This document shows positions 1 through 64,000 of a stretch of DNA of 64,000 nt, one piece after another (position 1 is the stretch's first letter; every line of letters begins with the position of its first letter). The notes below the pieces were generated by a model. It was not told the DNA's origin. It saw only the letters and a program-made list of their open reading frames with translations, and did not search any database. The translations under genes were made by a program, and so were the position numbers. This DNA comes from Hydractinia symbiolongicarpus (taxonomy: Eukaryota > Cnidaria > Hydrozoa > Anthoathecata > Hydractiniidae): the NCBI RefSeq assembly GCF_029227915.1, contig NC_079887.1, positions 21,821,650 to 21,885,649 of the forward strand. Direction: 5' to 3'.

Positions 1-1
1 C

Positions 2-1186
2 AACTTCCTGAATCACAGACAGTCCGGATTTCTAAAACTCTTTTCCACAGAAACTGCAGTAGTCGATGTCTCTGATTTTATTCTTACTGAGCTCGACCAA
101 CATAACTTTGTTTGTGCTGTGCTCATTGACCTTAAAAAAGCTTTTGACACTGTTGATCATAAAATTTTCTTAAAAAAACTATGGTGTTTTGGCATCAGAG
201 ATGCTGCCTTTGACTGGTTCGAGTCCTACTTAACGGGCCGAATGCAGCTGACTCTTGTAAACGACACAGGATCAGATCTGCTTCATGAAGACGCTTTTGG
301 GGTGCCGCAGGAATCTGTGTTGGGGCCCCTGCTCTTTCTTTTGTATATTGATGACTTAAAATCTGTCATCAATTCAAACTACCACCATCTATATGCAGAT
401 GATACAATAATTATTTCGTCTTATAAAAACTTGGATACCCTTGTCTCCCAGGTCGAGTTAGAACTTTCGCAAGTCGACCTCTGGCTGAATAATAACAAAA
501 TGACTATTAATACGGACAAAACTGAAACAATCTTTTTCGGCAACCACAGCCAGTTAAAAAAAGTTGAGAACAAAACTATCAACTATACGGGTATTCCTTT
601 GAAGAGGAGCGAAAAAGTTAAATATCTTGGGGTAACATTTGATCAAAAAATGCAATGGGAAAAGCACATTAATGACATAAATAGAAAAATACTAATTAAA
701 TATTCTAAAATTAGAACCATTGCATCCTGTTTAACACCTCACACAAAAAACCTTTTAATTAATGCACTTTTCATGCCATATTTCAACTACTGCTCCTCGG
801 CATGGGCTTGTGCCACCCAAGGTAGATTAGGAAAACTAGAAAAACGATTAAAATGTGTCCGTACCTTTCTTGGGAAAGAGAGGGAATATTCAATGAATAA
901 TTTACTCATCAAAAACGATGCCATATTAGTTTTCAAAGCCATGAATCACATTGCTCCTGATTACATGCGCTCAAAATTCCTTTTGACAAAAAACTGTCAT
1001 AATCATCAAACAAGAGGAGCTTCGAAAAACAGGTTCACACTTCCCTTGGTCAACACGGAATTTGGCAAAAAAGCCTTCCCATTTAGAGCTGCAAAAGTGT
1101 GGAATAATCTTCCAGACCAAGTGACCTGTGATGGAAGTCTGCTTTCGTTTAAGACTTCCATCTCTAATGTATTTGGCAAATTCTAA
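2..1186 (+). CDS. CR1-like LINE ORF2, reverse transcriptase 3' part (unit 1)
   Basis: This is the reverse transcriptase of a non-LTR retrotransposon, which copies its own RNA at a nicked target site. The reading frame is open from base 2, so the left part, including the endonuclease, lies outside the window. Visible are the palm motif DLKKAFDTVDH, the block PQESVLGPLLF, the catalytic YADDT and the usual C-terminal tail ending NVFGKF. Families of this type normally read PQGSVLGPLLF; the glycine is replaced by glutamate here and in the unit 2 copy, but not in the third copy. The element is followed by a 3' UTR and a (TTA)n tail. Family assignment to the CR1/L2 group is by motif recognition; the 3' part is open but the copy is probably dead, because its near-twin in unit 2 is frameshifted. 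Confidence 0.85.
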   Translation, partial: NFLNHRQSGFLKLFSTETAVVDVSDFILTELDQHNFVCAVLIDLKKAFDTVDHKIFLKKLWCFGIRDAAFDWFESYLTGRMQLTLVNDTGSDLLHEDAFGVPQESVLGPLLFLLYIDDLKSVINSNYHHLYADDTIIISSYKNLDTLVSQVELELSQVDLWLNNNKMTINTDKTETIFFGNHSQLKKVENKTINYTGIPLKRSEKVKYLGVTFDQKMQWEKHINDINRKILIKYSKIRTIASCLTPHTKNLLINALFMPYFNYCSSAWACATQGRLGKLEKRLKCVRTFLGKEREYSMNNLLIKNDAILVFKAMNHIAPDYMRSKFLLTKNCHNHQTRGASKNRFTLPLVNTEFGKKAFPFRAAKVWNNLPDQVTCDGSLLSFKTSISNVFGKF

Positions 1187-1420
1187 TGGAGATCACTTTT
1201 TAACTTTTTAACTTTTGTTTTTTATTCTTTTTCTTTTCAATTTTCACAGATTATAAATGTTACTATGTTTGATTGAGCTGAGGCAGTCTAAGGTTTATCA
1301 TTTTTTGTTTCTTTTTTGTTCTAGTGGCCCCCAGTGGAAACAATCCACTAACTTTAGGTTTTTGTGATTTTCTGGGCTAGCCACTTTAAATATTTATTAT
1401 TATTATTATTATTATTATTT
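1187..1420 (+). repeat. LINE 3' UTR and (TTA)n tail (unit 1)
   Basis: Non-coding 3' UTR of the LINE, ending in a TTA trinucleotide run from about 1391. The same tail is about 54 bp long at 31838-31891 and about 24 bp at 56220-56243. A simple-repeat tail marks the 3' end of the LINE; immediately after it, coding sequence of the interrupted host element X resumes. Confidence 0.75.
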
Positions 1421-1634
1421 AGTTATTGCTGGGATACTTTCACCAGCTATTGACAGTGGAAAAATTCGTCAGGCTACAGCGTTTTATACAGGTGGCATGT
1501 TACACGGGGACCATCCAACATTAGGAAAAGGACCTAAGTTAGAGTGCATGTATTGTTTTGAAACAGACAGTTGTGACACTGTAACTAACGTAATTTCTGA
1601 AATAGGAAGTGTGGCACAAGTAACAACACTGTAA
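1421..1634 (+). pseudogene. Element X, C-terminal part of HIRAN-domain gene (unit 1)
   Basis: Open frame directly behind the LINE tail, ending at TAA 1632-1634. It reads VIAGILSPAIDSGKIRQATA and then a part with GKGPKLECMYCF and a Cys-x2-Cys pair. It joins logically to the HIRAN-domain 5' part that lies on the left of the LINE in the other copies (28568 and 51815), so the LINE appears to have split one gene. Its 5' part is outside the window for this copy. Function unknown. The link to the HIRAN part is inferred from position and strand. Confidence 0.5.
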
Positions 1635-1674
1635 TTATTGAGTTTTATTGAATTTTATTAGGTATAAACATAAA

Positions 1675-1920
1675 ATGGCAAATATATTTGACGAAAATCT
1701 AAACCTAGTCAAAGTAAACAACGCAAATAAAAGAAGAGTGGCTGAACCTGGGTTTAGTGATGGAAAAAAAAGAAAAAGTGGGACAGAGTTTGTTGTGGAC
1801 CAGGCAGCACGTAGTGACTGCTGCTACAAAAGACGGAATGGCATACTAAACAGTATGTCGTTGTTAAAGTTGTGTACAGGTGATGATGTCACTGTTGACT
1901 TTCAACACGCAGTATCGAAA
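1675..1920 (+). pseudogene. Element X, truncated gene (MANIFDEN protein), unit 1
   Basis: A basic, lysine-rich N-terminus starting MANIFDENLNLVKV. I chose the ATG at 1675 because an acceptor-like TTATTAG lies just upstream and the same start fits the complete copy at 56497. The match with that complete copy stops at about 1920, after the residues QHAVSK, where unrelated sequence begins. The downstream PHD-like finger of the full gene is therefore lost. This breakpoint is shared by unit 2 (about 32394). Confidence 0.55.
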
Positions 1921-2816
1921 GCTTCTTTTATTTCATGGATAGAGTGTTTATTTTTGGGAGTTAAGTTTGTAATATTTTGTAATGGTGTGATATTAGGGTT
2001 TATAGTTATGGTCGGTTTAGGTGTAGTAGTGATATCAGAGTTTGTTTTTTTGCAATTTTTTTTCACCTTTCTATATGTCCTGCAGCTGTTGGAAATGTAT
2101 TATTTTCATTGTTTTTTACAAGACATTCGTTACATTTCCGAAGACTGTGTTTAGTTTTGTTGTTTTCTTCCACTTTATCCCATTTATCACTCCCGTAATT
2201 CTTAATATATCCCAGTTTCTCTCGATAGGGCCACTTTTTTTTACGCAGGAAGAGAAGCAAGTTAGAAATTTGACTGAAAAAGTACTTTTCTTCAATTTTT
2301 CCAGATGAGGAAATTGTTCCATAAACTTGGAATATCGTGTTGCCTTTTCTTCAATTTTCAAACTATTTAATACTGCAGCTCTCATGAAATTACATGAAAA
2401 ATATAAGGCCATTGTTGAGCTTATTTGACGCTATATAGTTGCTTGTTTACATATTCATTCTTCGACAAGCTTCCCGGTGACGCGGGGCTGTCAAAAAAAG
2501 CTAAGTCGCGTTGATTTCGATTGTAGTATCCGAGTACGAGCGGCTCGAAGCAAATGTCAATTTTTTTCTTCAGGGTCTAAACACCAGATACGTGGAACAA
2601 ACCTTGTGCCTTATCTTTTCCTAAGACTCCAATAAAACATAGAAAAGTATGGAAAGCTCCATTTTTCTAGTTTTTCGCCCATCGGCTGCGCGTAGAAAAT
2701 TACCAACTTTAGGACTAGCCTTAACTCGCCCGAGCATGCAAATCGGAAAAGTTGCTCACAAATACTATGATTCACGCAAATTTATACCCGTTTTTCGTTG
2801 TTTAATGTTTTTTTAG
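1921..2816. other. Unassigned segment between element X and PHD gene (unit 1)
   Basis: About 0.9 kb absent from the complete copy of X. A weak minus-strand frame at 2063-2260 contains the Cys pair KCNEC, but I recognise no family and give it no function. The part from 2413 to 2816 is non-coding and probably holds an intron or 5' end belonging to the PHD-finger gene that follows. The left edge is a recombination or insertion breakpoint. Confidence 0.35.
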
Positions 2817-3456
2817 TTGTTACTGTGGCAGACATAAAGCTACCAACGCAATCAAGAAAACGTGGCAAACCAAGTGGTGACTCAACGTGTACGATTGGAC
2901 TTCCCAAATTCAAAAAGTCTGCTGGTCCAATTCCTTTCGTTCGAATGCACCCGAAAGAAAAGGAAAGAGGTAATTTTAAATCTAAACATACTTGCTATAT
3001 GTTTGTGATGTTATAAAATAAGTTTAAAACGAGGACTTCTTTTTTCCTTGTTTTAATTCTTTTAATGCCCATTTTTTCAAAGAGATGCTGTCGTGGTTCA
3101 CTTCGCAAAAGAATGCTGACCTGGCTATCCAAGAAGAATGCCTGATTAGCCATGCCATGGTACAAGAGAAAGAAGTTCAGCATCCTGGAATCGGTGATGA
3201 TTTCAATTTCAATCTCATCAAAAGGTACTTCTCGCCATCGGGATGGAAAGCTGCGACTTGCGCAATCAACACTTTTTCAAAAAAAAAATCATCGCGCTAT
3301 TCTTGCAACGGCTGTTTCAAGACGTTTGATGTTAAAGAAGAAACATCAATACAGTGTGACAGATGTCTGCATTGGTACCATTTATCGTGTGTGCTTTTAA
3401 AGAAAGCACCTAAAACAAAACATTGGTTTTGCCGTTACTGCAGAGGAAGCCATTAA
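2817..3456 (+). CDS. Transposon-associated PHD-finger protein, last two exons (unit 1)
   Basis: Two exons are supported: 2817-2969 and 3083-3456, with an AG acceptor at 2815-2816, a GT donor at 2970 and an AG before 3083. They join in frame to give ...KEKEREMLSWF. The first exon carries RKRGKPSGDSTCTIGLPK. The second ends in a PHD-type zinc finger, CNGCFKTF, then CDRCLHWYHLSC, then WFCRYC (Cys4-His-Cys3 pattern). PHD fingers usually read histone H3 tails. Similar basic-region plus PHD proteins are common in multi-gene cnidarian transposons, as I remember them. The 5' exons are not identified. In unit 2 the finger has been deleted. Confidence 0.6.
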
Positions 3457-3928
3457 ATCAATGTAAAAAATTGTAAATTGTAGAATGTAAAACTTATTTG
3501 ACAATGACATATACCATTCAATCAGCTTCGCGTTCTTTATGTTTATCTTGACTGTTCCCACCTCGTGTCGTTGCGTACGCACTTTAACAATTGTAAATAT
3601 CGTATCATATATTACGTACAAATAGCGCTACGCACTATTAATACGCACTTTACGTACGAATAGCGGATGAACATATACGTACGCACTATAATAAAGTGCG
3701 TACGAATATAAACTCCGTATTTTTAAATGGGAGATTTTTTTTAAAAATAAGCACCCAGAAGCGCAATATGCGCCATGAATATTTTATTAGTCTTTTCTTC
3801 ATTTAATCAAAAGGACAACACTGATTCTTTTGTTTTAGAGCCTGGGATCTAAATTTACCATAGATTGGCTCACATGCATTCAAAAAACATTTTCTTTTTC
3901 TTTTAAACGCGAACGAAACAAGATCAAA
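3457..3928. other. Palindrome-rich spacer before Tigger gene (unit 1)
   Basis: Non-coding. It is dense in variants of GTACGCAC in both orientations, including a perfect 10-bp inverted repeat at 3678-3687 and 3695-3704 with a 7-base loop. A stretch at about 3650-3680 resembles, imperfectly, the reverse complement of 6100-6135. These may be the degenerate terminal repeats of the Tigger element, which I could not delimit exactly. Confidence 0.4.
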
Positions 3929-5873
3929 ATGTCAAAGACAGTAAGTAATTCGAAAACATGTTTGCCTAATATAGAAGCAACCACCGTGATTAAAATTTAA
4001 AATTGTCAAACACTTTAAAACTAACTAACAAGTCTCGTTTCTGAATTTTCTTTTACATTCATTAGGCTAAAAAATCGATCAAAAAGTGGACTGAGGAAGA
4101 CCTGGCAAGCGCGTTATCTGAGGTCGAAAACGGAATCTCGTCTATCCGAGCAACAGCTAAAAAATACGGAGTAAACGAAGCCACAATTCGCCTAAGAAAA
4201 AGAAATAAAAAGGAAAATAAACAATTCGTAGGGTCTGGCCGAAAACCCACCCTTACTGAAGCAACTGAATCGGAATTAGCTGAAGTAATCCGCGTCCTAT
4301 GCTGCCTCGGATTTAGTCCTACACGAGACCAAGTCAAAAATCTTGTCAAAGAATATGTGGAGGCAAGAAAAATGAAAACCCCTTTCGCTGAAAACCGCCC
4401 TGGGAAGGAATGGCTAAGATTGTTTATGGAACGAAACATGCTTTCCCTAAAAAAAGGCAACAATGATCTGCAGTGCGCGTAAGGCCGTGACAGCAAATCC
4501 TTTCGTTGTGCATGACTTTTACGACATGCTTGAAAAAATCGTTAAAGAAAAAAAATTTCCACCCAACCAAATCTGGAACTGTGACGAATCTGGATTTCCA
4601 ACAGATCCGAAAAGGTGCAAAGTGGTCAGCAAAAGTGGCGAAGTCGCATATCGAGTAACACCAGGTGCTGGTCGGGAAAATACAACAACCTTAGCTGCTG
4701 TGAACGCAGCTGGACAAGCATTACCACCACTTGTTGTTTTCCCAGGAAAAAATCATCAGGAGTCTTGGTTCTCACCTGAAAGTAAGTCCCACACAGTAAA
4801 TACAATTCTTAATTGTCACCCAATCTTCTGCTCCCCTTTCCCTCCTACACTATTTTTTATGTATCCGCTGTCTAAAACATTATTTGGATCTTGTTAGGTA
4901 TGCCAGGTACACTGTATGGTTGCTCAGATAATGGTTGGATGACCACTGATGTGTTTGGCGAAGGGTTTAAACACTTTTGCAGAGTAGTAACAGATCGGCC
5001 ACTTTTGCTTCTCTTTGACGGCCATTTGTTGCATGTCTCTGCCAGTCTTATCTTAAAAGCCATGGAGGAAGATGTGACAATCATGAAATTTCCACCGCAT
5101 GTGACAGATCTTCTACAACCGTTAGATGTAGCATGTTTTGGTCCCCTGAAGAGAGAATGGGAACGTGTCTTAAATGAATGGTGTGTTTCTTACGGTGGTA
5201 AGCGTCCTCTTCGAAAAGCTGACTTTGTGGAGAAACTTGGACAGTGTTGACAAACCGCACTTACTGAAGATAACATAAAAGCAGGATTTAGACGAACAGG
5301 TATAATAATACATATTTTATTTTACAAAAACGTCATTAAGTGAAACTGCTTCTCCTCTTGTGAAATGTGGAAAAGTAAATTCAACTTGTTTTTAATCTAG
5401 GTATATTTCCGATCGACAGAACGAAGTACCCGGAGAAAAGATTTGACCCACGGTTACTTAAAAGATATAAAAAGATGGTGCGAAATGGGAAAACCAGAGG
5501 ACGTTATGGAAGAACTTGCTCGCGCTTCAAATACGCCGAAAAAAATAAAAGAGCCAACGAATGTAAATGCGGCGACAACGCCAACGCAATCAATCGACAC
5601 CACACAATCGCCGCTTCTTGCTAACGCTTCTTCAGCATCCTTTATTGACGCTCCTTCAACTGCAAGCACCAATCAATCGACGCCAATACTTCGTATACAG
5701 GAACCATGCGGGATATTTCACTTTTTAAGGTCCACGATGTAATAGCTGGTCCTTTGGAGGTGTATCCAGAGCGAGGAAACAAATGGAGTGTTCCTGGTTA
5801 TCCAAGCATCGAAATGTTTTTTAATAGAGTGAAAAAGATAGACAGAAAACAATTGATTATGATCGATATGTAA
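3929..5873 (+). pseudogene. Tigger/pogo (DDE_1, jerky-like) transposase gene, broken (unit 1)
   Basis: Spliced transposase of the pogo/Tigger branch of Tc1/mariner. Exons are 3929-3940 (MSKT), 4066-4781, 4898-5299 and 5401 to the end; all three introns are GT-AG. The N-terminus has a helix-turn-helix of the CENP-B type (KKWTEEDLASALSEV). The catalytic aspartates are visible in NCDESGF, LLLFDGHLLH and LLQPLDVACFGPLK. An extra A in the run at about 4448 shifts the frame after NMLSLKK, TGA ends GQC at 5248-5250 where TGG is expected, and another one-base shift occurs near 5475. A further frame to IDM at the end may be the true C-terminus. Dead copy, intact in outline. Confidence 0.8.
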
Positions 5874-6401
5874 TATGTGTGTCAAAGTTAAAACACTATT
5901 TCCTCGTCAAATGACTGCATTTTTAACTTCTTTGTTTCCCAAAACTGAGATTTTTATTATCATAACTGTTTATTTTGTTACCTATAACAAGAAAAAACAA
6001 TTTCAAACACAAAACAAGTGATTTAATCAAGAAAAACTAGAATATCGACCGTGCGTAGTTTTCAATTGGAAGCGCGTATTTGTTTTATTATTTGACCAGT
6101 TAAATATCCGCTCAACCGGAATAAAGTACGCATGCGAATTTTTTTAACAACAACCGGCGTATTTTCTAATGGCGAGGGAAGTTGAAAGATACGCAATGTT
6201 TTTCTCAACTTAAAGGAGTAATACAAGACGGAGGCAAATTCTAATAATTGGAATCTTAAAGTAACTAAACTGCTTGCGTTTTAAAATATTATTTATTTTT
6301 GGTTAGCAATTTTAAACACATTTATGCTTTAAATTTCCGTAAATGCGTATTTATTACCAGACTTGACTATAAATCGTATTACTTTATGCGATGTATCCTC
6401 A
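5874..6401. other. Non-coding stretch between Tigger and THAP fragment (unit 1)
   Basis: No coding signal. It probably contains the right end of the Tigger element, around 6100-6135 (AGCGGAT in reverse complement, also found near 3660). The rest is AT-rich, with no feature I can name. Confidence 0.35.
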
Positions 6402-6537
6402 AAGCTATTTGATTCCGAAATGTGCTCCAAGAATGAAGCAGACTCAAGAAAACGTCAGCTATTTGTAACACCTGTAGAAAAGCCAGGTAGAGAAACAACC
6501 ATCGAACTATCTACAAAGTATTCGTGACTTAAATAAT
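6402..6537 (+). pseudogene. THAP-protein C-terminal fragment, older element (unit 1)
   Basis: A short frame ends RKRQLFVTPVEKPGRETTIE...STKYS at a TGA. It aligns with the C-terminal tail of the THAP protein of the TTAA element at 27048-27421 (KRKLSLTVAPSEREDREVI...SAKYS). No zinc-finger part is present here. It lies tail-to-tail with the P2X7-tail gene on its right, the same arrangement as in the TTAA element, so it is read as the remains of a related, older element. Confidence 0.5.
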
Positions 6538-6558
6538 ACTTAAAATTTATATATAATT

Positions 6559-7198
6559 TTAATCCAATTCTTCTTTTTCCCTCAATGCCCATACAATGGC
6601 AATTTCGGGTATGGGTTCACCATCTTTATATCCAACATAAACTCCGCTCGGCTCAGGAAACACGTCTCTTATTTTATTGACAACACAACTAGGTATCACT
6701 CGACGAACTCCTCTCCCTATCCTATTATGCACCCACCAAGTAAACTGTCTATAACTTGCGTACCTATAAGTCCTGAAAATATAAAATAGTGCTTATATTT
6801 ACTTTATATATTTAATTCTGTAATTATGTTAAAATAATTCTGTAATTATGTTAAAAATATTTACTTGTTGGTTACGTTTTCTCGTCGTGGTAGATGACTC
6901 TCATTTGTGTCATGCATTCCTACCAATGCGGTCCATAAAACCTCCTACAAAAGTATGATGCTGTGGAAGTTTTTATGTTCTGTAATGCAGTTATCTAAAA
7001 ATGAGTATGATTTTCACAATAGCGGAATCGCAATACTGACATGTGCCTATAAATCGCATATCAAAACTCACCGATCAAATTAAAAATATTCGCAGATTCT
7101 AACTCGCAACAGCAAAGACACTCCGCTTCGCTCGGCATTTCCTTACATTTTCCACACTTTCACCAAATGCTCACAGCAGCATCAACACGTGAAGCGAC
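6559..7198 (-). pseudogene. P2X7-tail (P2RX7_C-like) gene, older copy, interrupted by copia (unit 1)
   Basis: Minus-strand gene homologous to the intact gene at 26196-26951. Exons are 7072-7198 (partial), 6865-6994 and 6559-6772. Exon 1 reads KCGKCKEMPSEAECLCCCEL, exon 2 CITEHKNF and LWTAL, exon 3 [14 protein letters not shown] and RRVIPSCVV. These are the landmark Cys/His and YR-x2-YR positions of the cytoplasmic ballast domain of the P2X7 receptor, a zinc- and guanine-nucleotide-binding module in vertebrates. Stops in exon 1 (W-stop-KCGKC) and exon 2 (LL-stop-EVLW) show decay. The first coding part (MSSRENVVGFQFEP) now lies beyond the copia insertion at 25469-25593. Confidence 0.75.
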
Positions 7199-7394
7199 TG
7201 TTGAAATATGTGACGCTCACTTGCTATCTTTTATTTAGTTGTGAACCGGTGGTTCTATTATTTTATGTTAGAACTGTCACGTGCATTATATTACGCACAT
7301 TTTTTTTATTCTCTACGTTTTTCTGTGTTCAGCTTGTTTTTTATAAGAGAAAAAGTACTCTATGAGTGAGAAACTCTGTGTGTCTGTTTTATCA
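7199..7394 (+). repeat. Copia A 5' LTR (unit 1)
   Basis: A 196-bp terminal repeat beginning TGTTGAAATATG and ending TTTTATCA (TG...CA). The upstream 5 bases are GCGAC; the matching 3' LTR is followed by GTGAC here, and by GCGAC at 61313, which fits a 5-bp target duplication. It differs from its 3' partner at about four positions, so the insertion is not brand new. It interrupts exon 1 of a P2X7-tail gene. Confidence 0.9.
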
Positions 7395-7410
7395 GGTTAT
7401 GGGACCAGAC
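7394..7410 (+). promoter_or_regulatory. Copia primer-binding site
   Basis: The sequence AGGTTATGGGACCAG directly follows the 5' LTR. Many copia elements have a closely similar GGTTATGGGCCCAG here, pairing with an internal fragment of the initiator methionine tRNA, rather than with its 3' end. Confidence 0.65.
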
Positions 7411-7471
7411 ACTTTTTAATGTTATATCGAGTACTGAAATAATTTTGTTTTGTTGAATTTGATTTTTGACA

Positions 7472-7553
7472 ATGGCAACTGAAGACGCCACTTTCAAAAT
7501 TGAGAAGCTAATTGCTGAAAATTATCATTCATGGAAATTCAACATGAAAATGT
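7472..7553 (+). pseudogene. Copia A gag, N-terminal piece (unit 1)
   Basis: Start of the gag polyprotein: MATEDATFKIEKLIAENYHS, then WKFNMKM. After the last codon the frame is broken by the hAT insertion. It resumes with YLIGKDLW at 22769, so the two parts rejoin exactly when the hAT and one copy of its AATGT duplication are removed. Gag forms the virus-like particle of the retrotransposon. The same piece is repeated at 15332-15413 by the inner tandem duplication. Confidence 0.85.
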
Positions 7554-7611
7554 CAGGGGCGGATACAGGATTTTTTTCTCCTTAGGCGGATTTGCGAAGC
7601 GAAGCGAAGCC

Positions 7612-7646
7612 CACGCGCAATTTTTGCGTAGCAAAAATTGCGCGTG
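7612..7646. repeat. Perfect 16-bp hairpin near hAT left end (unit 1)
   Basis: Arms CACGCGCAATTTTTGC and its exact reverse complement, separated by GTA. It lies 58 bp inside the hAT terminus and is followed by a G/C-run block (7658-7710). The same structure is present at 15472-15506 and 37953-37987. It may be a subterminal transposase-binding structure. Confidence 0.8.
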
Positions 7647-8196
7647 ATAAAACAGCTGGGGGTTTCGGGGGGCGCTGTAAGCCCCCCAAGTAGGGTCTGG
7701 GGAGAAGCTTTAGCTTATTTATCTATTTCAGCACTCAAAAATGCAGCAGACAGGACCTTCACATGTCCATTTCTTATATGTTATTGGAAAAAAAAACAAC
7801 CATAAAATTCATAAATAAAAGCCAAATAATGTTTTCAGAAAAATTAAGGCTAAAATTAGCCAGCCAGCAAAATTTCTTCTTTCTTCCAGATTCACATCCA
7901 GATAAATGAAATCCAAAAATAACATTTTTTAAAGATTAGAGGATTAAATTAATAATCCAGTCAAAATCTTCTTTCTTCATTCAAAATCTTCTTTCTTCTT
8001 TCTTCCAGCTTGCACATCAGGTAATATAACCAACCATGAACAAAATGAATCTGTCATGAAATGAGTCAAATTGATCAATTGTCAAAACCAACCAATGAAT
8101 AAATGAATGAACAACAATCAAAACTAAAAATTTTAAACTAAATTTCAGTAGACCAGGTCAACATGAAGCATAAAAAAACATACTCCCTTATATACC

Positions 8197-8364
8197 AACT
8201 TACTTACCTACTTCCCTTACCTACTTACTATACCTACTTCCCTTACCTACTTCCCTTACCTACTTACTATACCTACTTCCGTTACCTACTTCCCTTACCT
8301 ATTTACTATACCTACTTCCCTTGCTTACCTACTTTCCTTACCTACTTCCCTTACCTACTTACTA
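8197..8364. repeat. Minisatellite, about 39-bp unit (unit 1)
   Basis: Tandem pyrimidine-rich repeat built from TACTTCCCTTACC and TACTTACTATACC blocks, forming units of about 39 bp. It translates as a repetitive Tyr/Pro/Leu frame (8163-8405), which I regard as an artefact of the repeat and not a gene. Copies are at about 16057-16224 and 38538-38705. Confidence 0.8.
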
Positions 8365-8756
8365 TTATCATTGCATTAGGGAAATACTCGCACCCACCAG
8401 GCTGACTTAAGACAAGTATTATCATTGCAGCTAGCTGTTTTGTTACCTTAACTTAAAGTATAACCGTCTTTAGACAAGTATTATCATTGCAGCTAGCTGT
8501 TTTGTTACCTTATTAACTGAATATTATTTATACTACTATCATGGATGTATACAGAATTTATGAAATAGCCTAAATCTTATCAATCACATCTAAAAAATTT
8601 AACAATCAGATGAAAAGAAAAAGGGCGAGGGGAGGGGGGAGAGAGAGAAAAAGAGCAGAGAGGTAAAAAAGATAACGGGGTGGGGGGGTAACATGGTAAG
8701 TACTATCTATTAACATTTCTTTATCATTAGTTATATATCTCTAAACATGTCATGTC

Positions 8757-11209
8757 TTAAAATTTTAGTCTTCTGTTATCAATGGAAAATTTATTTATAA
8801 CTTCATTTATATCAACGTTTATTTCTTTATGGATGTGGAGAAGAGCTAAGCCATTTAGTCTATCGTTAGACATAGTACTGCGGTTATAATTTTTTAATCG
8901 TCGTAGTGCAGAAAAGGACCTTTCACATTCACATGAGGTGACTGGTAATGTGCCTAAAATTCTTAGGGCCACAGTTATATTTTCAAAGCCAGGAAAATGA
9001 ATAATTTAAGTGTAGAGGAAACATTATCTGGTGCATCAAATTTGTACGAAGTCCAATATTCTTCCCACAAGTAAAGAAGAGAAATCATGTTGGATGGAAT
9101 TACTGCAAGACCAGCATAAGCTGCTAAGGAACTAGGTTCAAATCGTTTACTAAGTTCAGTGCTTAGGTGATCTAGAATTGGAATTGTTAAGCTGCGCAGG
9201 TAGTAACTAGATATAGTATCAGCTGATACATTACTTCTATGTACCTGCCGAGAACAAACTCTAGGTCTATTTTCTTGCACACGGACTGTAGACGCTAGGG
9301 AAACAGCCTCTTTGTACCAATTGTTGTGATAATCATTTGCAGAAGCTCTTATAGTTAAGGACATATTTTTAAGACTTTGTATAAGATGCAAGCTCGATAA
9401 AAGGTCAATAGTTTTTCCTTGTAAAATCTTTGTAACTGGCAACAATAAGTCCATTACTGACCGTGTTACAACTAGTGAAACAATAAAATCAAAATTAGTA
9501 ACAAGATGCAGAAGGGAGGTAGCTTTTGTAGAAGTATCACGGTTACATTTCTTATCAAGATTCATACTCATGTCCTCCAAAGTGTATACAATTGCAACAA
9601 ATAATTCCTGAAAAATATCTAAGCCAATTATCCGTTCAATCCATCTAGTCCGACAAACATCAATTAACTTTTTCTTTTTAGCTTCAGGACAATGTCGTAA
9701 AATATTTGCCTCTAGGAGCTGTTGCCTAACTTGAGACAGGTTGAAAAAATAGGACAATTCCTTTACTCTTTCTAGGGTATTTTTAACAGATTGGATGGAG
9801 CATGAGCCACAAACACTTAAATTTAAACGATGGCTGTGACAGTGAGTGTATATAGCCTTCCTATTTATTCTTAAAATGTGAGCTGACAGTCCATTTATAT
9901 GTCCAGAAACAGACCCTGCCCCATCATATCCTTGCCCACGACAATTTAAAATATCCAAAGATAAATCTTTGGAAACACATTTTAGCAGAACTGAGGCTAA
10001 ATCTTTTCCTGCTAACCCTTCCTCACAATAAATATATCTTATAAAATCCTCCCTAATATCACAACTGCTGTCCACAAAACGTAAAACCAGAGACATTTGT
10101 TCCTTATTAGAACAATCAGCTGCCTCATCTGCAATTATGGAAAAAAACTTATTTCTTTTAATCTCGTTGACAATAGTGTCAGATATCACTGAACCACAAC
10201 ATGATATCAAAGCATTTTGAGACGTTTTCGAGATGTATGTAGCATTCTTACTGGCAGATTGTAAATGTTCTTTTAATACATTGTCTCCTGCACGTACCCT
10301 AAAGTTTAAAAGTTCACGAAAATTTCCAGCCCCCCCTTGCGAGTATTCCCCTATTTTTGGTTGTGAATCAGGACCATCTCTGTGGCCACGCAAAGCTATG
10401 CCAATTCGCCCACACAAAATAATTGTATCAATGATTGGAATCAGTTTTTGCCTGTTATCGTTAATACTTTTCTGTAAATTTTGGTCAATCAATGTGTCAA
10501 TTGATGGCCTTGCCCCAGACATATTATCAATAAAAGAATTGAAGAGAAGAGAAGTATTTACATGTAAACCCTGCTTAGACGAACAATGACGTTTAAAAGA
10601 AGGTACTGCATCTGGCCAATGTTTTTGAGGTTCAGAAAAAAGTTTGGTGACCTTATAAGATTTACTGGGAAATCTGTCTCCAAATAGGACACAAGGAAGA
10701 CAAAATGCACCATCCATAGTAGGCGAATATGCCAGCCATGAAAAATCAGAAAGCCATTTATACTGAAATTTCCTGTTACTGACAGGGAAATTGTAAGTGT
10801 TATCTGGAATGAATAAATTTGTAATAAGTTTACGAATATCACTTTCCTTTAATTTAGCAACTTTTTTTCGAAAAGATCCAACATCATTTTCACAAACATA
10901 AACCATTTCAGGTTCTGTACTATCAACAGTGGAACAATTTTTGGAAATTGTGCTAATACTGGAAGTTATAGCAGGTGATTCATATGTTTTAACTATAGGT
11001 TTTGTTAAGAAATTAAGTTTTGTCTGTAAATTACCACCTACACACATATTACCGTCAGTAAATACTTTTTTAGGAAAACATAATTTAAGTGATTGATCAG
11101 TCTTTCGTTTTAAAGAAGAATGAACGAGAGGCACGAAATGGTTGGACTGAAATTTTGAAGATAACATAAGGCCTTCATAAAAAAACATTATGTGTAGATC
11201 AGCCTTCAT
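8757..11209 (-). pseudogene. hAT transposase, ZMYM1/TTF-type with DUF4371 (unit 1, first copy)
   Basis: A 744-residue frame (8975-11209) plus a C-terminal frame (8757-8972). It has a TTF-type zinc finger at residues ~148-210 (WLSDFSWLAYS, GAFCLPCVLF) and a DUF4371/RNase H-like core with acidic residues in IIADEAAD (~361) and RGQGYDGAG (~429). The hATC dimerisation block (CECERSFSALRRLKNYNRS) is in the second frame. One missing base near 8998 separates them. Relative to unit 2 this copy lacks 102 in-frame bases near 9073, which removes the TGA that stops the unit 2 copy. The ATG overlaps the accessory gene's stop codon as ATGA. Confidence 0.85.
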
Positions 11210-11660
11210 TGAAACATGCTTACGGGAATTATTTTTTGGTTCATACAGACCTTAAACTTTTCCTCTCCAATATCAGGGTAATATGAGAATATAATTCTCC
11301 CTGTAACTGAGGACAAAGCTAAAAGGCAAAGGAAACTTGACCAGTTTTTGTCATTTAAATTTAAGACAGCTTCCTCTTTTATAAGCTCTTCCCCCTCTTT
11401 ATTGCTGTCACAAGCAACATGGGAAACACAGAAAAATAGAATATTTTTCAGAGAACTGAAAGAACCTCTCTGCTCTTGAAAGATGGAAGAAAATAGAGGA
11501 TGATTGGAATAAAAATTTGGGAAGAGAAAAAGTTCCAACGATACCAGAAGTCGTAGCAAGTCCACCAACATATTGTTACTTCCCAAACACAAGGATGCTG
11601 AACTGTATAAACAATTTCCAGAAGCTTCAGATCTACAAAAGTGAACATAAAAAATTTGTT
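11206..11660 (-). pseudogene. hAT accessory gene, OTU/vertnin-like part (unit 1, first copy)
   Basis: Minus-strand frame reading SEASGNCLYSSASLCLGSNN, then LLRLLVSLELFLFPNFYSNH and KNWSSFLCLLALSSVTG with YYPDIG. The GNCLYSSAS block resembles the catalytic-cysteine region of OTU-like proteases, and the overall pattern recalls vertnin-like proteins, which I remember as frequent in cnidarian transposons. The first exon (MSSDGSLRDRVVLAVKSND) is at 14708-14866, beyond the piggyBac insertion. Its stop overlaps the transposase start. Assignment is by motif memory only; function within the element is unknown. Confidence 0.5.
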
Positions 11661-11766
11661 CACTTCACTCTACTGCAAATCTACAACAAGAATAACAGCT
11701 GGCTCTATTATTGTCATTAAATAGTCTCGATGACCCAAATAGAAACTTTTTGTTTATTGTAGTGAA

Positions 11767-14703
11767 CCCCCTTTTGTTTATTGTTTAAAAGCTTAATAGC
11801 GCTTTGTCACCACAATACAATTAATTTATTTTTAAACATTCCTTAGGGATTATCAACAAAAGTAAAAATAGATAGTTACCTCAAAGCGACGAATGCTTTC
11901 TCTTTTGCATACCCAGGAATAAAATGTTCAACACTGAAATTTCTGCTTTATCTCTGGTCACACTATCTAATTTTAAGCTAAATAAACTTGATATACGGGT
12001 TCTCTGGATAGTTCTTAGTAAGTTAAACCAAGGTTTAAAAAAAATTTCATAATTCCCGTTTCTGAATACTTTCATATGTTTACAAGATGGCGTCCGGCAG
12101 CAAATCTCAAGGTCCATGTAAGTAAACATGTTTAAAATCATATTTAATTTGATGCTACGAAGCTGAATAAATTCATACAGTTTATTTGTAGGTTGTTTAT
12201 GTCTAGGAACAAGTTTTTTACAAGTTTTTCCCTATAATTTCTTCATAAACTCCAGATTTTAGACTGTATCATATATGATACACTATGCAAAAAAAGAATA
12301 TTAGCTAGCTATTTGCCTAAAAACGTGATTTCTTTTATTATCTTTATTTGATGCCCATACACACAAATAGCCTTTATAGTGAGTATATTTGATGTGTTTA
12401 GCATAGTAATTCATTTCTAGATTATTATTTTTATTTTTAGCAATTGGCGTAAGATCATTTTATGGGCGAAAACCTGTCGGCGTTAACCGAGTACAACCAT
12501 TTGTAAATGTTAGGGGTATTCCTGAACCAAACGAATCTTCTGATGACGATCTTGATTCAGACAGCGAAAATGAATATTACAATGCTGCAAACCAACAAGA
12601 TTTAATAATTGAGTCAACGTCATCAGAATATGATGACTCATCAAGTGACAGCGATGACAATTTGGCACTGAGTTCGATTGCGGCTACCTCGAAAAAAACA
12701 GCGACGGATGCAAAAAAACAACTGCTGCTGCAAAAAAAAAGATACCGATTAATTGGAAGAAAAAGAATCTTGAAGTAAAGGAGAACTATGAGTTTAAAGT
12801 TGACTATCAAAATGAACTAGATGATGATTTGGAGGGTCTTGGATCAGAGCTTTCGTATTTTTTCTACCTTTTCCCAAAAGATTTGATCGAAGATATTGCA
12901 CGCCAAACTGTTTTATATTCAGTTCAATCACGTCCAGAAAAACCTGTTGATATCACAGAAGGTGACATTCAGAAATTTATTGCGTGTGTTTTATATATGT
13001 CAATCGTCAAGTTACCGAGTACTCGAGATTACTGGTCGTCCTCGATCGGTATTCCCCAAGTAGCAAAAGTGATGACAGTCAACCGCTTTGAAGAAATAAA
13101 ACGTTTTATTCATTTTAGTGATAATGCTACTGCTGATAAAACTGACAAAATAAATAAAATTCGCCCACTGGTTAACAAATTAAATGAGCAACTTCGAACA
13201 ATACCTATTGAAGAAAGTTTAGCTGTTGACGAACAGATTGTCCCCTTCAAAGGGCGGCATTCCATCAAACAATATAACCCTAAGAAACCACATAAATGGG
13301 GCTTCAAAGTTTTCGTTTTGAGTGGCGTTTCAGGCTTTAGTTATAATTTTGAAGTTTTTACTGGTAGAGCAGATAATGTATGTGCCCAAAATGAGCCTGA
13401 TCTTGGTGCAAGCAGTAACGTTGTCGTACGATTAGCACGAGTTATTCCTGAAAACTGTAATTACAAACTTTATGTTGATAATTGGTTCAATAGTATTCCA
13501 CTAAACGTGTATATGTATACAAAAGGTATACAAATGGTAGGGACAGTTCGTCGTAACCGAATAGGAAAATGTCCAGTATCGTCAGATAAAGAAATAAAAA
13601 AGAAAGGTCGCGGAACTCATGAAGAACGTGTCGCAACAATAGATGATGTTGATGTCTGCGTTGTCTCGTGGTTTGATAATAAGGTGGTAACCCTGCTATC
13701 TAATTTTGTTGGTAGCGAACCAACAAGATATGTCAAGAGGTTTTCAAAAAAAAAAAACAAACATATCGAGATACCGTGCCCAAACCTTGTTACGATTTAT
13801 AACAAAGATATGGGAGGCGTAGACTTTTTAGATTCGCTTTTAGGGTATTACCGCAACAAAATCCGGTCGAAAAAGTGGTATCACAGAATTTTCTTCCACT
13901 TAATTGATATGATGGTAGTCAATGCTTGGATTTTATGGAGAAACCAAGATCCAAATGTGCCTTTAGTAAAGTTCAAACTAGCTGTTGCTGATTTATTGTG
14001 CCATTACCAGAAAACTCCAAATAGAAAGCGTGGTCGACCATCAATTGATAATGGCGTTGACGGTCTGGGACCTAAAACACCAATGCCCCATCAGGAGGTT
14101 CGTACCGATAAATTTGCTCACTGGCCTGTATTCAATGATTCTCGCACTCGCTGCAAATACCAGAAATGCTCTACATTAACCTATGTATGTTGTGAGAAAT
14201 GTAATGTCGCTTTATGTTTAAATAAGGACAGGAATTGTTTTAAGAAATTCCATACATGATTTTAACAGAGTGCTTGAGTGGAGTAACATTTACTAATTAT
14301 AATATTTATACTGTATAATATATGTTTTGATCTTCGATTGACATAACTTTTCCATTTATTTTTACCCGTTTTCCACCTTGTGCTGCCAACTGGCCACCAG
14401 CAGGTGGTGTTCACCAATTCTGACATTTGGTCCTTTTAGGAAAAAAATTTGAAATGATAAAATTTTCAATTCATATACGAGTTTGAGGCAATTTTTGGCC
14501 TTTTTTAGCTTTTAAAACACTTTTTTCCCAAAAATTTTTTTGGTGTTTTAATAACTTTTTGTGCATAATGTATCATATATCAATTGATTATGTCAGCAAA
14601 TTTCTTTTTTTTTGCAAATTATGATTTAAATATGTTTTTAGTTGGTTAAAATAAATGAAATAACATAGGTTTCATAAAAAAAAAAAAATCATGCAAAAAG
14701 GGG
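11767..14703 (+). mobile_element. piggyBac element inside hAT accessory gene (unit 1, first copy)
   Basis: Left end CCCCCTTTTG and right end CAAAAAGGGG are near-perfect inverted repeats. The right end is followed by TTAA (14704-14707), the piggyBac target. The left flank reads TGAA, interpreted as a mutated TTAA. Removing the insertion lets the minus-strand accessory exon (EKKL, then TTINKKFLFG) read through. It contains one two-exon transposase gene; 14260-14703 is its non-coding right side. Confidence 0.75.
12087..14259 (+). pseudogene. piggyBac transposase gene, one-base frameshift (unit 1, first copy)
   Basis: Two exons: 12087-12117 (MASGSKSQGP) and 12441-14259, with GT-AG intron. The acidic N-terminal part (SSDDDLDSDSENEYYN) is followed by the DDE/D core: DEQIVPFKGR, YVDNWFNS and DMGGVDFLD carry the three catalytic aspartates. 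A Cys-rich DNA-binding domain ends the protein (CKYQKCS, CCEKCNVALC). Compared with the intact unit 2 copy, an A-run at 12712-12718 has 7 instead of 8 A, so the N-terminal part is out of frame with the 476-residue core. The enzyme cuts and pastes at TTAA without footprints. Confidence 0.85.
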
Positions 14704-14707
14704 TTAA

Positions 14708-14866
14708 CAACTTTTTCTCAATCTTTCTCCAATGATCTAATGTTCCAAAATGAGGAAACTCTGTTATTTTATCTTTCAATATCTTATAAAGACTTTTACA
14801 TTCGCAAATATCATTGCTTTTTACAGCAAGCACAACCCGATCGCGCAAGCTCCCATCAGAAGACAT
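14708..14866 (-). pseudogene. hAT accessory gene, first exon (unit 1, first copy)
   Basis: Open frame from an ATG at 14866: MSSDGSLRDRVVLAVKSND, ICECKSLYKI, HWRKIEKKL. It is cut at KKL by the TTAA of the piggyBac insertion, and continues on the other side of it. A plus-strand ATG overlaps the same CATG (see the 14865 entry), so this is a head-to-head start region. Confidence 0.5.
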
Positions 14867-14993
14867 GTTGGATCAGAAAGAACTTCAGAATTGCAGTTGG
14901 CCGAAGCTGGCCGAACCCATTAAACAGACCGGCTACCGCGAGGCAATAACTATAGGAAGAGTAAATTATTCCTACGCACCCATCCCCTAATAT
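14865..14993 (+). CDS. Short frame resembling a YAE1-type motif
   Basis: A 42-codon frame starting MLDQKELQNCSWPKLAE and containing GYREAITIGR. The spacing of a Trp followed by GYRE-x-I-x-x-G recalls the start of the YAE1/LTO1 repeat (GFREG-like). It opens head-to-head with the hAT accessory gene and may be a captured host exon or chance. It is repeated at 22110-22238 and 45306-45434. Confidence 0.2.
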
Positions 14994-15026
14994 CAATCTT
15001 TCTTTCACCGTAAATTTCGACTAAAG

Positions 15027-15187
15027 AGAGTCCAAAAGTCCACACTTCGGCGAGATTCTTTTTACGTCACAAATTCTTTTGTTTTAACCAGAGTCCAAAA
15101 GTCCACACCTCGGCGAGATTTTTCTCGACGTCATAATTCTTTTGTGTTTCTTTTGTTTAAGAGAGTCCAAAAGTCCACACCTCGGCA
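15027..15187. repeat. Subterminal tandem repeats of hAT (unit 1, first copy)
   Basis: Three direct copies of GAGTCCAAAAGTCCACAC followed by TCGGCGAGATT or a variant, at about 15027, 15090 and 15162. They lie near the right end of the hAT, where such repeats commonly bind transposase. Repeated at 22272-22432 and 45468-45628. Confidence 0.6.
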
Positions 15188-16678
15188 GCCGCCGAAATCG
15201 ACTGTTTTTACGGCAGAAAACAAAGGAATCGAGAGAAGTGTGTCTGTTTTATCAGGTTATGGGACCAGACACTTTTTAATGTTATATCGAGTACTGAAAT
15301 AATTTTGTTTTGTTGAATTTGATTTTTGACAATGGCAACTGAAGACGCCACTTTCAAAATTGAGAAGCTAATTGCTGAAAATTATCATTCATGGAAATTC
15401 AACATGAAAATGTCAGGGGCGGATACAGGATTTTTTTCTCCTTAGGCGGATTTGCGAAGCGAAGCGAAGCCCACGCGCAATTTTTGCGTAGCAAAAATTG
15501 CGCGTGATAAAACAGCTGGGGGTTTCGGGGGGCGCTGTAAGCCCCCCAAGTGGGGTCTGGGGAGAAGCTTTAGCTTATTTATCTATTTCAGCACTCAAAA
15601 ATGCAGCAGACAGGACCTTCACATGTCCATTTCTTATATGTTATTGGAAAAAAAAACAACCATAAAATTCATAAATAAAAGCCAAATAATGTTTTCAGAA
15701 AAATTAAGGCTAAAATTAGCCAGCCAGCAAAATTTCTTCTTTCTTCCAGATTCACATCCAGATAAATGAAATCCAAAAATAACATTTTTTAAAGATTAGA
15801 GGATTAAATTAATAATCCAGTCAAAATCTTCTTTCTTCATTCAAAATCTTCTTTCTTCTTTCTTCCAGCTTGCACATCAGGTAATATAACCAACCATGAA
15901 CAAAATGAATCTGTCATGAAATGAGTCAAATTGATCAATTGTCAAAACCAACCAATGAATAAATGAATGAACAACAATCAAAACTAAAAATTTTAAACTA
16001 AATTTCAGTAGACCAGGTCAACATGAAGCATAAAAAAACATACTCCCTTATATACCAACTTACTTACCTACTTCCCTTACCTACTTACTATACCTACTTC
16101 CCTTACCTACTTCCCTTACCTACTTACTATACCTACTTCCCTTACCTACTTCCCTTACCTACTTACTATACCTACTTCCCTTGCTTACCTACTTTCCTTA
16201 CCTACTTCCCTTACCTACTTACTATTATCATTGCATTAGGGAAATACTCGCACCCACCAGGCTGACTTAAGACAAGTATTATCATTGCAGCTAGCTGTTT
16301 TGTTACCTTAACTTAAAGTATAACCGTCTTTAGACAAGTATTATCATTGCAGCTAGCTGTTTTGTTACCTTATTAACTGAATATTATTTATACTACTATC
16401 ATGGATGTATACAGAATTTATGAAATAGCCTAAATCTTATCAATCACATCTAAAAAATTTAACAATCAGATGAAAAGAAAAAGGGCGAGGGGAGGGGGGA
16501 GAGAGAGAAAAAGAGCAGAGAGGTAAAAAAGATAACGGGGTGGGGGGGTAACATGGTAAGTACTATCTATTAACATTTCTTTATCATTAGTTATATATCT
16601 CAAAACATGTCATGTCTTAAAATTTTAGTCTTCTGTTATCAATGGAAAATTTATTTATAACTTCATTTATATCAACGT

Positions 16679-18454
16679 TTATTTCTTTATGGATGTGGAG
16701 AAGAGCTGTGTTACAACTAGTGAAACAATAAAATCAAAATTAGTAACAAGATGCAGAAGGGAGGTAGCTTTTGTAGAAGTATCACGGTTACATTTCTTAT
16801 CAAGATTCATACTCATGTCCTCCAAAGTGTATACAATTGCAACAAATAATTCCTGAAAAATATCTAAGCCAATTATCCGTTCAATCCATCTAGTCCGACA
16901 AACATCAATTAACTTTTTCTTTTTAGCTTCAGGACAATGTCGTAAAATATTTGCCTCTAGGAGCTGTTGCCTAACTTGAGACAGGTTGAAAAAATAGGAC
17001 AATTCCTTTACTCTTTCTAGGGTATTTTTAACAGATTGGATGGAGCATGAGCCACAAACACTTAAATTTAAACGATGGCTGTGACAGTGAGTGTATATAG
17101 CCTTCCTATTTATTCTTAAAATGTGAGCTGACAGTCCATTTATATGTCCAGAAACAGACCCTGCCCCATCATATCCTTGCCCACGACAATTTAAAATATC
17201 CAAAGATAAATCTTTGGAAACACATTTTAGCAGAACTGAGGCTAAATCTTTTCCTGCTAACCCTTCCTCACAATAAATATATCTTATAAAATCCTCCCTA
17301 ATATCACAACTGCTGTCCACAAAACGTAAAACCAGAGACATTTGTTCCTTATTAGAACAATCAGCTGCCTCATCTGCAATTATGGAAAAAAACTTATTTC
17401 TTTTAATCTCGTTGACAATAGTGTCAGATATCACTGAACCACAACATGATATCAAAGCATTTTGAGACGTTTTCGAGATGTATGTGGCATTCTTACTGGC
17501 AGATTGTAAATGTTCTTTTAATACATTGTCTCCTGCACGTACCCTAAAGTTTAAAAGTTCACGAAAATTTCCAGCCCCCCCTTGCGAGTATTCCCCTATT
17601 TTTGGTTGTGAATCAGGACCATCTCTGTGGCCACGCAAAGCTATGCCAATTCGCCCACACAAAATAGTTGTATCAATGATTGGAATCAGTTTTTGCCTGT
17701 TATCGTTAATACTTTTCTGTAAATTTTGGTCAATCAATGTGTCAATTGATGGCCTTGCCCCAGACATATTATCAATAAAAGAATTGAAGAGAAGAGAAGT
17801 ATTTACATGTAAACCCTGCTTAGACGAACAATGACGTTTAAAAGAAGGTACTGCATCTGGCCAATGTTTTTGAGGTTCAGAAAAAAGTTTGGTGACCTTA
17901 TAAGATTTACTGGGAAATCTGTCTCCAAATAGGACACAAGGAAGACAAAATGCACCATCCATAGTAGGCGAATATGCCAGCCATGAAAAATCAGAAAGCC
18001 ATTTATACTGAAATTTCCTGTTACTGACAGGGAAATTGTAAGTGTTATCTGGAATGAATAAATTTGTAATAAGTTTACGAATATCACTTTCCTTTAATTT
18101 AGCAACTTTTTTTCGAAAAGATCCAACATCATTTTCACAAACATAAACCATTTCAGGTTCTGTACTATCAACAGTGGAACAATTTTTGGAAATTGTGCTA
18201 ATACTGGAAGTTATAGCAGGTGATTCATATGTTTTAACTATAGGTTTTGTTAAGAAATTAAGTTTTGTCTGTAATTTACCACCTACACACATATTACCGT
18301 CAGTAAATACTTTTTTAGGAAAACATAATTTAAGTGATTGATCAGTCTTTCGTTTTAAAGAAGAATGAACGAGAGGCACGAAATGGTTGGACTGAAATTT
18401 TGAAGATAACATAAGGCCTTCATAAAAAAACATTATGTGTAGATCAGCCTTCAT
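16679..18454 (-). pseudogene. hAT transposase with 3' deletion (unit 1, second copy)
   Basis: Same protein as the copy at 8757-11209 for its first ~580 residues, including the TTF finger and both visible core acidic positions. A 615-bp deletion at 16706 joins IVSLVVT to the extreme C-terminus and removes the rest of the core and most of the hATC domain. Non-functional. Confidence 0.9.
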
Positions 18455-18905
18455 TGAAACATGCTTACGGGAATTATTTTTTGGTTCATACAGACCTTAA
18501 ACTTTTCCTCTCCAATATCAGGGTAATATGAGAATATAATTCTCCCTGTAACTGAGGACAAAGCTAAAAGGCAAAGGAAACTTGACCAGTTTTTGTCATT
18601 TAAATTTAAGACAGCTTCCTCTTTTATAAGCTCTTCCCCCTCTTTATTGCTGTCACAAGCAACATGGGAAACACAGAAAAATAGAATATTTTTCAGAGAA
18701 CTGAAAGAACCTCTCTGCTCTTGAAAGATGGAAGAAAATAGAGGATGATTGGAATAAAAATTTGGGAAGAGAAAAAGTTCCAACGATACCAGAAGTCGTA
18801 GCAAGTCCACCAACATATTGTTACTTCCCAAACACAAGGATGCTGAACTGTATAAACAATTTCCAGAAGCTTCAGATCTACAAAAGTGAACATAAAAAAT
18901 TTGTT
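18451..18905 (-). pseudogene. hAT accessory gene, OTU/vertnin-like part (unit 1, second copy)
   Basis: Identical in layout to 11206-11660: GNCLYSSAS, then NWSSFLCLLALSS. Its first exon is at 21953-22111, separated by the nested piggyBac. The stop again overlaps the transposase ATG. Same uncertainty about family. Confidence 0.5.
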
Positions 18906-19011
18906 CACTTCACTCTACTGCAAATCTACAACAAGAATAACAGCTGGCTCTATTATTGTCATTAAATAGTCTCGATGACCCAAATAGAAACTTTTTGTTT
19001 ATTGTAGTGAA

Positions 19012-21948
19012 CCCCCTTTTGTTTATTGTTTAAAAGCTTAATAGCGCTTTGTCACCACAATACAATTAATTTATTTTTAAACATTCCTTAGGGATTATCA
19101 ACAAAAGTAAAAATAGATAGTTACCTCAAAGCGACGAATGCTTTCTCTTTTGCATACCCAGGAATAAAATGTTCAACACTGAAATTTCTGCTTTATCTCT
19201 GGTCACACTATCTAATTTTAAGCTAAATAAACTTGATATACGGGTTCTCTGGATAGTTCTTAGTAAGTTAAACCAAGGTTTAAAAAAAATTTCATAATTC
19301 CCGTTTCTGAATACTTTCATATGTTTACAAGATGGCGTCCGGCAGCAAATCTCAAGGTCCATGTAAGTAAACATGTTTAAAATCATATTTAATTTGATGC
19401 TACGAAGCTGAATAAATTCATACAGTTTATTTGTAGGTTGTTTATGTCTAGGAACAAGTTTTTTACAAGTTTTTCCCTATAATTTCTTCATAAACTCCAG
19501 ATTTTAGACTGTATCATATATGATACACTATGCAAAAAAAGAATATTAGCTAGCTATTTGCCTAAAAACGTGATTTCTTTTATTATCTTTATTTGATGCC
19601 CATACACACAAATAGCCTTTATAGTGAGTATATTTGATGTGTTTAGCATAGTAATTCATTTCTAGATTATTATTTTTATTTTTAGCAATTGGCGTAAGAT
19701 CATTTTATGGGCGAAAACCTGTCGGCGTTAACCGAGTACAACCATTTGTAAATGTTAGGGGTATTCCTGAACCAAACGAATCTTCTGATGACGATCTTGA
19801 TTCAGACAGCGAAAATGAATATTACAATGCTGCAAACCAACAAGATTTAATAATTGAGTCAACGTCATCAGAATATGATGACTCATCAAGTGACAGCGAT
19901 GACAATTTGGCACTGAGTTCGATTGCGGCTACCTCGAAAAAAACAGCGACGGATGCAAAAAAACAACTGCTGCTGCAAAAAAAAAGATACCGATTAATTG
20001 GAAGAAAAAGAATCTTGAAGTAAAGGAGAACTATGAGTTTAAAGTTGACTATCAAAATGAACTAGATGATGATTTGGAGGGTCTTGGATCAGAGCTTTCG
20101 TATTTTTTCTACCTTTTCCCAAAAGATTTGATCGAAGATATTGCACGCCAAACTGTTTTATATTCAGTTCAATCACGTCCAGAAAAACCTGTTGATATCA
20201 CAGAAGGTGACATTCAGAAATTTATTGCGTGTGTTTTATATATGTCAATCGTCAAGTTACCGAGTACTCGAGATTACTGGTCGTCCTCGATCGGTATTCC
20301 CCAAGTAGCAAAAGTGATGACAGTCAACCGCTTTGAAGAAATAAAACGTTTTATTCATTTTAGTGATAATGCTACTGCTGATAAAACTGACAAAATAAAT
20401 AAAATTCGCCCACTGGTTAACAAATTAAATGAGCAACTTCGAACAATACCTATTGAAGAAAGTTTAGCTGTTGACGAACAGATTGTCCCCTTCAAAGGGC
20501 GGCATTCCATCAAACAATATAACCCTAAGAAACCACATAAATGGGGCTTCAAAGTTTTCGTTTTGAGTGGCGTTTCAGGCTTTAGTTATAATTTTGAAGT
20601 TTTTACTGGTAGAGCAGATAATGTATGTGCCCAAAATGAGCCTGATCTTGGTGCAAGCAGTAACGTTGTCGTACGATTAGCACGAGTTATTCCTGAAAAC
20701 TGTAATTACAAACTTTATGTTGATAATTGGTTCAATAGTATTCCACTAAACGTGTATATGTATACAAAAGGTATACAAATGGTAGGGACAGTTCGTCGTA
20801 ACCGAATAGGAAAATGTCCAGTATCGTCAGATAAAGAAATAAAAAAGAAAGGTCGCGGAACTCATGAAGAACGTGTCGCAACAATAGATGATGTTGATGT
20901 CTGCGTTGTCTCGTGGTTTGATAATAAGGTGGTAACCCTGCTATCTAATTTTGTTGGTAGCGAACCAACAAGATATGTCAAGAGGTTTTCAAAAAAAAAA
21001 AACAAACATATCGAGATACCGTGCCCAAACCTTGTTACGATTTATAACAAAGATATGGGAGGCGTAGACTTTTTAGATTCGCTTTTAGGGTATTACCGCA
21101 ACAAAATCCGGTCGAAAAAGTGGTATCACAGAATTTTCTTCCACTTAATTGATATGATGGTAGTCAATGCTTGGATTTTATGGAGAAACCAAGATCCAAA
21201 TGTGCCTTTAGTAAAGTTCAAACTAGCTGTTGCTGATTTATTGTGCCATTACCAGAAAACTCCAAATAGAAAGCGTGGTCGACCATCAATTGATAATGGC
21301 GTTGACGGTCTGGGACCTAAAACACCAATGCCCCATCAGGAGGTTCGTACCGATAAATTTGCTCACTGGCCTGTATTCAATGATTCTCGCACTCGCTGCA
21401 AATACCAGAAATGCTCTACATTAACCTATGTATGTTGTGAGAAATGTAATGTCGCTTTATGTTTAAATAAGGACAGGAATTGTTTTAAGAAATTCCATAC
21501 ATGATTTTAACAGAGTGCTTGAGTGGAGTAACATTTACTAATTATAATATTTATACTGTATAATATATGTTTTGATCTTCGATTGACATAACTTTTCCAT
21601 TTATTTTTACCCGTTTTCCACCTTGTGCTGCCAACTGGCCACCAGCAGGTGGTGTTCACCAATTCTGACATTTGGTCCTTTTAGGAAAAAAATTTGAAAT
21701 GATAAAATTTTCAATTCATATACGAGTTTGAGGCAATTTTTGGCCTTTTTTAGCTTTTAAAACACTTTTTTCCCAAAAATTTTTTTGGTGTTTTAATAAC
21801 TTTTTGTGCATAATGTATCATATATCAATTGATTATGTCAGCAAATTTCTTTTTTTTTGCAAATTATGATTTAAATATGTTTTTAGTTGGTTAAAATAAA
21901 TGAAATAACATAGGTTTCATAAAAAAAAAAAAATCATGCAAAAAGGGG
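19012..21948 (+). mobile_element. piggyBac element (unit 1, second copy)
   Basis: Duplicate of 11767-14703 carried along by the inner tandem duplication, with the same TGAA left flank and TTAA right flank. It is not an independent insertion. Confidence 0.75.
19332..21504 (+). pseudogene. piggyBac transposase gene, frameshifted (unit 1, second copy)
   Basis: Exons 19332-19362 and 19686-21504. Same one-base loss in the A-run as the first copy, so the frameshift predates the inner duplication. The DDE/D core and Cys-rich tail are open (476 residues from 20074). Confidence 0.85.
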
Positions 21949-21952
21949 TTAA

Positions 21953-22111
21953 CAACTTTTTCTCAATCTTTCTCCAATGATCTAATGTTCCAAAATGAGG
22001 AAACTCTGTTATTTTATCTTTCAATATCTTATAAAGACTTTTACATTCGCAAATATCATTGCTTTTTACAGCAAGCACAACCCGATCGCGCAAGCTCCCA
22101 TCAGAAGACAT
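21953..22111 (-). pseudogene. hAT accessory gene, first exon (unit 1, second copy)
   Basis: Same as 14708-14866: MSSDGSLRDR start, cut at KKL by the piggyBac target site. Confidence 0.5.
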
Positions 22112-22765
22112 GTTGGATCAGAAAGAACTTCAGAATTGCAGTTGGCCGAAGCTGGCCGAACCCATTAAACAGACCGGCTACCGCGAGGCAATAACTATAG
22201 GAAGAGTAAATTATTCCTACGCACCCATCCCCTAATATCAATCTTTCTTTCACCGTAAATTTCGACTAAAGAGAGTCCAAAAGTCCACACTTCGGCGAGA
22301 TTCTTTTTACGTCACAAATTCTTTTGTTTTAACCAGAGTCCAAAAGTCCACACCTCGGCGAGATTTTTCTCGACGTCATAATTCTTTTGTGTTTCTTTTG
22401 TTTAAGAGAGTCCAAAAGTCCACACCTCGGCAGCCGCCGAAATCGACTGTTTTTACGGCAGAAAACAAAGGAATCGAGAGAAACAAAGTCAGCGAAATGC
22501 GGCAAAATGTAGTTCGACTACCGTAAGAACCATAGTACTTCGGCAAAGAACATCGAAGGAGAGTCGAGCCTCGGCAAACACTCCTGAGTGGAGATAAGAA
22601 TATTACCTCGGATCCTGGGCGCAAAGGAATCTTATTAAACGCTTATAATAAAAATTATGCGTTGCTTTAAATCAATTTCTATATTTAGATACACATGATT
22701 TTCTCATTGGCAAAATTTCTCCTTAGGCGAGTGCCGAAGTGGCCGAAGTCTAAATCCGCCCCCGA

Positions 22766-23905
22766 ATGTATTTAATCGGAAAAGATCTTTGGGAGATTGT
22801 AACCGGTGATGAAACCATGGAGGATGATATGCAGGAGGCTGAGAAACGTCGAATCAAGAAACGCGAGAACCAAGCGTTTGCCGCCATTTGTTTGGGAATT
22901 TCAACAAACTTACAAATTTACGTTCGCTCCACGAAATCGGCTAAGGAAGCATGGGAAAATCTTGAAAAACATTTTCAGCAAAAAACACTTTCAAAAAGGA
23001 TTTTCTATCGGAGAAAATTATATTCAGCAAAGATGGCTAGAGGTCAAAATATGACTGAACACATAAACAACATTAAGACATTGTCAGAACACCTGGAAGC
23101 GATTGATGATGCTGTTGCAGAAAAGGACCTAGTTATTCTTCTTATTAGTAGTTTACCCGAAGAGTATAACTATTTAATAACGGCGCCTGAAACAATTGCT
23201 GAGGACAATCTAACCTGGGCTTATGTGAGGGACAGGCTTATTCACGAAAGCGAAAAGAAAAAGCCTGCTGAAGCTGAAACTTCTGGTGATGCCCTTTTTT
23301 CGTCAAAGCCCAACAAAAAGAAATCCGGTAAATGTCATTACTGCAAGAAACCAGGACATTATGCTCGTGACTGTTTTAAGAAGAAAAGTGACCAGAAGAA
23401 AGAAAACGCAAATCTCGCTAACGATGATCACGATAATGAACTAGCTCTGAAATCCTCTGAAGTAAACGAGGATGAGTGGTGGATTGACTCTGGTGCTTCT
23501 TCTCACATGACCCATAATTTGAAAAGCTTAAGAGACTATTCCAGTTTTGAAACGCCTATAAAGGTAAAACTCGCCGATGATCACGTGCTGAATGCTTTCG
23601 GGAAAGGAAATGTACATTTGACCATTTTGAGCAAAAATGAAAAGGTCAAAACTGTGCTACATGACGTACTTTACGTGCCGAAGATCCAAAACAAACTGTT
23701 CTCTCTATCTTACCTAACCGATAAGGGAGTCGATGTGCAGTTCAAAGGCAAGGATTGCGATATCACCAAGGAGGGGAAGCAGTATACTATTGGACATAAG
23801 TACGGTAAACTTTACAAACTTAACACGATAAAGCCACGAAACGAGGAAACGTGCTGTATCGGGAAAACAATCAAACAGGATTCAATCGAGCTGTGCCACC
23901 AATGA
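22766..23905 (+). pseudogene. Copia A gag and protease (unit 1)
   Basis: Continuation of gag from YLIGKDLWEIV after the hAT. It contains the UBN2-type gag core, a CCHC zinc knuckle (CHYCKKPGHYARDC) and the aspartic protease site WWIDSGASSHMT. Ty1/copia elements encode gag, protease, integrase, reverse transcriptase and RNase H as one polyprotein. Here a TGA interrupts the pre-integrase zinc region (CHQ-stop-YGHLGY), most simply a CGA to TGA change. The same stop is present in unit 2. Confidence 0.9.
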
Positions 23906-24608
23906 TACGGTCATCTGGGATACGACAACCTCAAACTCTTAAACGATAAAGAGATGGTAAATGGCCTGAATATCGATACCAAGGAAGCCGTCGATCGAAT
24001 CTGCGAAGGATGTGCAATGGGGAAACAGCATCGCAAATCATTCCCAAAGAAATCGCAAAGCACCACAACCAGATTGCTCGAGCTGATTCACAGTGACGTG
24101 TGTGGACCGATGGATGTACCTTCAGTGGGAGGTTCCAGGTACTTTGTGACTTTTATAGACGATTTCTCAAGATACACTACTGTCTACATGATGAAGCAAA
24201 AGTCTGAAGTGCTTGAAAAGTTTGGGGAGTTTGTAAACCTTGTTGAAAATCGCACTGGATTGAAAGTCGAACGATCACACGTGGAGAACAAAACTATAAA
24301 ACGCCTTCAGATAATGGTGGTGAATACTTCTCAAAGGACTTTGACGAATTCTGCAACAATCGAGGAATTCAACGTGAACCGACCATTCCATACTCTCCAC
24401 AACAAAACGGAGTTGCTGAACGCATGAACCGCACCCTACTGGAAACTGCACGATCAATGCTGCATCACGCAAAAAACCCCTTAACCTATGGGCTGAAGCT
24501 GTATCTACCGCATCCTACACACGGAACCGAAGTCCTACTGCCGCACTGAAGGGAGCAACGCCTTATGTACTTTGGCACGGTAAAAAGCCTGAAGTTAGTG
24601 GCCTGAAA
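23906..24608 (+). pseudogene. Copia A integrase, frameshifted (unit 1)
   Basis: Pre-integrase zinc finger (YGHLGYDNLKLL, ICEGCAMGKQHR) and integrase core with the first two acidic residues in HSDVCGPM and in SDNGGEYFSKDF, followed by PYSPQQNGVAER. A shift near 24290 moves the frame between these motifs, and another near 24480 precedes LWAEAV. The enzyme would insert the cDNA into the genome; this copy cannot. Confidence 0.85.
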
Positions 24609-25270
24609 GTGTTTGGCTGCAAAACGTACGTGCATATTCCCGAATCAAAATGTAATGGAAAACTCCAGAAGAAATCGTTTCCATGCGTTTTTGTTGGATA
24701 CCCTGCGAACGAAAACGGGTACAAACTGTACAATCCTGAAACGAGACAGATGCTTCGAAGTCGTGATGTCATCTTCGTAGAGAACGCTTTTGACATCGAA
24801 AAATCGGACAACGTAACTCACGAATTTTTCACTGGAACATTCAGAGAAGCTGAGGCAGAAGCTGAAACGGAACAACCAGGAAACAACATCGGTGAACCGC
24901 AAGTCGCTGTCGAAGAAGATGCCAGACCACAACGAGCAAGGAGACCACCTGACAGACTGAACGTTCTGACAGGTAATTGGTGGAACCTGATGGAGGTGGC
25001 ATCGGTCGCAGCTATGGACACTGAGGAGCCAACGACCATTGAAGAAGCTTTAAGCGGTGTGAACTCAAAGCTATGGTCTGAAGCACTTCGTAATGAATTT
25101 GATTCGCTGAAACAGAACCAAACCTGGGACTTGGTTGACTTACCCCCCGGTAAGAACATTGTTGGCACTAAATGGGTGTTTAAGCACAAACGTGATGCTA
25201 AAGGCGAGATCACCCGGTGTAAAGCTCGTCTACAGGGATACTCTCAAAAACCCGGTGTCGACTATTGGAG
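24609..25270 (+). pseudogene. Copia A integrase C-terminus and start of RT, deleted (unit 1)
   Basis: Reads VFGCKTYVHIP, FVGYPANENGYKLYNPE and then the first RT block ALRNEFDSL, NQTWDLVDLP, GTKWVFKHKRD, RLQGYSQKPGVDY. After GVDY it jumps to TTGGAG and straight into the 3' LTR, so most of RT and all of RNase H are deleted. In the neighbouring copia B the RT begins at almost the same codons (GVNYDEVFSPV, 27895). Confidence 0.9.
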
Positions 25271-25468
25271 TGTTGAAATATGTGACGCTCACTTGCTATC
25301 TTTTATTTAGTTGTGAACCGGTGGTTCTATTATTTTATGGTAGAACTGTCACGTGCACTATATTACGCACATTTTTTTTTATTCTCTACGTTTTTCTGTG
25401 ATCAGCTTGTTTTTTATAAGAGAAAAAGTACTCTATGAGTGAGAAACTCTGTGTGTCTGTTTTTATCA
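25271..25468 (+). repeat. Copia A 3' LTR (unit 1)
   Basis: A 198-bp terminal repeat, TGTTGAAATATG to TTTTTATCA, differing from the 5' LTR by a few substitutions and T-run lengths. It follows a short purine stretch that replaces the polypurine tract. The flank is GTGAC, near-identical to GCGAC at the 5' side. Confidence 0.9.
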
Positions 25469-25593
25469 GTGACTTCTTCTTGATTAGTATCCTCATCTCA
25501 GCTTTCCCAGCTGGAATCCGAGTCAGTACTTGGTTTAGTATTTCGCCTGATAGGCTCAAATTGAAATCCTACCACATTTTCCCTGCTGCTCAT
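25469..25593 (-). pseudogene. P2X7-tail gene N-terminus, older copy (unit 1)
   Basis: Minus-strand start MSSRENVVGFQFEPIRR, then an acidic stretch and EEVT, ending at the copia junction. It aligns with the start of the intact gene (MDQPTVLGFQFEPEFQDD). Joined across the copia insertion it leads into exon 1 at 7198. An internal TGA marks decay. Confidence 0.65.
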
Positions 25594-25862
25594 TTTTTTG
25601 TTTGTTTCACAACTTCTGGGTATTGCAATTGAATGATGATTACTCAACCGAAGTTAGTATTCATTTTCAAAGTTTCCTGAAATTTTCACGGGGTAAATAT
25701 ACTCATCACCAATAAATTTCACTAGTAAAGTTTGAGTAAAAAATTCCAATGCGGAAGATGATTTACGATATTCTAAGAGGGGACGTCAGAGCACTCACAG
25801 GTGAAGAAATTTATGAAACAATATGACGGATGGTTTACCTCGTGTCGGAGATGAATTTTTAA
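25594..25862. other. Flank between older P2X7-tail gene and TTAA element (unit 1)
   Basis: Non-coding; presumed 5' side of the older element. It ends with TTTTTAAA, of which TTAA (25859-25862) is the insertion target of the next element. Confidence 0.4.
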
Positions 25863-26195
25863 AGGGAATATGGCGTGAAAAATTATTTTTACATATATAA
25901 ACCACTTTTCAAAGTCATAAAAGAATATCTAGTTCTTATGTTTTGAAGATAAACAAAAAACAAACAAACAACATAAAAAGTTTCACATGTTTACATTACA
26001 GTCGCCTTCTTCAACGAGGTCGTTTTAACGCGGTCAGAGATCTGGACAATCACATTAGTATGCGTAATTATGCGACTTACGTAAGCAATTGTATAGAAAA
26101 AAAAGTGAGCCCCCGTAAAAGTAGAAGGTTCTTTTTAGAAAAAATATGTAATGTTTTGAGAAAGTAAATAACAAACATTCATATTAAATTTTATC

Positions 26196-26951
26196 ATGGA
26201 TCAACCAACGGTACTTGGTTTTCAGTTTGAACCAGAATTTCAGGATGATGAAGAACATTCTGAACCTGAAGAATATTCTGATATTTCTTTGGATGATGCG
26301 AACTTGCGAGCTATTACAGCGGAGGGAGATAGGAAAGCTGGGGTCGATGGTTGGTGTACTTGTGGGCACTGCGTCGTATTGGATACGGAAAGAGAGTGCA
26401 TATGCTGCCACGAGATAGACGAAATAAAATATTTCAAATTAGACGGTTTGCTTTAGTTTATTTCTATTTACAAAATAAACAGTGAAACAATTACACATAC
26501 AATCTAGTACCCAAACCTTTTTTAGATTGCAGATGTATCACTGAGCACGATAGCTTTTCAAACGTTATGCTGGACAGGGGTGTTCTGTGGACTGCTTTGA
26601 TATCGTTATATGACAGGGAAAATGCATCTTTACCATGTGATAGGGATAACGTACCTAGCCAGTAAGTAGAGTTATATAAGAACATGTAATATATTATATT
26701 ATCCATAAATGAAATATATAACCTATTTTAGATCATATCGCTACGCATCGTACAGACAGTTTAGTTGGTTCATCCATACTAGGTTGGGACGAGGTGTGCG
26801 GAGAGTCATTCCTGCTTGTGTCGTTGCTAAAATAAGAACAGCCTTCCCTTCTGAAAGTGGTAATTACACTAGGTTTAGAGAGGGAGGAACGAATGTTCCC
26901 GAGATTGAAATGGTGTGGCAATTTGCAGCTCACGAAGACGAAAGCGACTAA
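26196..26951 (+). CDS. P2X7-tail (P2RX7_C-like) zinc protein, intact, three exons (unit 1)
   Basis: Exons 26196-26445, 26526-26661 and 26732-26951 (GT-AG) join to an uninterrupted 201-residue protein. An acidic N-terminus (FQFEPEFQDDEEHSEPEEYS) precedes the domain: GWCTCGHC, ERECICCHEI, CRCITEH, then [32 protein letters not shown]. Cys/His pairs and the basic C-terminal block match the cytoplasmic ballast domain of vertebrate P2X7 receptors, which binds zinc and guanine nucleotides. There are no membrane segments, so it is a free-standing domain. The protein is intact in both copies, in a window where nearly everything else is broken. Role in the element unknown. Confidence 0.8.
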
Positions 26952-27047
26952 ACCGTTCATTAGTATACGTGTAAAATATCCATGTAAATAATATATGTAT
27001 GAAAATAGTATGTAAATAATTATATAAGCTAAAAAAATAAAAAGTCA

Positions 27048-27421
27048 CTACAGTTTTAATCTGCTATACTTAGCTGATTGCTCAATGATAACTTCACGGT
27101 CTTCTCTCTCTGATGGTGCTACAGTCAAACTGAGCTTACGTTTGCTGCGCTTTTCCGTGGTTACCTTTCTATTTTCTTCAACTCGTGTGATTATATTACC
27201 GAGTATGTCAACAAGGTATATCTGCGGGAATATCTGGTGTTGCATGTCCCAACTTGGATCAAAGCATTTTTCTTCAAAATGTTTTGAACAAACAAAGACC
27301 CTTTTAGGTAAATTTTTTCCCCGCAAAGCATGTATCCACTTTTTGCGCGTATCTTCATTTGAACTTTCTCGGGATTATTAGCCGTATGATTAGTACAACC
27401 TACAGCAGCACACCACGCCAT
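27048..27421 (-). pseudogene. THAP-domain protein, frameshifted (unit 1)
   Basis: Minus-strand start MAWCAAVGCTNH supplies the first Cys pair of a THAP finger. A second frame gives KKWIHALRGKNLPKRVFVCS and HFEEKCF, the second Cys-His pair, followed by a basic tail ending SAKYSRLKL. Between NNPE and SNED the expected FHxFP block is missing and the frame changes, so the finger is probably broken. THAP fingers are the DNA-binding modules of P-element-like and Kolobok transposases. It faces the P2X7-tail gene tail-to-tail. Confidence 0.7.
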
Positions 27422-27894
27422 TTTAAGAAATATCGAAAAAAAGTTTTTGAGCATAAATGTTTTTAAAATATATCGACGGGGGTTAAATTGTATAAAATAA
27501 ATCTAAGTTTCTATTATAAATTATTAATAGGTTTAAGAACAAACTTCGCGTGCGGTGTGTGTGAAGAGGAAGGCTTCTGTATTTTCTATAAAATTGCTTA
27601 CGTCACAGTAAATCGATTATGCTATATCGCACTTGATCGTGTTTTCATCAGAAACTATCATGGCGGTCGAAGAAGGCCACTCTCGTGGCGAAGGTTAAAC
27701 TTTAAAGAACAAAATTGTGCGTAAGAATTACTTTTCAAGATATATTAATGCTGAATTATTGTTTCGTGCTATATGAAGTTTTTAAATGCAAATATTTATA
27801 AAACATGCTATATTCCCTTTAAATCTTTGAATAGGCATTATTAACTTATAAGTGCAAATTAAGGAAAAAAACTTAAGCGAATTTAGGTCAACTA

Positions 27895-28085
27895 AATTTT
27901 TGGTGTCAACTATGACGAAGTTTTCTCACCTGTCGCAAAGTACAGTTCTATTCGTACTGTACTAGCCATTGCCAATCAACTTGATTTAAACCTCCACCAA
28001 ATGGATGTTAAAACAGCATTCCTAAATGGAGATCTCGAGGAAGAGATTTTCGTTAAGCAACCGTCGATTGCGAAAGAGTCTCTAT
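27895..28085 (+). pseudogene. Copia B reverse transcriptase fragment (unit 1)
   Basis: Begins abruptly inside the RT at FGVNYDEVFSPVAKYSS and runs through the catalytic block HQMDVKTAFLNGDLEEEIFV, then is cut by element X in the codons of KSLYGLKQ. The preceding 70 bases are genomic flank, so no LTR, gag or integrase belongs to this piece here. The remainder of the gene appears only at 59968-61064. Confidence 0.85.
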
Positions 28086-28985
28086 CAGTTAGGGACAACT
28101 GCAAATTAGACTATTTCTCCTAAATAAGCTAGTAACTAAATTAGGAGATTTTTAATAGCTTAACTTAGAGAGAAAAGTCTATTTAGGAGATGAAATTTTT
28201 TAATCGACGATATCTTCGCAATCTTTGTTGGTCACGCGATTATTTTTACTGTACTACTTGCTGACTTAGTCATCTTTGCTTAGGTGAAATTTCATAGAAT
28301 TTGCATGGCGGATATAAAATGTATACATGAAAACGTGCCCACCAACTAAACTCGTTTCCAATCGACTAGAAATTATATCTATGTGACTAGAACAAGGTCC
28401 GGGGCGAGATTGTCCAAATAGCTTATTTAGTCTATGATAGCGTAATTAGGACATCATAGCCTAACTAGTATATTATTTTCCCGCAAAAAAACTGAAGGTT
28501 TCGCGCCACAAGTTTCCTTTTTCATTATTATTGAACTTATTAGAAAGTAACATACACGTCTTAAAAAATGGCTAGTTTAGACAATGCTGAACGAAAGTTG
28601 TATGCTGATAGATACTGTGAGTATCGTACTCGCCAAGTTTGGCACAGAACATGAGTTTTTTATTGCGTTTTGTGTGATAAATGGTTATCATTTTCAAGTT
28701 AGACCTTTAATTGGTATGGAAATGCCAATGATACTAGTTCGGGAGCCAGAAAATGTATATGACAGCAATGCAATTAAATGATGATGAGGTGACAAAACAG
28801 CTAGCTCTAATGATATTTCTTGTCTAATGACAGCTGGTTCTACTATAGTTAGAGGTTGCAACCCTCTAGAGATTTTTCAAAGTCCATACATGAACTGAAT
28901 CACGAACTTTTGGATATCGTCGTTAGAGAACGCACAGGAGAAACTGTTAGGCGCATAGCTGGGCGTACTGTTGGCTGAGTTCCAA
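28086..28985. mobile_element. Element X, left part (unit 1)
   Basis: Left end CAGTTAGGGACAACTG preceded by TCTAT. The first 480 bp is non-coding and filled with degenerate repeats built on CCTAAATAGC/CTAATTAGG. Then comes a HIRAN-type gene. The element is interrupted by a LINE and continues at 31895. Its right half is missing in this copy (breakpoint near 32394). Confidence 0.8.
28568..28985 (+). pseudogene. HIRAN-domain gene of element X, 5' part (unit 1)
   Basis: Start MASLDNAERKLYADRYCEY. The HIRAN signature follows as FIAFCVINGYHFQVR, then LVREPENVYDSNAIK. A later stretch in another frame reads VVRERTGETVRRIAGRTVG. HIRAN domains bind 3' DNA ends in HLTF-type helicases. Here it stands alone. 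Compared with unit 2, about 10 bases are missing after WHR and a different small indel precedes GMEMP. The frame breaks after SNAIK. Broken by the LINE. Confidence 0.55.
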
Positions 28986-29441
28986 AAGTTCACATTCCGT
29001 GCTTAGCTCTCGTTGGGGTCGGACGTATCTAAACGGTCCGGTCTTGGCGCGCTAAGTCGAAGAAAGAAAAAAGAAGACTAAAGCTTGAAGAGCTCCTGCT
29101 TTGACAGCTAAGTCCTTTTTGATTTATTATATATTGTATTGCCTTCTTGACTTCATTTATATCTTTTCATTTCTTTAATTTGTTGTTTTGTAAGTTTTTA
29201 AATTATTGTTTTTGTTAATAAATTGTTTTTATCCCAGTCAGTTTTTTATCCATCTATCTTGCTGTGTTGTGGGTTCCTGCTGCTCCTTCTGTGTAACATC
29301 GTAAGGAAATGGGCTTGCCTCAGATCCTGTAAACATAGTTTTGGAAGAGCACATAACCGTAGAATGATCTCTCTACGACTTAATTAGTAGCACTCTTATA
29401 GACTTGATACTTTCTAACAGTTCTTGTATTTCTAAACTGGT

Positions 29442-31632
29442 GTGATGGATTTAGGCATCAGTGATCACAATTTAGTTTATGTGATCAGAAAATTTAAAAG
29501 GCCAAAATTTGAACCTAAAACATGCAAGGTTCGTAGCTACAAGAACTTCAGTGAAGAGGCTTTTCTGAAGGACCTCAGGAATTTAGACTGGTCATATTTT
29601 AATAATTATGATGACCTTGATGAAGCATGTGAGAAACTGAATAAAAATGTTAAAACAGTGGCTGACAAACATGCCCCTTTCAAAACACATAGATTTTCTG
29701 GCCGTGTTGAGGCATGGGTCACTGATGAATTAATAATAGCCATCAAAGAAAGAGACTTCTTGAAACGGAAAACATCAAAAACAAAATCCATCATAGACTG
29801 GGAAGCTTTCAAACAAAAAAGGAACCAGGTAATAGGTCTCAAAAATCGACTTAAAAACGAGTACTATATAATGACGTTTTGCAGGACTTTCAAAAACGGC
29901 CAAAACAACTTTGGAAAACCCTAAAAAACTGGTTCCTGATAAGTCAGGCAATACTACCTCGATAAAACGAGTAGTCCAAAACGATGGTACAGAAACTTCT
30001 CACCCAAAAGAAATTTCCAACACATTCAATTCATTTTTTGTCAGTGTTGGTGCCAAACTAGCCTCTAAATTTTCTTCTGACACTACTAATGTTAATCCAC
30101 CTGTTAGCGGACACGATTTTCGGTGGGCTCGTATTGAGACCAAAAGTGTCGAAAAAATAATTAGTTCACTAAAACTTAATAAAGCTACAGGCTTGGACGG
30201 AATTGGTTCACGACTGCTAAAAGCAGGTTCGTCAGTTTTACGTATTTTTTTATCAAGTCTTTTCAACAAATCTTTATGTACTGGTTATGTACCTATATGT
30301 TGGAAGACTAAAAGGGTCTCGCCTATTTTTAAAAGTGGCAATAAAACAGATCCTACTAATTATCGGCCTATCTCCATTTTGCCAATTCCTATGAAAATTT
30401 TTGAAAAGTTAGTGCATGAGCAAATGTCTCATTTTATTTCTGAGCACAACTTCCTGAATCACAGACAGTCCGGATTTCTAAAACTCTTTTCCACAGAAAC
30501 TGCAGTAGTCGATGTCTCTGATTTTATTCTTACTGAGCTCGACCAACATAACTTTGTTTGTGCTGTGCTCATTGACCTTAAAAAAGCTTTTGACACTGTT
30601 GATCATAAAATTTTCTTAAAAAAACTATGGTGTTTTGGCATCAGAGATGCTGCCTTTGACTGGTTCGAGTCCTACTTAACGGGCCGAATGCAGCTGGCTC
30701 TTGTAAACGACACAGGATCAGATCTGCTTCATGAAGACGCTTTTGGGGTGCCGCAGGAATCTGTGTTGGGGCCCCTGCTCTTTCTTTTGTATATTGATGA
30801 CTTAAAATCTGTCATCAATTCAAACTACCACCATCTATATGCAGATGATACAATAATTATTTCGTCTTATAAAAACTTGGATACCCTTGTCTCCCAGGTC
30901 GAGTTAGAACTTTCGCAAGTCGACCTCTGGCTGAATAATAACAAAATGACTATTAATACGGACAAAACTGAAACAATCTTTTTCGGCAACCACAGCCAGT
31001 TAAAAAAAGTTGAGAACAAAACTATCAACTATACGGGTATTCCTTTGAAGAGGAGCGAAAAAGTTAAATATCTTGGGGTAACATTTGATCAAAAAATGCA
31101 ATGGGAAAAGCACATTAATGACATAAATAGAAAAATACTAATTAAATATTCTAAAATTAGAACCATTGCATCCTGTTTAACACCTCACACAAAAAACCTT
31201 TTAATTAATGCACTTTTCATGCCATATTTCAACTACTGCTCCTCGGCATGGGCTTGTGCCACCCAAGGTAGATTAGGAAAACTAGAAAAACGATTAAAAT
31301 GTGTCCGTACCTTTCTTGGGAAAGAGAGGGAATATTCAATGAATAATTTACTTATCAAAAACGATGCCATATTAGTTTTCAAAGCCATGAATCACATTGC
31401 TCCTGATTACATGCGCTCAAAATTCCTTTTGACAAAAAACTGTCATAATCATCAAACAAGAGGAGCTTCGAAAAACAGGTTCACACTTCCCTTGGTCAAC
31501 ACGGAATTTGGCAAAAAAGCCTTCCCATTTAGAGCTGCAAAAGTGTGGAATAATCTTCCAGACCAAGTGACCTGTGATGGAAGTCTGCTTTCGTTTAAGA
31601 CTTCCATCTCTAATGTATTTGGCAAATTCTAA
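29442..31632 (+). pseudogene. LINE ORF2: endonuclease tail and reverse transcriptase (unit 2)
   Basis: Opens with GISDHNLVYVIRKFKR, the last endonuclease motif (SDH). A 2-base insertion at about 29868 shifts the frame in EYYNDV, and the second frame (29911-31632) carries the RT: ATGLDGIGSRLLKAG, NYRPISILP, DLKKAFDTVDH, PQESVLGPLLF and YADDT. It shares the unusual PQES change with the unit 1 copy and lacks it in the third copy. Dead. Confidence 0.9.
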
Positions 31633-31836
31633 TGGAGATCACTTTTTAACTTTTTAACTTTTGTTTTTTATTCTTTTTCTTTTCAATTTTCACAGATTAT
31701 AAATGTTACTATGTTTGATTGAGCTGAGGCAGTCTAAGGTTTATCATTTTTTGTTTCTTTTTTGTTCTAGTGGCCCCCAGTGGAAACAATCCACTAACTT
31801 TAGGTTTTTGTGATTTTCTGGGCTAGCCACTTTAAA

Positions 31837-31837
<1 letters not shown>

Positions 31838-31891
<54 letters not shown>
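31838..31891. repeat. (TTA)n microsatellite, LINE tail (unit 2)
   Basis: Longest of three versions of the LINE tail; the length difference accounts for about 25 bases of offset between units. Confidence 0.9.
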
Positions 31892-31892
<1 letters not shown>

Positions 31893-31894
31893 TA

Positions 31895-32107
31895 GTTATT
31901 GCTGGGATACTTTCACCAGCTATTGACAGTGGAAAAATTCGTCAGGCTACAGCGTTTTATACAGGTGGCATGTTACACGGGGACCATCCAACATTAGGAA
32001 AAGGACCTAAGTTAGAGTGCATGTATTGTTTTGAAACAGACAGTTGTGACACTGTAACTAACGTAATTTCTGAAATAGGAAGAGTGGCACAAGTAACAAC
32101 ACTGTAA
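31895..32107 (+). pseudogene. Element X, C-terminal part of HIRAN gene (unit 2)
   Basis: Resumes behind the LINE: VIAGILSPAIDSGKIRQATA to TAA. Same as 1421-1634 except for G to R near the end (EIGRVAQ). Confidence 0.5.
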
Positions 32108-32147
32108 TTATTGAGTTTTATTGAATTTTATTAGGTATAAACATAAA

Positions 32148-32394
32148 ATGGCAAATATATTTGACGAAAATCTAAACCTAGTCAAAGTAAACAACGCAAA
32201 TAAAAGAAGAGTGGCTGAACCTGGGTTTAGTGATGGAAAAAAAAGAAAAAGTGGGACAGAGTTTGTTGTGGACCAGGCAGCACGTAGTGACTGCTGCTAC
32301 AAAAGACGGAATGGCATACTAAACAGTATGTCGTTGTTAAAGTTGTGTACAGGTGATGATGTCACTGTTGACTTTCAACACGCAGTATCGAAAG
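32148..32394 (+). pseudogene. Element X, truncated MANIFDEN gene (unit 2)
   Basis: Identical start to the copy at 56497; homology ends after HAVSK exactly as in unit 1, so the breakpoint predates the 30-kb duplication. Confidence 0.55.
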
Positions 32395-33289
32395 CTTCTT
32401 TTATTTCATGGATAGAGTGTTTATTTTTGGGAGTTAAGTTTGTAATATTTTGTAATGGTGTGATATTAGGGTTTATAGTTATGGTCGGTTTAGGTGTAGT
32501 AGTGATATCAGAGTTTGTTTTTTTGCAATTTTTTTTCACCTTTCTATATGTCCTGCAGCTGTTGGAAATGTATTATTTTCATTGTTTTTTACAAGACATT
32601 CGTTACATTTCCGAAGACTGTGTTTAGTTTTGTTGTTTTCTTCCACTTTATCCCATTTATCACTCCCGTAATTCTTAATATATCCCAGTTTCTCTCGATA
32701 GGGCCACTTTTTTTTACGCAGGAAGAGAAGCAAGTTAGAAATTTGACTGAAAAAGTACTTTTCTTCAATTTTTCCAGATGAGGAAATTGTTCCATAAACT
32801 TGGAATATCGTGTTGCCTTTTCTTCAATTTTCAAACTATTTAATACTGCAGCTCTCATGAAATTACATGAAAAATATAAGGCCATTGTTGAGCTTATTTG
32901 ACGCTATATAGTTGCTTGTTTACATATTCATTCTTCGACAAGCTTCCCGGTGACGCGGGGCTGTCAAAAAAAGCTAAGTCGCGTTGATTTCGATTGTAGT
33001 ATCCGAGTACGAGCGGCTCGAAGCAAATGTCAATTTTTTTCTTCAGGGTCTAAACACCAGATACGTGGAACAAACCTTGTGCCTTATCTTTTCCTAAGAC
33101 TCCAATAAAACATAGAAAAGTATGGAAAGCTCCATTTTTCTAGTTTTTCGCCCATCGGCTGCGCGTAGAAAATTACCAACTTTAGGACTGGCCTTAACTC
33201 GCCCGAGCATGCAAATCGGAAAAGTTGCTCACAAATACTATGATTCACGCAAATTTATACCCGTTTTTCGTTGTTTAATGTTTTTTTAG
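32395..33289. other. Unassigned segment (unit 2)
   Basis: Counterpart of 1921-2816, nearly identical. No recognised gene. Confidence 0.35.
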
Positions 33290-33749
33290 TTGTTACTGTG
33301 GCAGACATAAAGCTACCAACGCAATCAAGAAAACGTGGCAAACCAAGTGGTGACTCAACGTGTACGATTGGACTTCCCAAATTCAAAAAGTCTGCTGGTC
33401 CAATTCCTTTCGTTCGAATGCACCCGAAAGAAAAGGAAAGAGGTAATTTTAAATCTAAACATACTTGCTATATGTTTGTGATGTTATAAAATAAGTTTAA
33501 AACGAGGACTTCTTTTTTCCTTGTTTTAATTCTTTTAATGCCCATTTTTTCAAAGAGATGCTGTCGTGGTTCACTTCGCAAAAGAATGCTGACCTGGCTA
33601 TCCAAGAAGAATGCCTGATTAGCCATGCCATGGTACAAGAGAAAGAAGTTCAGCATCCTGGAATCGGTGATGATTTCAATTTCAATCTCATTAAAAGGTA
33701 CTTCTCGCCATCGGGATGGAAAGCTGCGACTTGCGCAATCAACACTTAA
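33290..33749 (+). pseudogene. PHD-finger gene with finger deleted (unit 2)
   Basis: Exons 33290-33442 and 33556-33749. About 124 bp present in unit 1 are missing here, so the frame ends at CAINT before the zinc finger; only the last codons (WFCRYC) remain downstream in another frame. A loss specific to unit 2, useful for telling the units apart. Confidence 0.75.
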
Positions 33750-34277
33750 AGAAAGCACCTAAAACAAAACATTGGTTTTGCCGTTACTGCAGAGGAAGCC
33801 ATTAAATCAATGTAAAAAATTGTAAATTGTAGAATGTAAAACTTATTTGACAATGACATATACCATTCAATCAGCTTCGCGTTCTTTATGTTTATCTTGA
33901 CTGTTCCCACCTCGTGTCGTTGCGTACGCACTTTAACAATTGTAAATATCGTATCATATATTACGTACAAATAGCGCTACGCACTATTAATACGCACTTT
34001 ACGTACGAATAGCGGATGAACATATACGTACGCACTATAATAAAGTGCGTACGAATATAAACTCCGTATTTTTAAATGGGAGATTTTTTTTAAAAATACG
34101 CACCCAGAAGCGCAATATGCGCCATGAATATTTTATTAGTCTTTTCTTCATTTAATCAAAAGGACAACACTGATTCTTTTGTTTTAGAGCCTGGGATCTA
34201 AATTTACCATAGATTGGCTCACATGCATTCAAAAAACATTTTCTTTTTCTTTTAAACGCGAACGAAACAAGATCAAA
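33750..34277. other. Palindrome-rich spacer (unit 2)
   Basis: Counterpart of 3457-3928 with the same GTACGCAC inverted repeats (hairpin at about 34027-34053). No gene. Confidence 0.4.
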
Positions 34278-36214
34278 ATGTCAAAGACAGTAAGTAATTC
34301 GAAAACATGTTTGCCTAATATAGAAGCAACCACCGTGATTAAAATTTAAAATTGTCAAACACTTTCTAACAAGTCTCGTTTCTGAATTTTCTTTTACATT
34401 CATTAGGCTAAAAAATCGATCAAAAAGTGGACTGAGGAAGACCTGGCAAGCGCGTTATCTGAGGTCGAAAACGGAATCTCGTCTATCCGAGCAACAGCTA
34501 AAAAATACGGAGTAAACGAAGCCACAATTCGCCTAAGAAAAAGAAATAAAAAGGAAAATAAACAATTCGTAGGGTCTGGCCGAAAACCCACCCTTACTGA
34601 AGCAACTGAATCGGAATTAGCTGAAGTAATCCGCGTCCTATGCTGCCTCGGATTTAGTCCTACACGAGACCAAGTCAAAAATCTTGTCAAAGAATATGTG
34701 GAGGCAAGAAAAATGAAAACCCCTTTCGCTGAAAACCGCCCTGGGAAGGAATGGCTAAGATTGTTTATGGAACGAAACATGCTTTCCCTAAAAAAAGGCA
34801 ACAATGATCTGCAGTGCGCGTAAGGCCGTGACAGCAAATCCTTTCGTTGTGCATGACTTTTACGACATGCTTGAAAAAATCGTTAAAGAAAAAAAATTTC
34901 CACCCAACCAAATCTGGAACTGTGACGAATCTGGATTTCCAACAGATCCGAAAAGGTGCAAAGTGGTCAGCAAAAGTGGCGAAGTCGCATATCGAGTAAC
35001 ACCAGGTGCTGGTCGGGAAAATACAACAACCTTAGCTGCTGTGAACGCAGCTGGACAAGCATTACCACCACTTGTTGTTTTCCCAGGAAAAAATCATCAG
35101 GAGTCTTGGTTCTCACCTGAAAGTAAGTCCCACACAGTAAATACAATTCTTAATTGTCACCCAATCTTCTGCTCCCCTTTCCCTCCTACACTATTTTTTA
35201 TGTATCCGCTGTCTAAAACATTATTTGGATCTTGTTAGGTATGCCAGGTACACTGTATGGTTGCTCAGATAATGGTTGGATGACCACTGATGTGTTTGGC
35301 GAATGGTTTAAACACTTTTGCAGAGTAGTAACAGATCGGCCACTTTTGCTTCTCTTTGACGGCCATTTGTTGCATGTGTCTGCCAGTCTTATCTTAAAAG
35401 CCATGGAGGAAGATGTGACAATCATGAAATTTCCACCGCATGTGACAGATCTTCTACAACCGTTAGATGTAGCATGTTTTGGTCCCCTGAAGAGAGAATG
35501 GGAACGTGTCTTAAATGAATGGTGTGTTTCTTACGGTGGTAAGCGTCCTCTTCGAAAAGCTGACTTTGTGGAGAAACTTGGACAGTGTTGACAAACCGCA
35601 CTTACTGAAGATAACATAAAAGCAGGATTTAGACGAACAGGTATAATAATACATATTTTATTTTACAAAAACGTCATTAAGTGAAACTGCTTCTCCTCTT
35701 GTGAAATGTGGAAAAGTACATTCAACTTGTTTTTAATCTAGGTATATTTCCGATCGACAGAACGAAGTACCCGGAGAAAAGATTTGACCCACGGTTACTT
35801 AAAAGATATAAAAAGATGGTGCGAAATGGGAAAACCAGAGGACGTTATGGAAGAACTTGCTCGCGCTTCAAATACGCCGAAAAAAATAAAAGAGCCAACG
35901 AATGTAAATGCGGCGACAACGCCAACGCAATCAATCGACACCACACAATCGCCGCTTCTTGCTAACGCTTCTTCAGCATCCTTTATTGACGCTCCTTCAA
36001 CTGCAAGCACCAATCAATCGACGCCAATACTTCGTATACAGGAACCATGCGGGATATTTCACTTTTTAAGGTCCACGATGTAATAGCTGGTCCTTTGGAG
36101 GTGTATCCAGAGCGAGGAAACAAATGGAGTGTTCCTGGTTATCCAAGCATCGAAATGTTTTTTAATAGAGTGAAAAAGATAGACAGAAAACAATTGATTA
36201 TGATCGATATGTAA
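34278..36214 (+). pseudogene. Tigger/pogo transposase gene, broken (unit 2)
   Basis: Exons 34278-34289, 34407-35122, 35239-35640 and from 35742. It carries the same homopolymer frameshift after NMLSLKK and the same TGA after GQC as unit 1. It reads FGEWFKHF where unit 1 has FGEGFKHF. The three catalytic aspartate motifs (NCDESGF, LFDGHLLH, LQPLDVACF) are retained. Confidence 0.8.
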
Positions 36215-36742
36215 TATGTGTGTCAAAGTTAAAACACTATTTCCTCGTCAAATGACTGCATTTTTAACTTCTTTGTTTCCCAAAACTGAGATTTTTATTA
36301 TCATAACTGTTTATTTTGTTACCTATAACAAGAAAAAACAATTTCAAACACAAAACAAGTGATTTAATCAAGAAAAACTAGAATATCGACCGTGCGTAGT
36401 TTTCAATTGGAAGCGCGTATTTGTTTTATTATTTGACCAGTTAAATATCCGCTCAACCGGAATAAAGTACGCATGCGAATTTTTTTAACAACAACCGGCG
36501 TATTTTCTAATGGCAAGGGAAGTTGAAAGATACGCAATGTTTTTCTCAACTTAAAGGAGTAATACAAGACGGAGGCAAATTCTAATAATTGGAATCTTAA
36601 AGTAACTAAACTGCTTGCGTTTTAAAATATTATTTATTTTTGGTTAGCGATTTTAAACACATTTATGCTTTAAATTTCCGTAAATGCGTATTTATTACCA
36701 GACTTGACTATAAATCGTATTACTTTATGCGATGTATCCTCA
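36215..36742. other. Non-coding stretch after Tigger (unit 2)
   Basis: Counterpart of 5874-6401; probable Tigger right end near 36440-36480. Nothing else recognised. Confidence 0.35.
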
Positions 36743-36878
36743 AAGCTATTTGATTCCGAAATGTGCTCCAAGAATGAAGCAGACTCAAGAAAACGTCAGC
36801 TATTCGTAACACCTGTAGAAAAGCCAGGTAGAGAAACAACCATCGAACTATCTACAAAGTATTCGTGACTTAAATAAT
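36743..36878 (+). pseudogene. THAP-protein C-terminal fragment, older element (unit 2)
   Basis: Same tail as 6402-6537 (RKRQLFVTPVEKPGRETTIE), tail-to-tail with the P2X7-tail exons that follow. Confidence 0.5.
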
Positions 36879-36899
36879 ACTTAAAATTTATATATAATT

Positions 36900-37539
36900 T
36901 TAATCCAATTCTTCTTTTTCCCTCAATGCCCATACAATGGCAATTTCGGGTATGGGTTCACCATCTTTATATCCAACATAAACTCCGCTCGGCTCAGGAA
37001 ACACGTCTCTTATTTTATTGACAACACAACTAGGTATCACTCGACGAACTCCTCTCCCTATCCTATTATGCACCCACCAAGTAAACTGTCTATAACTTGC
37101 GTACCTATAAGTCCTGAAAATATAAAATAGTGCTTATATTTACTTTATATATTTAATTCTGTAATTATGTTAAAATAATTCTGTAATTATGTTAAAAATA
37201 TTTACTTGTTGGTTACGTTTTCTCGTCGTGGTAGATGACTCTCATTTGTGTCATGCATTCCTACCAATGCGGTCCATAAAACTTCCTACAAAAGTATGAT
37301 GCTGTGGAAGTTTTTATGTTCTGTAATGCAGTTATCTAAAAATGAGTATGATTTTCACAATAGCGGAATCGCAATACTGACATGTGCCTATAAATCGCAT
37401 ATCAAAACTCACCGATCAAATTAAAAATATTCGCAGATTCTAACTCGCAACAGCAAAGACACTCCGCTTCGCTCGGCATTTCCTTACATTTTCCACACTT
37501 TCACCAAATGCTCACAGCAGCATCAACACGTGAAGCGAC
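36900..37539 (-). pseudogene. P2X7-tail gene, older copy, interrupted by copia (unit 2)
   Basis: Same three exons and the same stop codons as unit 1 (6559-7198); it retains [12 protein letters not shown] and RRVIPSCVV. The copia 5' LTR cuts exon 1 at 37539/37540; the N-terminus is at 48665-48789. Confidence 0.75.
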
Positions 37540-37735
37540 TGTTGAAATATGTGACGCTCACTTGCTATCTTTTATTTAGTTGTGAACCGGTGGTTCTATT
37601 ATTTTATGTTAGAACTGTCACGTGCATTATATTACGCACATTTTTTTTATTCTCTACGTTTTTCTGTGTTCAGCTTGTTTTTTATAAGAGAAAAAGTACT
37701 CTATGAGTGAGAAACTCTGTGTGTCTGTTTTATCA
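37540..37735 (+). repeat. Copia A 5' LTR (unit 2)
   Basis: 196 bp, same sequence and the same GCGAC flank as in unit 1. The primer-binding site follows at 37735. Confidence 0.9.
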
Positions 37736-37812
37736 GGTTATGGGACCAGACACTTTTTAATGTTATATCGAGTACTGAAATAATTTTGTTTTGTTGAATT
37801 TGATTTTTGACA

Positions 37813-37894
37813 ATGGCAACTGAAGACGCCACTTTCAAAATTGAGAAGCTAATTGCTGAAAATTATCATTCATGGAAATTCAACATGAAAATGT
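37813..37894 (+). pseudogene. Copia A gag N-terminal piece (unit 2)
   Basis: MATEDATFKIEKL to FNMKM, cut by the hAT; continues at 45962 after the AATGT duplication. Confidence 0.85.
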
Positions 37895-37932
37895 CAGGGG
37901 CGGATACAGGATTTTTTTCTCCTTAGGCGGAT

Positions 37933-38080
37933 TTGCGAAGCGAAGCGAAGCCCACGCGCAATTTTTGCGTAGCAAAAATTGCGCGTGATAAAACAGCTGG
38001 GGGTTTCGGGGGGCGCTGTAAGCCCCCCAAGTGGGGTCTGGGGAGAAGCTTTAGCTTATTTATCTATTTCAGCACTCAAA
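37933..38080. repeat. hAT subterminal hairpin and G/C-run block (unit 2)
   Basis: Perfect 16-bp stem (37953-37968 with 37972-37987, loop GTA), then GGGGGTTTCGGGGGGCGC and GCCCCCC, which can also pair. Identical in all three hAT copies. Confidence 0.7.
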
Positions 38081-38537
38081 AATGCAGCAGACAGGACCTT
38101 CACATGTCCATTTCTTATATGTTATTGGAAAAAAAAACAACCATAAAATTCATAAATAAAAGCCAAATAATGTTTTCAGAAAAATTAAGGCTAAAATTAG
38201 CCAGCCAGCAAAATTTCTTCTTTCTTCCAGATTCACATCCAGATAAATGAAATCGAAAAATAACATTTTTTAAAGATTAGAGGATTAAATTAATAATCCA
38301 GTCAAAATCTTCTTTCTTCATTCAAAATCTTCTTTCTTCTTTCTTCCAGCTTGCACATCAGGTAATATAACCAACCATGAACAAAATGAATCTGTCATGA
38401 AATGAGTCAAATTGATCAATTGTCAAAACCAACCAATGAATAAATGAATGAACAACAATCAAAACTGAAAATTTTAAACTAAATTTCAGTAGACCAGGTC
38501 AACATGAAGCATAAAAAAACATACTCCCTTATATACC

Positions 38538-38705
38538 AACTTACTTACCTACTTCCCTTACCTACTTACTATACCTACTTCCCTTACCTACTTCCCTTAC
38601 CTACTTACTATACCTACTTCCCTTACCTACTTCCCTTACCTACTTACTATACCTACTTCCCTTGCTTACCTACTTTCCTTACCTACTTCCCTTACCTACT
38701 TACTA
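38538..38705. repeat. Minisatellite, about 39-bp unit (unit 2)
   Basis: Same TACTTCCC-type array as 8197-8364, with one unit-specific base difference and a one-base loss just downstream in the CACCACC stretch. Confidence 0.8.
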
Positions 38706-39096
38706 TTATCATTGCATTAGGGAAATACTCGCACCACCAGGCTGACTTAAGACAAGTATTATCATTGCAGCTAGCTGTTTTGTTACCTTAACTTAAAGTA
38801 TAACCGTCTTTAGACAAGTATTATCATTGCAGCTAGCTGTTTTGTTACCTTATTAACTGAATATTATTTATACTACTATCATGGATGTATACAGAATTTA
38901 TGAAATAGCCTAAATCTTATCAATCACATCTAAAAAATTTAACAATCAGATGAAAAGAAAAAGGGCGAGGGGAGGGGGGAGAGAGAGAAAAAGAGCAGAG
39001 AGGTAAAAAAGATAACGGGGTGGGGGGGTAACATGGTAAGTACTATCTATTAACATTTCTTTATCATTAGTTATATATCTCAAAACATGTCATGTC

Positions 39097-41651
39097 TTAA
39101 AATTTTAGTCTTCTGTTATCAATGGAAAATTTATTTATAACTTCATTTATATCAACGTTTATTTCTTTATGGATGTGGAGAAGAGCTAAGCCATTTAGTC
39201 TATCGTTAGACATAGTACTGCGGTTATAATTTTTTAATCGTCGTAGTGCAGAAAAGGACCTTTCACATTCACATGAGGTGACTGGTAATGTGCCTAAAAT
39301 TCTTAGGGCCACAGTTATATTTTCAAAGCCAGGAAAATGAATAATTTAAGTGTAGAGGAAACATTATCTGGTGCATCAAATTTGTACGAAGTCCAATATT
39401 CTTCCCACAAGTCCATTTCAGCTTCAATAGCTAAAGAATTAGGCATGTCTTCTTCGTAAAACTGAACAAAATTTCTGAAGTTATCCTTTCAAGATTTTTG
39501 GTGATGGTGATGGTAAAGAAGAGAAATCATGTTGGATGGAATTACTGCAAGACCAGCATAAGCTGCTAAGGAACTAGGTTCAAATCGTTTACTAAGTTCA
39601 GTGCTTAGGTGATCTAGAATTGGAATTGTTAAGCTGCGCAGGTAGTAACTAGATATAGTATCAGCTGATACATTACTTCTATGTACCTGCCGAGAACAAA
39701 CTCTAGGTCTATTTTCTTGCACACGGACTGTAGACGCTAGGGAAACAGCCTCTTTGTACCAATTGTTGTGATAATCATTTGCAGAAGCTCTTATAGTTAA
39801 GGACATATTTTTAAGACTTTGTATAAGATGCAAGCTCGATAAAAGGTCAATAGTTTTTCCTTGTAAAATCTTTGTAACTGGCAACAATAAGTCCATTACT
39901 GACCGTGTTACAACTAGTGAAACAATAAAATCAAAATTAGTAACAAGATGCAGAAGGGAGGTAGCTTTTGTAGAAGTATCACGGTTACATTTCTTATCAA
40001 GATTCATACTCATGTCCTCCAAAGTGTATACAATTGCAACAAATAATTCCTGAAAAATATCTAAGCCAATTATCCGTTCAATCCATCTAGTCCGACAAAC
40101 ATCAATTAACTTTTTCTTTTTAGCTTCAGGACAATGTCGTAAAATATTTGCCTCTAGGAGCTGTTGCCTAACTTGAGACAGGTTGAAAAAATAGGACAAT
40201 TCCTTTACTCTTTCTAGGGTATTTTTAACAGATTGGATGGAGCATGAGCCACAAACACTTAAATTTAAACGATGGCTGTGACAGTGAGTGTATATAGCCT
40301 TCCTATTTATTCTTAAAATGTGAGCTGACAGTCCATTTATATGTCCAGAAACAGACCCTGCCCCATCATATCCTTGCCCACGACAATTTAAAATATCCAA
40401 AGATAAATCTTTGGAAACACATTTTAGCAGAACTGAGGCTAAATCTTTTCCTGCTAACCCTTCCTCACAATAAATATATCTTATAAAATCCTCCCTAATA
40501 TCACAACTGCTGTCCACAAAACGTAAAACCAGAGACATTTGTTCCTTATTAGAACAATCAGCTGCCTCATCTGCAATTATGGAAAAAAACTTATTTCTTT
40601 TAATCTCGTTGACAATAGTGTCAGATATCACTGAACCACAACATGATATCAAAGCATTTTGAGACGTTTTCGAGATGTATGTGGCATTCTTACTGGCAGA
40701 TTGTAAATGTTCTTTTAATACATTGTCTCCTGCACGTACCCTAAAGTTTAAAAGTTCACGAAAATTTCCAGCCCCCCCTTGCGAGTATTCCCCTATTTTT
40801 GGTTGTGAATCAGGACCATCTCTGTGGCCACGCAAAGCTATGCCAATTCGCCCACACAAAATAGTTGTATCAATGATTGGAATCAGTTTTTGCCTGTTAT
40901 CGTTAATACTTTTCTGTAAATTTTGGTCAATCAATGTGTCAATTGATGGCCTTGCCCCAGACATATTATCAATAAAAGAATTGAAGAGAAGAGAAGTATT
41001 TACATGTAAACCCTGCTTAGACGAACAATGACGTTTAAAAGAAGGTACTGCATCTGGCCAATGTTTTTGAGGTTCAGAAAAAAGTTTGGTGACCTTATAA
41101 GATTTACTGGGAAATCTGTCTCCAAATAGGACACAAGGAAGACAAAATGCACCATCCATAGTAGGCGAATATGCCAGCCATGAAAAATCAGAAAGCCATT
41201 TATACTGAAATTTCCTGTTACTGACAGGGAAATTGTAAGTGTTATCTGGAATGAATAAATTTGTAATAAGTTTACGAATATCACTTTCCTTTAATTTAGC
41301 AACTTTTTTTCGAAAAGATCCAACATCATTTTCACAAACATAAACCATTTCAGGTTCTGTACTATCAACAGTGGAACAATTTTTGGAAATTGTGCTAATA
41401 CTGGAAGTTATAGCAGGTGATTCATATGTTTTAACTATAGGTTTTGTTAAGAAATTAAGTTTTGTCTGTAATTTACCACCTACACACATATTACCGTCAG
41501 TAAATACTTTTTTAGGAAAACATAATTTAAGTGATTGATCAGTCTTTCGTTTTAAAGAAGAATGAACGAGAGGCACGAAATGGTTGGACTGAAATTTTGA
41601 AGATAACATAAGGCCTTCATAAAAAAACATTATGTGTAGATCAGCCTTCAT
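39097..41651 (-). pseudogene. hAT transposase, ZMYM1/TTF-type with DUF4371 (unit 2)
   Basis: Longest version of the transposase. The main frame (720 residues) has the TTF finger and the DUF4371 core (IIADEAAD, RGQGYDGAG). It stops at a TGA after HHHHQKS, but the frame continues behind it with FVQFYEEDMPNSLAIEAE and LWEEYWTSYKFD, the region lost from unit 1. The hATC part (CECERSFSALRR) is in a second frame after a one-base loss near 39340. Two lesions, so inactive, yet most of the enzyme is readable. Confidence 0.85.
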
Positions 41652-42102
41652 TGAAACATGCTTACGGGAATTATTTTTTGGTTCATACAGACCTTAAACT
41701 TTTCCTCTCCAATATCAGGGTAATATGAGAATATAATTCTCCCTGTAACTGAGGACAAAGCTAAAAGGCAAAGGAAACTTGACCAGTTTTTGTCATTTAA
41801 ATTTAAGACAGCTTCCTCTTTTATAAGCTCTTCCCCCTCTTTATTGCTGTCACAAGCAACATGGGAAACACAGAAAAATAGAATATTTTTCAGAGAACTG
41901 AAAGAACCTCTCTGCTCTTGAAAGATGGAAGAAAATAGAGGATGATTGGAATAAAAATTTGGGAAGAGAAAAAGTTCCAACGATACCAGAAGTCGTAGCA
42001 AGTCCACCAACATATTGTTACTTCCCAAACACAAGGATGCTGAACTGTATAAACAATTTCCAGAAGCTTCAGATCTACAAAAGTGAACATAAAAAATTTG
42101 TT
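41648..42102 (-). pseudogene. hAT accessory gene, OTU/vertnin-like part (unit 2)
   Basis: Same as 11206-11660 (GNCLYSSAS, NWSSFLCLLALSS). Stop and transposase start overlap as ATGA. First exon at 45149-45307. Confidence 0.5.
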
Positions 42103-42208
42103 CACTTCACTCTACTGCAAATCTACAACAAGAATAACAGCTGGCTCTATTATTGTCATTAAATAGTCTCGATGACCCAAATAGAAACTTTTTGTTTATT
42201 GTAGTGAA

Positions 42209-45144
42209 CCCCCTTTTGTTTATTGTTTAAAAGCTTAATAGCGCTTTGTCACCACAATACAATTAATTTATTTTTAAACATTCCTTAGGGATTATCAACA
42301 AAAGTAAAAATAGATAGTTACCTCAAAGCGACGAATGCTTTCTCTTTTGCATACCCAGGAATAAAATGTTCAACACTGAAATTTCTGCTTTATCTCTGGT
42401 CACACTATCTAATTTTAAGCTAAATAAACTTGATATACGGGTTCTCTGGATAGTTCTTAGTAAGTTAAACCAAGGTTTAAATAAAATTTCATAATTCCCG
42501 TTTCTGAATACTTTCATATGTTTACAAGATGGCGTCCGGCAGCAAATCTCAAGGTCCATGTAAGTAAACATGTTTAAAATCATATTTAATTTGATGCTAC
42601 GAAGCTGAATAAATTCATACAGTTTATTTGTAGGTTGTTTATGTCTAGGAACAAGTTTTTTACAAGTTTTTCTCTATAATTTCTTCATAAACTCCAGATT
42701 TTAGACTGTATCATATATGATACACTATGCAAAAAAAGAATATTAGCTAGCTATTTGCCTAAAAACGTGATTTCTTTTATTATCTTTATTTGATGCCCAT
42801 ACACACAAATAGCCTTTATAGTGAGTATATTTGATGTGTTTAGCATAGTAATTCATTTCTAGATTATTATTTTTATTTTTAGCAATTGGCGTAAGATCAT
42901 TTTATGGGCGAAAACCTGTCGGCGTTAACCGAGTACAACCATTTGTAAATGTTAGGGGTATTCCTGAACCAAACGAATCTTCTGATGACGATCTTGATTC
43001 AGACAGCGAAAATGAATATTACAATGCTGCAAACCAACAAGATTTAATAATTGAGTCAACGTCATCAGAATATGATGACTCATCAAGTGACAGCGATGAC
43101 AATTTGGCACTGAGTTCGATTGAGGCTACCTCGAAAAAAACAGCGACGGATGCAAAAAAAACAACTGCTGCTGCAAAAAAAAAGATACCGATTAATTGGA
43201 AGAAAAAGAATCTTGAAGTAAAGGAGAACTATGAGTTTAAAGTTGACTACCAAAATGAACTAGATGATGATTTGGAGGGTCTTGGATCAGAGCTTTCGTA
43301 TTTTTTCTACCTTTTCCCAAAAGATTTGATCGAAGATATTGCACGCCAAACTGTTTTATATTCAGTTCAATCACGTCCAGAAAAACCTGTTGATATCACA
43401 GAAGGTGACATTCAGAAATTTATTGCGTGTGTTTTATATATGTCAATCGTCAAGTTACCGAGTACTCGAGATTACTGGTCGTCCTCGATCGGTATTCCCC
43501 AAGTAGCAAAAGTGATGACAGTCAACCGCTTTGAAGAAATAAAACGTTTTATTCATTTTAGTGATAATGCTACTGCTGATAAAACTGACAAAATAAATAA
43601 AATTCGCCCACTGGTTAACAAATTAAATGAGCAACTTCGAACAATACCTATTGAAGAAAGTTTAGCTGTTGACGAACAGATTGTCCCCTTCAAAGGGCGG
43701 CATTCCATCAAACAATATAACCCTAAGAAACCACATAAATGGGGCTTCAAAGTTTTCGTTTTGAGTGGCGTTTCAGGCTTTAGTTATAATTTTGAAGTTT
43801 TTACTGGTAGAGCAGATAATGTATGTGCCCAAAATGAGCCTGATCTTGGTGCAAGCAGTAACGTTGTCGTACGATTAGCACGAGTTATTCCTGAAAACTG
43901 TAATTACAAACTTTATGTTGATAATTGGTTCAATAGTATTCCACTAAACGTGTATATGTATACAAAAGGTATACAAATGGTAGGGACAGTTCGTCGTAAC
44001 CGAATAGGAAAATGTCCAGTATCGTCAGATAAAGAAATAAAAAAGAAAGGTCGCGGAACTCATGAAGAACGTGTCGCAACAATAGATGATGTTGATGTCT
44101 GCGTTGTCTCGTGGTTTGATAATAAGGTGGTAACCCTGCTATCTAATTTTGTTGGTAGCGAACCAACAAGATATGTCAAGAGGTTTTCAAAAAAAGAAAA
44201 CAAACATATCGAGATACCGTGCCCAAACCTTGTTACGATTTATAACAAAGATATGGGAGGCGTAGACTTTTTAGATTCGCTTTTAGGGTATTACCGCAAC
44301 AAAATCCGGTCGAAAAAGTGGTATCACAGAATTTTCTTCCACTTAATTGATATGATGGTAGTCAATGCTTGGATTTTATGGAGAAACCAAGATCCAAATG
44401 TGCCTTTAGTAAAGTTCAAACTAGCTGTTGCTGATTTATTGTGCCATTACCAGAAAACTCCAAATAGAAAGCGTGGTCGACCATCAATTGATAATGGCGT
44501 TGACCGTCTGGGACCTAAAACACCAATGCCCCATCAGGAGGTTCGTACCGATAAATTTGCTCACTGGCCTGTATTCAATGATTCTCGCACTCGCTGCAAA
44601 TACCAGAAATGCTCTACATTAACCTATGTATGTTGTGAGAAATGTAATGTCGCTTTATGTTTAAATAAGGACAGGAATTGTTTTAAGAAATTCCATACAT
44701 GATTTTAACAGAGTGCTTGAGTGGAGTAACATTTACTAATTATAATATTTATACTGTATAATATATGTTTTGATCTTCGATTGACATAACTTTTCCATTT
44801 ATTTTTACCCGTTTTCCACCTTGTGCTGCCAACTGGCCACCAGCAGGTGGTGTTCACCAATTCTGACATTTGGTCCTTTTAGGAAAAAAATTTGAAATGA
44901 TAAAATTTTCAATTCATATACGAGTTTGAGGCAATTTTTGGCCTTTTTTAGCTTTTAAAACACTTTTTTCCCAAAAATTTTTTTGGTGTTTTAATAACTT
45001 TTTGTGCATAATGTATCATATATCAATTGATTATGTCAGCAAATTTCTTTTTTTTTGCAAATTATGATTTAAATATGTTTTTAGTTGGTTAAAATAAATG
45101 AAATAACATAGGTTTCATAAAAAAAAAAATCATGCAAAAAGGGG
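42209..45144 (+). mobile_element. piggyBac element, with intact transposase (unit 2)
   Basis: Ends CCCCCTTTTG and CAAAAAGGGG; right flank TTAA (45145-45148), left flank TGAA. Contains an undamaged two-exon transposase gene and 0.44 kb of non-coding right side (44703-45144). The best candidate in the window for an element that could still encode active enzyme. Confidence 0.8.
42529..44702 (+). CDS. piggyBac transposase, intact, two exons (unit 2)
   Basis: Exons 42529-42559 (MASGSKSQGP) and 42883-44702 join in frame to 616 residues with no stop. After an acidic N-terminus (SSDDDLDSDSENEYYN) and a Lys/Ala-rich linker, the core shows DEQIVPFKGR, YVDNWFNS and DMGGVDFLD with the three catalytic aspartates. 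The C-terminus is a Cys-rich zinc domain (CKYQKCS, CCEKCNVALC) for binding the element ends. The A-run at the linker has 8 A; unit 1 has 7 and is frameshifted. Length is typical of piggyBac transposases (about 550-620 residues). Confidence 0.9.
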
Positions 45145-45148
45145 TTAA

Positions 45149-45307
45149 CAACTTTTTCTCAATCTTTCTCCAATGATCTAATGTTCCAAAATGAGGAAAC
45201 TCTGTTATTTTATCTTTCAATATCTTATAAAGACTTTTACATTCGCAAATATCATTGCTTTTTACAGCAAGCACAACCCGATCGCGCAAGCTCCCATCAG
45301 AAGACAT
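45149..45307 (-). pseudogene. hAT accessory gene, first exon (unit 2)
   Basis: MSSDGSLRDRVVLAVKSND to KIEKKL, cut by the piggyBac target. An overlapping plus-strand frame (45306-45434) is the third copy of the YAE1-like short frame. Confidence 0.5.
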
Positions 45308-45961
45308 GTTGGATCAGAAAGAACTTCAGAATTGCAGTTGGCCGAAGCTGGCCGAACCCATTAAACAGACCGGCTACCGCGAGGCAATAACTATAGGAAG
45401 AGTAAATTATTCCTACGCACCCATCGTCTAATATCAATCTTTCTTTCACCGTAAATTTCGACTAAAGAGAGTCCAAAAGTCCACACTTCGGCGAGATTCT
45501 TTTTACGTCACAAATTCTTTTGTTTTAACCAGAGTCCAAAAGTCCACACCTCGGCGAGATTTTTCTCGACGTCATAATTCTTTTGTGTTTCTTTTGTTTA
45601 AGAGAGTCCAAAAGTCCACACCTCGGCAGCCGCCGAAATCGACTGTTTTTACGGCAGAAAACAAAGGAATCGAGAGAAACAAAGTCAGCGAAATGCGGCA
45701 AAATGTAGTTCGACTACCGTAAGAACCATAGTACTTCGGCAAAGAACATCGAAGGAGAGTCGAGCCTCGGCAAACACTCCTGAGTGGAGATAAGAATATT
45801 ACCTCGGATCCTGGGCGCAAAGGAATCTTATTAAACGCTTATAATAAAAATTATGCGTTGCTTTAAATCAATTTCTATATTTAGATACACATGATTTTCT
45901 CATTGGCAAAATTTCTCCTTAGGCGAGTGCCGAAGTGGCCGAAGTCTAAATCCGCCCCCGA

Positions 45962-47101
45962 ATGTATTTAATCGGAAAAGATCTTTGGGAGATTGTAACC
46001 GGTGATGAAACCATAGAGGATGATATGCAGGAGGCTGAGAAACGTCGAATCAAGAAACGCGAGAACCAAGCGTTTGCCGCCATTTGTTTGGGAATTTCAA
46101 CAAACTTACAAATTTACGTTCGCTCCACGAAATCGGCTAAGGAAGCATGGGAAAATCTTGAAAAACATTTTCAGCAAAAAACACTTTCAAAAAGGATTTT
46201 CTATCGGAGAAAATTATATTCAGCAAAGATGGCTAGAGGTCAAAATATGACTGAACACATAAACAACATTAAGACATTGTCAGAACACCTGGAAGCGATT
46301 GATGATGCTGTTGCAGAAAAGGACCTAGTTATTCTTCTTATTAGTAGTTTACCCGAAGAGTATAACTATTTAATAACGGCGCCTGAAACAATTGCTGAGG
46401 ACAATCTAACCTGGGCTTATGTGAGGGACAGGCTTATTCACGAAAGCGAAAAGAAAAAGCCTGCTGAAGCTGAAACTTCTGGTGATGCCCTTTTTTCGTC
46501 AAAGCCCAACAAAAAGAAATCCGGTAAATGTCATTACTGCAAGAAACCAGGACATTATGCTCGTGACTGTTTTAAGAAGAAAAGTGACCAGAAGAAAGAA
46601 AACGCAAATCTCGCTAACGATGATCACGATAATGAACTAGCTCTGAAATCCTCTGAAGGAAACGAGGATGAGTGGTGGATTGACTCTGGTGCTTCTTCTC
46701 ACATGACCCATAATTTGAAAAGCTTAAGAGACTATTCCAGTTTTGAAACGCCTATAAAGGTAAAACTCGCCGATGATCACGTGCTGAATGCTTTCGGGAA
46801 AGGAAATGTACATTTGACCATTTTGAGCAAAAATGAAAAGGTCAAAACTGTGCTACATGACGTACTTTACGTGCCGAAGATCCAAAACAAACTGTTCTCT
46901 CTATCTTACCTAACCGATAAGGGAGTCGATGTGCAGTTCAAAGGCAAGGATTGCGATATCACCAAGGAGGGGAAGCAGTATACTATTGGACATAAGTACG
47001 GTAAACTTTACAAACTTAACACGATAAAGCCACGAAACGAGGAAACGTGCTGTATCGGGAAAACAATCAAACAGGATTCAATCGAGCTGTGCCACCAATG
47101 A
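45962..47101 (+). pseudogene. Copia A gag and protease (unit 2)
   Basis: As 22766-23905: YLIGKDLWEIV, CCHC knuckle CHYCKKPGHYARDC, protease DSGASSHMT, and the same TGA at CHQ. Minor changes include ETIEDD for ETMEDD. Confidence 0.9.
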
Positions 47102-47804
47102 TACGGTCATCTGGGATACGACAACCTCAAACTCTTAAACGATAAAGAGATGGTAAATGGCCTGAATATCGATACCAAGGAAGCCGTCGATCGAATCTGC
47201 GAAGGATGTGCAATGGGGAAACAGCATCGCAAATCATTCCCAAAGAAATCGCAAAGCACCACAACCAGATTGCTCGAGCTGATTCACAGTGACGTGTGTG
47301 GACCGATGGATGTACCTTCAGTGGGAGGTTCCAGGTACTTTGTGACTTTTATAGACGATTTCTCAAGATACACTACTGTCTACATGATGAAGCAAAAGTC
47401 TGAAGTGCTTGAAAAGTTTGGGGAGTTTGTAAACCTTGTTGAAAATCGCACTGGATTGAAAGTCGAACGATCACACGTGGAGAACAAAACTATAAAACGC
47501 CTTCAGATAATGGTGGTGAATACTTCTCAAAGGACTTTGACGAATTCTGCAACAATCGAGGAATTCAACGTGAACCGACCATTCCATACTCTCCACAACA
47601 AAACGGAGTTGCTGAACGCATGAACCGCACCCTACTGGAAACTGCACGATCAATGCTGCATCACGCAAAAAACCCCTTAACCTATGGGCTGAAGCTGTAT
47701 CTACCGCATCCTACACACGGAACCGAAGTCCTACTGCTGCACTGAAGGGAGCAACGCCTTATGTACTTTGGCACGGTAAAAAGCCTGAAGTTAGTGGCCT
47801 GAAA
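47102..47804 (+). pseudogene. Copia A integrase, frameshifted (unit 2)
   Basis: Same motifs (HSDVCGPM, SDNGGEYF, PQQNGVAER) and same frameshifts as unit 1, so these lesions predate the 30-kb duplication. Confidence 0.85.
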
Positions 47805-48466
47805 GTGTTTGGCTGCAAAACGTACGTGCATATTCCCGAATCAAAATGTAATGGAAAACTCCAGAAGAAATCGTTTCCATGCGTTTTTGTTGGATACCCT
47901 GCGAACGAAAACGGGTACAAACTGTACAATCCTGAAACGAGACAGATGCTTCGAAGTCGTGATGTCATCTTCGTAGAGAACGCTTTTGACATCGAAAAAT
48001 CGGACAACGTAACTCACGAATTTTTCACTGGAACATTCAGAGAAGCTGAGGCAGAAGCTGAAACGGAACAACCAGGAAACAACATCGGTGAACCGCAAGT
48101 CGCTGTCGAAGAAGATGCCAGACCACAACGAGCAAGGAGACCACCTGACAGACTGAACGTTCTGACAGGTAATTGGTGGAACCTGATGGAGGTGGCATCG
48201 GTCGCAGCTATGGACACTGAGGAGCCAACGACCATTGAAGAAGCTTTAAGCGGTGTGAACTCAAAGCTATGGTCTGAAGCACTTCGTAATGAATTTGATT
48301 CGCTGAAACAGAACCAAACCTGGGACTTGGTTGACTTACCCCCCGGTAAGAACATTGTTGGCACTAAATGGGTGTTTAAGCACAAACGTGATGCTAAAGG
48401 CGAGATCACCCGGTGTAAAGCTCGTCTACAGGGATACTCTCAAAAACCCGGTGTCGACTATTGGAG
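47805..48466 (+). pseudogene. Copia A integrase C-terminus and RT start, deleted (unit 2)
   Basis: FGCKTYVHIPES to GYSQKPGVDY and then directly into the 3' LTR, the same internal deletion as in unit 1. Confidence 0.9.
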
Positions 48467-48664
48467 TGTTGAAATATGTGACGCTCACTTGCTATCTTTT
48501 ATTTAGTTGTGAACCGGTGGTTCTATTATTTTATGGTAGAACTGTCACGTGCACTATATTACGCACATTTTTTTTTATTCTCTACGTTTTTCTGTGATCA
48601 GCTTGTTTTTTATAAGAGAAAAAGTACTCTATGAGTGAGAAACTCTGTGTGTCTGTTTTTATCA
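48467..48664 (+). repeat. Copia A 3' LTR (unit 2)
   Basis: 198 bp, identical in form to 25271-25468; flank GTGAC. Confidence 0.9.
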
Positions 48665-48789
48665 GTGACTTCTTCTTGATTAGTATCCTCATCTCAGCTT
48701 TCCCAGCTGGAATCCGAGTCAGTACTTGGTTTAGTATTTCGCCTGATAGGCTCAAATTGAAATCCTACCACATTTTCCCTGCTGCTCAT
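48665..48789 (-). pseudogene. P2X7-tail gene N-terminus, older copy (unit 2)
   Basis: MSSRENVVGFQFEPIRR on the minus strand, cut by copia; see 25469-25593. Then about 270 bp of non-coding flank up to the TTAA element. Confidence 0.65.
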
Positions 48790-49391
48790 TTTTTTGTTTG
48801 TTTCACAACTTCTGGGTATTGCAATTGAATGATGATTACTCAACCGAAGTTAGTATTCATTTTCAAAGTTTCCTGAAATTTTCACGGGGTAAATATACTC
48901 ATCACCAATGAATTTCACTAGTAAAGTTTGAGTAAAAAATTCCAATGCGGAAGATGATTTACGATATTCTAAGAGGGGACGTCAGAGCACTCACAGGTGA
49001 AGAAATTTATGAAACAATATGACGGATGGTTTACCTCGTGTCGGAGATGAATTTTTAAAGGGAATATGGCGTGAAAAATTATTTTTACATATATAAACCA
49101 CTTTTCAAAGTCATAAAAGAATATCTAGTTCTTATGTTTTGAAGATAAACAAAAAAAAAACAAACAACATAAAAAGTTTCACATGTTTACATTACAGTCG
49201 CCTTCTTCAACGAGGTCGTTTTAACGCGGTCAGAGATCTGGACAATCACATTAGTATGCGTAATTATGCGACTTACGTAAGCAATTGTATAGAAAAAAAA
49301 GTGAGCCCCCGTAAAAGTAGAAGGTTCTTTTTAGAAAAAATATGTAATGTTTTGAGAAAGTAAATAACAAACATTCATATTAAATTTTATC

Positions 49392-50147
49392 ATGGATCAA
49401 CCAACGGTACTTGGTTTTCAGTTTGAACCAGAATTTCAGGATGATGAAGAACATTCTGAACCTGAAGAATATTCTGATATTTCTTTGGATGATGCGAACT
49501 TGCGAGCTATTACAGCGGAGGGAGATAGGAAAGCTGGGGTCGATGGTTGGTGTACTTGTGGGCACTGCGTCGTATTGGATACGGAAAGAGAGTGCATATG
49601 CTGCCACGAGATAGACGAAATAAAATATTTCAAATTAGACGGTTTGCTTTAGTTTATTTCTATTTACAAAATAAACAGTGAAACAATTACACATACAATC
49701 TAGTACCCAAACCTTTTTTAGATTGCAGATGTATCACTGAGCACGATAGCTTTTCAAACGTTATGCTGGACAGGGGTGTTCTGTGGACTGCTTTGATATC
49801 GTTATATGACAGGGAAAATGCATCTTTACCATGTGATAGGGATAACGTACCTAGCCAGTAAGTAGAGTTATATAAGAACATGTAATATATTATATTATCC
49901 ATAAATGAAATATATAACCTATTTTAGATCATATCGCTACGCATCGTACAGACAGTTTAGTTGGTTCATCCATACTAGGTTGGGACGAGGTGTGCGGAGA
50001 GTCATTCCTGCTTGTGTCGTTGCTAAAATAAGAACAGCCTTCCCTTCTGAAAGTGGTAATTACACTAGGTTTAGAGAGGGAGGAACGAATGTTCCCGAGA
50101 TTGAAATGGTGTGGCAATTTGCAGCTCACGAAGACGAAAGCGACTAA
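49392..50147 (+). CDS. P2X7-tail zinc protein, intact, three exons (unit 2)
   Basis: Exons 49392-49641, 49722-49857 and 49928-50147, giving the same 201-residue protein as unit 1 ([42 protein letters not shown]). No lesion. Preservation in both copies contrasts with the surrounding decay, which suggests a recent insertion or selection for the protein. Confidence 0.8.
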
Positions 50148-50243
50148 ACCGTTCATTAGTATACGTGTAAAATATCCATGTAAATAATATATGTATGAAA
50201 ATAGTATGTAAATAATTATATAAGCTAAGAAAATAAAAAGTCA

Positions 50244-50617
50244 CTACAGTTTTAATCTGCTATACTTAGCTGATTGCTCAATGATAACTTCACGGTCTTC
50301 TCTCTCTGATGGTGCTACAGTCAAACTGAGCTTACGTTTGCTGCGCTTTTCCGTGGTTACCTTTCTATTTTCTTCAACTCGTGTGATTATATTACCGAGT
50401 ATGTCAACAAGGTATATCTGCGGGAATATCTGGTGTTGCATGTCCCAACTTGGATCAAAGCATTTTTCTTCAAAATGTTTTGAACAAACAAAGACCCTTT
50501 TAGGTAAATTTTTTCTCCGCAAAGCATGTATCCACTTTTTGCGCGTATCTTCATTTGAACTTTCTCGGGATTATTAGCCGTATGATTAGTACAACCTACA
50601 GCAGCACACCACGCCAT
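50244..50617 (-). pseudogene. THAP-domain protein, frameshifted (unit 2)
   Basis: Same broken THAP gene as 27048-27421 (MAWCAAVGCTNH, then KKWIHALR, VFVCSKHFEEKCF); differs by G to R before KNLPK. Confidence 0.7.
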
Positions 50618-51138
50618 TTTAAGAAATATCGAAAAAAAGTTTTTGAGCATAAATGTTTTTAAAATATATCGACGGGGGTTAAATTGTATAAAATAAATCT
50701 AAGTTTCTATTATAAATTATTAATAGGTTTAAGAACAAACTTCGCGTGCGGTGTGTGTGAAGAGGAAGGCTTCTGTATTTTCTATAAAATTGCTTACGTC
50801 ACAGTAAATCGATTATGCTATATCGCACTTGATCGTGTTTTCATCAGAAACTATCATGGCGGTCGAAGAAGGCCACTCTCGTGGCGAAGGTTAAACTTTA
50901 AAGAACAATATTGTGCGTAAGAATTACTTTTTAAGATATATTAATGCTGAATTATTGTTTCGTGCTATATGAAGTTTTTATATGCAAATATTTATAAAAC
51001 ATGCTATATTCCCTTTAAATCTTTGAATAGGCATTATTAACTTATAAGTGCAAATTAAGGAAAAAAACTTAAGCGAATTTAGGTCAACTTGATTTTTCTC
51101 GTAAGCTTTAATATCTTTAAAATAGAAATAATCGTGTA

Positions 51139-51332
51139 GTAAATTTTTGGTGTCAACTATGACGAAGTTTTCTCACCTGTCGCAAAGTACAGTTCTATTC
51201 GTACTGTACTAGCCATTGCCAATCAACTTGATTTAAACCTCCACCGAATGGATGTTAAAACAGCATTCCTAAATGGAGATCTCGAGGAAGAGATTTTCGT
51301 TAAGCAACCGTCGATTGCGAAAGAGTCTCTAT
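51139..51332 (+). pseudogene. Copia B reverse transcriptase fragment (unit 2)
   Basis: FGVNYDEVFSPVAKYSS to HRMDVKTAFLNGDLEEEIFV, cut by element X. The upstream flank contains about 55 bases that are missing in unit 1 (TTGATTTTTCTCG and following). Here the rest of the gene is found beyond X at 59968, so this copy of copia B is continuous apart from X. Confidence 0.85.
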
Positions 51333-51814
51333 CAGTTAGGGACAACTGCAAATTAGACTATTTCTCCTAAATAAGCTAGTAACTAAATTAGGAGATTTTT
51401 AATAGCTTAACTTAGAGAGAAAAGTCTATTTAGGAGATGGAATTTTTTAATCGACGATATCTTCGCAATCTTTGTTGGTCGCGCGATTATTTTTACTGTA
51501 CTACTTGCTGACTTAGTCATCTTTGCTTAGGTGAAATTTCATAGAATTTGCATGGCGGATATAAAATGTATACATGAAAACGTGCCCACCAACTAAACTC
51601 GTTTCCAATCGACTAGAAATTATATCTATGTGACTAGAACAAGGTCCGGGGCGAGATTGTCCAAATAGCTTATTTAGTCTATGATAGCGTAATTAGGACA
51701 TCATAGCCTAACTAGTATATTATTTTCCCGCAAAAAAACTGAAGGTTTCGCGCCACAAGTTTCCTTTTTCATTATTATTGAACTTATTAGAAAGTAACAT
51801 ACACGTCTTAAAAA

Positions 51815-52239
51815 ATGGCTAGTTTAGACAATGCTGAACGAAAGTTGTATGCTGATAGATACTGTGAGTATCGTACTCGCCAAGTTTGGCACAGTGAGCA
51901 CGAACATGAGTTTTTTATTGCGTTTTGTGTGATAAATGGTTATCATCATTTTCAAGTTAGAATTGGTATAGAAATGCCAATGACACTAGTTCGGGAGCCA
52001 GAAACTGTATATGACAGCAATGCAATTAAATGATGATGAGGTGACAAAACAGCTAGCTCTAATGATATTTCTTGTCTAATGACAGCTGGTTCTACTATAG
52101 TTAGAGGTTGCAACCCTCTAGAGATTTTTCAAAGTCCATACATGAACTGAATCACGAACTTTTGGATATCGTCGTTAGAGAACGCACAGGAGAAACTGTT
52201 AGGCGCATAGCTGGGCGTACTGTTGGCTGAGTTCCAAAA
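51815..52239 (+). pseudogene. HIRAN-domain gene of element X, 5' part (third copy)
   Basis: MASLDNAERKLYADRYCEYR, then EFFIAFCVINGYHHFQVR and TLVREPETVYDSNAIK, the hallmark end of a HIRAN domain. The first frame stops at TGA after SNAIK. A further frame reads VVRERTGETVRRIAGRTVG and VP before the LINE begins. HIRAN domains recognise DNA ends or damaged DNA. A copy or splicing partner of the C-terminal part is at 56244-56456. Confidence 0.6.
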
Positions 52240-52845
52240 GTTCACATTCCGTGCTTAGCTCTCGTTGGGGTCGGACGTATCTAAACGGTCCGGTCTTGGC
52301 GCGCTAAGTCGAAGAAAGAAAAAAGAAGACTAAAGCTTGAAGAGCTCCTGCTTTGACAGCTAAGTCCTTTTTGATTTATTATATATTGTATTGCCTTCTT
52401 GACTTCATTTATATCTTTTCATTTCTTTAATTTGTTGTTTTGTAAGTTTTTAAATTATTGTCTTTGTTAATAAATTGTTTTTATCCCAGTCAGTTTTTTA
52501 TCCATCTATCTTGCTGTGTTGTGGGTTCCTGCTGCTCCTTCTGTGTAACATCGTAAGGAAATGGGCTTGCCTCAGATCCTGTAAACATAGTTTTGGAAGA
52601 GCACATAACCGTAGAATGATCTCTCTACGACTTAAAAATAACTTTACCAAGGTAGGAAACCCCACATTTACGCTAAAACTGATTTTTGTGTTTGTTGTAT
52701 TTTTGAGCAATACAAAACCTTCGTTCAAAAGTAGCTCACACAACAACAATGAAATGAGTCGACTAGATAGGAGTTTCTTTCTATCTCTTCACTTGATGCC
52801 TGCAATAGAGTTTCTGAAAGCCAGCTCACTCTCCAATTAAAATTA

Positions 52846-53070
52846 ATGGCTTTATCAAAACTTAAGCCAAGCAGGCACAAGTATTTCTATTTTTTAATCC
52901 TCTTGTCAGGGGACATCTGCCTCAACCCAGGTCCTGTTAAGTATTCCTGTTCTTCATGCTTAAAACCTGTGGCAAAAACACACAAAGCACTTTCTTGTGA
53001 CAAGTGTGGATTATGGGCTCATAAAAAATGTGAGCGTATTTCTGATAAAAAAAATATCAACAATTTATGA
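52846..53070 (+). pseudogene. LINE ORF start with 2A-like peptide and PHD-type finger
   Basis: MALSKLKPSRHKYFYFLILL, then SGDICLNPGP (residues 21-30), then a Cys/His finger CSSCLKPV, CDKCGLWAHKKC. NPGP preceded by a hydrophobic stretch and D-I-x-x is the 2A-like ribosome-skipping signature; the usual Glu is replaced by Cys. 2A-like peptides at this place are known from CR1-type LINEs of several invertebrates, where they can also act as signal sequences. A one-base shift after KKNINNL separates this part from the endonuclease frame. Confidence 0.75.
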
Positions 53071-53837
53071 AGACTCCTGAAGATAAACTTTTTTTCGTTT
53101 GCAGTCCCTGTTTTTCTCGAAATTTGCCCTTTGCTAATGAGGAGTCATTTGGTGACGAAATTCCGGACAACATCAATATTACTATTGATGAAAACTTTGA
53201 TTTTGAGGCAATCAGAAATTGGAAGGGCTTAAAAATGGCCCATCTCAACATTGATGGTCTGTCATCCAAACTAGACTATGTTAAACTTCTGCTACATCAA
53301 ACAAAACTTGATGTATTCTCCATCTGTGAAACCAAATTTGATGACACCATCACTGACAATGACGGTAAAATTGATGGCTATGTTTGTTATAGGAATGATC
53401 GGAATAGACGAGGTGGGGGTGTTGTAATTTTTGTTAATGAAAACTTGGATAGCCACCTTTTGAAACACCTTTACTTCAAAAATGTTGAATCACTATGGGT
53501 GAAAGTGTGCCTGAAAAAAACTAAACCTATTTACGTGTGTGGGGTTTACAGGCCACCTGGAGGTAGTGATTTGCAGAGTACCGAAAACCTGTGTACTCAT
53601 TTTAAACAGTGTTTTAACAAGCTCCCAAAAGAAAAAGAAGTTTTTATCTTGGGAGATTTTAACTGTAACATGCTTTCAAAATATGCTCTTTCCTCCAAAA
53701 TAAAGGAATTATGCTCCACTCTTTTCCTAAAACAACATATTACGGAGCCAACTCGTGTTACTGAAAATAGTAGCACTCTTATAGACTTGATACTTTCTAA
53801 CAGTTCTTGTATTTCTAAACTGGTGTCATGGATTTAG
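53067..53837 (+). pseudogene. LINE apurinic-like endonuclease
   Basis: Reads the end of the zinc finger (VCSPCF), then LKMAHLNIDGLSSKLDY, DVFSICETKFDD, RRGGGVVIFVNE, VCGVYRPPGG and FILGDFNCNM, the conserved motifs of APE-type LINE endonucleases. It nicks target DNA to start reverse transcription. The frame ends at KLVSWI, one base out of phase with the following GISDHNL motif. It overlaps the next frame by 10 bases. Confidence 0.9.
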
Positions 53838-56014
53838 GCATCAGTGATCACAATTTAGTTTATGTGATCAGAAAATTCAAAAGGTCAAAATTTGAACCTA
53901 AAACATGCAAGGTTCGTAGCTACAAGAACTTCAGTGAAGAGGCTTTTCTGAAGGACCTCAGGAATTTAGACTGGTCATATTTTAATAATTATGATGACCT
54001 TGATGAAGCATGTGAGAAACTGAATAAAAATGTTAAAACAGTGGCTGACAAACATGCCCCTTTCAAAACACATAGATTTTCTGGCCGTGTTGAGGCATGG
54101 GTCACTGATGAATTAATAATAGCCATCAAAGAAAGAGACTTCTTGAAACGGAAAGCATCAAAAACAAAATCCATCATAGACTGGGAAGCTTTCAAACAAA
54201 AAAGGAACCAGGTAATAGGTCTCAAAAATCGACTTAAAAACGAGTACTATAATGACGTTTTGCAGGAATTTCAAAAACGGCCAAAACAACTTTGGAAAAC
54301 CCTAAAAAAACTGGTTCCTGATAAGTCAGGCAATACTACCTCGATAAAACGAGTAGTCCAAAACGATGGTACAGAAACTTCTCACCCAAAAAAAATTTCC
54401 AACACATTCAATTCATTTTTTGTCGGTGTTGGTGCCAAACTAGCCTCTAAATTTTCTTCTGACACTACTTATGTTAATCCACCTGTTAGCGGACACGATT
54501 TTCGGTGGGCTCGTATTGAGACCAAAAGTGTCGAAAAAATAATTAGTTCACTAAAACTTAATAAAGCTACAGGCTTGGACGGAATTGGTTCAAGACTGCT
54601 AAAAGCAGGTTCGTCAGTTTTAAGTATTTATTTATCAAGTCTTTTCAACAAATCTTTATGTACTGGTTATGTACCTAAATGTTGGAAGACTAAAAGGGTC
54701 TCGCCTATTTTTAAAAGTGGCAATAAAACAGATCCTACTAATTATCGGCCTATATCTATTTTGCCAATTCCTATGAAAATTTTTGAAAAGTTAGTGCATG
54801 AGCAAATGTCTCATTTTATTTCTGAGCACAACTTCCTGAATCACAGACAGTCCGGATTTCTAAAACTCTTTTCCACAGAAACTGCAGTAGTCGATGTCTC
54901 TGATTTTATTCTTACTGAGCTCGACCAACGTAACTTTGTTTGTGCTGTGCTCATTGACCTTAAAAAAGGTTTTGACACTGTTGATCATAAAAATTTCTTA
55001 AAAAAACTATGGTGTTTTGGCATCAGAGATGCTGCCTTTGACTGGTTCGAGTCCTACTTAACGGGCCGAATGCAGCTGACTCTTGTAAACGACACAGGAT
55101 CAGATCTGCTTCATGAAGACGCTTTTGGGGTGCCGCAGGGATCTGTGTTGGGGCCCCTGCTCTTTCTTTTGTATATTGATGACTTAAAATCTGTCATCAA
55201 TTCAAACTACCACCATCTATATGCAGATGATACAATAATTATTTCGTCTTATAAAAACTTGGATACCCTTGTCTCCCAGGTCGAGTTAGAACTTTCGCAA
55301 GTCGACCTCTGGCTGAATAATAACAAAATGACTATTAATACGGACAAAACTGAAACAATCTTTTTCGGCAACCACAGCCAGTTAAAAAAAGTTGAGAACA
55401 AAACTATCAACTATACGGGTATTCCTTTGAAGAGGAGCGAAAAAGTTAAATATCTTGGGGTAACATTTGATCAAAAAATGCAATGGGAAAAGCACATTAA
55501 TGACATAAATAGAAAAATACTAATTAAATATTCTAAAATTAGAACCATTGCAACCTGTTTAACACCTCACACAAAAAACCTTTTAATTAATGCACATGTC
55601 ATGCCATATTTCAACTACTGCTCCTCGGCATGGGCTTGTGCCACCCAAGGTAGATTGGGAAAACTAGAAAAACGATTAAAATGTGTCCGTACCTTTCTTG
55701 GGAAAGAGAGGGAATATTCAATGAATAATTTACTTATCAAAAACGATGCCATATTAGTTTTCAAAGCCATGAATCACATTGCTCCTGATTACATGCGCTC
55801 AAAATTCCTTTTGACAAAAAGCTGTCATAATCATCAAACAAGAGGAGCTTCGAAAAACAGGTTCACACTTCCCTTGGTCAACACGGAATTTGGCAAAAAA
55901 GCCTTCCCATTTAGAGCAGCAAAAGTGTGGAATAATCTTCCAGACCAAGTGACCTGTGATGGAAGTCTGCTTTCGTTTAAGACTTCCATCTCTAATGTAT
56001 TTGGCAAATTCTAA
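53828..56014 (+). CDS. LINE ORF2: endonuclease tail and full reverse transcriptase (third copy)
   Basis: 728 residues, open throughout: GISDHNLVYVI (endonuclease SDH), ATGLDGIGSRLLKAG, NYRPISILP, QSGFLKLFSTETAV, DLKKGFDTVDHKNF, PQGSVLGPLLF and YADDT. The canonical PQGS is kept, unlike the two other copies. Near the end, FRAAKVWNNLP and NVFGKF close the protein. The RT is intact, but upstream frameshifts separate it from the 2A/finger part. Confidence 0.9.
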   Translation: MDLGISDHNLVYVIRKFKRSKFEPKTCKVRSYKNFSEEAFLKDLRNLDWSYFNNYDDLDEACEKLNKNVKTVADKHAPFKTHRFSGRVEAWVTDELIIAIKERDFLKRKASKTKSIIDWEAFKQKRNQVIGLKNRLKNEYYNDVLQEFQKRPKQLWKTLKKLVPDKSGNTTSIKRVVQNDGTETSHPKKISNTFNSFFVGVGAKLASKFSSDTTYVNPPVSGHDFRWARIETKSVEKIISSLKLNKATGLDGIGSRLLKAGSSVLSIYLSSLFNKSLCTGYVPKCWKTKRVSPIFKSGNKTDPTNYRPISILPIPMKIFEKLVHEQMSHFISEHNFLNHRQSGFLKLFSTETAVVDVSDFILTELDQRNFVCAVLIDLKKGFDTVDHKNFLKKLWCFGIRDAAFDWFESYLTGRMQLTLVNDTGSDLLHEDAFGVPQGSVLGPLLFLLYIDDLKSVINSNYHHLYADDTIIISSYKNLDTLVSQVELELSQVDLWLNNNKMTINTDKTETIFFGNHSQLKKVENKTINYTGIPLKRSEKVKYLGVTFDQKMQWEKHINDINRKILIKYSKIRTIATCLTPHTKNLLINAHVMPYFNYCSSAWACATQGRLGKLEKRLKCVRTFLGKEREYSMNNLLIKNDAILVFKAMNHIAPDYMRSKFLLTKSCHNHQTRGASKNRFTLPLVNTEFGKKAFPFRAAKVWNNLPDQVTCDGSLLSFKTSISNVFGKF

Positions 56015-56243
56015 TGGAGATCACTTTTTAACTTTTTAACTTTTGTTTTTTATTCTTTTTCTTTTCAATTTTCACAGATTATAAATGTTACTATGTTTGA
56101 TTGAGCTGAGGCAGTCTAAGGTTTATCATTTTTTGTTTCTTTTTTGTTCTAGTGGCCCCCAGTGGAAACAATCCACTAACTTTAGGTTTTTGTGATTTTC
56201 TGGGCTAGCCACTTTAAATATTTATTATTATTATTATTATTTA
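56015..56243 (+). repeat. LINE 3' UTR and (TTA)n tail (third copy)
   Basis: Same 3' UTR as elsewhere with the shortest TTA run (about 24 bases). Confidence 0.8.
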
Positions 56244-56456
56244 GTTATTGCTGGGATACTTTCACCAGCTATTGACAGTGGAAAAATTCGTCAGGCTACA
56301 GCGTTTTATACAGGTGGCATGTTACACGGGGACCATCCAACATTAGGAAAAGGACCTAAGTTAGAGTGCATGTATTGTTTTGAAACAGACAGTTGTGACA
56401 CTGTAACTAACGTAATTTCTGAAATAGGAAGAGTGACACAAGTAACAACACTGTAA
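56244..56456 (+). pseudogene. Element X, C-terminal part of HIRAN gene (third copy)
   Basis: VIAGILSPAIDSGKIRQATA, GKGPKLECMYCF, ending at VTQVTTL. Resumes directly after the LINE tail. Confidence 0.5.
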
Positions 56457-56496
56457 TTATTGAGTTTTATAGAATTTTATTAGGTATAAACATAAA

Positions 56497-57167
56497 ATGG
56501 CAAATATATTTGATGAAAATCTAAACCTAGTCAAAGTAAACAACGCAAATAAAAGAAGAGTGGCTGAACCTGGGTTTAGTGATGGAAAAAAAAGAAAAAG
56601 TGGGACAGAGTTTGTTGTGGACCAGGCAGCACGTAGTGACTGCTGCTACAAAAGACGGAATGGCATACTAAACAGTATGTCGTTGTTAAAGTTGTGTACA
56701 GGTGATGATGTCACTGTTGACTTTCAACACGCAGTATCGAAAGTGAAAAAATTATATGGCACATGCCCAGCTTTGATTTTTGAGAAAAAGTTGCACAGCA
56801 CTCAACACGAACTTCAACCCAGAATCAGCCACCCACTGTTTTGAATTCGATAGAAATGGAACAACATACACCCACACGAAATAATACAAATTTAGACAAT
56901 GTACTAAGTTTTTTGACACCTTCTTCCCTTACTGTAACAGAAAACGAGATAGATGAAAATACATGTAAAATGTGTAATGAAAAACACAATACTGACAATG
57001 ACTTAGATTCCCCTTGGATTGGATGTAGTGCAAGAGATTGCAAATATTGGGTGCATGTAATATGCATTGGGTTCAGCCAACAAAATGTTCAAAAGTTTGG
57101 CGATTTTTGGTGTCCAACTCATATGAAAAGACACATTGTCAAGGCAGCATCAAAATTAAAGCGATAA
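56497..57167 (+). pseudogene. Element X, MANIFDEN/PHD-like gene, frameshifted
   Basis: First frame MANIFDENLNLVKV to LQPRISHPLF (56497-56844). Second frame (from about 56841) has a PHD-like finger: CKMCNEKH, WIGCSARDCKYWVHVICIG, WCPTHMKRH. The frames overlap by four bases and probably form one gene broken by an indel. The basic N-terminus (KKRKSG) could be nuclear targeting. Role unknown; PHD fingers may guide the element to chromatin. Confidence 0.55.
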
Positions 57168-57225
57168 GTTAATTTTTGTCATTTTATTGAGTGTTCTTAG
57201 GTTTTTTTTTAATTTCTTCAATTTT

Positions 57226-59645
57226 TTAATTTAATTTAAATTTCTGTTGATATATGTACTTATATATATGATGAATGATTTCATTACCTAATATGATATT
57301 ACGTGATCCTGCATCATCTTTTAAATCTAATAAATTTGATGTGTTCTCATAAATTCGATCAAAAGCATCTACACATCGAGAAATGCGTTGCAAAGTACTT
57401 TTATCAACACTCCCTTTTGGTGCCATCATCTTTTGTCGTTTAATTTTTTGTTCCATCAAAAAATCCCCACCTTGATTTCTGCCTTTTGTCTTAGTAAATG
57501 AAAAAGATGAATTTTTGTCTCTCTGTTCTTTTACTTGAGGTGGGTAAATCGCTTTGTTTTGCAAATCCCTGTATTCGATTTCTCGGTAATACGGATGATT
57601 AAAGCCAAAGAACCAGTCATCAAACGAATATCGACCAGCATCACTGATAATGATATCATTATTACGGTCCCCTACTCTCTGTGTATAAATCCCCAAACCG
57701 TATGTTAAAACAAGCTGCAATATAAGTTTAACTGTTGGTGCATTTATTTTGTGTTGCCATTGCATGAAACCCATAGCACTAACATTATCGCTTTCTTGAG
57801 AGTATTTGTAAACTGTTCTAACATAGTTCCATGTAAAAAAACCTCAAAAGCTTCCCATGCTTTGTGGTTGTCTTTACAGTCTTTGAAGAATGAATATGCC
57901 TTTGGAGATTTGAAATTTAGGATATCTCGGCCCAGGGGCTCTAAACATATGTTGTCAAGAACCTTAAAGTATCCTTTTACCTAAAAGAGAAATAGTTGAT
58001 TTTATTATTATTTAGTAACATCTATATTATATTATAAAAACACAAAAAATATATTTATGATGTATGATACTTGTAATATATATTTATATATATATACATA
58101 TTTTTAGAAAAGATGCATTTTCTTTTAGAAGCAGTTAAATCTTCTTTCACTTATTAAAAAAAATTGTTTGCATACCTGGTTCATATTCAAATGTCCCAAG
58201 CCTGGCAGCAACGTGATCCAATCAAATTCATATTTATCTGCCTCAATTAATCGACTTGTCATGACATAAGGTGGCCCATCACAGCCCGAATATGTCCAAA
58301 ATCTGTCTTTTGAAATGTTTAGGTAACTTTTTAGCTGCGTAAGGATAGTTTTCAAGTTGTCGTAACTGTTTGGATTACATAATATGGGCTCTCCAACCTG
58401 AATAAATGGGTAGTTACAGCTCGATTTTTCTCCAAGGTTTAGATATTTTTCACCAAGTGAGGTTGTTCGACTTAATTTTTGAGGTTCCTCATTGATTTTC
58501 TTTACCACTGAACTACACACATCACAAACTCGTTTGCATCTGTCATATGTCTTTCCACATTCCTACATTAAACAGAAAACAAATAAGGTAAGACAAACAA
58601 TACACAACATTTCCAGAACCTGTTTAAAATCTCTAAAACAGGTTAAACCAAAAAAGTACGAGTATTTGAAAAATAGCCTACCTCATTTATACATCGACGT
58701 TTCTGAAAAGTTAGTAAATCTGAGATGCGTTTACTTATGTCACTTGTTTCACTTTTAAATAACTGAATCATGATCACCTTGTAAACAAATGTGTAGTGTT
58801 GACGTTATAATATCTACACCTGAATATTTCTCCTTTGATATATGGTGGTTACGTACTATATACTTCCCTATGTTGTCAAAGTAGGTTTCTACGTCTCCGG
58901 TGGGTTTTTTAACATTTCACTACCAACATCTTTTAACCAAGTTAGGTACGATGAATAACCACCAGCTGGGTAAATCTTTCCATTTATTGTTGTTACAATT
59001 TTTGATTTCGAAATACATGACTGGATCAGATTAGAAACAAATGAATGAGGAAGTATCCAATTAAAATTTACTAAGAAATATATATTCTCGATTAGCGATG
59101 CAAGATAAAATATTGTGGCAGAATCCCCTTCATTTTTCAAGTTTCGACCTGACACTCCCTCTATAAAGGACACCAGAATGCTTTCCCTTTGGAATATAAA
59201 CTCCTTTGGATCAAGTTCACACAAATATGATATGTTTTTATAACTTTTACTTAAGTGTTGCCCATCACAACAAGAACTCTCTTCCCAAGATAATAAAACA
59301 GCAGTACCCATTTAGTATCGGATATGTCAATAATAGCTTCAGACAAAAAAGTAATTAATCTGTCAATCAAATACTCCATGCTGTTACCATCAAAGAACGC
59401 TGATGGACAATTTTTGTCATCGTCAGATTTCGTTTTTATCATGTACTCAGTCATTGAAATGCATGCTTTGCAGAGGTAGAGAGCTCTATCTGGGATGTAT
59501 TTATGCAGCCGCAGATAACCCACTACACTAGATTTGACTTTAGCTCTTTCTATATGATAAACTGGATTACATTTATTTTTATTTTGAAAAGATACCAAAC
59601 GTCGTGATCAGTACATTTGCAAAGCGCGTTTATCCCATCCGCCAT
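57226..59645 (-). pseudogene. Element X, large minus-strand gene of unrecognised family
   Basis: Likely exons 58778-59645, 58682-58762, 58176-58562 and 57226-57980, with GT-AG borders. Start MADGINALCKCTDHDVW; later VVGYLRLHKYIPDRALYLCK, YFDNIGKYIVRNHHIS, ECGKTYDRCKRVCDVC, RFWTYSGCDGPPYVM, FDWITLLPGLGHLNMNQ, then GYFKVLDNICLEPLG, FFGFNHPYYREIEYRD and KIKRQKMMAPKGS. At least three frameshifts occur (near 59590, 59280, 58895), plus one near 57770. By size and position this is the best candidate for the transposase; the acidic/His motifs CDGPPY and PGLGH recall the layout of KDZ/DUF6589-like transposases, but that is inference. Confidence 0.55.
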
Positions 59646-59967
59646 CTTTTTTTAAATCAAAATAGTCTATTTGGGCGGTTTTTTAAAACACGCCGGAAAA
59701 AAACGTTGTGCGCATGCGGATCAGTGGCATAACAAACTAAAAGCAATATCTTAAAAACGCACCATAACATTTACGAAAATAATACTTCTACGTCCGTGGG
59801 AGGTTTGTTAGATCATTTTGAACCTTAAAGATCGGTGCGACCACGAACCAGAAGACTGTAATAAGCAAATTTAGTGCTGATAGCCTAGTTAGGAGATAAA
59901 TTTCGCCTAATTTGTCTATCATAGCCTATTTAGGCGGAATAGTCTAATTTGCAGTTGTCCCTAACTG
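59646..59967. repeat. Element X right end, subterminal repeats and TIR
   Basis: Non-coding. From 59880 it is composed of GCCTAGTTAGGAG, CGCCTAATTTG, GCCTATTTAGGCGG and finally the inverted terminal repeat ending CAGTTGTCCCTAACTG. The same motifs fill the left end (28086-28480, 51333-51730). Confidence 0.8.
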
Positions 59968-60362
59968 TCTATGGCTTGAAACAGTCTGCACGATGCTGGA
60001 ACAAAACCATCGACGAATACCTCAAGGAATCAGGATACATACAAAACGATGCTGACCCTTGCATCTATCTCAAACGATTCATCAAGGACGGACAGGAAGT
60101 TATCCTCCTTATTGCTGTATACGTCGACGACCTGCTGATTGCATCAAAGTACGACAAAGAACTCCTCTCCGAAAAGCAACAGATAGGTGAACGTTTCGAA
60201 ATGGGTGACGAAGGGGAAGTTCACTACATTCTTGGGATGGCCGTCAAACGAAACCGTAAGGATGGAGTACTTACAATCGACCAACACGCGTTTTTATCAT
60301 CTGTGCTGAAACGATTTGAAATGGAAGATTGCAAGCCAGTAAGCTACTCCACTCGAACCTAA
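59968..60362 (+). pseudogene. Copia B reverse transcriptase, C-terminal part
   Basis: Continues from element X with TVYGLKQSARCWNKTIDEYL, then VILLIAVYVDDLLIASKYD (catalytic YVDD) and VHYILGMAVKR. Ends prematurely at VSYSTRT because of a small insertion near 60343; the correct frame goes on with LEPNTKFKKLRDDEKP. Confidence 0.9.
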
Positions 60363-61064
60363 CACAAAGTTCAAAAAGCTGAGAGATGACGAAAAACCAG
60401 TCAATCTGAAAGAGTACCAATCTGTCATTGGATGCTAGACTTGTCCGCTGCAGTGGGAGTGCTTAGTCAAGACATGTCAAAACCTGGAAAGCAACATTGG
60501 GTTGGTGTTAAACGAGTTCTCCTATACGTTAGAGGAACCATCGACTATGGTTTGGTGTACAAGGGGAGTAAAGCTTACGAAACGATGAACTGTTTACGTG
60601 GCTTCGCCGACGCTGATTGGGCTGGAGATGTGGTAACACGAAAATCGACTTCCGGATACGTATTCCAAATCGGAAATTCCACGATTTCATGGAAATCGAA
60701 ACGTCAGTCAATCGTTGCACTTTCCTCGACCGAAGCTGAATACGTTTCATTATGCAGTGCAACACAAGAGGCAGTATGGTTGCGAGTCCTGCTTGATGGT
60801 ATGGGGTTCAAACAGGCAAATGCTACTACGATTTTTGAAGACAACCAAGGTGCAATCGCTCTTGCGAAAAACCCCGCACATCACTCACGAACAAAACACA
60901 TTGACATCAAGTACCATTACATACGCGACGCTGTCTCGACCAAAGAGATTACGCTGAAATACTGTCCAACACAGGAAATGATTGCCGATTTATTGACAAA
61001 GGGACTCCCTCGACCACAGTTCGATAAGCTTCGCTTAGAACTTGGAGTGACCAAGATACATTGA
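60363..61064 (+). pseudogene. Copia B connection and RNase H
   Basis: RNase H of the copia polyprotein: GFADADWAGDVVTRKSTSGY, SWKSKRQSIVALSSTEAEYV, IFEDNQGAIALAKNP, HIDIKYHYIRD, all diagnostic. It would degrade the RNA template. The main frame (60432-61064) is open; the stretch 60363-60431 is in another frame. Followed by a short tail and a purine-rich tract (AAGTGGGAG) before the LTR. Confidence 0.9.
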
Positions 61065-61115
61065 ATTTGACATTGACGAAATGACTATCGTGACGGAGTG
61101 ACCGTCAAGTGGGAG

Positions 61116-61312
61116 TGTTGAAATATGTGACGCTCACTTGCTATCTTTTATTTAGTTGTGAACCGGTGGTTCTATTATTTTATGGTAGAACTGTCACGTG
61201 CACTATATTACGCACATTTTTTTTATTCTCTACGTTTTTCTGTGATCAGCTTGTTTTTTATAAGAGAAAAAGTACTCTATGAGTGAGAAACTCTGTGTGT
61301 CTGTTTTTATCA
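61116..61312 (+). repeat. Copia B 3' LTR
   Basis: TGTTGAAATATG to TTTTTATCA, preceded by polypurine tract AAGTGGGAG and followed by GCGAC, exactly the 5-base flank of the 5' LTR at 7199 and 37540. This supports that copia A and B are the same insertion, rearranged. Confidence 0.9.
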
Positions 61313-61437
61313 GCGACTTCTTCTTGATCAGTATCCTCATCTCAGCTTTCCCAGCTGGAATCCGAGTCAGTACTTGGTTTAGTATTTCGCCTGATAGGCT
61401 CAAATTGAAATCCTACCACATTTTCCCTGTTGCTCAT
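61313..61437 (-). pseudogene. P2X7-tail gene N-terminus, older copy (third pass)
   Basis: MSNRENVVGFQFEPIRR on the minus strand, cut by copia as in the other units. Downstream flank 61438-61748 is non-coding and includes the empty TTAA site at 61703-61706. Confidence 0.6.
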
Positions 61438-61852
61438 TTTTTTGTTTGTTTCACAACTTCTGGGTATTGCAATTGAATGATGATTACTCAACCGAAGTTA
61501 GTATTCATTTTCAAAGTTTCCTGAAATTTTCACGGGGTAAATATACTCATCACCAATGAATTTCACTAGTAAAGTTTGAGTAAAAAATTCCAGTGCGGAA
61601 GATGATTTACGATATTCTAAGAGGGGACGTCAGAGCACTCACGGGTGAAGAAATTTATGAAACAATATGACGGATGGTTTACCTCGTGTCGGAGATGAAT
61701 TTTTAAATCTTTGAATAGGCATTATTAACTTATATAAGTGCAAATTAAGGCCGGAAATTCCCGAGCGGGCAGGAAATTTCCGCCCGCGCGATTCTCAGTT
61801 TCAATTTCCATTGAGCGGGAAATTTTAAGCACGGCAATGAATATGAACAAAT

Positions 61853-62806
61853 ATGGCTGCTATAAACAAGCTTGTGTTGTTGCAAAAAAAAAATCTTGAT
61901 TTTGATCATTTTAAGAAGAAGATTTCGAGGAAGAATTGGAAAATACAAAAAAAGTATGTGGGTTAGGCAGTTATTCAAGGACCGTGCGAGAAGAGGAGAA
62001 TTCAACATTTTGGTAAAGGATATGATGATGTTTGATCATTTTTACTTTTTTCAAACCTTCCGGATGCATCCCCATATTTTAGAAACTTTGATTTCTTGGG
62101 TTGGACCTTTCATTAAAAAATCGTCATTTAGAAGCGAAACAACATCTCTTGCCGAGCGACTGTGTTCAACTTTACGTTATTTAGCCACGGGAGATGCTCA
62201 AATTTCACTTGCCACTCGATTTTGGATAAGTCCAGCGACTGTTGGGAGAATTATCAGAGAAACCTGTCAGGTTTTATGGAATGTCTTGTCAGAAAAAGGT
62301 TATCTTGATGCTCCGAACTCAAAGGAAAAATGGTTAAAAATAGCTAATGATTTTAGAGATACGTGGAACTTTCCGAACTGCATTGGTGCAATTGATGGGA
62401 AACACGTCGTTATACAAGCTCCTCCGAGAAGCGGGTCCATGTTTTACAATTATAAAAAAACATATAGCATCGTGTTGCTCGCTGTGTGTAATGCGAACTA
62501 TGAATTCACACTGGTTGATGTAGGAGAATATGGTAGACAGAGTGATAGCGGAGTTTACACTAGCAGCAACTTGGACACGCAATTGATAATAATTTACTTA
62601 ACATACCAACGCCAAGAGCGATACCAGGCTACCACTCTAATAAAATGTTCCCGTTCACCTTTGTTGCTGATGAAGCATTCGCACTGAAAACATTCATGAT
62701 GCGACCATTCCCACGCAGAAATGTCCTCGACTCATCAGAAACAATTTTCAACTATCGTTTGTCACGTGCAAGGAGAGTGATAGAAAATAACCTAATTTTA
62801 TTTTGA
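61853..62806 (+). pseudogene. PIF/Harbinger transposase, two one-base frameshifts
   Basis: Probable start MAAINKLVLLQKK at 61853, separated by one surplus A in a run of ten A from the main frame (RGRIGKYKKSMWVRQLF). Core: LRYLATGDAQISLATRF and ISPATVGRII (helix-turn-helix), CIGAIDGKHVVIQAP with the first Asp, LVDVGEYGRQSDSGVY with the second, and FVADEAFALKTFMMRPFP with the Glu. The second shift is near 62572 (NLGHAIDNN). Ends RVIENNLILF. Cut-and-paste enzyme with 3-bp TWA preference. Confidence 0.85.
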
Positions 62807-63252
62807 AAGTCCGTTGAACTTACACTACCTACTTGAATTGAACCTATTGGTACTCAGGACTTTCAAAATTTCTTGACTACAAAGTCAAACTGACCTACTT
62901 TTCTGCAGGTCACGAAATATGGAAGATTGAGCTTGCTTAAAATCAAAAAAAGAAATTACACATTGGCACATACTCATTAATTTTCAGAAGTACAACTTCA
63001 TAGTTGACCACCTTTATTCATATATACAACTAATCATGTTTTAGAACAGTCGAAGACAGCTTTTTATGTGCAAAGAATGCAAAGGGATAGTTCCCCTGAA
63101 GTTAAAACTAAGGTTTGTAAAAATTTGGGAGTGCCACAATTTCATGCATGGATTTTAAGTTACTTTTTTTTAAATTTAAACCGAAATGGTGGTACTTCCA
63201 AACATTGACTCATTTTAGTTCAAAATCTACATCTGTAGGTCTTCCCCAAACT

Positions 63253-63869
63253 CTATTTTGAAAAAATCTCTTGAATTTTCAATCTTGCTTGTCTGTTTTT
63301 CACAGCTGGGAGACTTTTCAAAACAGGAATCAAACTCATGCAAAACAAATGATCAGCATCATTTTTTTCTTCTCTGACATTGGTTGGTGTTGGCTTGACA
63401 GGTTTACTGATGTTGCTGCACACAGCACTGACATCTTTCAAAGAATTGATCAACATCACATCGACATCTGAGGCCAATTTTTTCTTTCGTTTTGTTGCAG
63501 TGGATGTTGGCTTGTAATACGGTTCAGTTCGTGATGATGTTCTGGATGTTATCGAAGAAGTTTCATCATCATCCGATTCAATTGATCTTCTTTTCGACAC
63601 CTCTGGACTAGTTAAAGAATCATCAATTGACTGTTTATTTGAATGCTGTGAGATTGGAAGTGACATCTCTGGGCTGGCTAAAGAATTATCCACATTACTA
63701 TCACTTTCGTTTGATGACACTGCACTTCTGAGAAAACTAAGAGCCTCAAAATTTCTACATTTTGCGAGCTTTGATACAGCTGCACCGGATCTCGTTTGTT
63801 CTTCTCGTTTATGCATACAACGGCTATAACTGTCTCGAATAAGTTTCCACTTGTTCTTCAAAACATCAA
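63253..63869 (-). CDS. MADF/BESS protein of Harbinger element, last exon
   Basis: The exon starts after an acceptor (CTTCAG at 63870-63875) with VDVLKNKWKLIRDSYSRCM, the C-terminal helix of a MADF (Myb/SANT-like) DNA-binding domain. A serine-rich linker and a basic patch (KRKKKLAS) follow, then a BESS motif (HLFCMSLIPVLKSLPAVKNR) for protein interaction. Harbinger elements encode such a partner to bring the transposase to the nucleus and to DNA ends. The first exon lies beyond the window. Confidence 0.75.
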
Positions 63870-64000
63870 CTGAAGTGAAGTAAATAAAAATAGATATGCA
63901 ACATTTGTTGTATATAAAGTAAATCACAAAAACAACTTTATTCATTCAAAAACACATATTATGTATACTGTATTCAAGATCACCAGGGAAATATATGTAT

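Follow-up and report, generated by a model that had tools for sequence, protein, structure and literature searches.

P elements generate target site duplications (TSDs) of 8 bp and carry a THAP domain. Among the other described systems that come closest to the element reported here, the CMCT clade is defined by 5'-CA..TG-3' ends and a TSD of 2 to 5 bp, hAT elements have a TSD of 8 bp (5 bp in hAT5), and in the fungal transposons that carry TET/JBP a chromatin- or DNA-modification gene adjoins the transposase gene (PMC12730594). In RAGL/ProtoRAG elements, as described in PMC7204232, the transposase gene is convergent with a gene for a PHD-finger protein, between terminal inverted repeats (TIRs) and with a 5-bp TSD.

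We analyzed a window of 64,000 nucleotides (the whole stretch of DNA) from Hydractinia symbiolongicarpus, in which a DNA transposon of 8.6 kb occupies positions 51333-59967 within a copia gene. This is very probably a defunct copy of a cut-and-paste transposon of Hydractinia that has three genes, with the gene roles and the lineage that we propose below. The features of the window are as follows.

1..1921, plus strand: third copy of the insertion, right-truncated, with the 3' part of the LINE, the 3' part of the HIRAN gene and the 5' part of the PHD gene
28086..32394, plus strand: second copy of the insertion, right-truncated, with the same LINE (tandem duplication)
51328..51332, no strand: TSD, left copy, TCTAT
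51333..51378, plus strand: left TIR, CAGTTAGGGACAACTGCAAATTAG...
51366..51434, no strand: left subterminal AT-core boxes, CArG-like, at ca. 34, 51, 74, and 93 bp inward of the terminus (measured on L034)
51815..52242, plus strand: HIRAN gene, first part, broken and interrupted by the LINE
52243..56242, plus strand: nested non-LTR retrotransposon (LINE) with a PHD/C1-like finger and a reverse transcriptase
56243..56456, plus strand: HIRAN gene, second part, matching L034 protein residues 114-183 with 100% identity
56497..57167, plus strand: PHD gene, frame broken, with a conserved basic N-terminal block and a C-terminal PHD finger
57274..57980, minus strand: putative transposase exon 3, having lost its 3' part to a deletion (318 bp relative to L034)
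58176..58562, minus strand: putative transposase exon 2, with CDGPPY (second aspartate) and LLPGLGHLNMNQ
58682..59645, minus strand: putative transposase exon 1, with FDNIGKY (first aspartate) present but not in the reading frame of the start (lacks 137 bp relative to L034)
59883..59934, no strand: right subterminal AT-core boxes, at ca. 34, 53, and 75 bp inward of the terminus (L034 right end), including a perfect CCTAAATAGG
59922..59967, minus strand: right TIR
59968..59972, no strand: TSD, right copy, the same 5 bp as the left copy

The two TIRs (5'-CAGTTAGGGACAACTG) are identical over 30 bp and 93% complementary over 46 bp (51333-51378 versus 59922-59967), and when the element is excised, the copia reverse transcriptase is rejoined in one frame, reading ...RKSLYGLKQSARCWNKTIDEYLKESGYIQNDADPCIYL. 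The perfect 30-bp repeats, the TCTAT duplication, and the restored copia reading that an earlier note on this DNA had described were all recovered, and both TIR and TSD recur across the genome, with 41 matches to the right end. A perfect 5-bp TSD was found in 13 of the 15 two-ended insertions, far above chance (12 of 18 with a cruder first end-finder that was ungapped). Copies with internal deletions are also present.

The copy in the window is a pseudogene, since its minus-strand gene lacks 318 bp and 137 bp in comparison with L034, an intact relative in the same genome, and its frames are broken. Nearly half of it (4.0 of the 8.6 kb) is the nested LINE, which has AGTT on either side, matches RVT_1 (E value of 4e-35), carries a PHD-like finger of its own (PHD, E value of 1e-5), and splits the HIRAN gene. 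As a component of the transposon the LINE was ruled out, because L034 does not contain it. The two further partial copies derive from a tandem duplication, and the third extends leftwards beyond the window, with HIRAN matches at C13:21818648-21819085. The earlier note had overlooked the tandem duplication, the LINE insertion, and the decayed state of the copy.

L034 is 5,028 bp long, has the same TIRs and a TSD of its own, and is 97.7% identical to the window copy over the left 704 bp. Its three genes are open and encode a HIRAN protein of 183 amino acids, a PHD protein of 226 amino acids, and, convergently, a protein of 818 amino acids in three exons. All three genes that the earlier note had listed (HIRAN, PHD-like, and a large one on the minus strand) were located in the window element, together with the three motifs quoted for the large protein. 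HIRAN and PHD domains are characteristic of nuclear host proteins, and the genes could in principle belong to the host and lie between two TIRs by chance. In L034, however, the same TIRs enclose the same genes, and this reading was rejected because diverged relatives repeat the gene set; we regard it as extremely improbable.

Whether the three genes always travel together, as the earlier note had asked, received a divided answer: they often do, with all three at 11 of 26 transposase places, but neither partner was found at another 11. The PHD gene is convergent with the transposase gene wherever it was found (12 of 12 places), while HIRAN lies downstream on the opposite strand in six cases and upstream on the same strand in six. 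This variable position of HIRAN would suit a reading in which HIRAN and PHD are captured passengers without a role in transposition, as would a convergent transposase/PHD pair with no HIRAN detected (C10) and the 8 of 21 transposase places with neither gene. Against it stand the invariant orientation of PHD, the persistence of both partners, still recognizable beside transposases just 30 to 40% identical and open in L034 and in the homologue C14, and their proximity, with HIRAN within 9 kb at 19 of 25 PHD places versus 0.03 expected under random placement (three of these places being copies of one duplication on C13). We consider mere cargo an unlikely explanation.

For a homologue of the large protein, an RNase H-like fold of the DDE transposase type is predicted, which matches the P element, Hermes, HIV integrase, and RAG1 (VIA-align), with higher Z for the P element and Hermes; Foldseek alone gave no significant hit. 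Acidic positions D, D, and D/E are conserved, the third of which we infer (candidates in L034 numbering: D285, D468, and D675 or E679), and both the fold and these residues fit the RNase H fold and DDE residues for which the earlier note had proposed a search. A conserved zinc knuckle is located between the first and second aspartates: the cysteines conserved in at least 80% of the rows (427, 432, 443, and 446) are all upstream of D527, and of the histidines conserved after D527 (556, 600, and 688) no two are 3 to 4 residues apart. A transposase profile searched against PDB sequences yielded no transposase and five weak matches, all to adenylate kinase at the zinc knuckle.

The element resembles the CMCT clade in its 5'-CA..TG-3' ends and a TSD within 2 to 5 bp, but lacks C(2)C and H(3-4)H in the interval from the second D to the putative last E. 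It shares with RAGL/ProtoRAG the convergent PHD-finger gene, the TIRs, and the 5-bp TSD, which might suggest a distant relationship to RAG-like/Transib transposons, with common ancestry of both transposase and PHD partner. However, the element TIR starts with CAGT (CAGTTAGGG in the element, CAGTCAGGG at the single C14 end seen), unlike the CAC of RAGL/Transib, which resembles the RSS heptamer, and its zinc knuckle is placed before the second aspartate, not after it, and neither C(2)C nor H(3-4)H is conserved downstream of that aspartate. There is also no RAG1 family in the Pfam lists, the 226-amino-acid PHD protein of L034 has no Kelch match in a Pfam scan (the RAGL partner combines Kelch repeats with PHD), there is an extra HIRAN gene, and the P element and Hermes outscored RAG1 in fold comparison. 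Such an ancestry is, in our judgment, very unlikely. The 5-bp TSD fits only the hAT5 exception among hAT elements such as Hermes, and no hAT Pfam family matched. The same 5 bp differ from the 8 bp of the P element, from which our element also departs in having no THAP match (Pfam scan of L034) and no sequence-family match, and from the 8 bp of Zisupton (KDZ), with no KDZ match in the Pfam scans of L034, C14, and nine further homologues. In the TET/JBP fungal transposons the helper is a dioxygenase, whereas the Hydractinia element has a PHD-finger protein and a HIRAN protein. Membership of CMCT, RAGL, hAT, P, or KDZ was rejected on these motif, TIR, TSD, and Pfam tests.

The earlier note, which could not place this multigene TIR transposon in a superfamily, had named a match to a described superfamily as a refutation. 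None emerged in the searches made: the complete Pfam results for 12 homologues (nine plus L034, C14, and P0014) contain no known transposase family. The hAT, P, MULE, KDZ, Plavaka, and RAG1 families did not appear at an E value of ≤1 in these lists, nor among the best 25 of 47 weak families for all 26 homologues. These results, together with the profile search of PDB sequences, speak against the element belonging to an already named superfamily, for instance, the hAT group with a 5-bp TSD or a hydrozoan family in Repbase, an alternative that we find somewhat unlikely.

The nearest sequence family is DUF6589 (PF20231), with E values of 0.0016 for L034 (17.7 bits) and 5.6e-6 for the best homologue, P0001 (25.7 bits), both below the cut-off of 27 bits. 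Just 3 of the 26 homologues matched at an E value of ≤1, the C14 protein not among them, and in the precomputed Pfam column PF20231 appeared for P0001 only, of nine. DUF6589 proper forms a separate repeated group in the Hydractinia genome (101 matches), and when 97 of the 101 DUF6589 starts were compared with 42 PHD or HIRAN places, no pair was closer than 18 kb. No paper in the literature searched names this family, and titles and abstract openings retrieved for the HIRAN domain with transposons contained no eukaryotic transposon with such a kit. We call this a superfamily-level lineage not found in the literature searched; by sequence it matched no transposase family in our Pfam scans, DUF6589 being the nearest.

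Regarding the partners, the HIRAN protein of L034 scored 35.8 bits (E value of 7e-9), above the PF08797 cut-off of 24.7 bits, and that of C14 15.5 bits (E value of 0.015), below it. The PHD protein of L034 had an E value of 4e-4, its 20.8 and 22.4 bits falling just short of the respective cut-offs of 24 and 23.9, and its finger matched a solved KDM7 homologue (E value of 6e-4). A model of the PHD protein predicted from two sequences had a pLDDT of 28.6, and a 70-residue fragment of its N-terminal block had no PDB match. In the mechanism that we propose, the large protein would act as a DDE transposase, cutting both ends and attaching the 3'-OHs to the two target strands at positions 5 bp apart, while the HIRAN protein would bind the free 3' DNA ends produced by excision. 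The PHD protein would be a chromatin-reading partner whose conserved basic N-terminal block would also bind DNA, and the spaced AT-core boxes may be its sites.

Two diverged families share boxes located ca. 34, 52, and 75 bp from the ends, although the statistical support for them is mixed. Counts of CCW6GG (≤1 mismatch) were matched by 3 of 1,000 shuffles at the left end of the element, 45 at its right end, and none at the C14 right end, for boxes spotted by eye before counting, and the related pattern GCW6GG scored about equally. The interior of the element was also enriched (13 sites, 3 of 100 shuffles), while that of C14 had 7 sites (74 of 100). For CYTAAWTARG in the first 110 bp, the counts were reached by 17 of 1,000 shuffles (element, left), 101 (element, right; not significant), and none (C14, right). 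On the protein side, SRF-TF (PF00319) matched the window fragment (E value of 0.066) and the C14 fragment (0.057) at ca. 13 bits versus a cut-off of 26, values that fall short of significance when 24,736 models are searched. The L034 fragment had no SRF-TF match at an E value of ≤10, and the full L034 and C14 proteins had none at ≤1. MCM1 matched with an E value of 0.62, and with a small MADS profile of our own making, the real scores of two paralogue fragments were reached by 12 and 5 of 5,000 shuffles.

At its most speculative, and as a scenario that we think rather improbable, this would be an undescribed superfamily with a three-part transpososome: a DUF6589-like DDE transposase, a MADS-like/PHD protein that binds CArG-like boxes arrayed at regular spacing at either end and tethers the complex to H3K4-methylated chromatin, and a HIRAN protein holding the excised 3' ends. 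A cnidarian would then have arrived independently at the RAG1-RAG2 plan, in which a transposase is combined with a convergent PHD partner and a 5-bp TSD.

The gene arrangement recalls the ancestor of RAG, the system that shuffles antibody genes, and why RAG has a chromatin-reading PHD partner, and whether this partnership arose by chance, is an old question. An independent case is provided by a separate lineage of transposons in which the same arrangement is joined by a putative DNA-end-binding protein. The sequence proximity to DUF6589 also suggests a transposase function for this uncharacterized group. Should transposition require both partners, then reading chromatin and protecting ends would be recurrent solutions and not peculiarities of RAG, and because the hydroid with the intact relative is a laboratory animal, the question of the partners is testable.

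The features that the earlier note had described for Element X, namely its terminal inverted repeats (identical over 30 bp and 93% identical over 46 bp), the flanking target duplication TCTAT, and the restored copia frame, were all borne out. Overlooked at that point were a nested LINE of 4.0 kb inside the HIRAN gene, the fact that this copy is dead, its minus-strand gene missing 318 and 137 bp relative to L034 (an intact relative in the same genome), and a tandem duplication of the region, as a result of which two further truncated copies of the same insertion lie in the window:

52243-56242, LINE (RVT_1 E 4e-35; AGTT flanking on both sides)
28086-32394, truncated Element X copy with the same LINE inside
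1-1921, truncated Element X copy with the same LINE inside, continuing leftward past the window edge

Positions 1 to 51097 consist of nested tandem duplications, 98 to 99.9% identical (for example, 16708-27901 equals 39905-51097), that carried Element X remnants along. At 52771-53070, upstream of its RT part, the LINE has a PHD/C1-like finger and a GDICLNPGP stretch resembling a 2A self-cleaving peptide.

The family of Element X has been mobile in the past, with 5-bp staggers. In the genome searched (480.9 Mb in 76 contigs, with the window on contig C13), its 148-bp right end had at least 41 matches, a lower bound because 40 of the 141 candidates were scored. At these places 50 loci were cut, of which 20 were longer versions of loci in the set. 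A gapped end-finder anchoring on CAG/CTG gave no end pair at 24 of the 50, and the remaining 26 together with the window collapsed to 15 distinct insertions, 13 with a perfect 5-bp target-site duplication (TSD), one with a single mismatch, and one with none. The earlier ungapped finder, applied to loci other than the window, paired 18 distinct places, with a perfect 5-bp TSD in 12; four of the other six were left unpaired by the gapped end-finder, which also lost one of the 12, locus L006. Two-ended copies were internally deleted and 429 to 847 bp long, the exceptions being L034, the window copy, and one of 1430 bp. Two places (L022/L050 and L047) had a common flank and a common TSD (ACTGA), with a LINE adjoining the internally deleted copy at one of them, and probably represent a segmental duplication postdating the insertion.

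The proteins could be read from the intact relative:

C4, locus 1476-6503, L034: copy of 5028 bp, flanked by a 5-bp TSD of its own

Excluding the LINE, L034 was 96.4 to 98.5% identical, block by block, to the window copy. It encodes a HIRAN protein of 183 aa (Pfam HIRAN E 7e-9), a PHD protein of 226 aa (PHD E 4e-4; among solved fingers, closest to that of a KDM7 homologue, at E 6e-4), and a large protein of 818 aa in three exons with GT-AG introns, whose gene is convergent with the other two. The homologue P0017 (LOC130641092, H. symbiolongicarpus) was 100% identical to part of the large protein.

The three-gene set is retained in diverged families. Queries from L034 (exon-1 protein, 32 matches; PHD, 27; HIRAN, 29) and from relatives in the diverged C14 family (PHD, 33; HIRAN, 27) merged into 21 transposase, 25 PHD, and 30 HIRAN places. 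PHD adjoined 11 of the 21 transposase places, downstream and on the opposite strand every time, and HIRAN 12 (six downstream on the opposite strand, six upstream on the same strand); both were present at 10 and neither at 8. A full-length C14 transposase query (55 matches) added five transposase places. At C14:12.80 Mb all three genes occurred, with PHD convergent once more; C13:21.91 Mb had HIRAN but no PHD; and at the other three neither partner was present. The complete set thus stood at 11 of 26 places. HIRAN lay within 9 kb of 19 of the 25 PHD places (random expectation, 0.03), three of the 19 being copies of one C13 duplication. The HIRAN gene is retained though its side varies; the orientation of the PHD gene is constant. 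At C7:22057332-22063086 and C7:32718564-32722114, three and two HIRAN matches, respectively, lay upstream of a diverged transposase match, with no PHD gene detected.

The right end of the C14 family element (locus L051), read from outside, is CAGTCAGGGAAATCC and adjoins a stretch of LINE; no left end could be located for this element. The C14 and Element X ends have little in common apart from spaced CYTAAWTARG-like boxes, a pattern picked after inspection of the sequence:

C14 right end: 17, 35, 52, 75, and 95 bp
Element X left end: 34, 51, 74, and 93 bp
Element X right end: 34, 53, and 75 bp (box near 94 absent)

At 17 bp, both Element X ends carry merely the weaker CAAATTAGAC. Shuffle support was good for C14, fair for the X left end, and weak for the X right end, and the interior of Element X was also somewhat enriched in the pattern.

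No known transposase family appeared in the full Pfam lists (E ≤ 1) of 12 homologues, including P0014, or among the 25 of 47 weak Pfam families listed for all 26 homologues. The nearest, DUF6589, matched just three of the 26, its scores of 17.7 and 25.7 bits falling below the 27-bit cut-off. DUF6589 proper had 101 matches in the genome, many in open frames of ca. 600 aa, with nearly equal scores across many contigs, and none of 42 PHD or HIRAN places lay within 18 kb of its starts (97 of 101 compared); in Hydractinia it is probably another transposon family. Its high repetition is exemplified by C2:14846446, C13:20030830, and C5:27905958. Some matches lie within a 1063-aa open frame (C2:27297087, C2:35094948, C2:35326706, and C9:26499572; three of equal score, one similar with a stop), a fusion that may belong to a recently active element.

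Among known systems, RAG-like transposons carry RAG1L convergent with a PHD-bearing RAG2L and 5-bp TSDs (PMC7204232), and Element X resembles them in its transposase convergent with a PHD gene and its 5-bp TSD. The parallel looks like convergence, given the differences in termini, in the zinc motif, and in the Kelch domain. Repbase has 24 DNA-transposon superfamilies (PMC12730594); Element X fits the ends and TSD range of CMCT as defined in that paper but is without its C(2)C/H(3-4)H motifs. The HIRAN, PHD, and transposase set was not found described in the literature searched. We regard Element X as a lineage at the superfamily level, "undescribed" being relative to that literature.

As to mechanism, the HIRAN protein would bind 3' DNA ends, like the HLTF HIRAN domain (PMC7214843). 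The transposase, with a predicted DDE-like fold, would cut the element ends and join DNA. Both W177 and W188 of the PHD protein are kept in X and C14, at positions that form the methyl-lysine cage in other PHD fingers, and this protein may anchor the transposition complex to marked chromatin.
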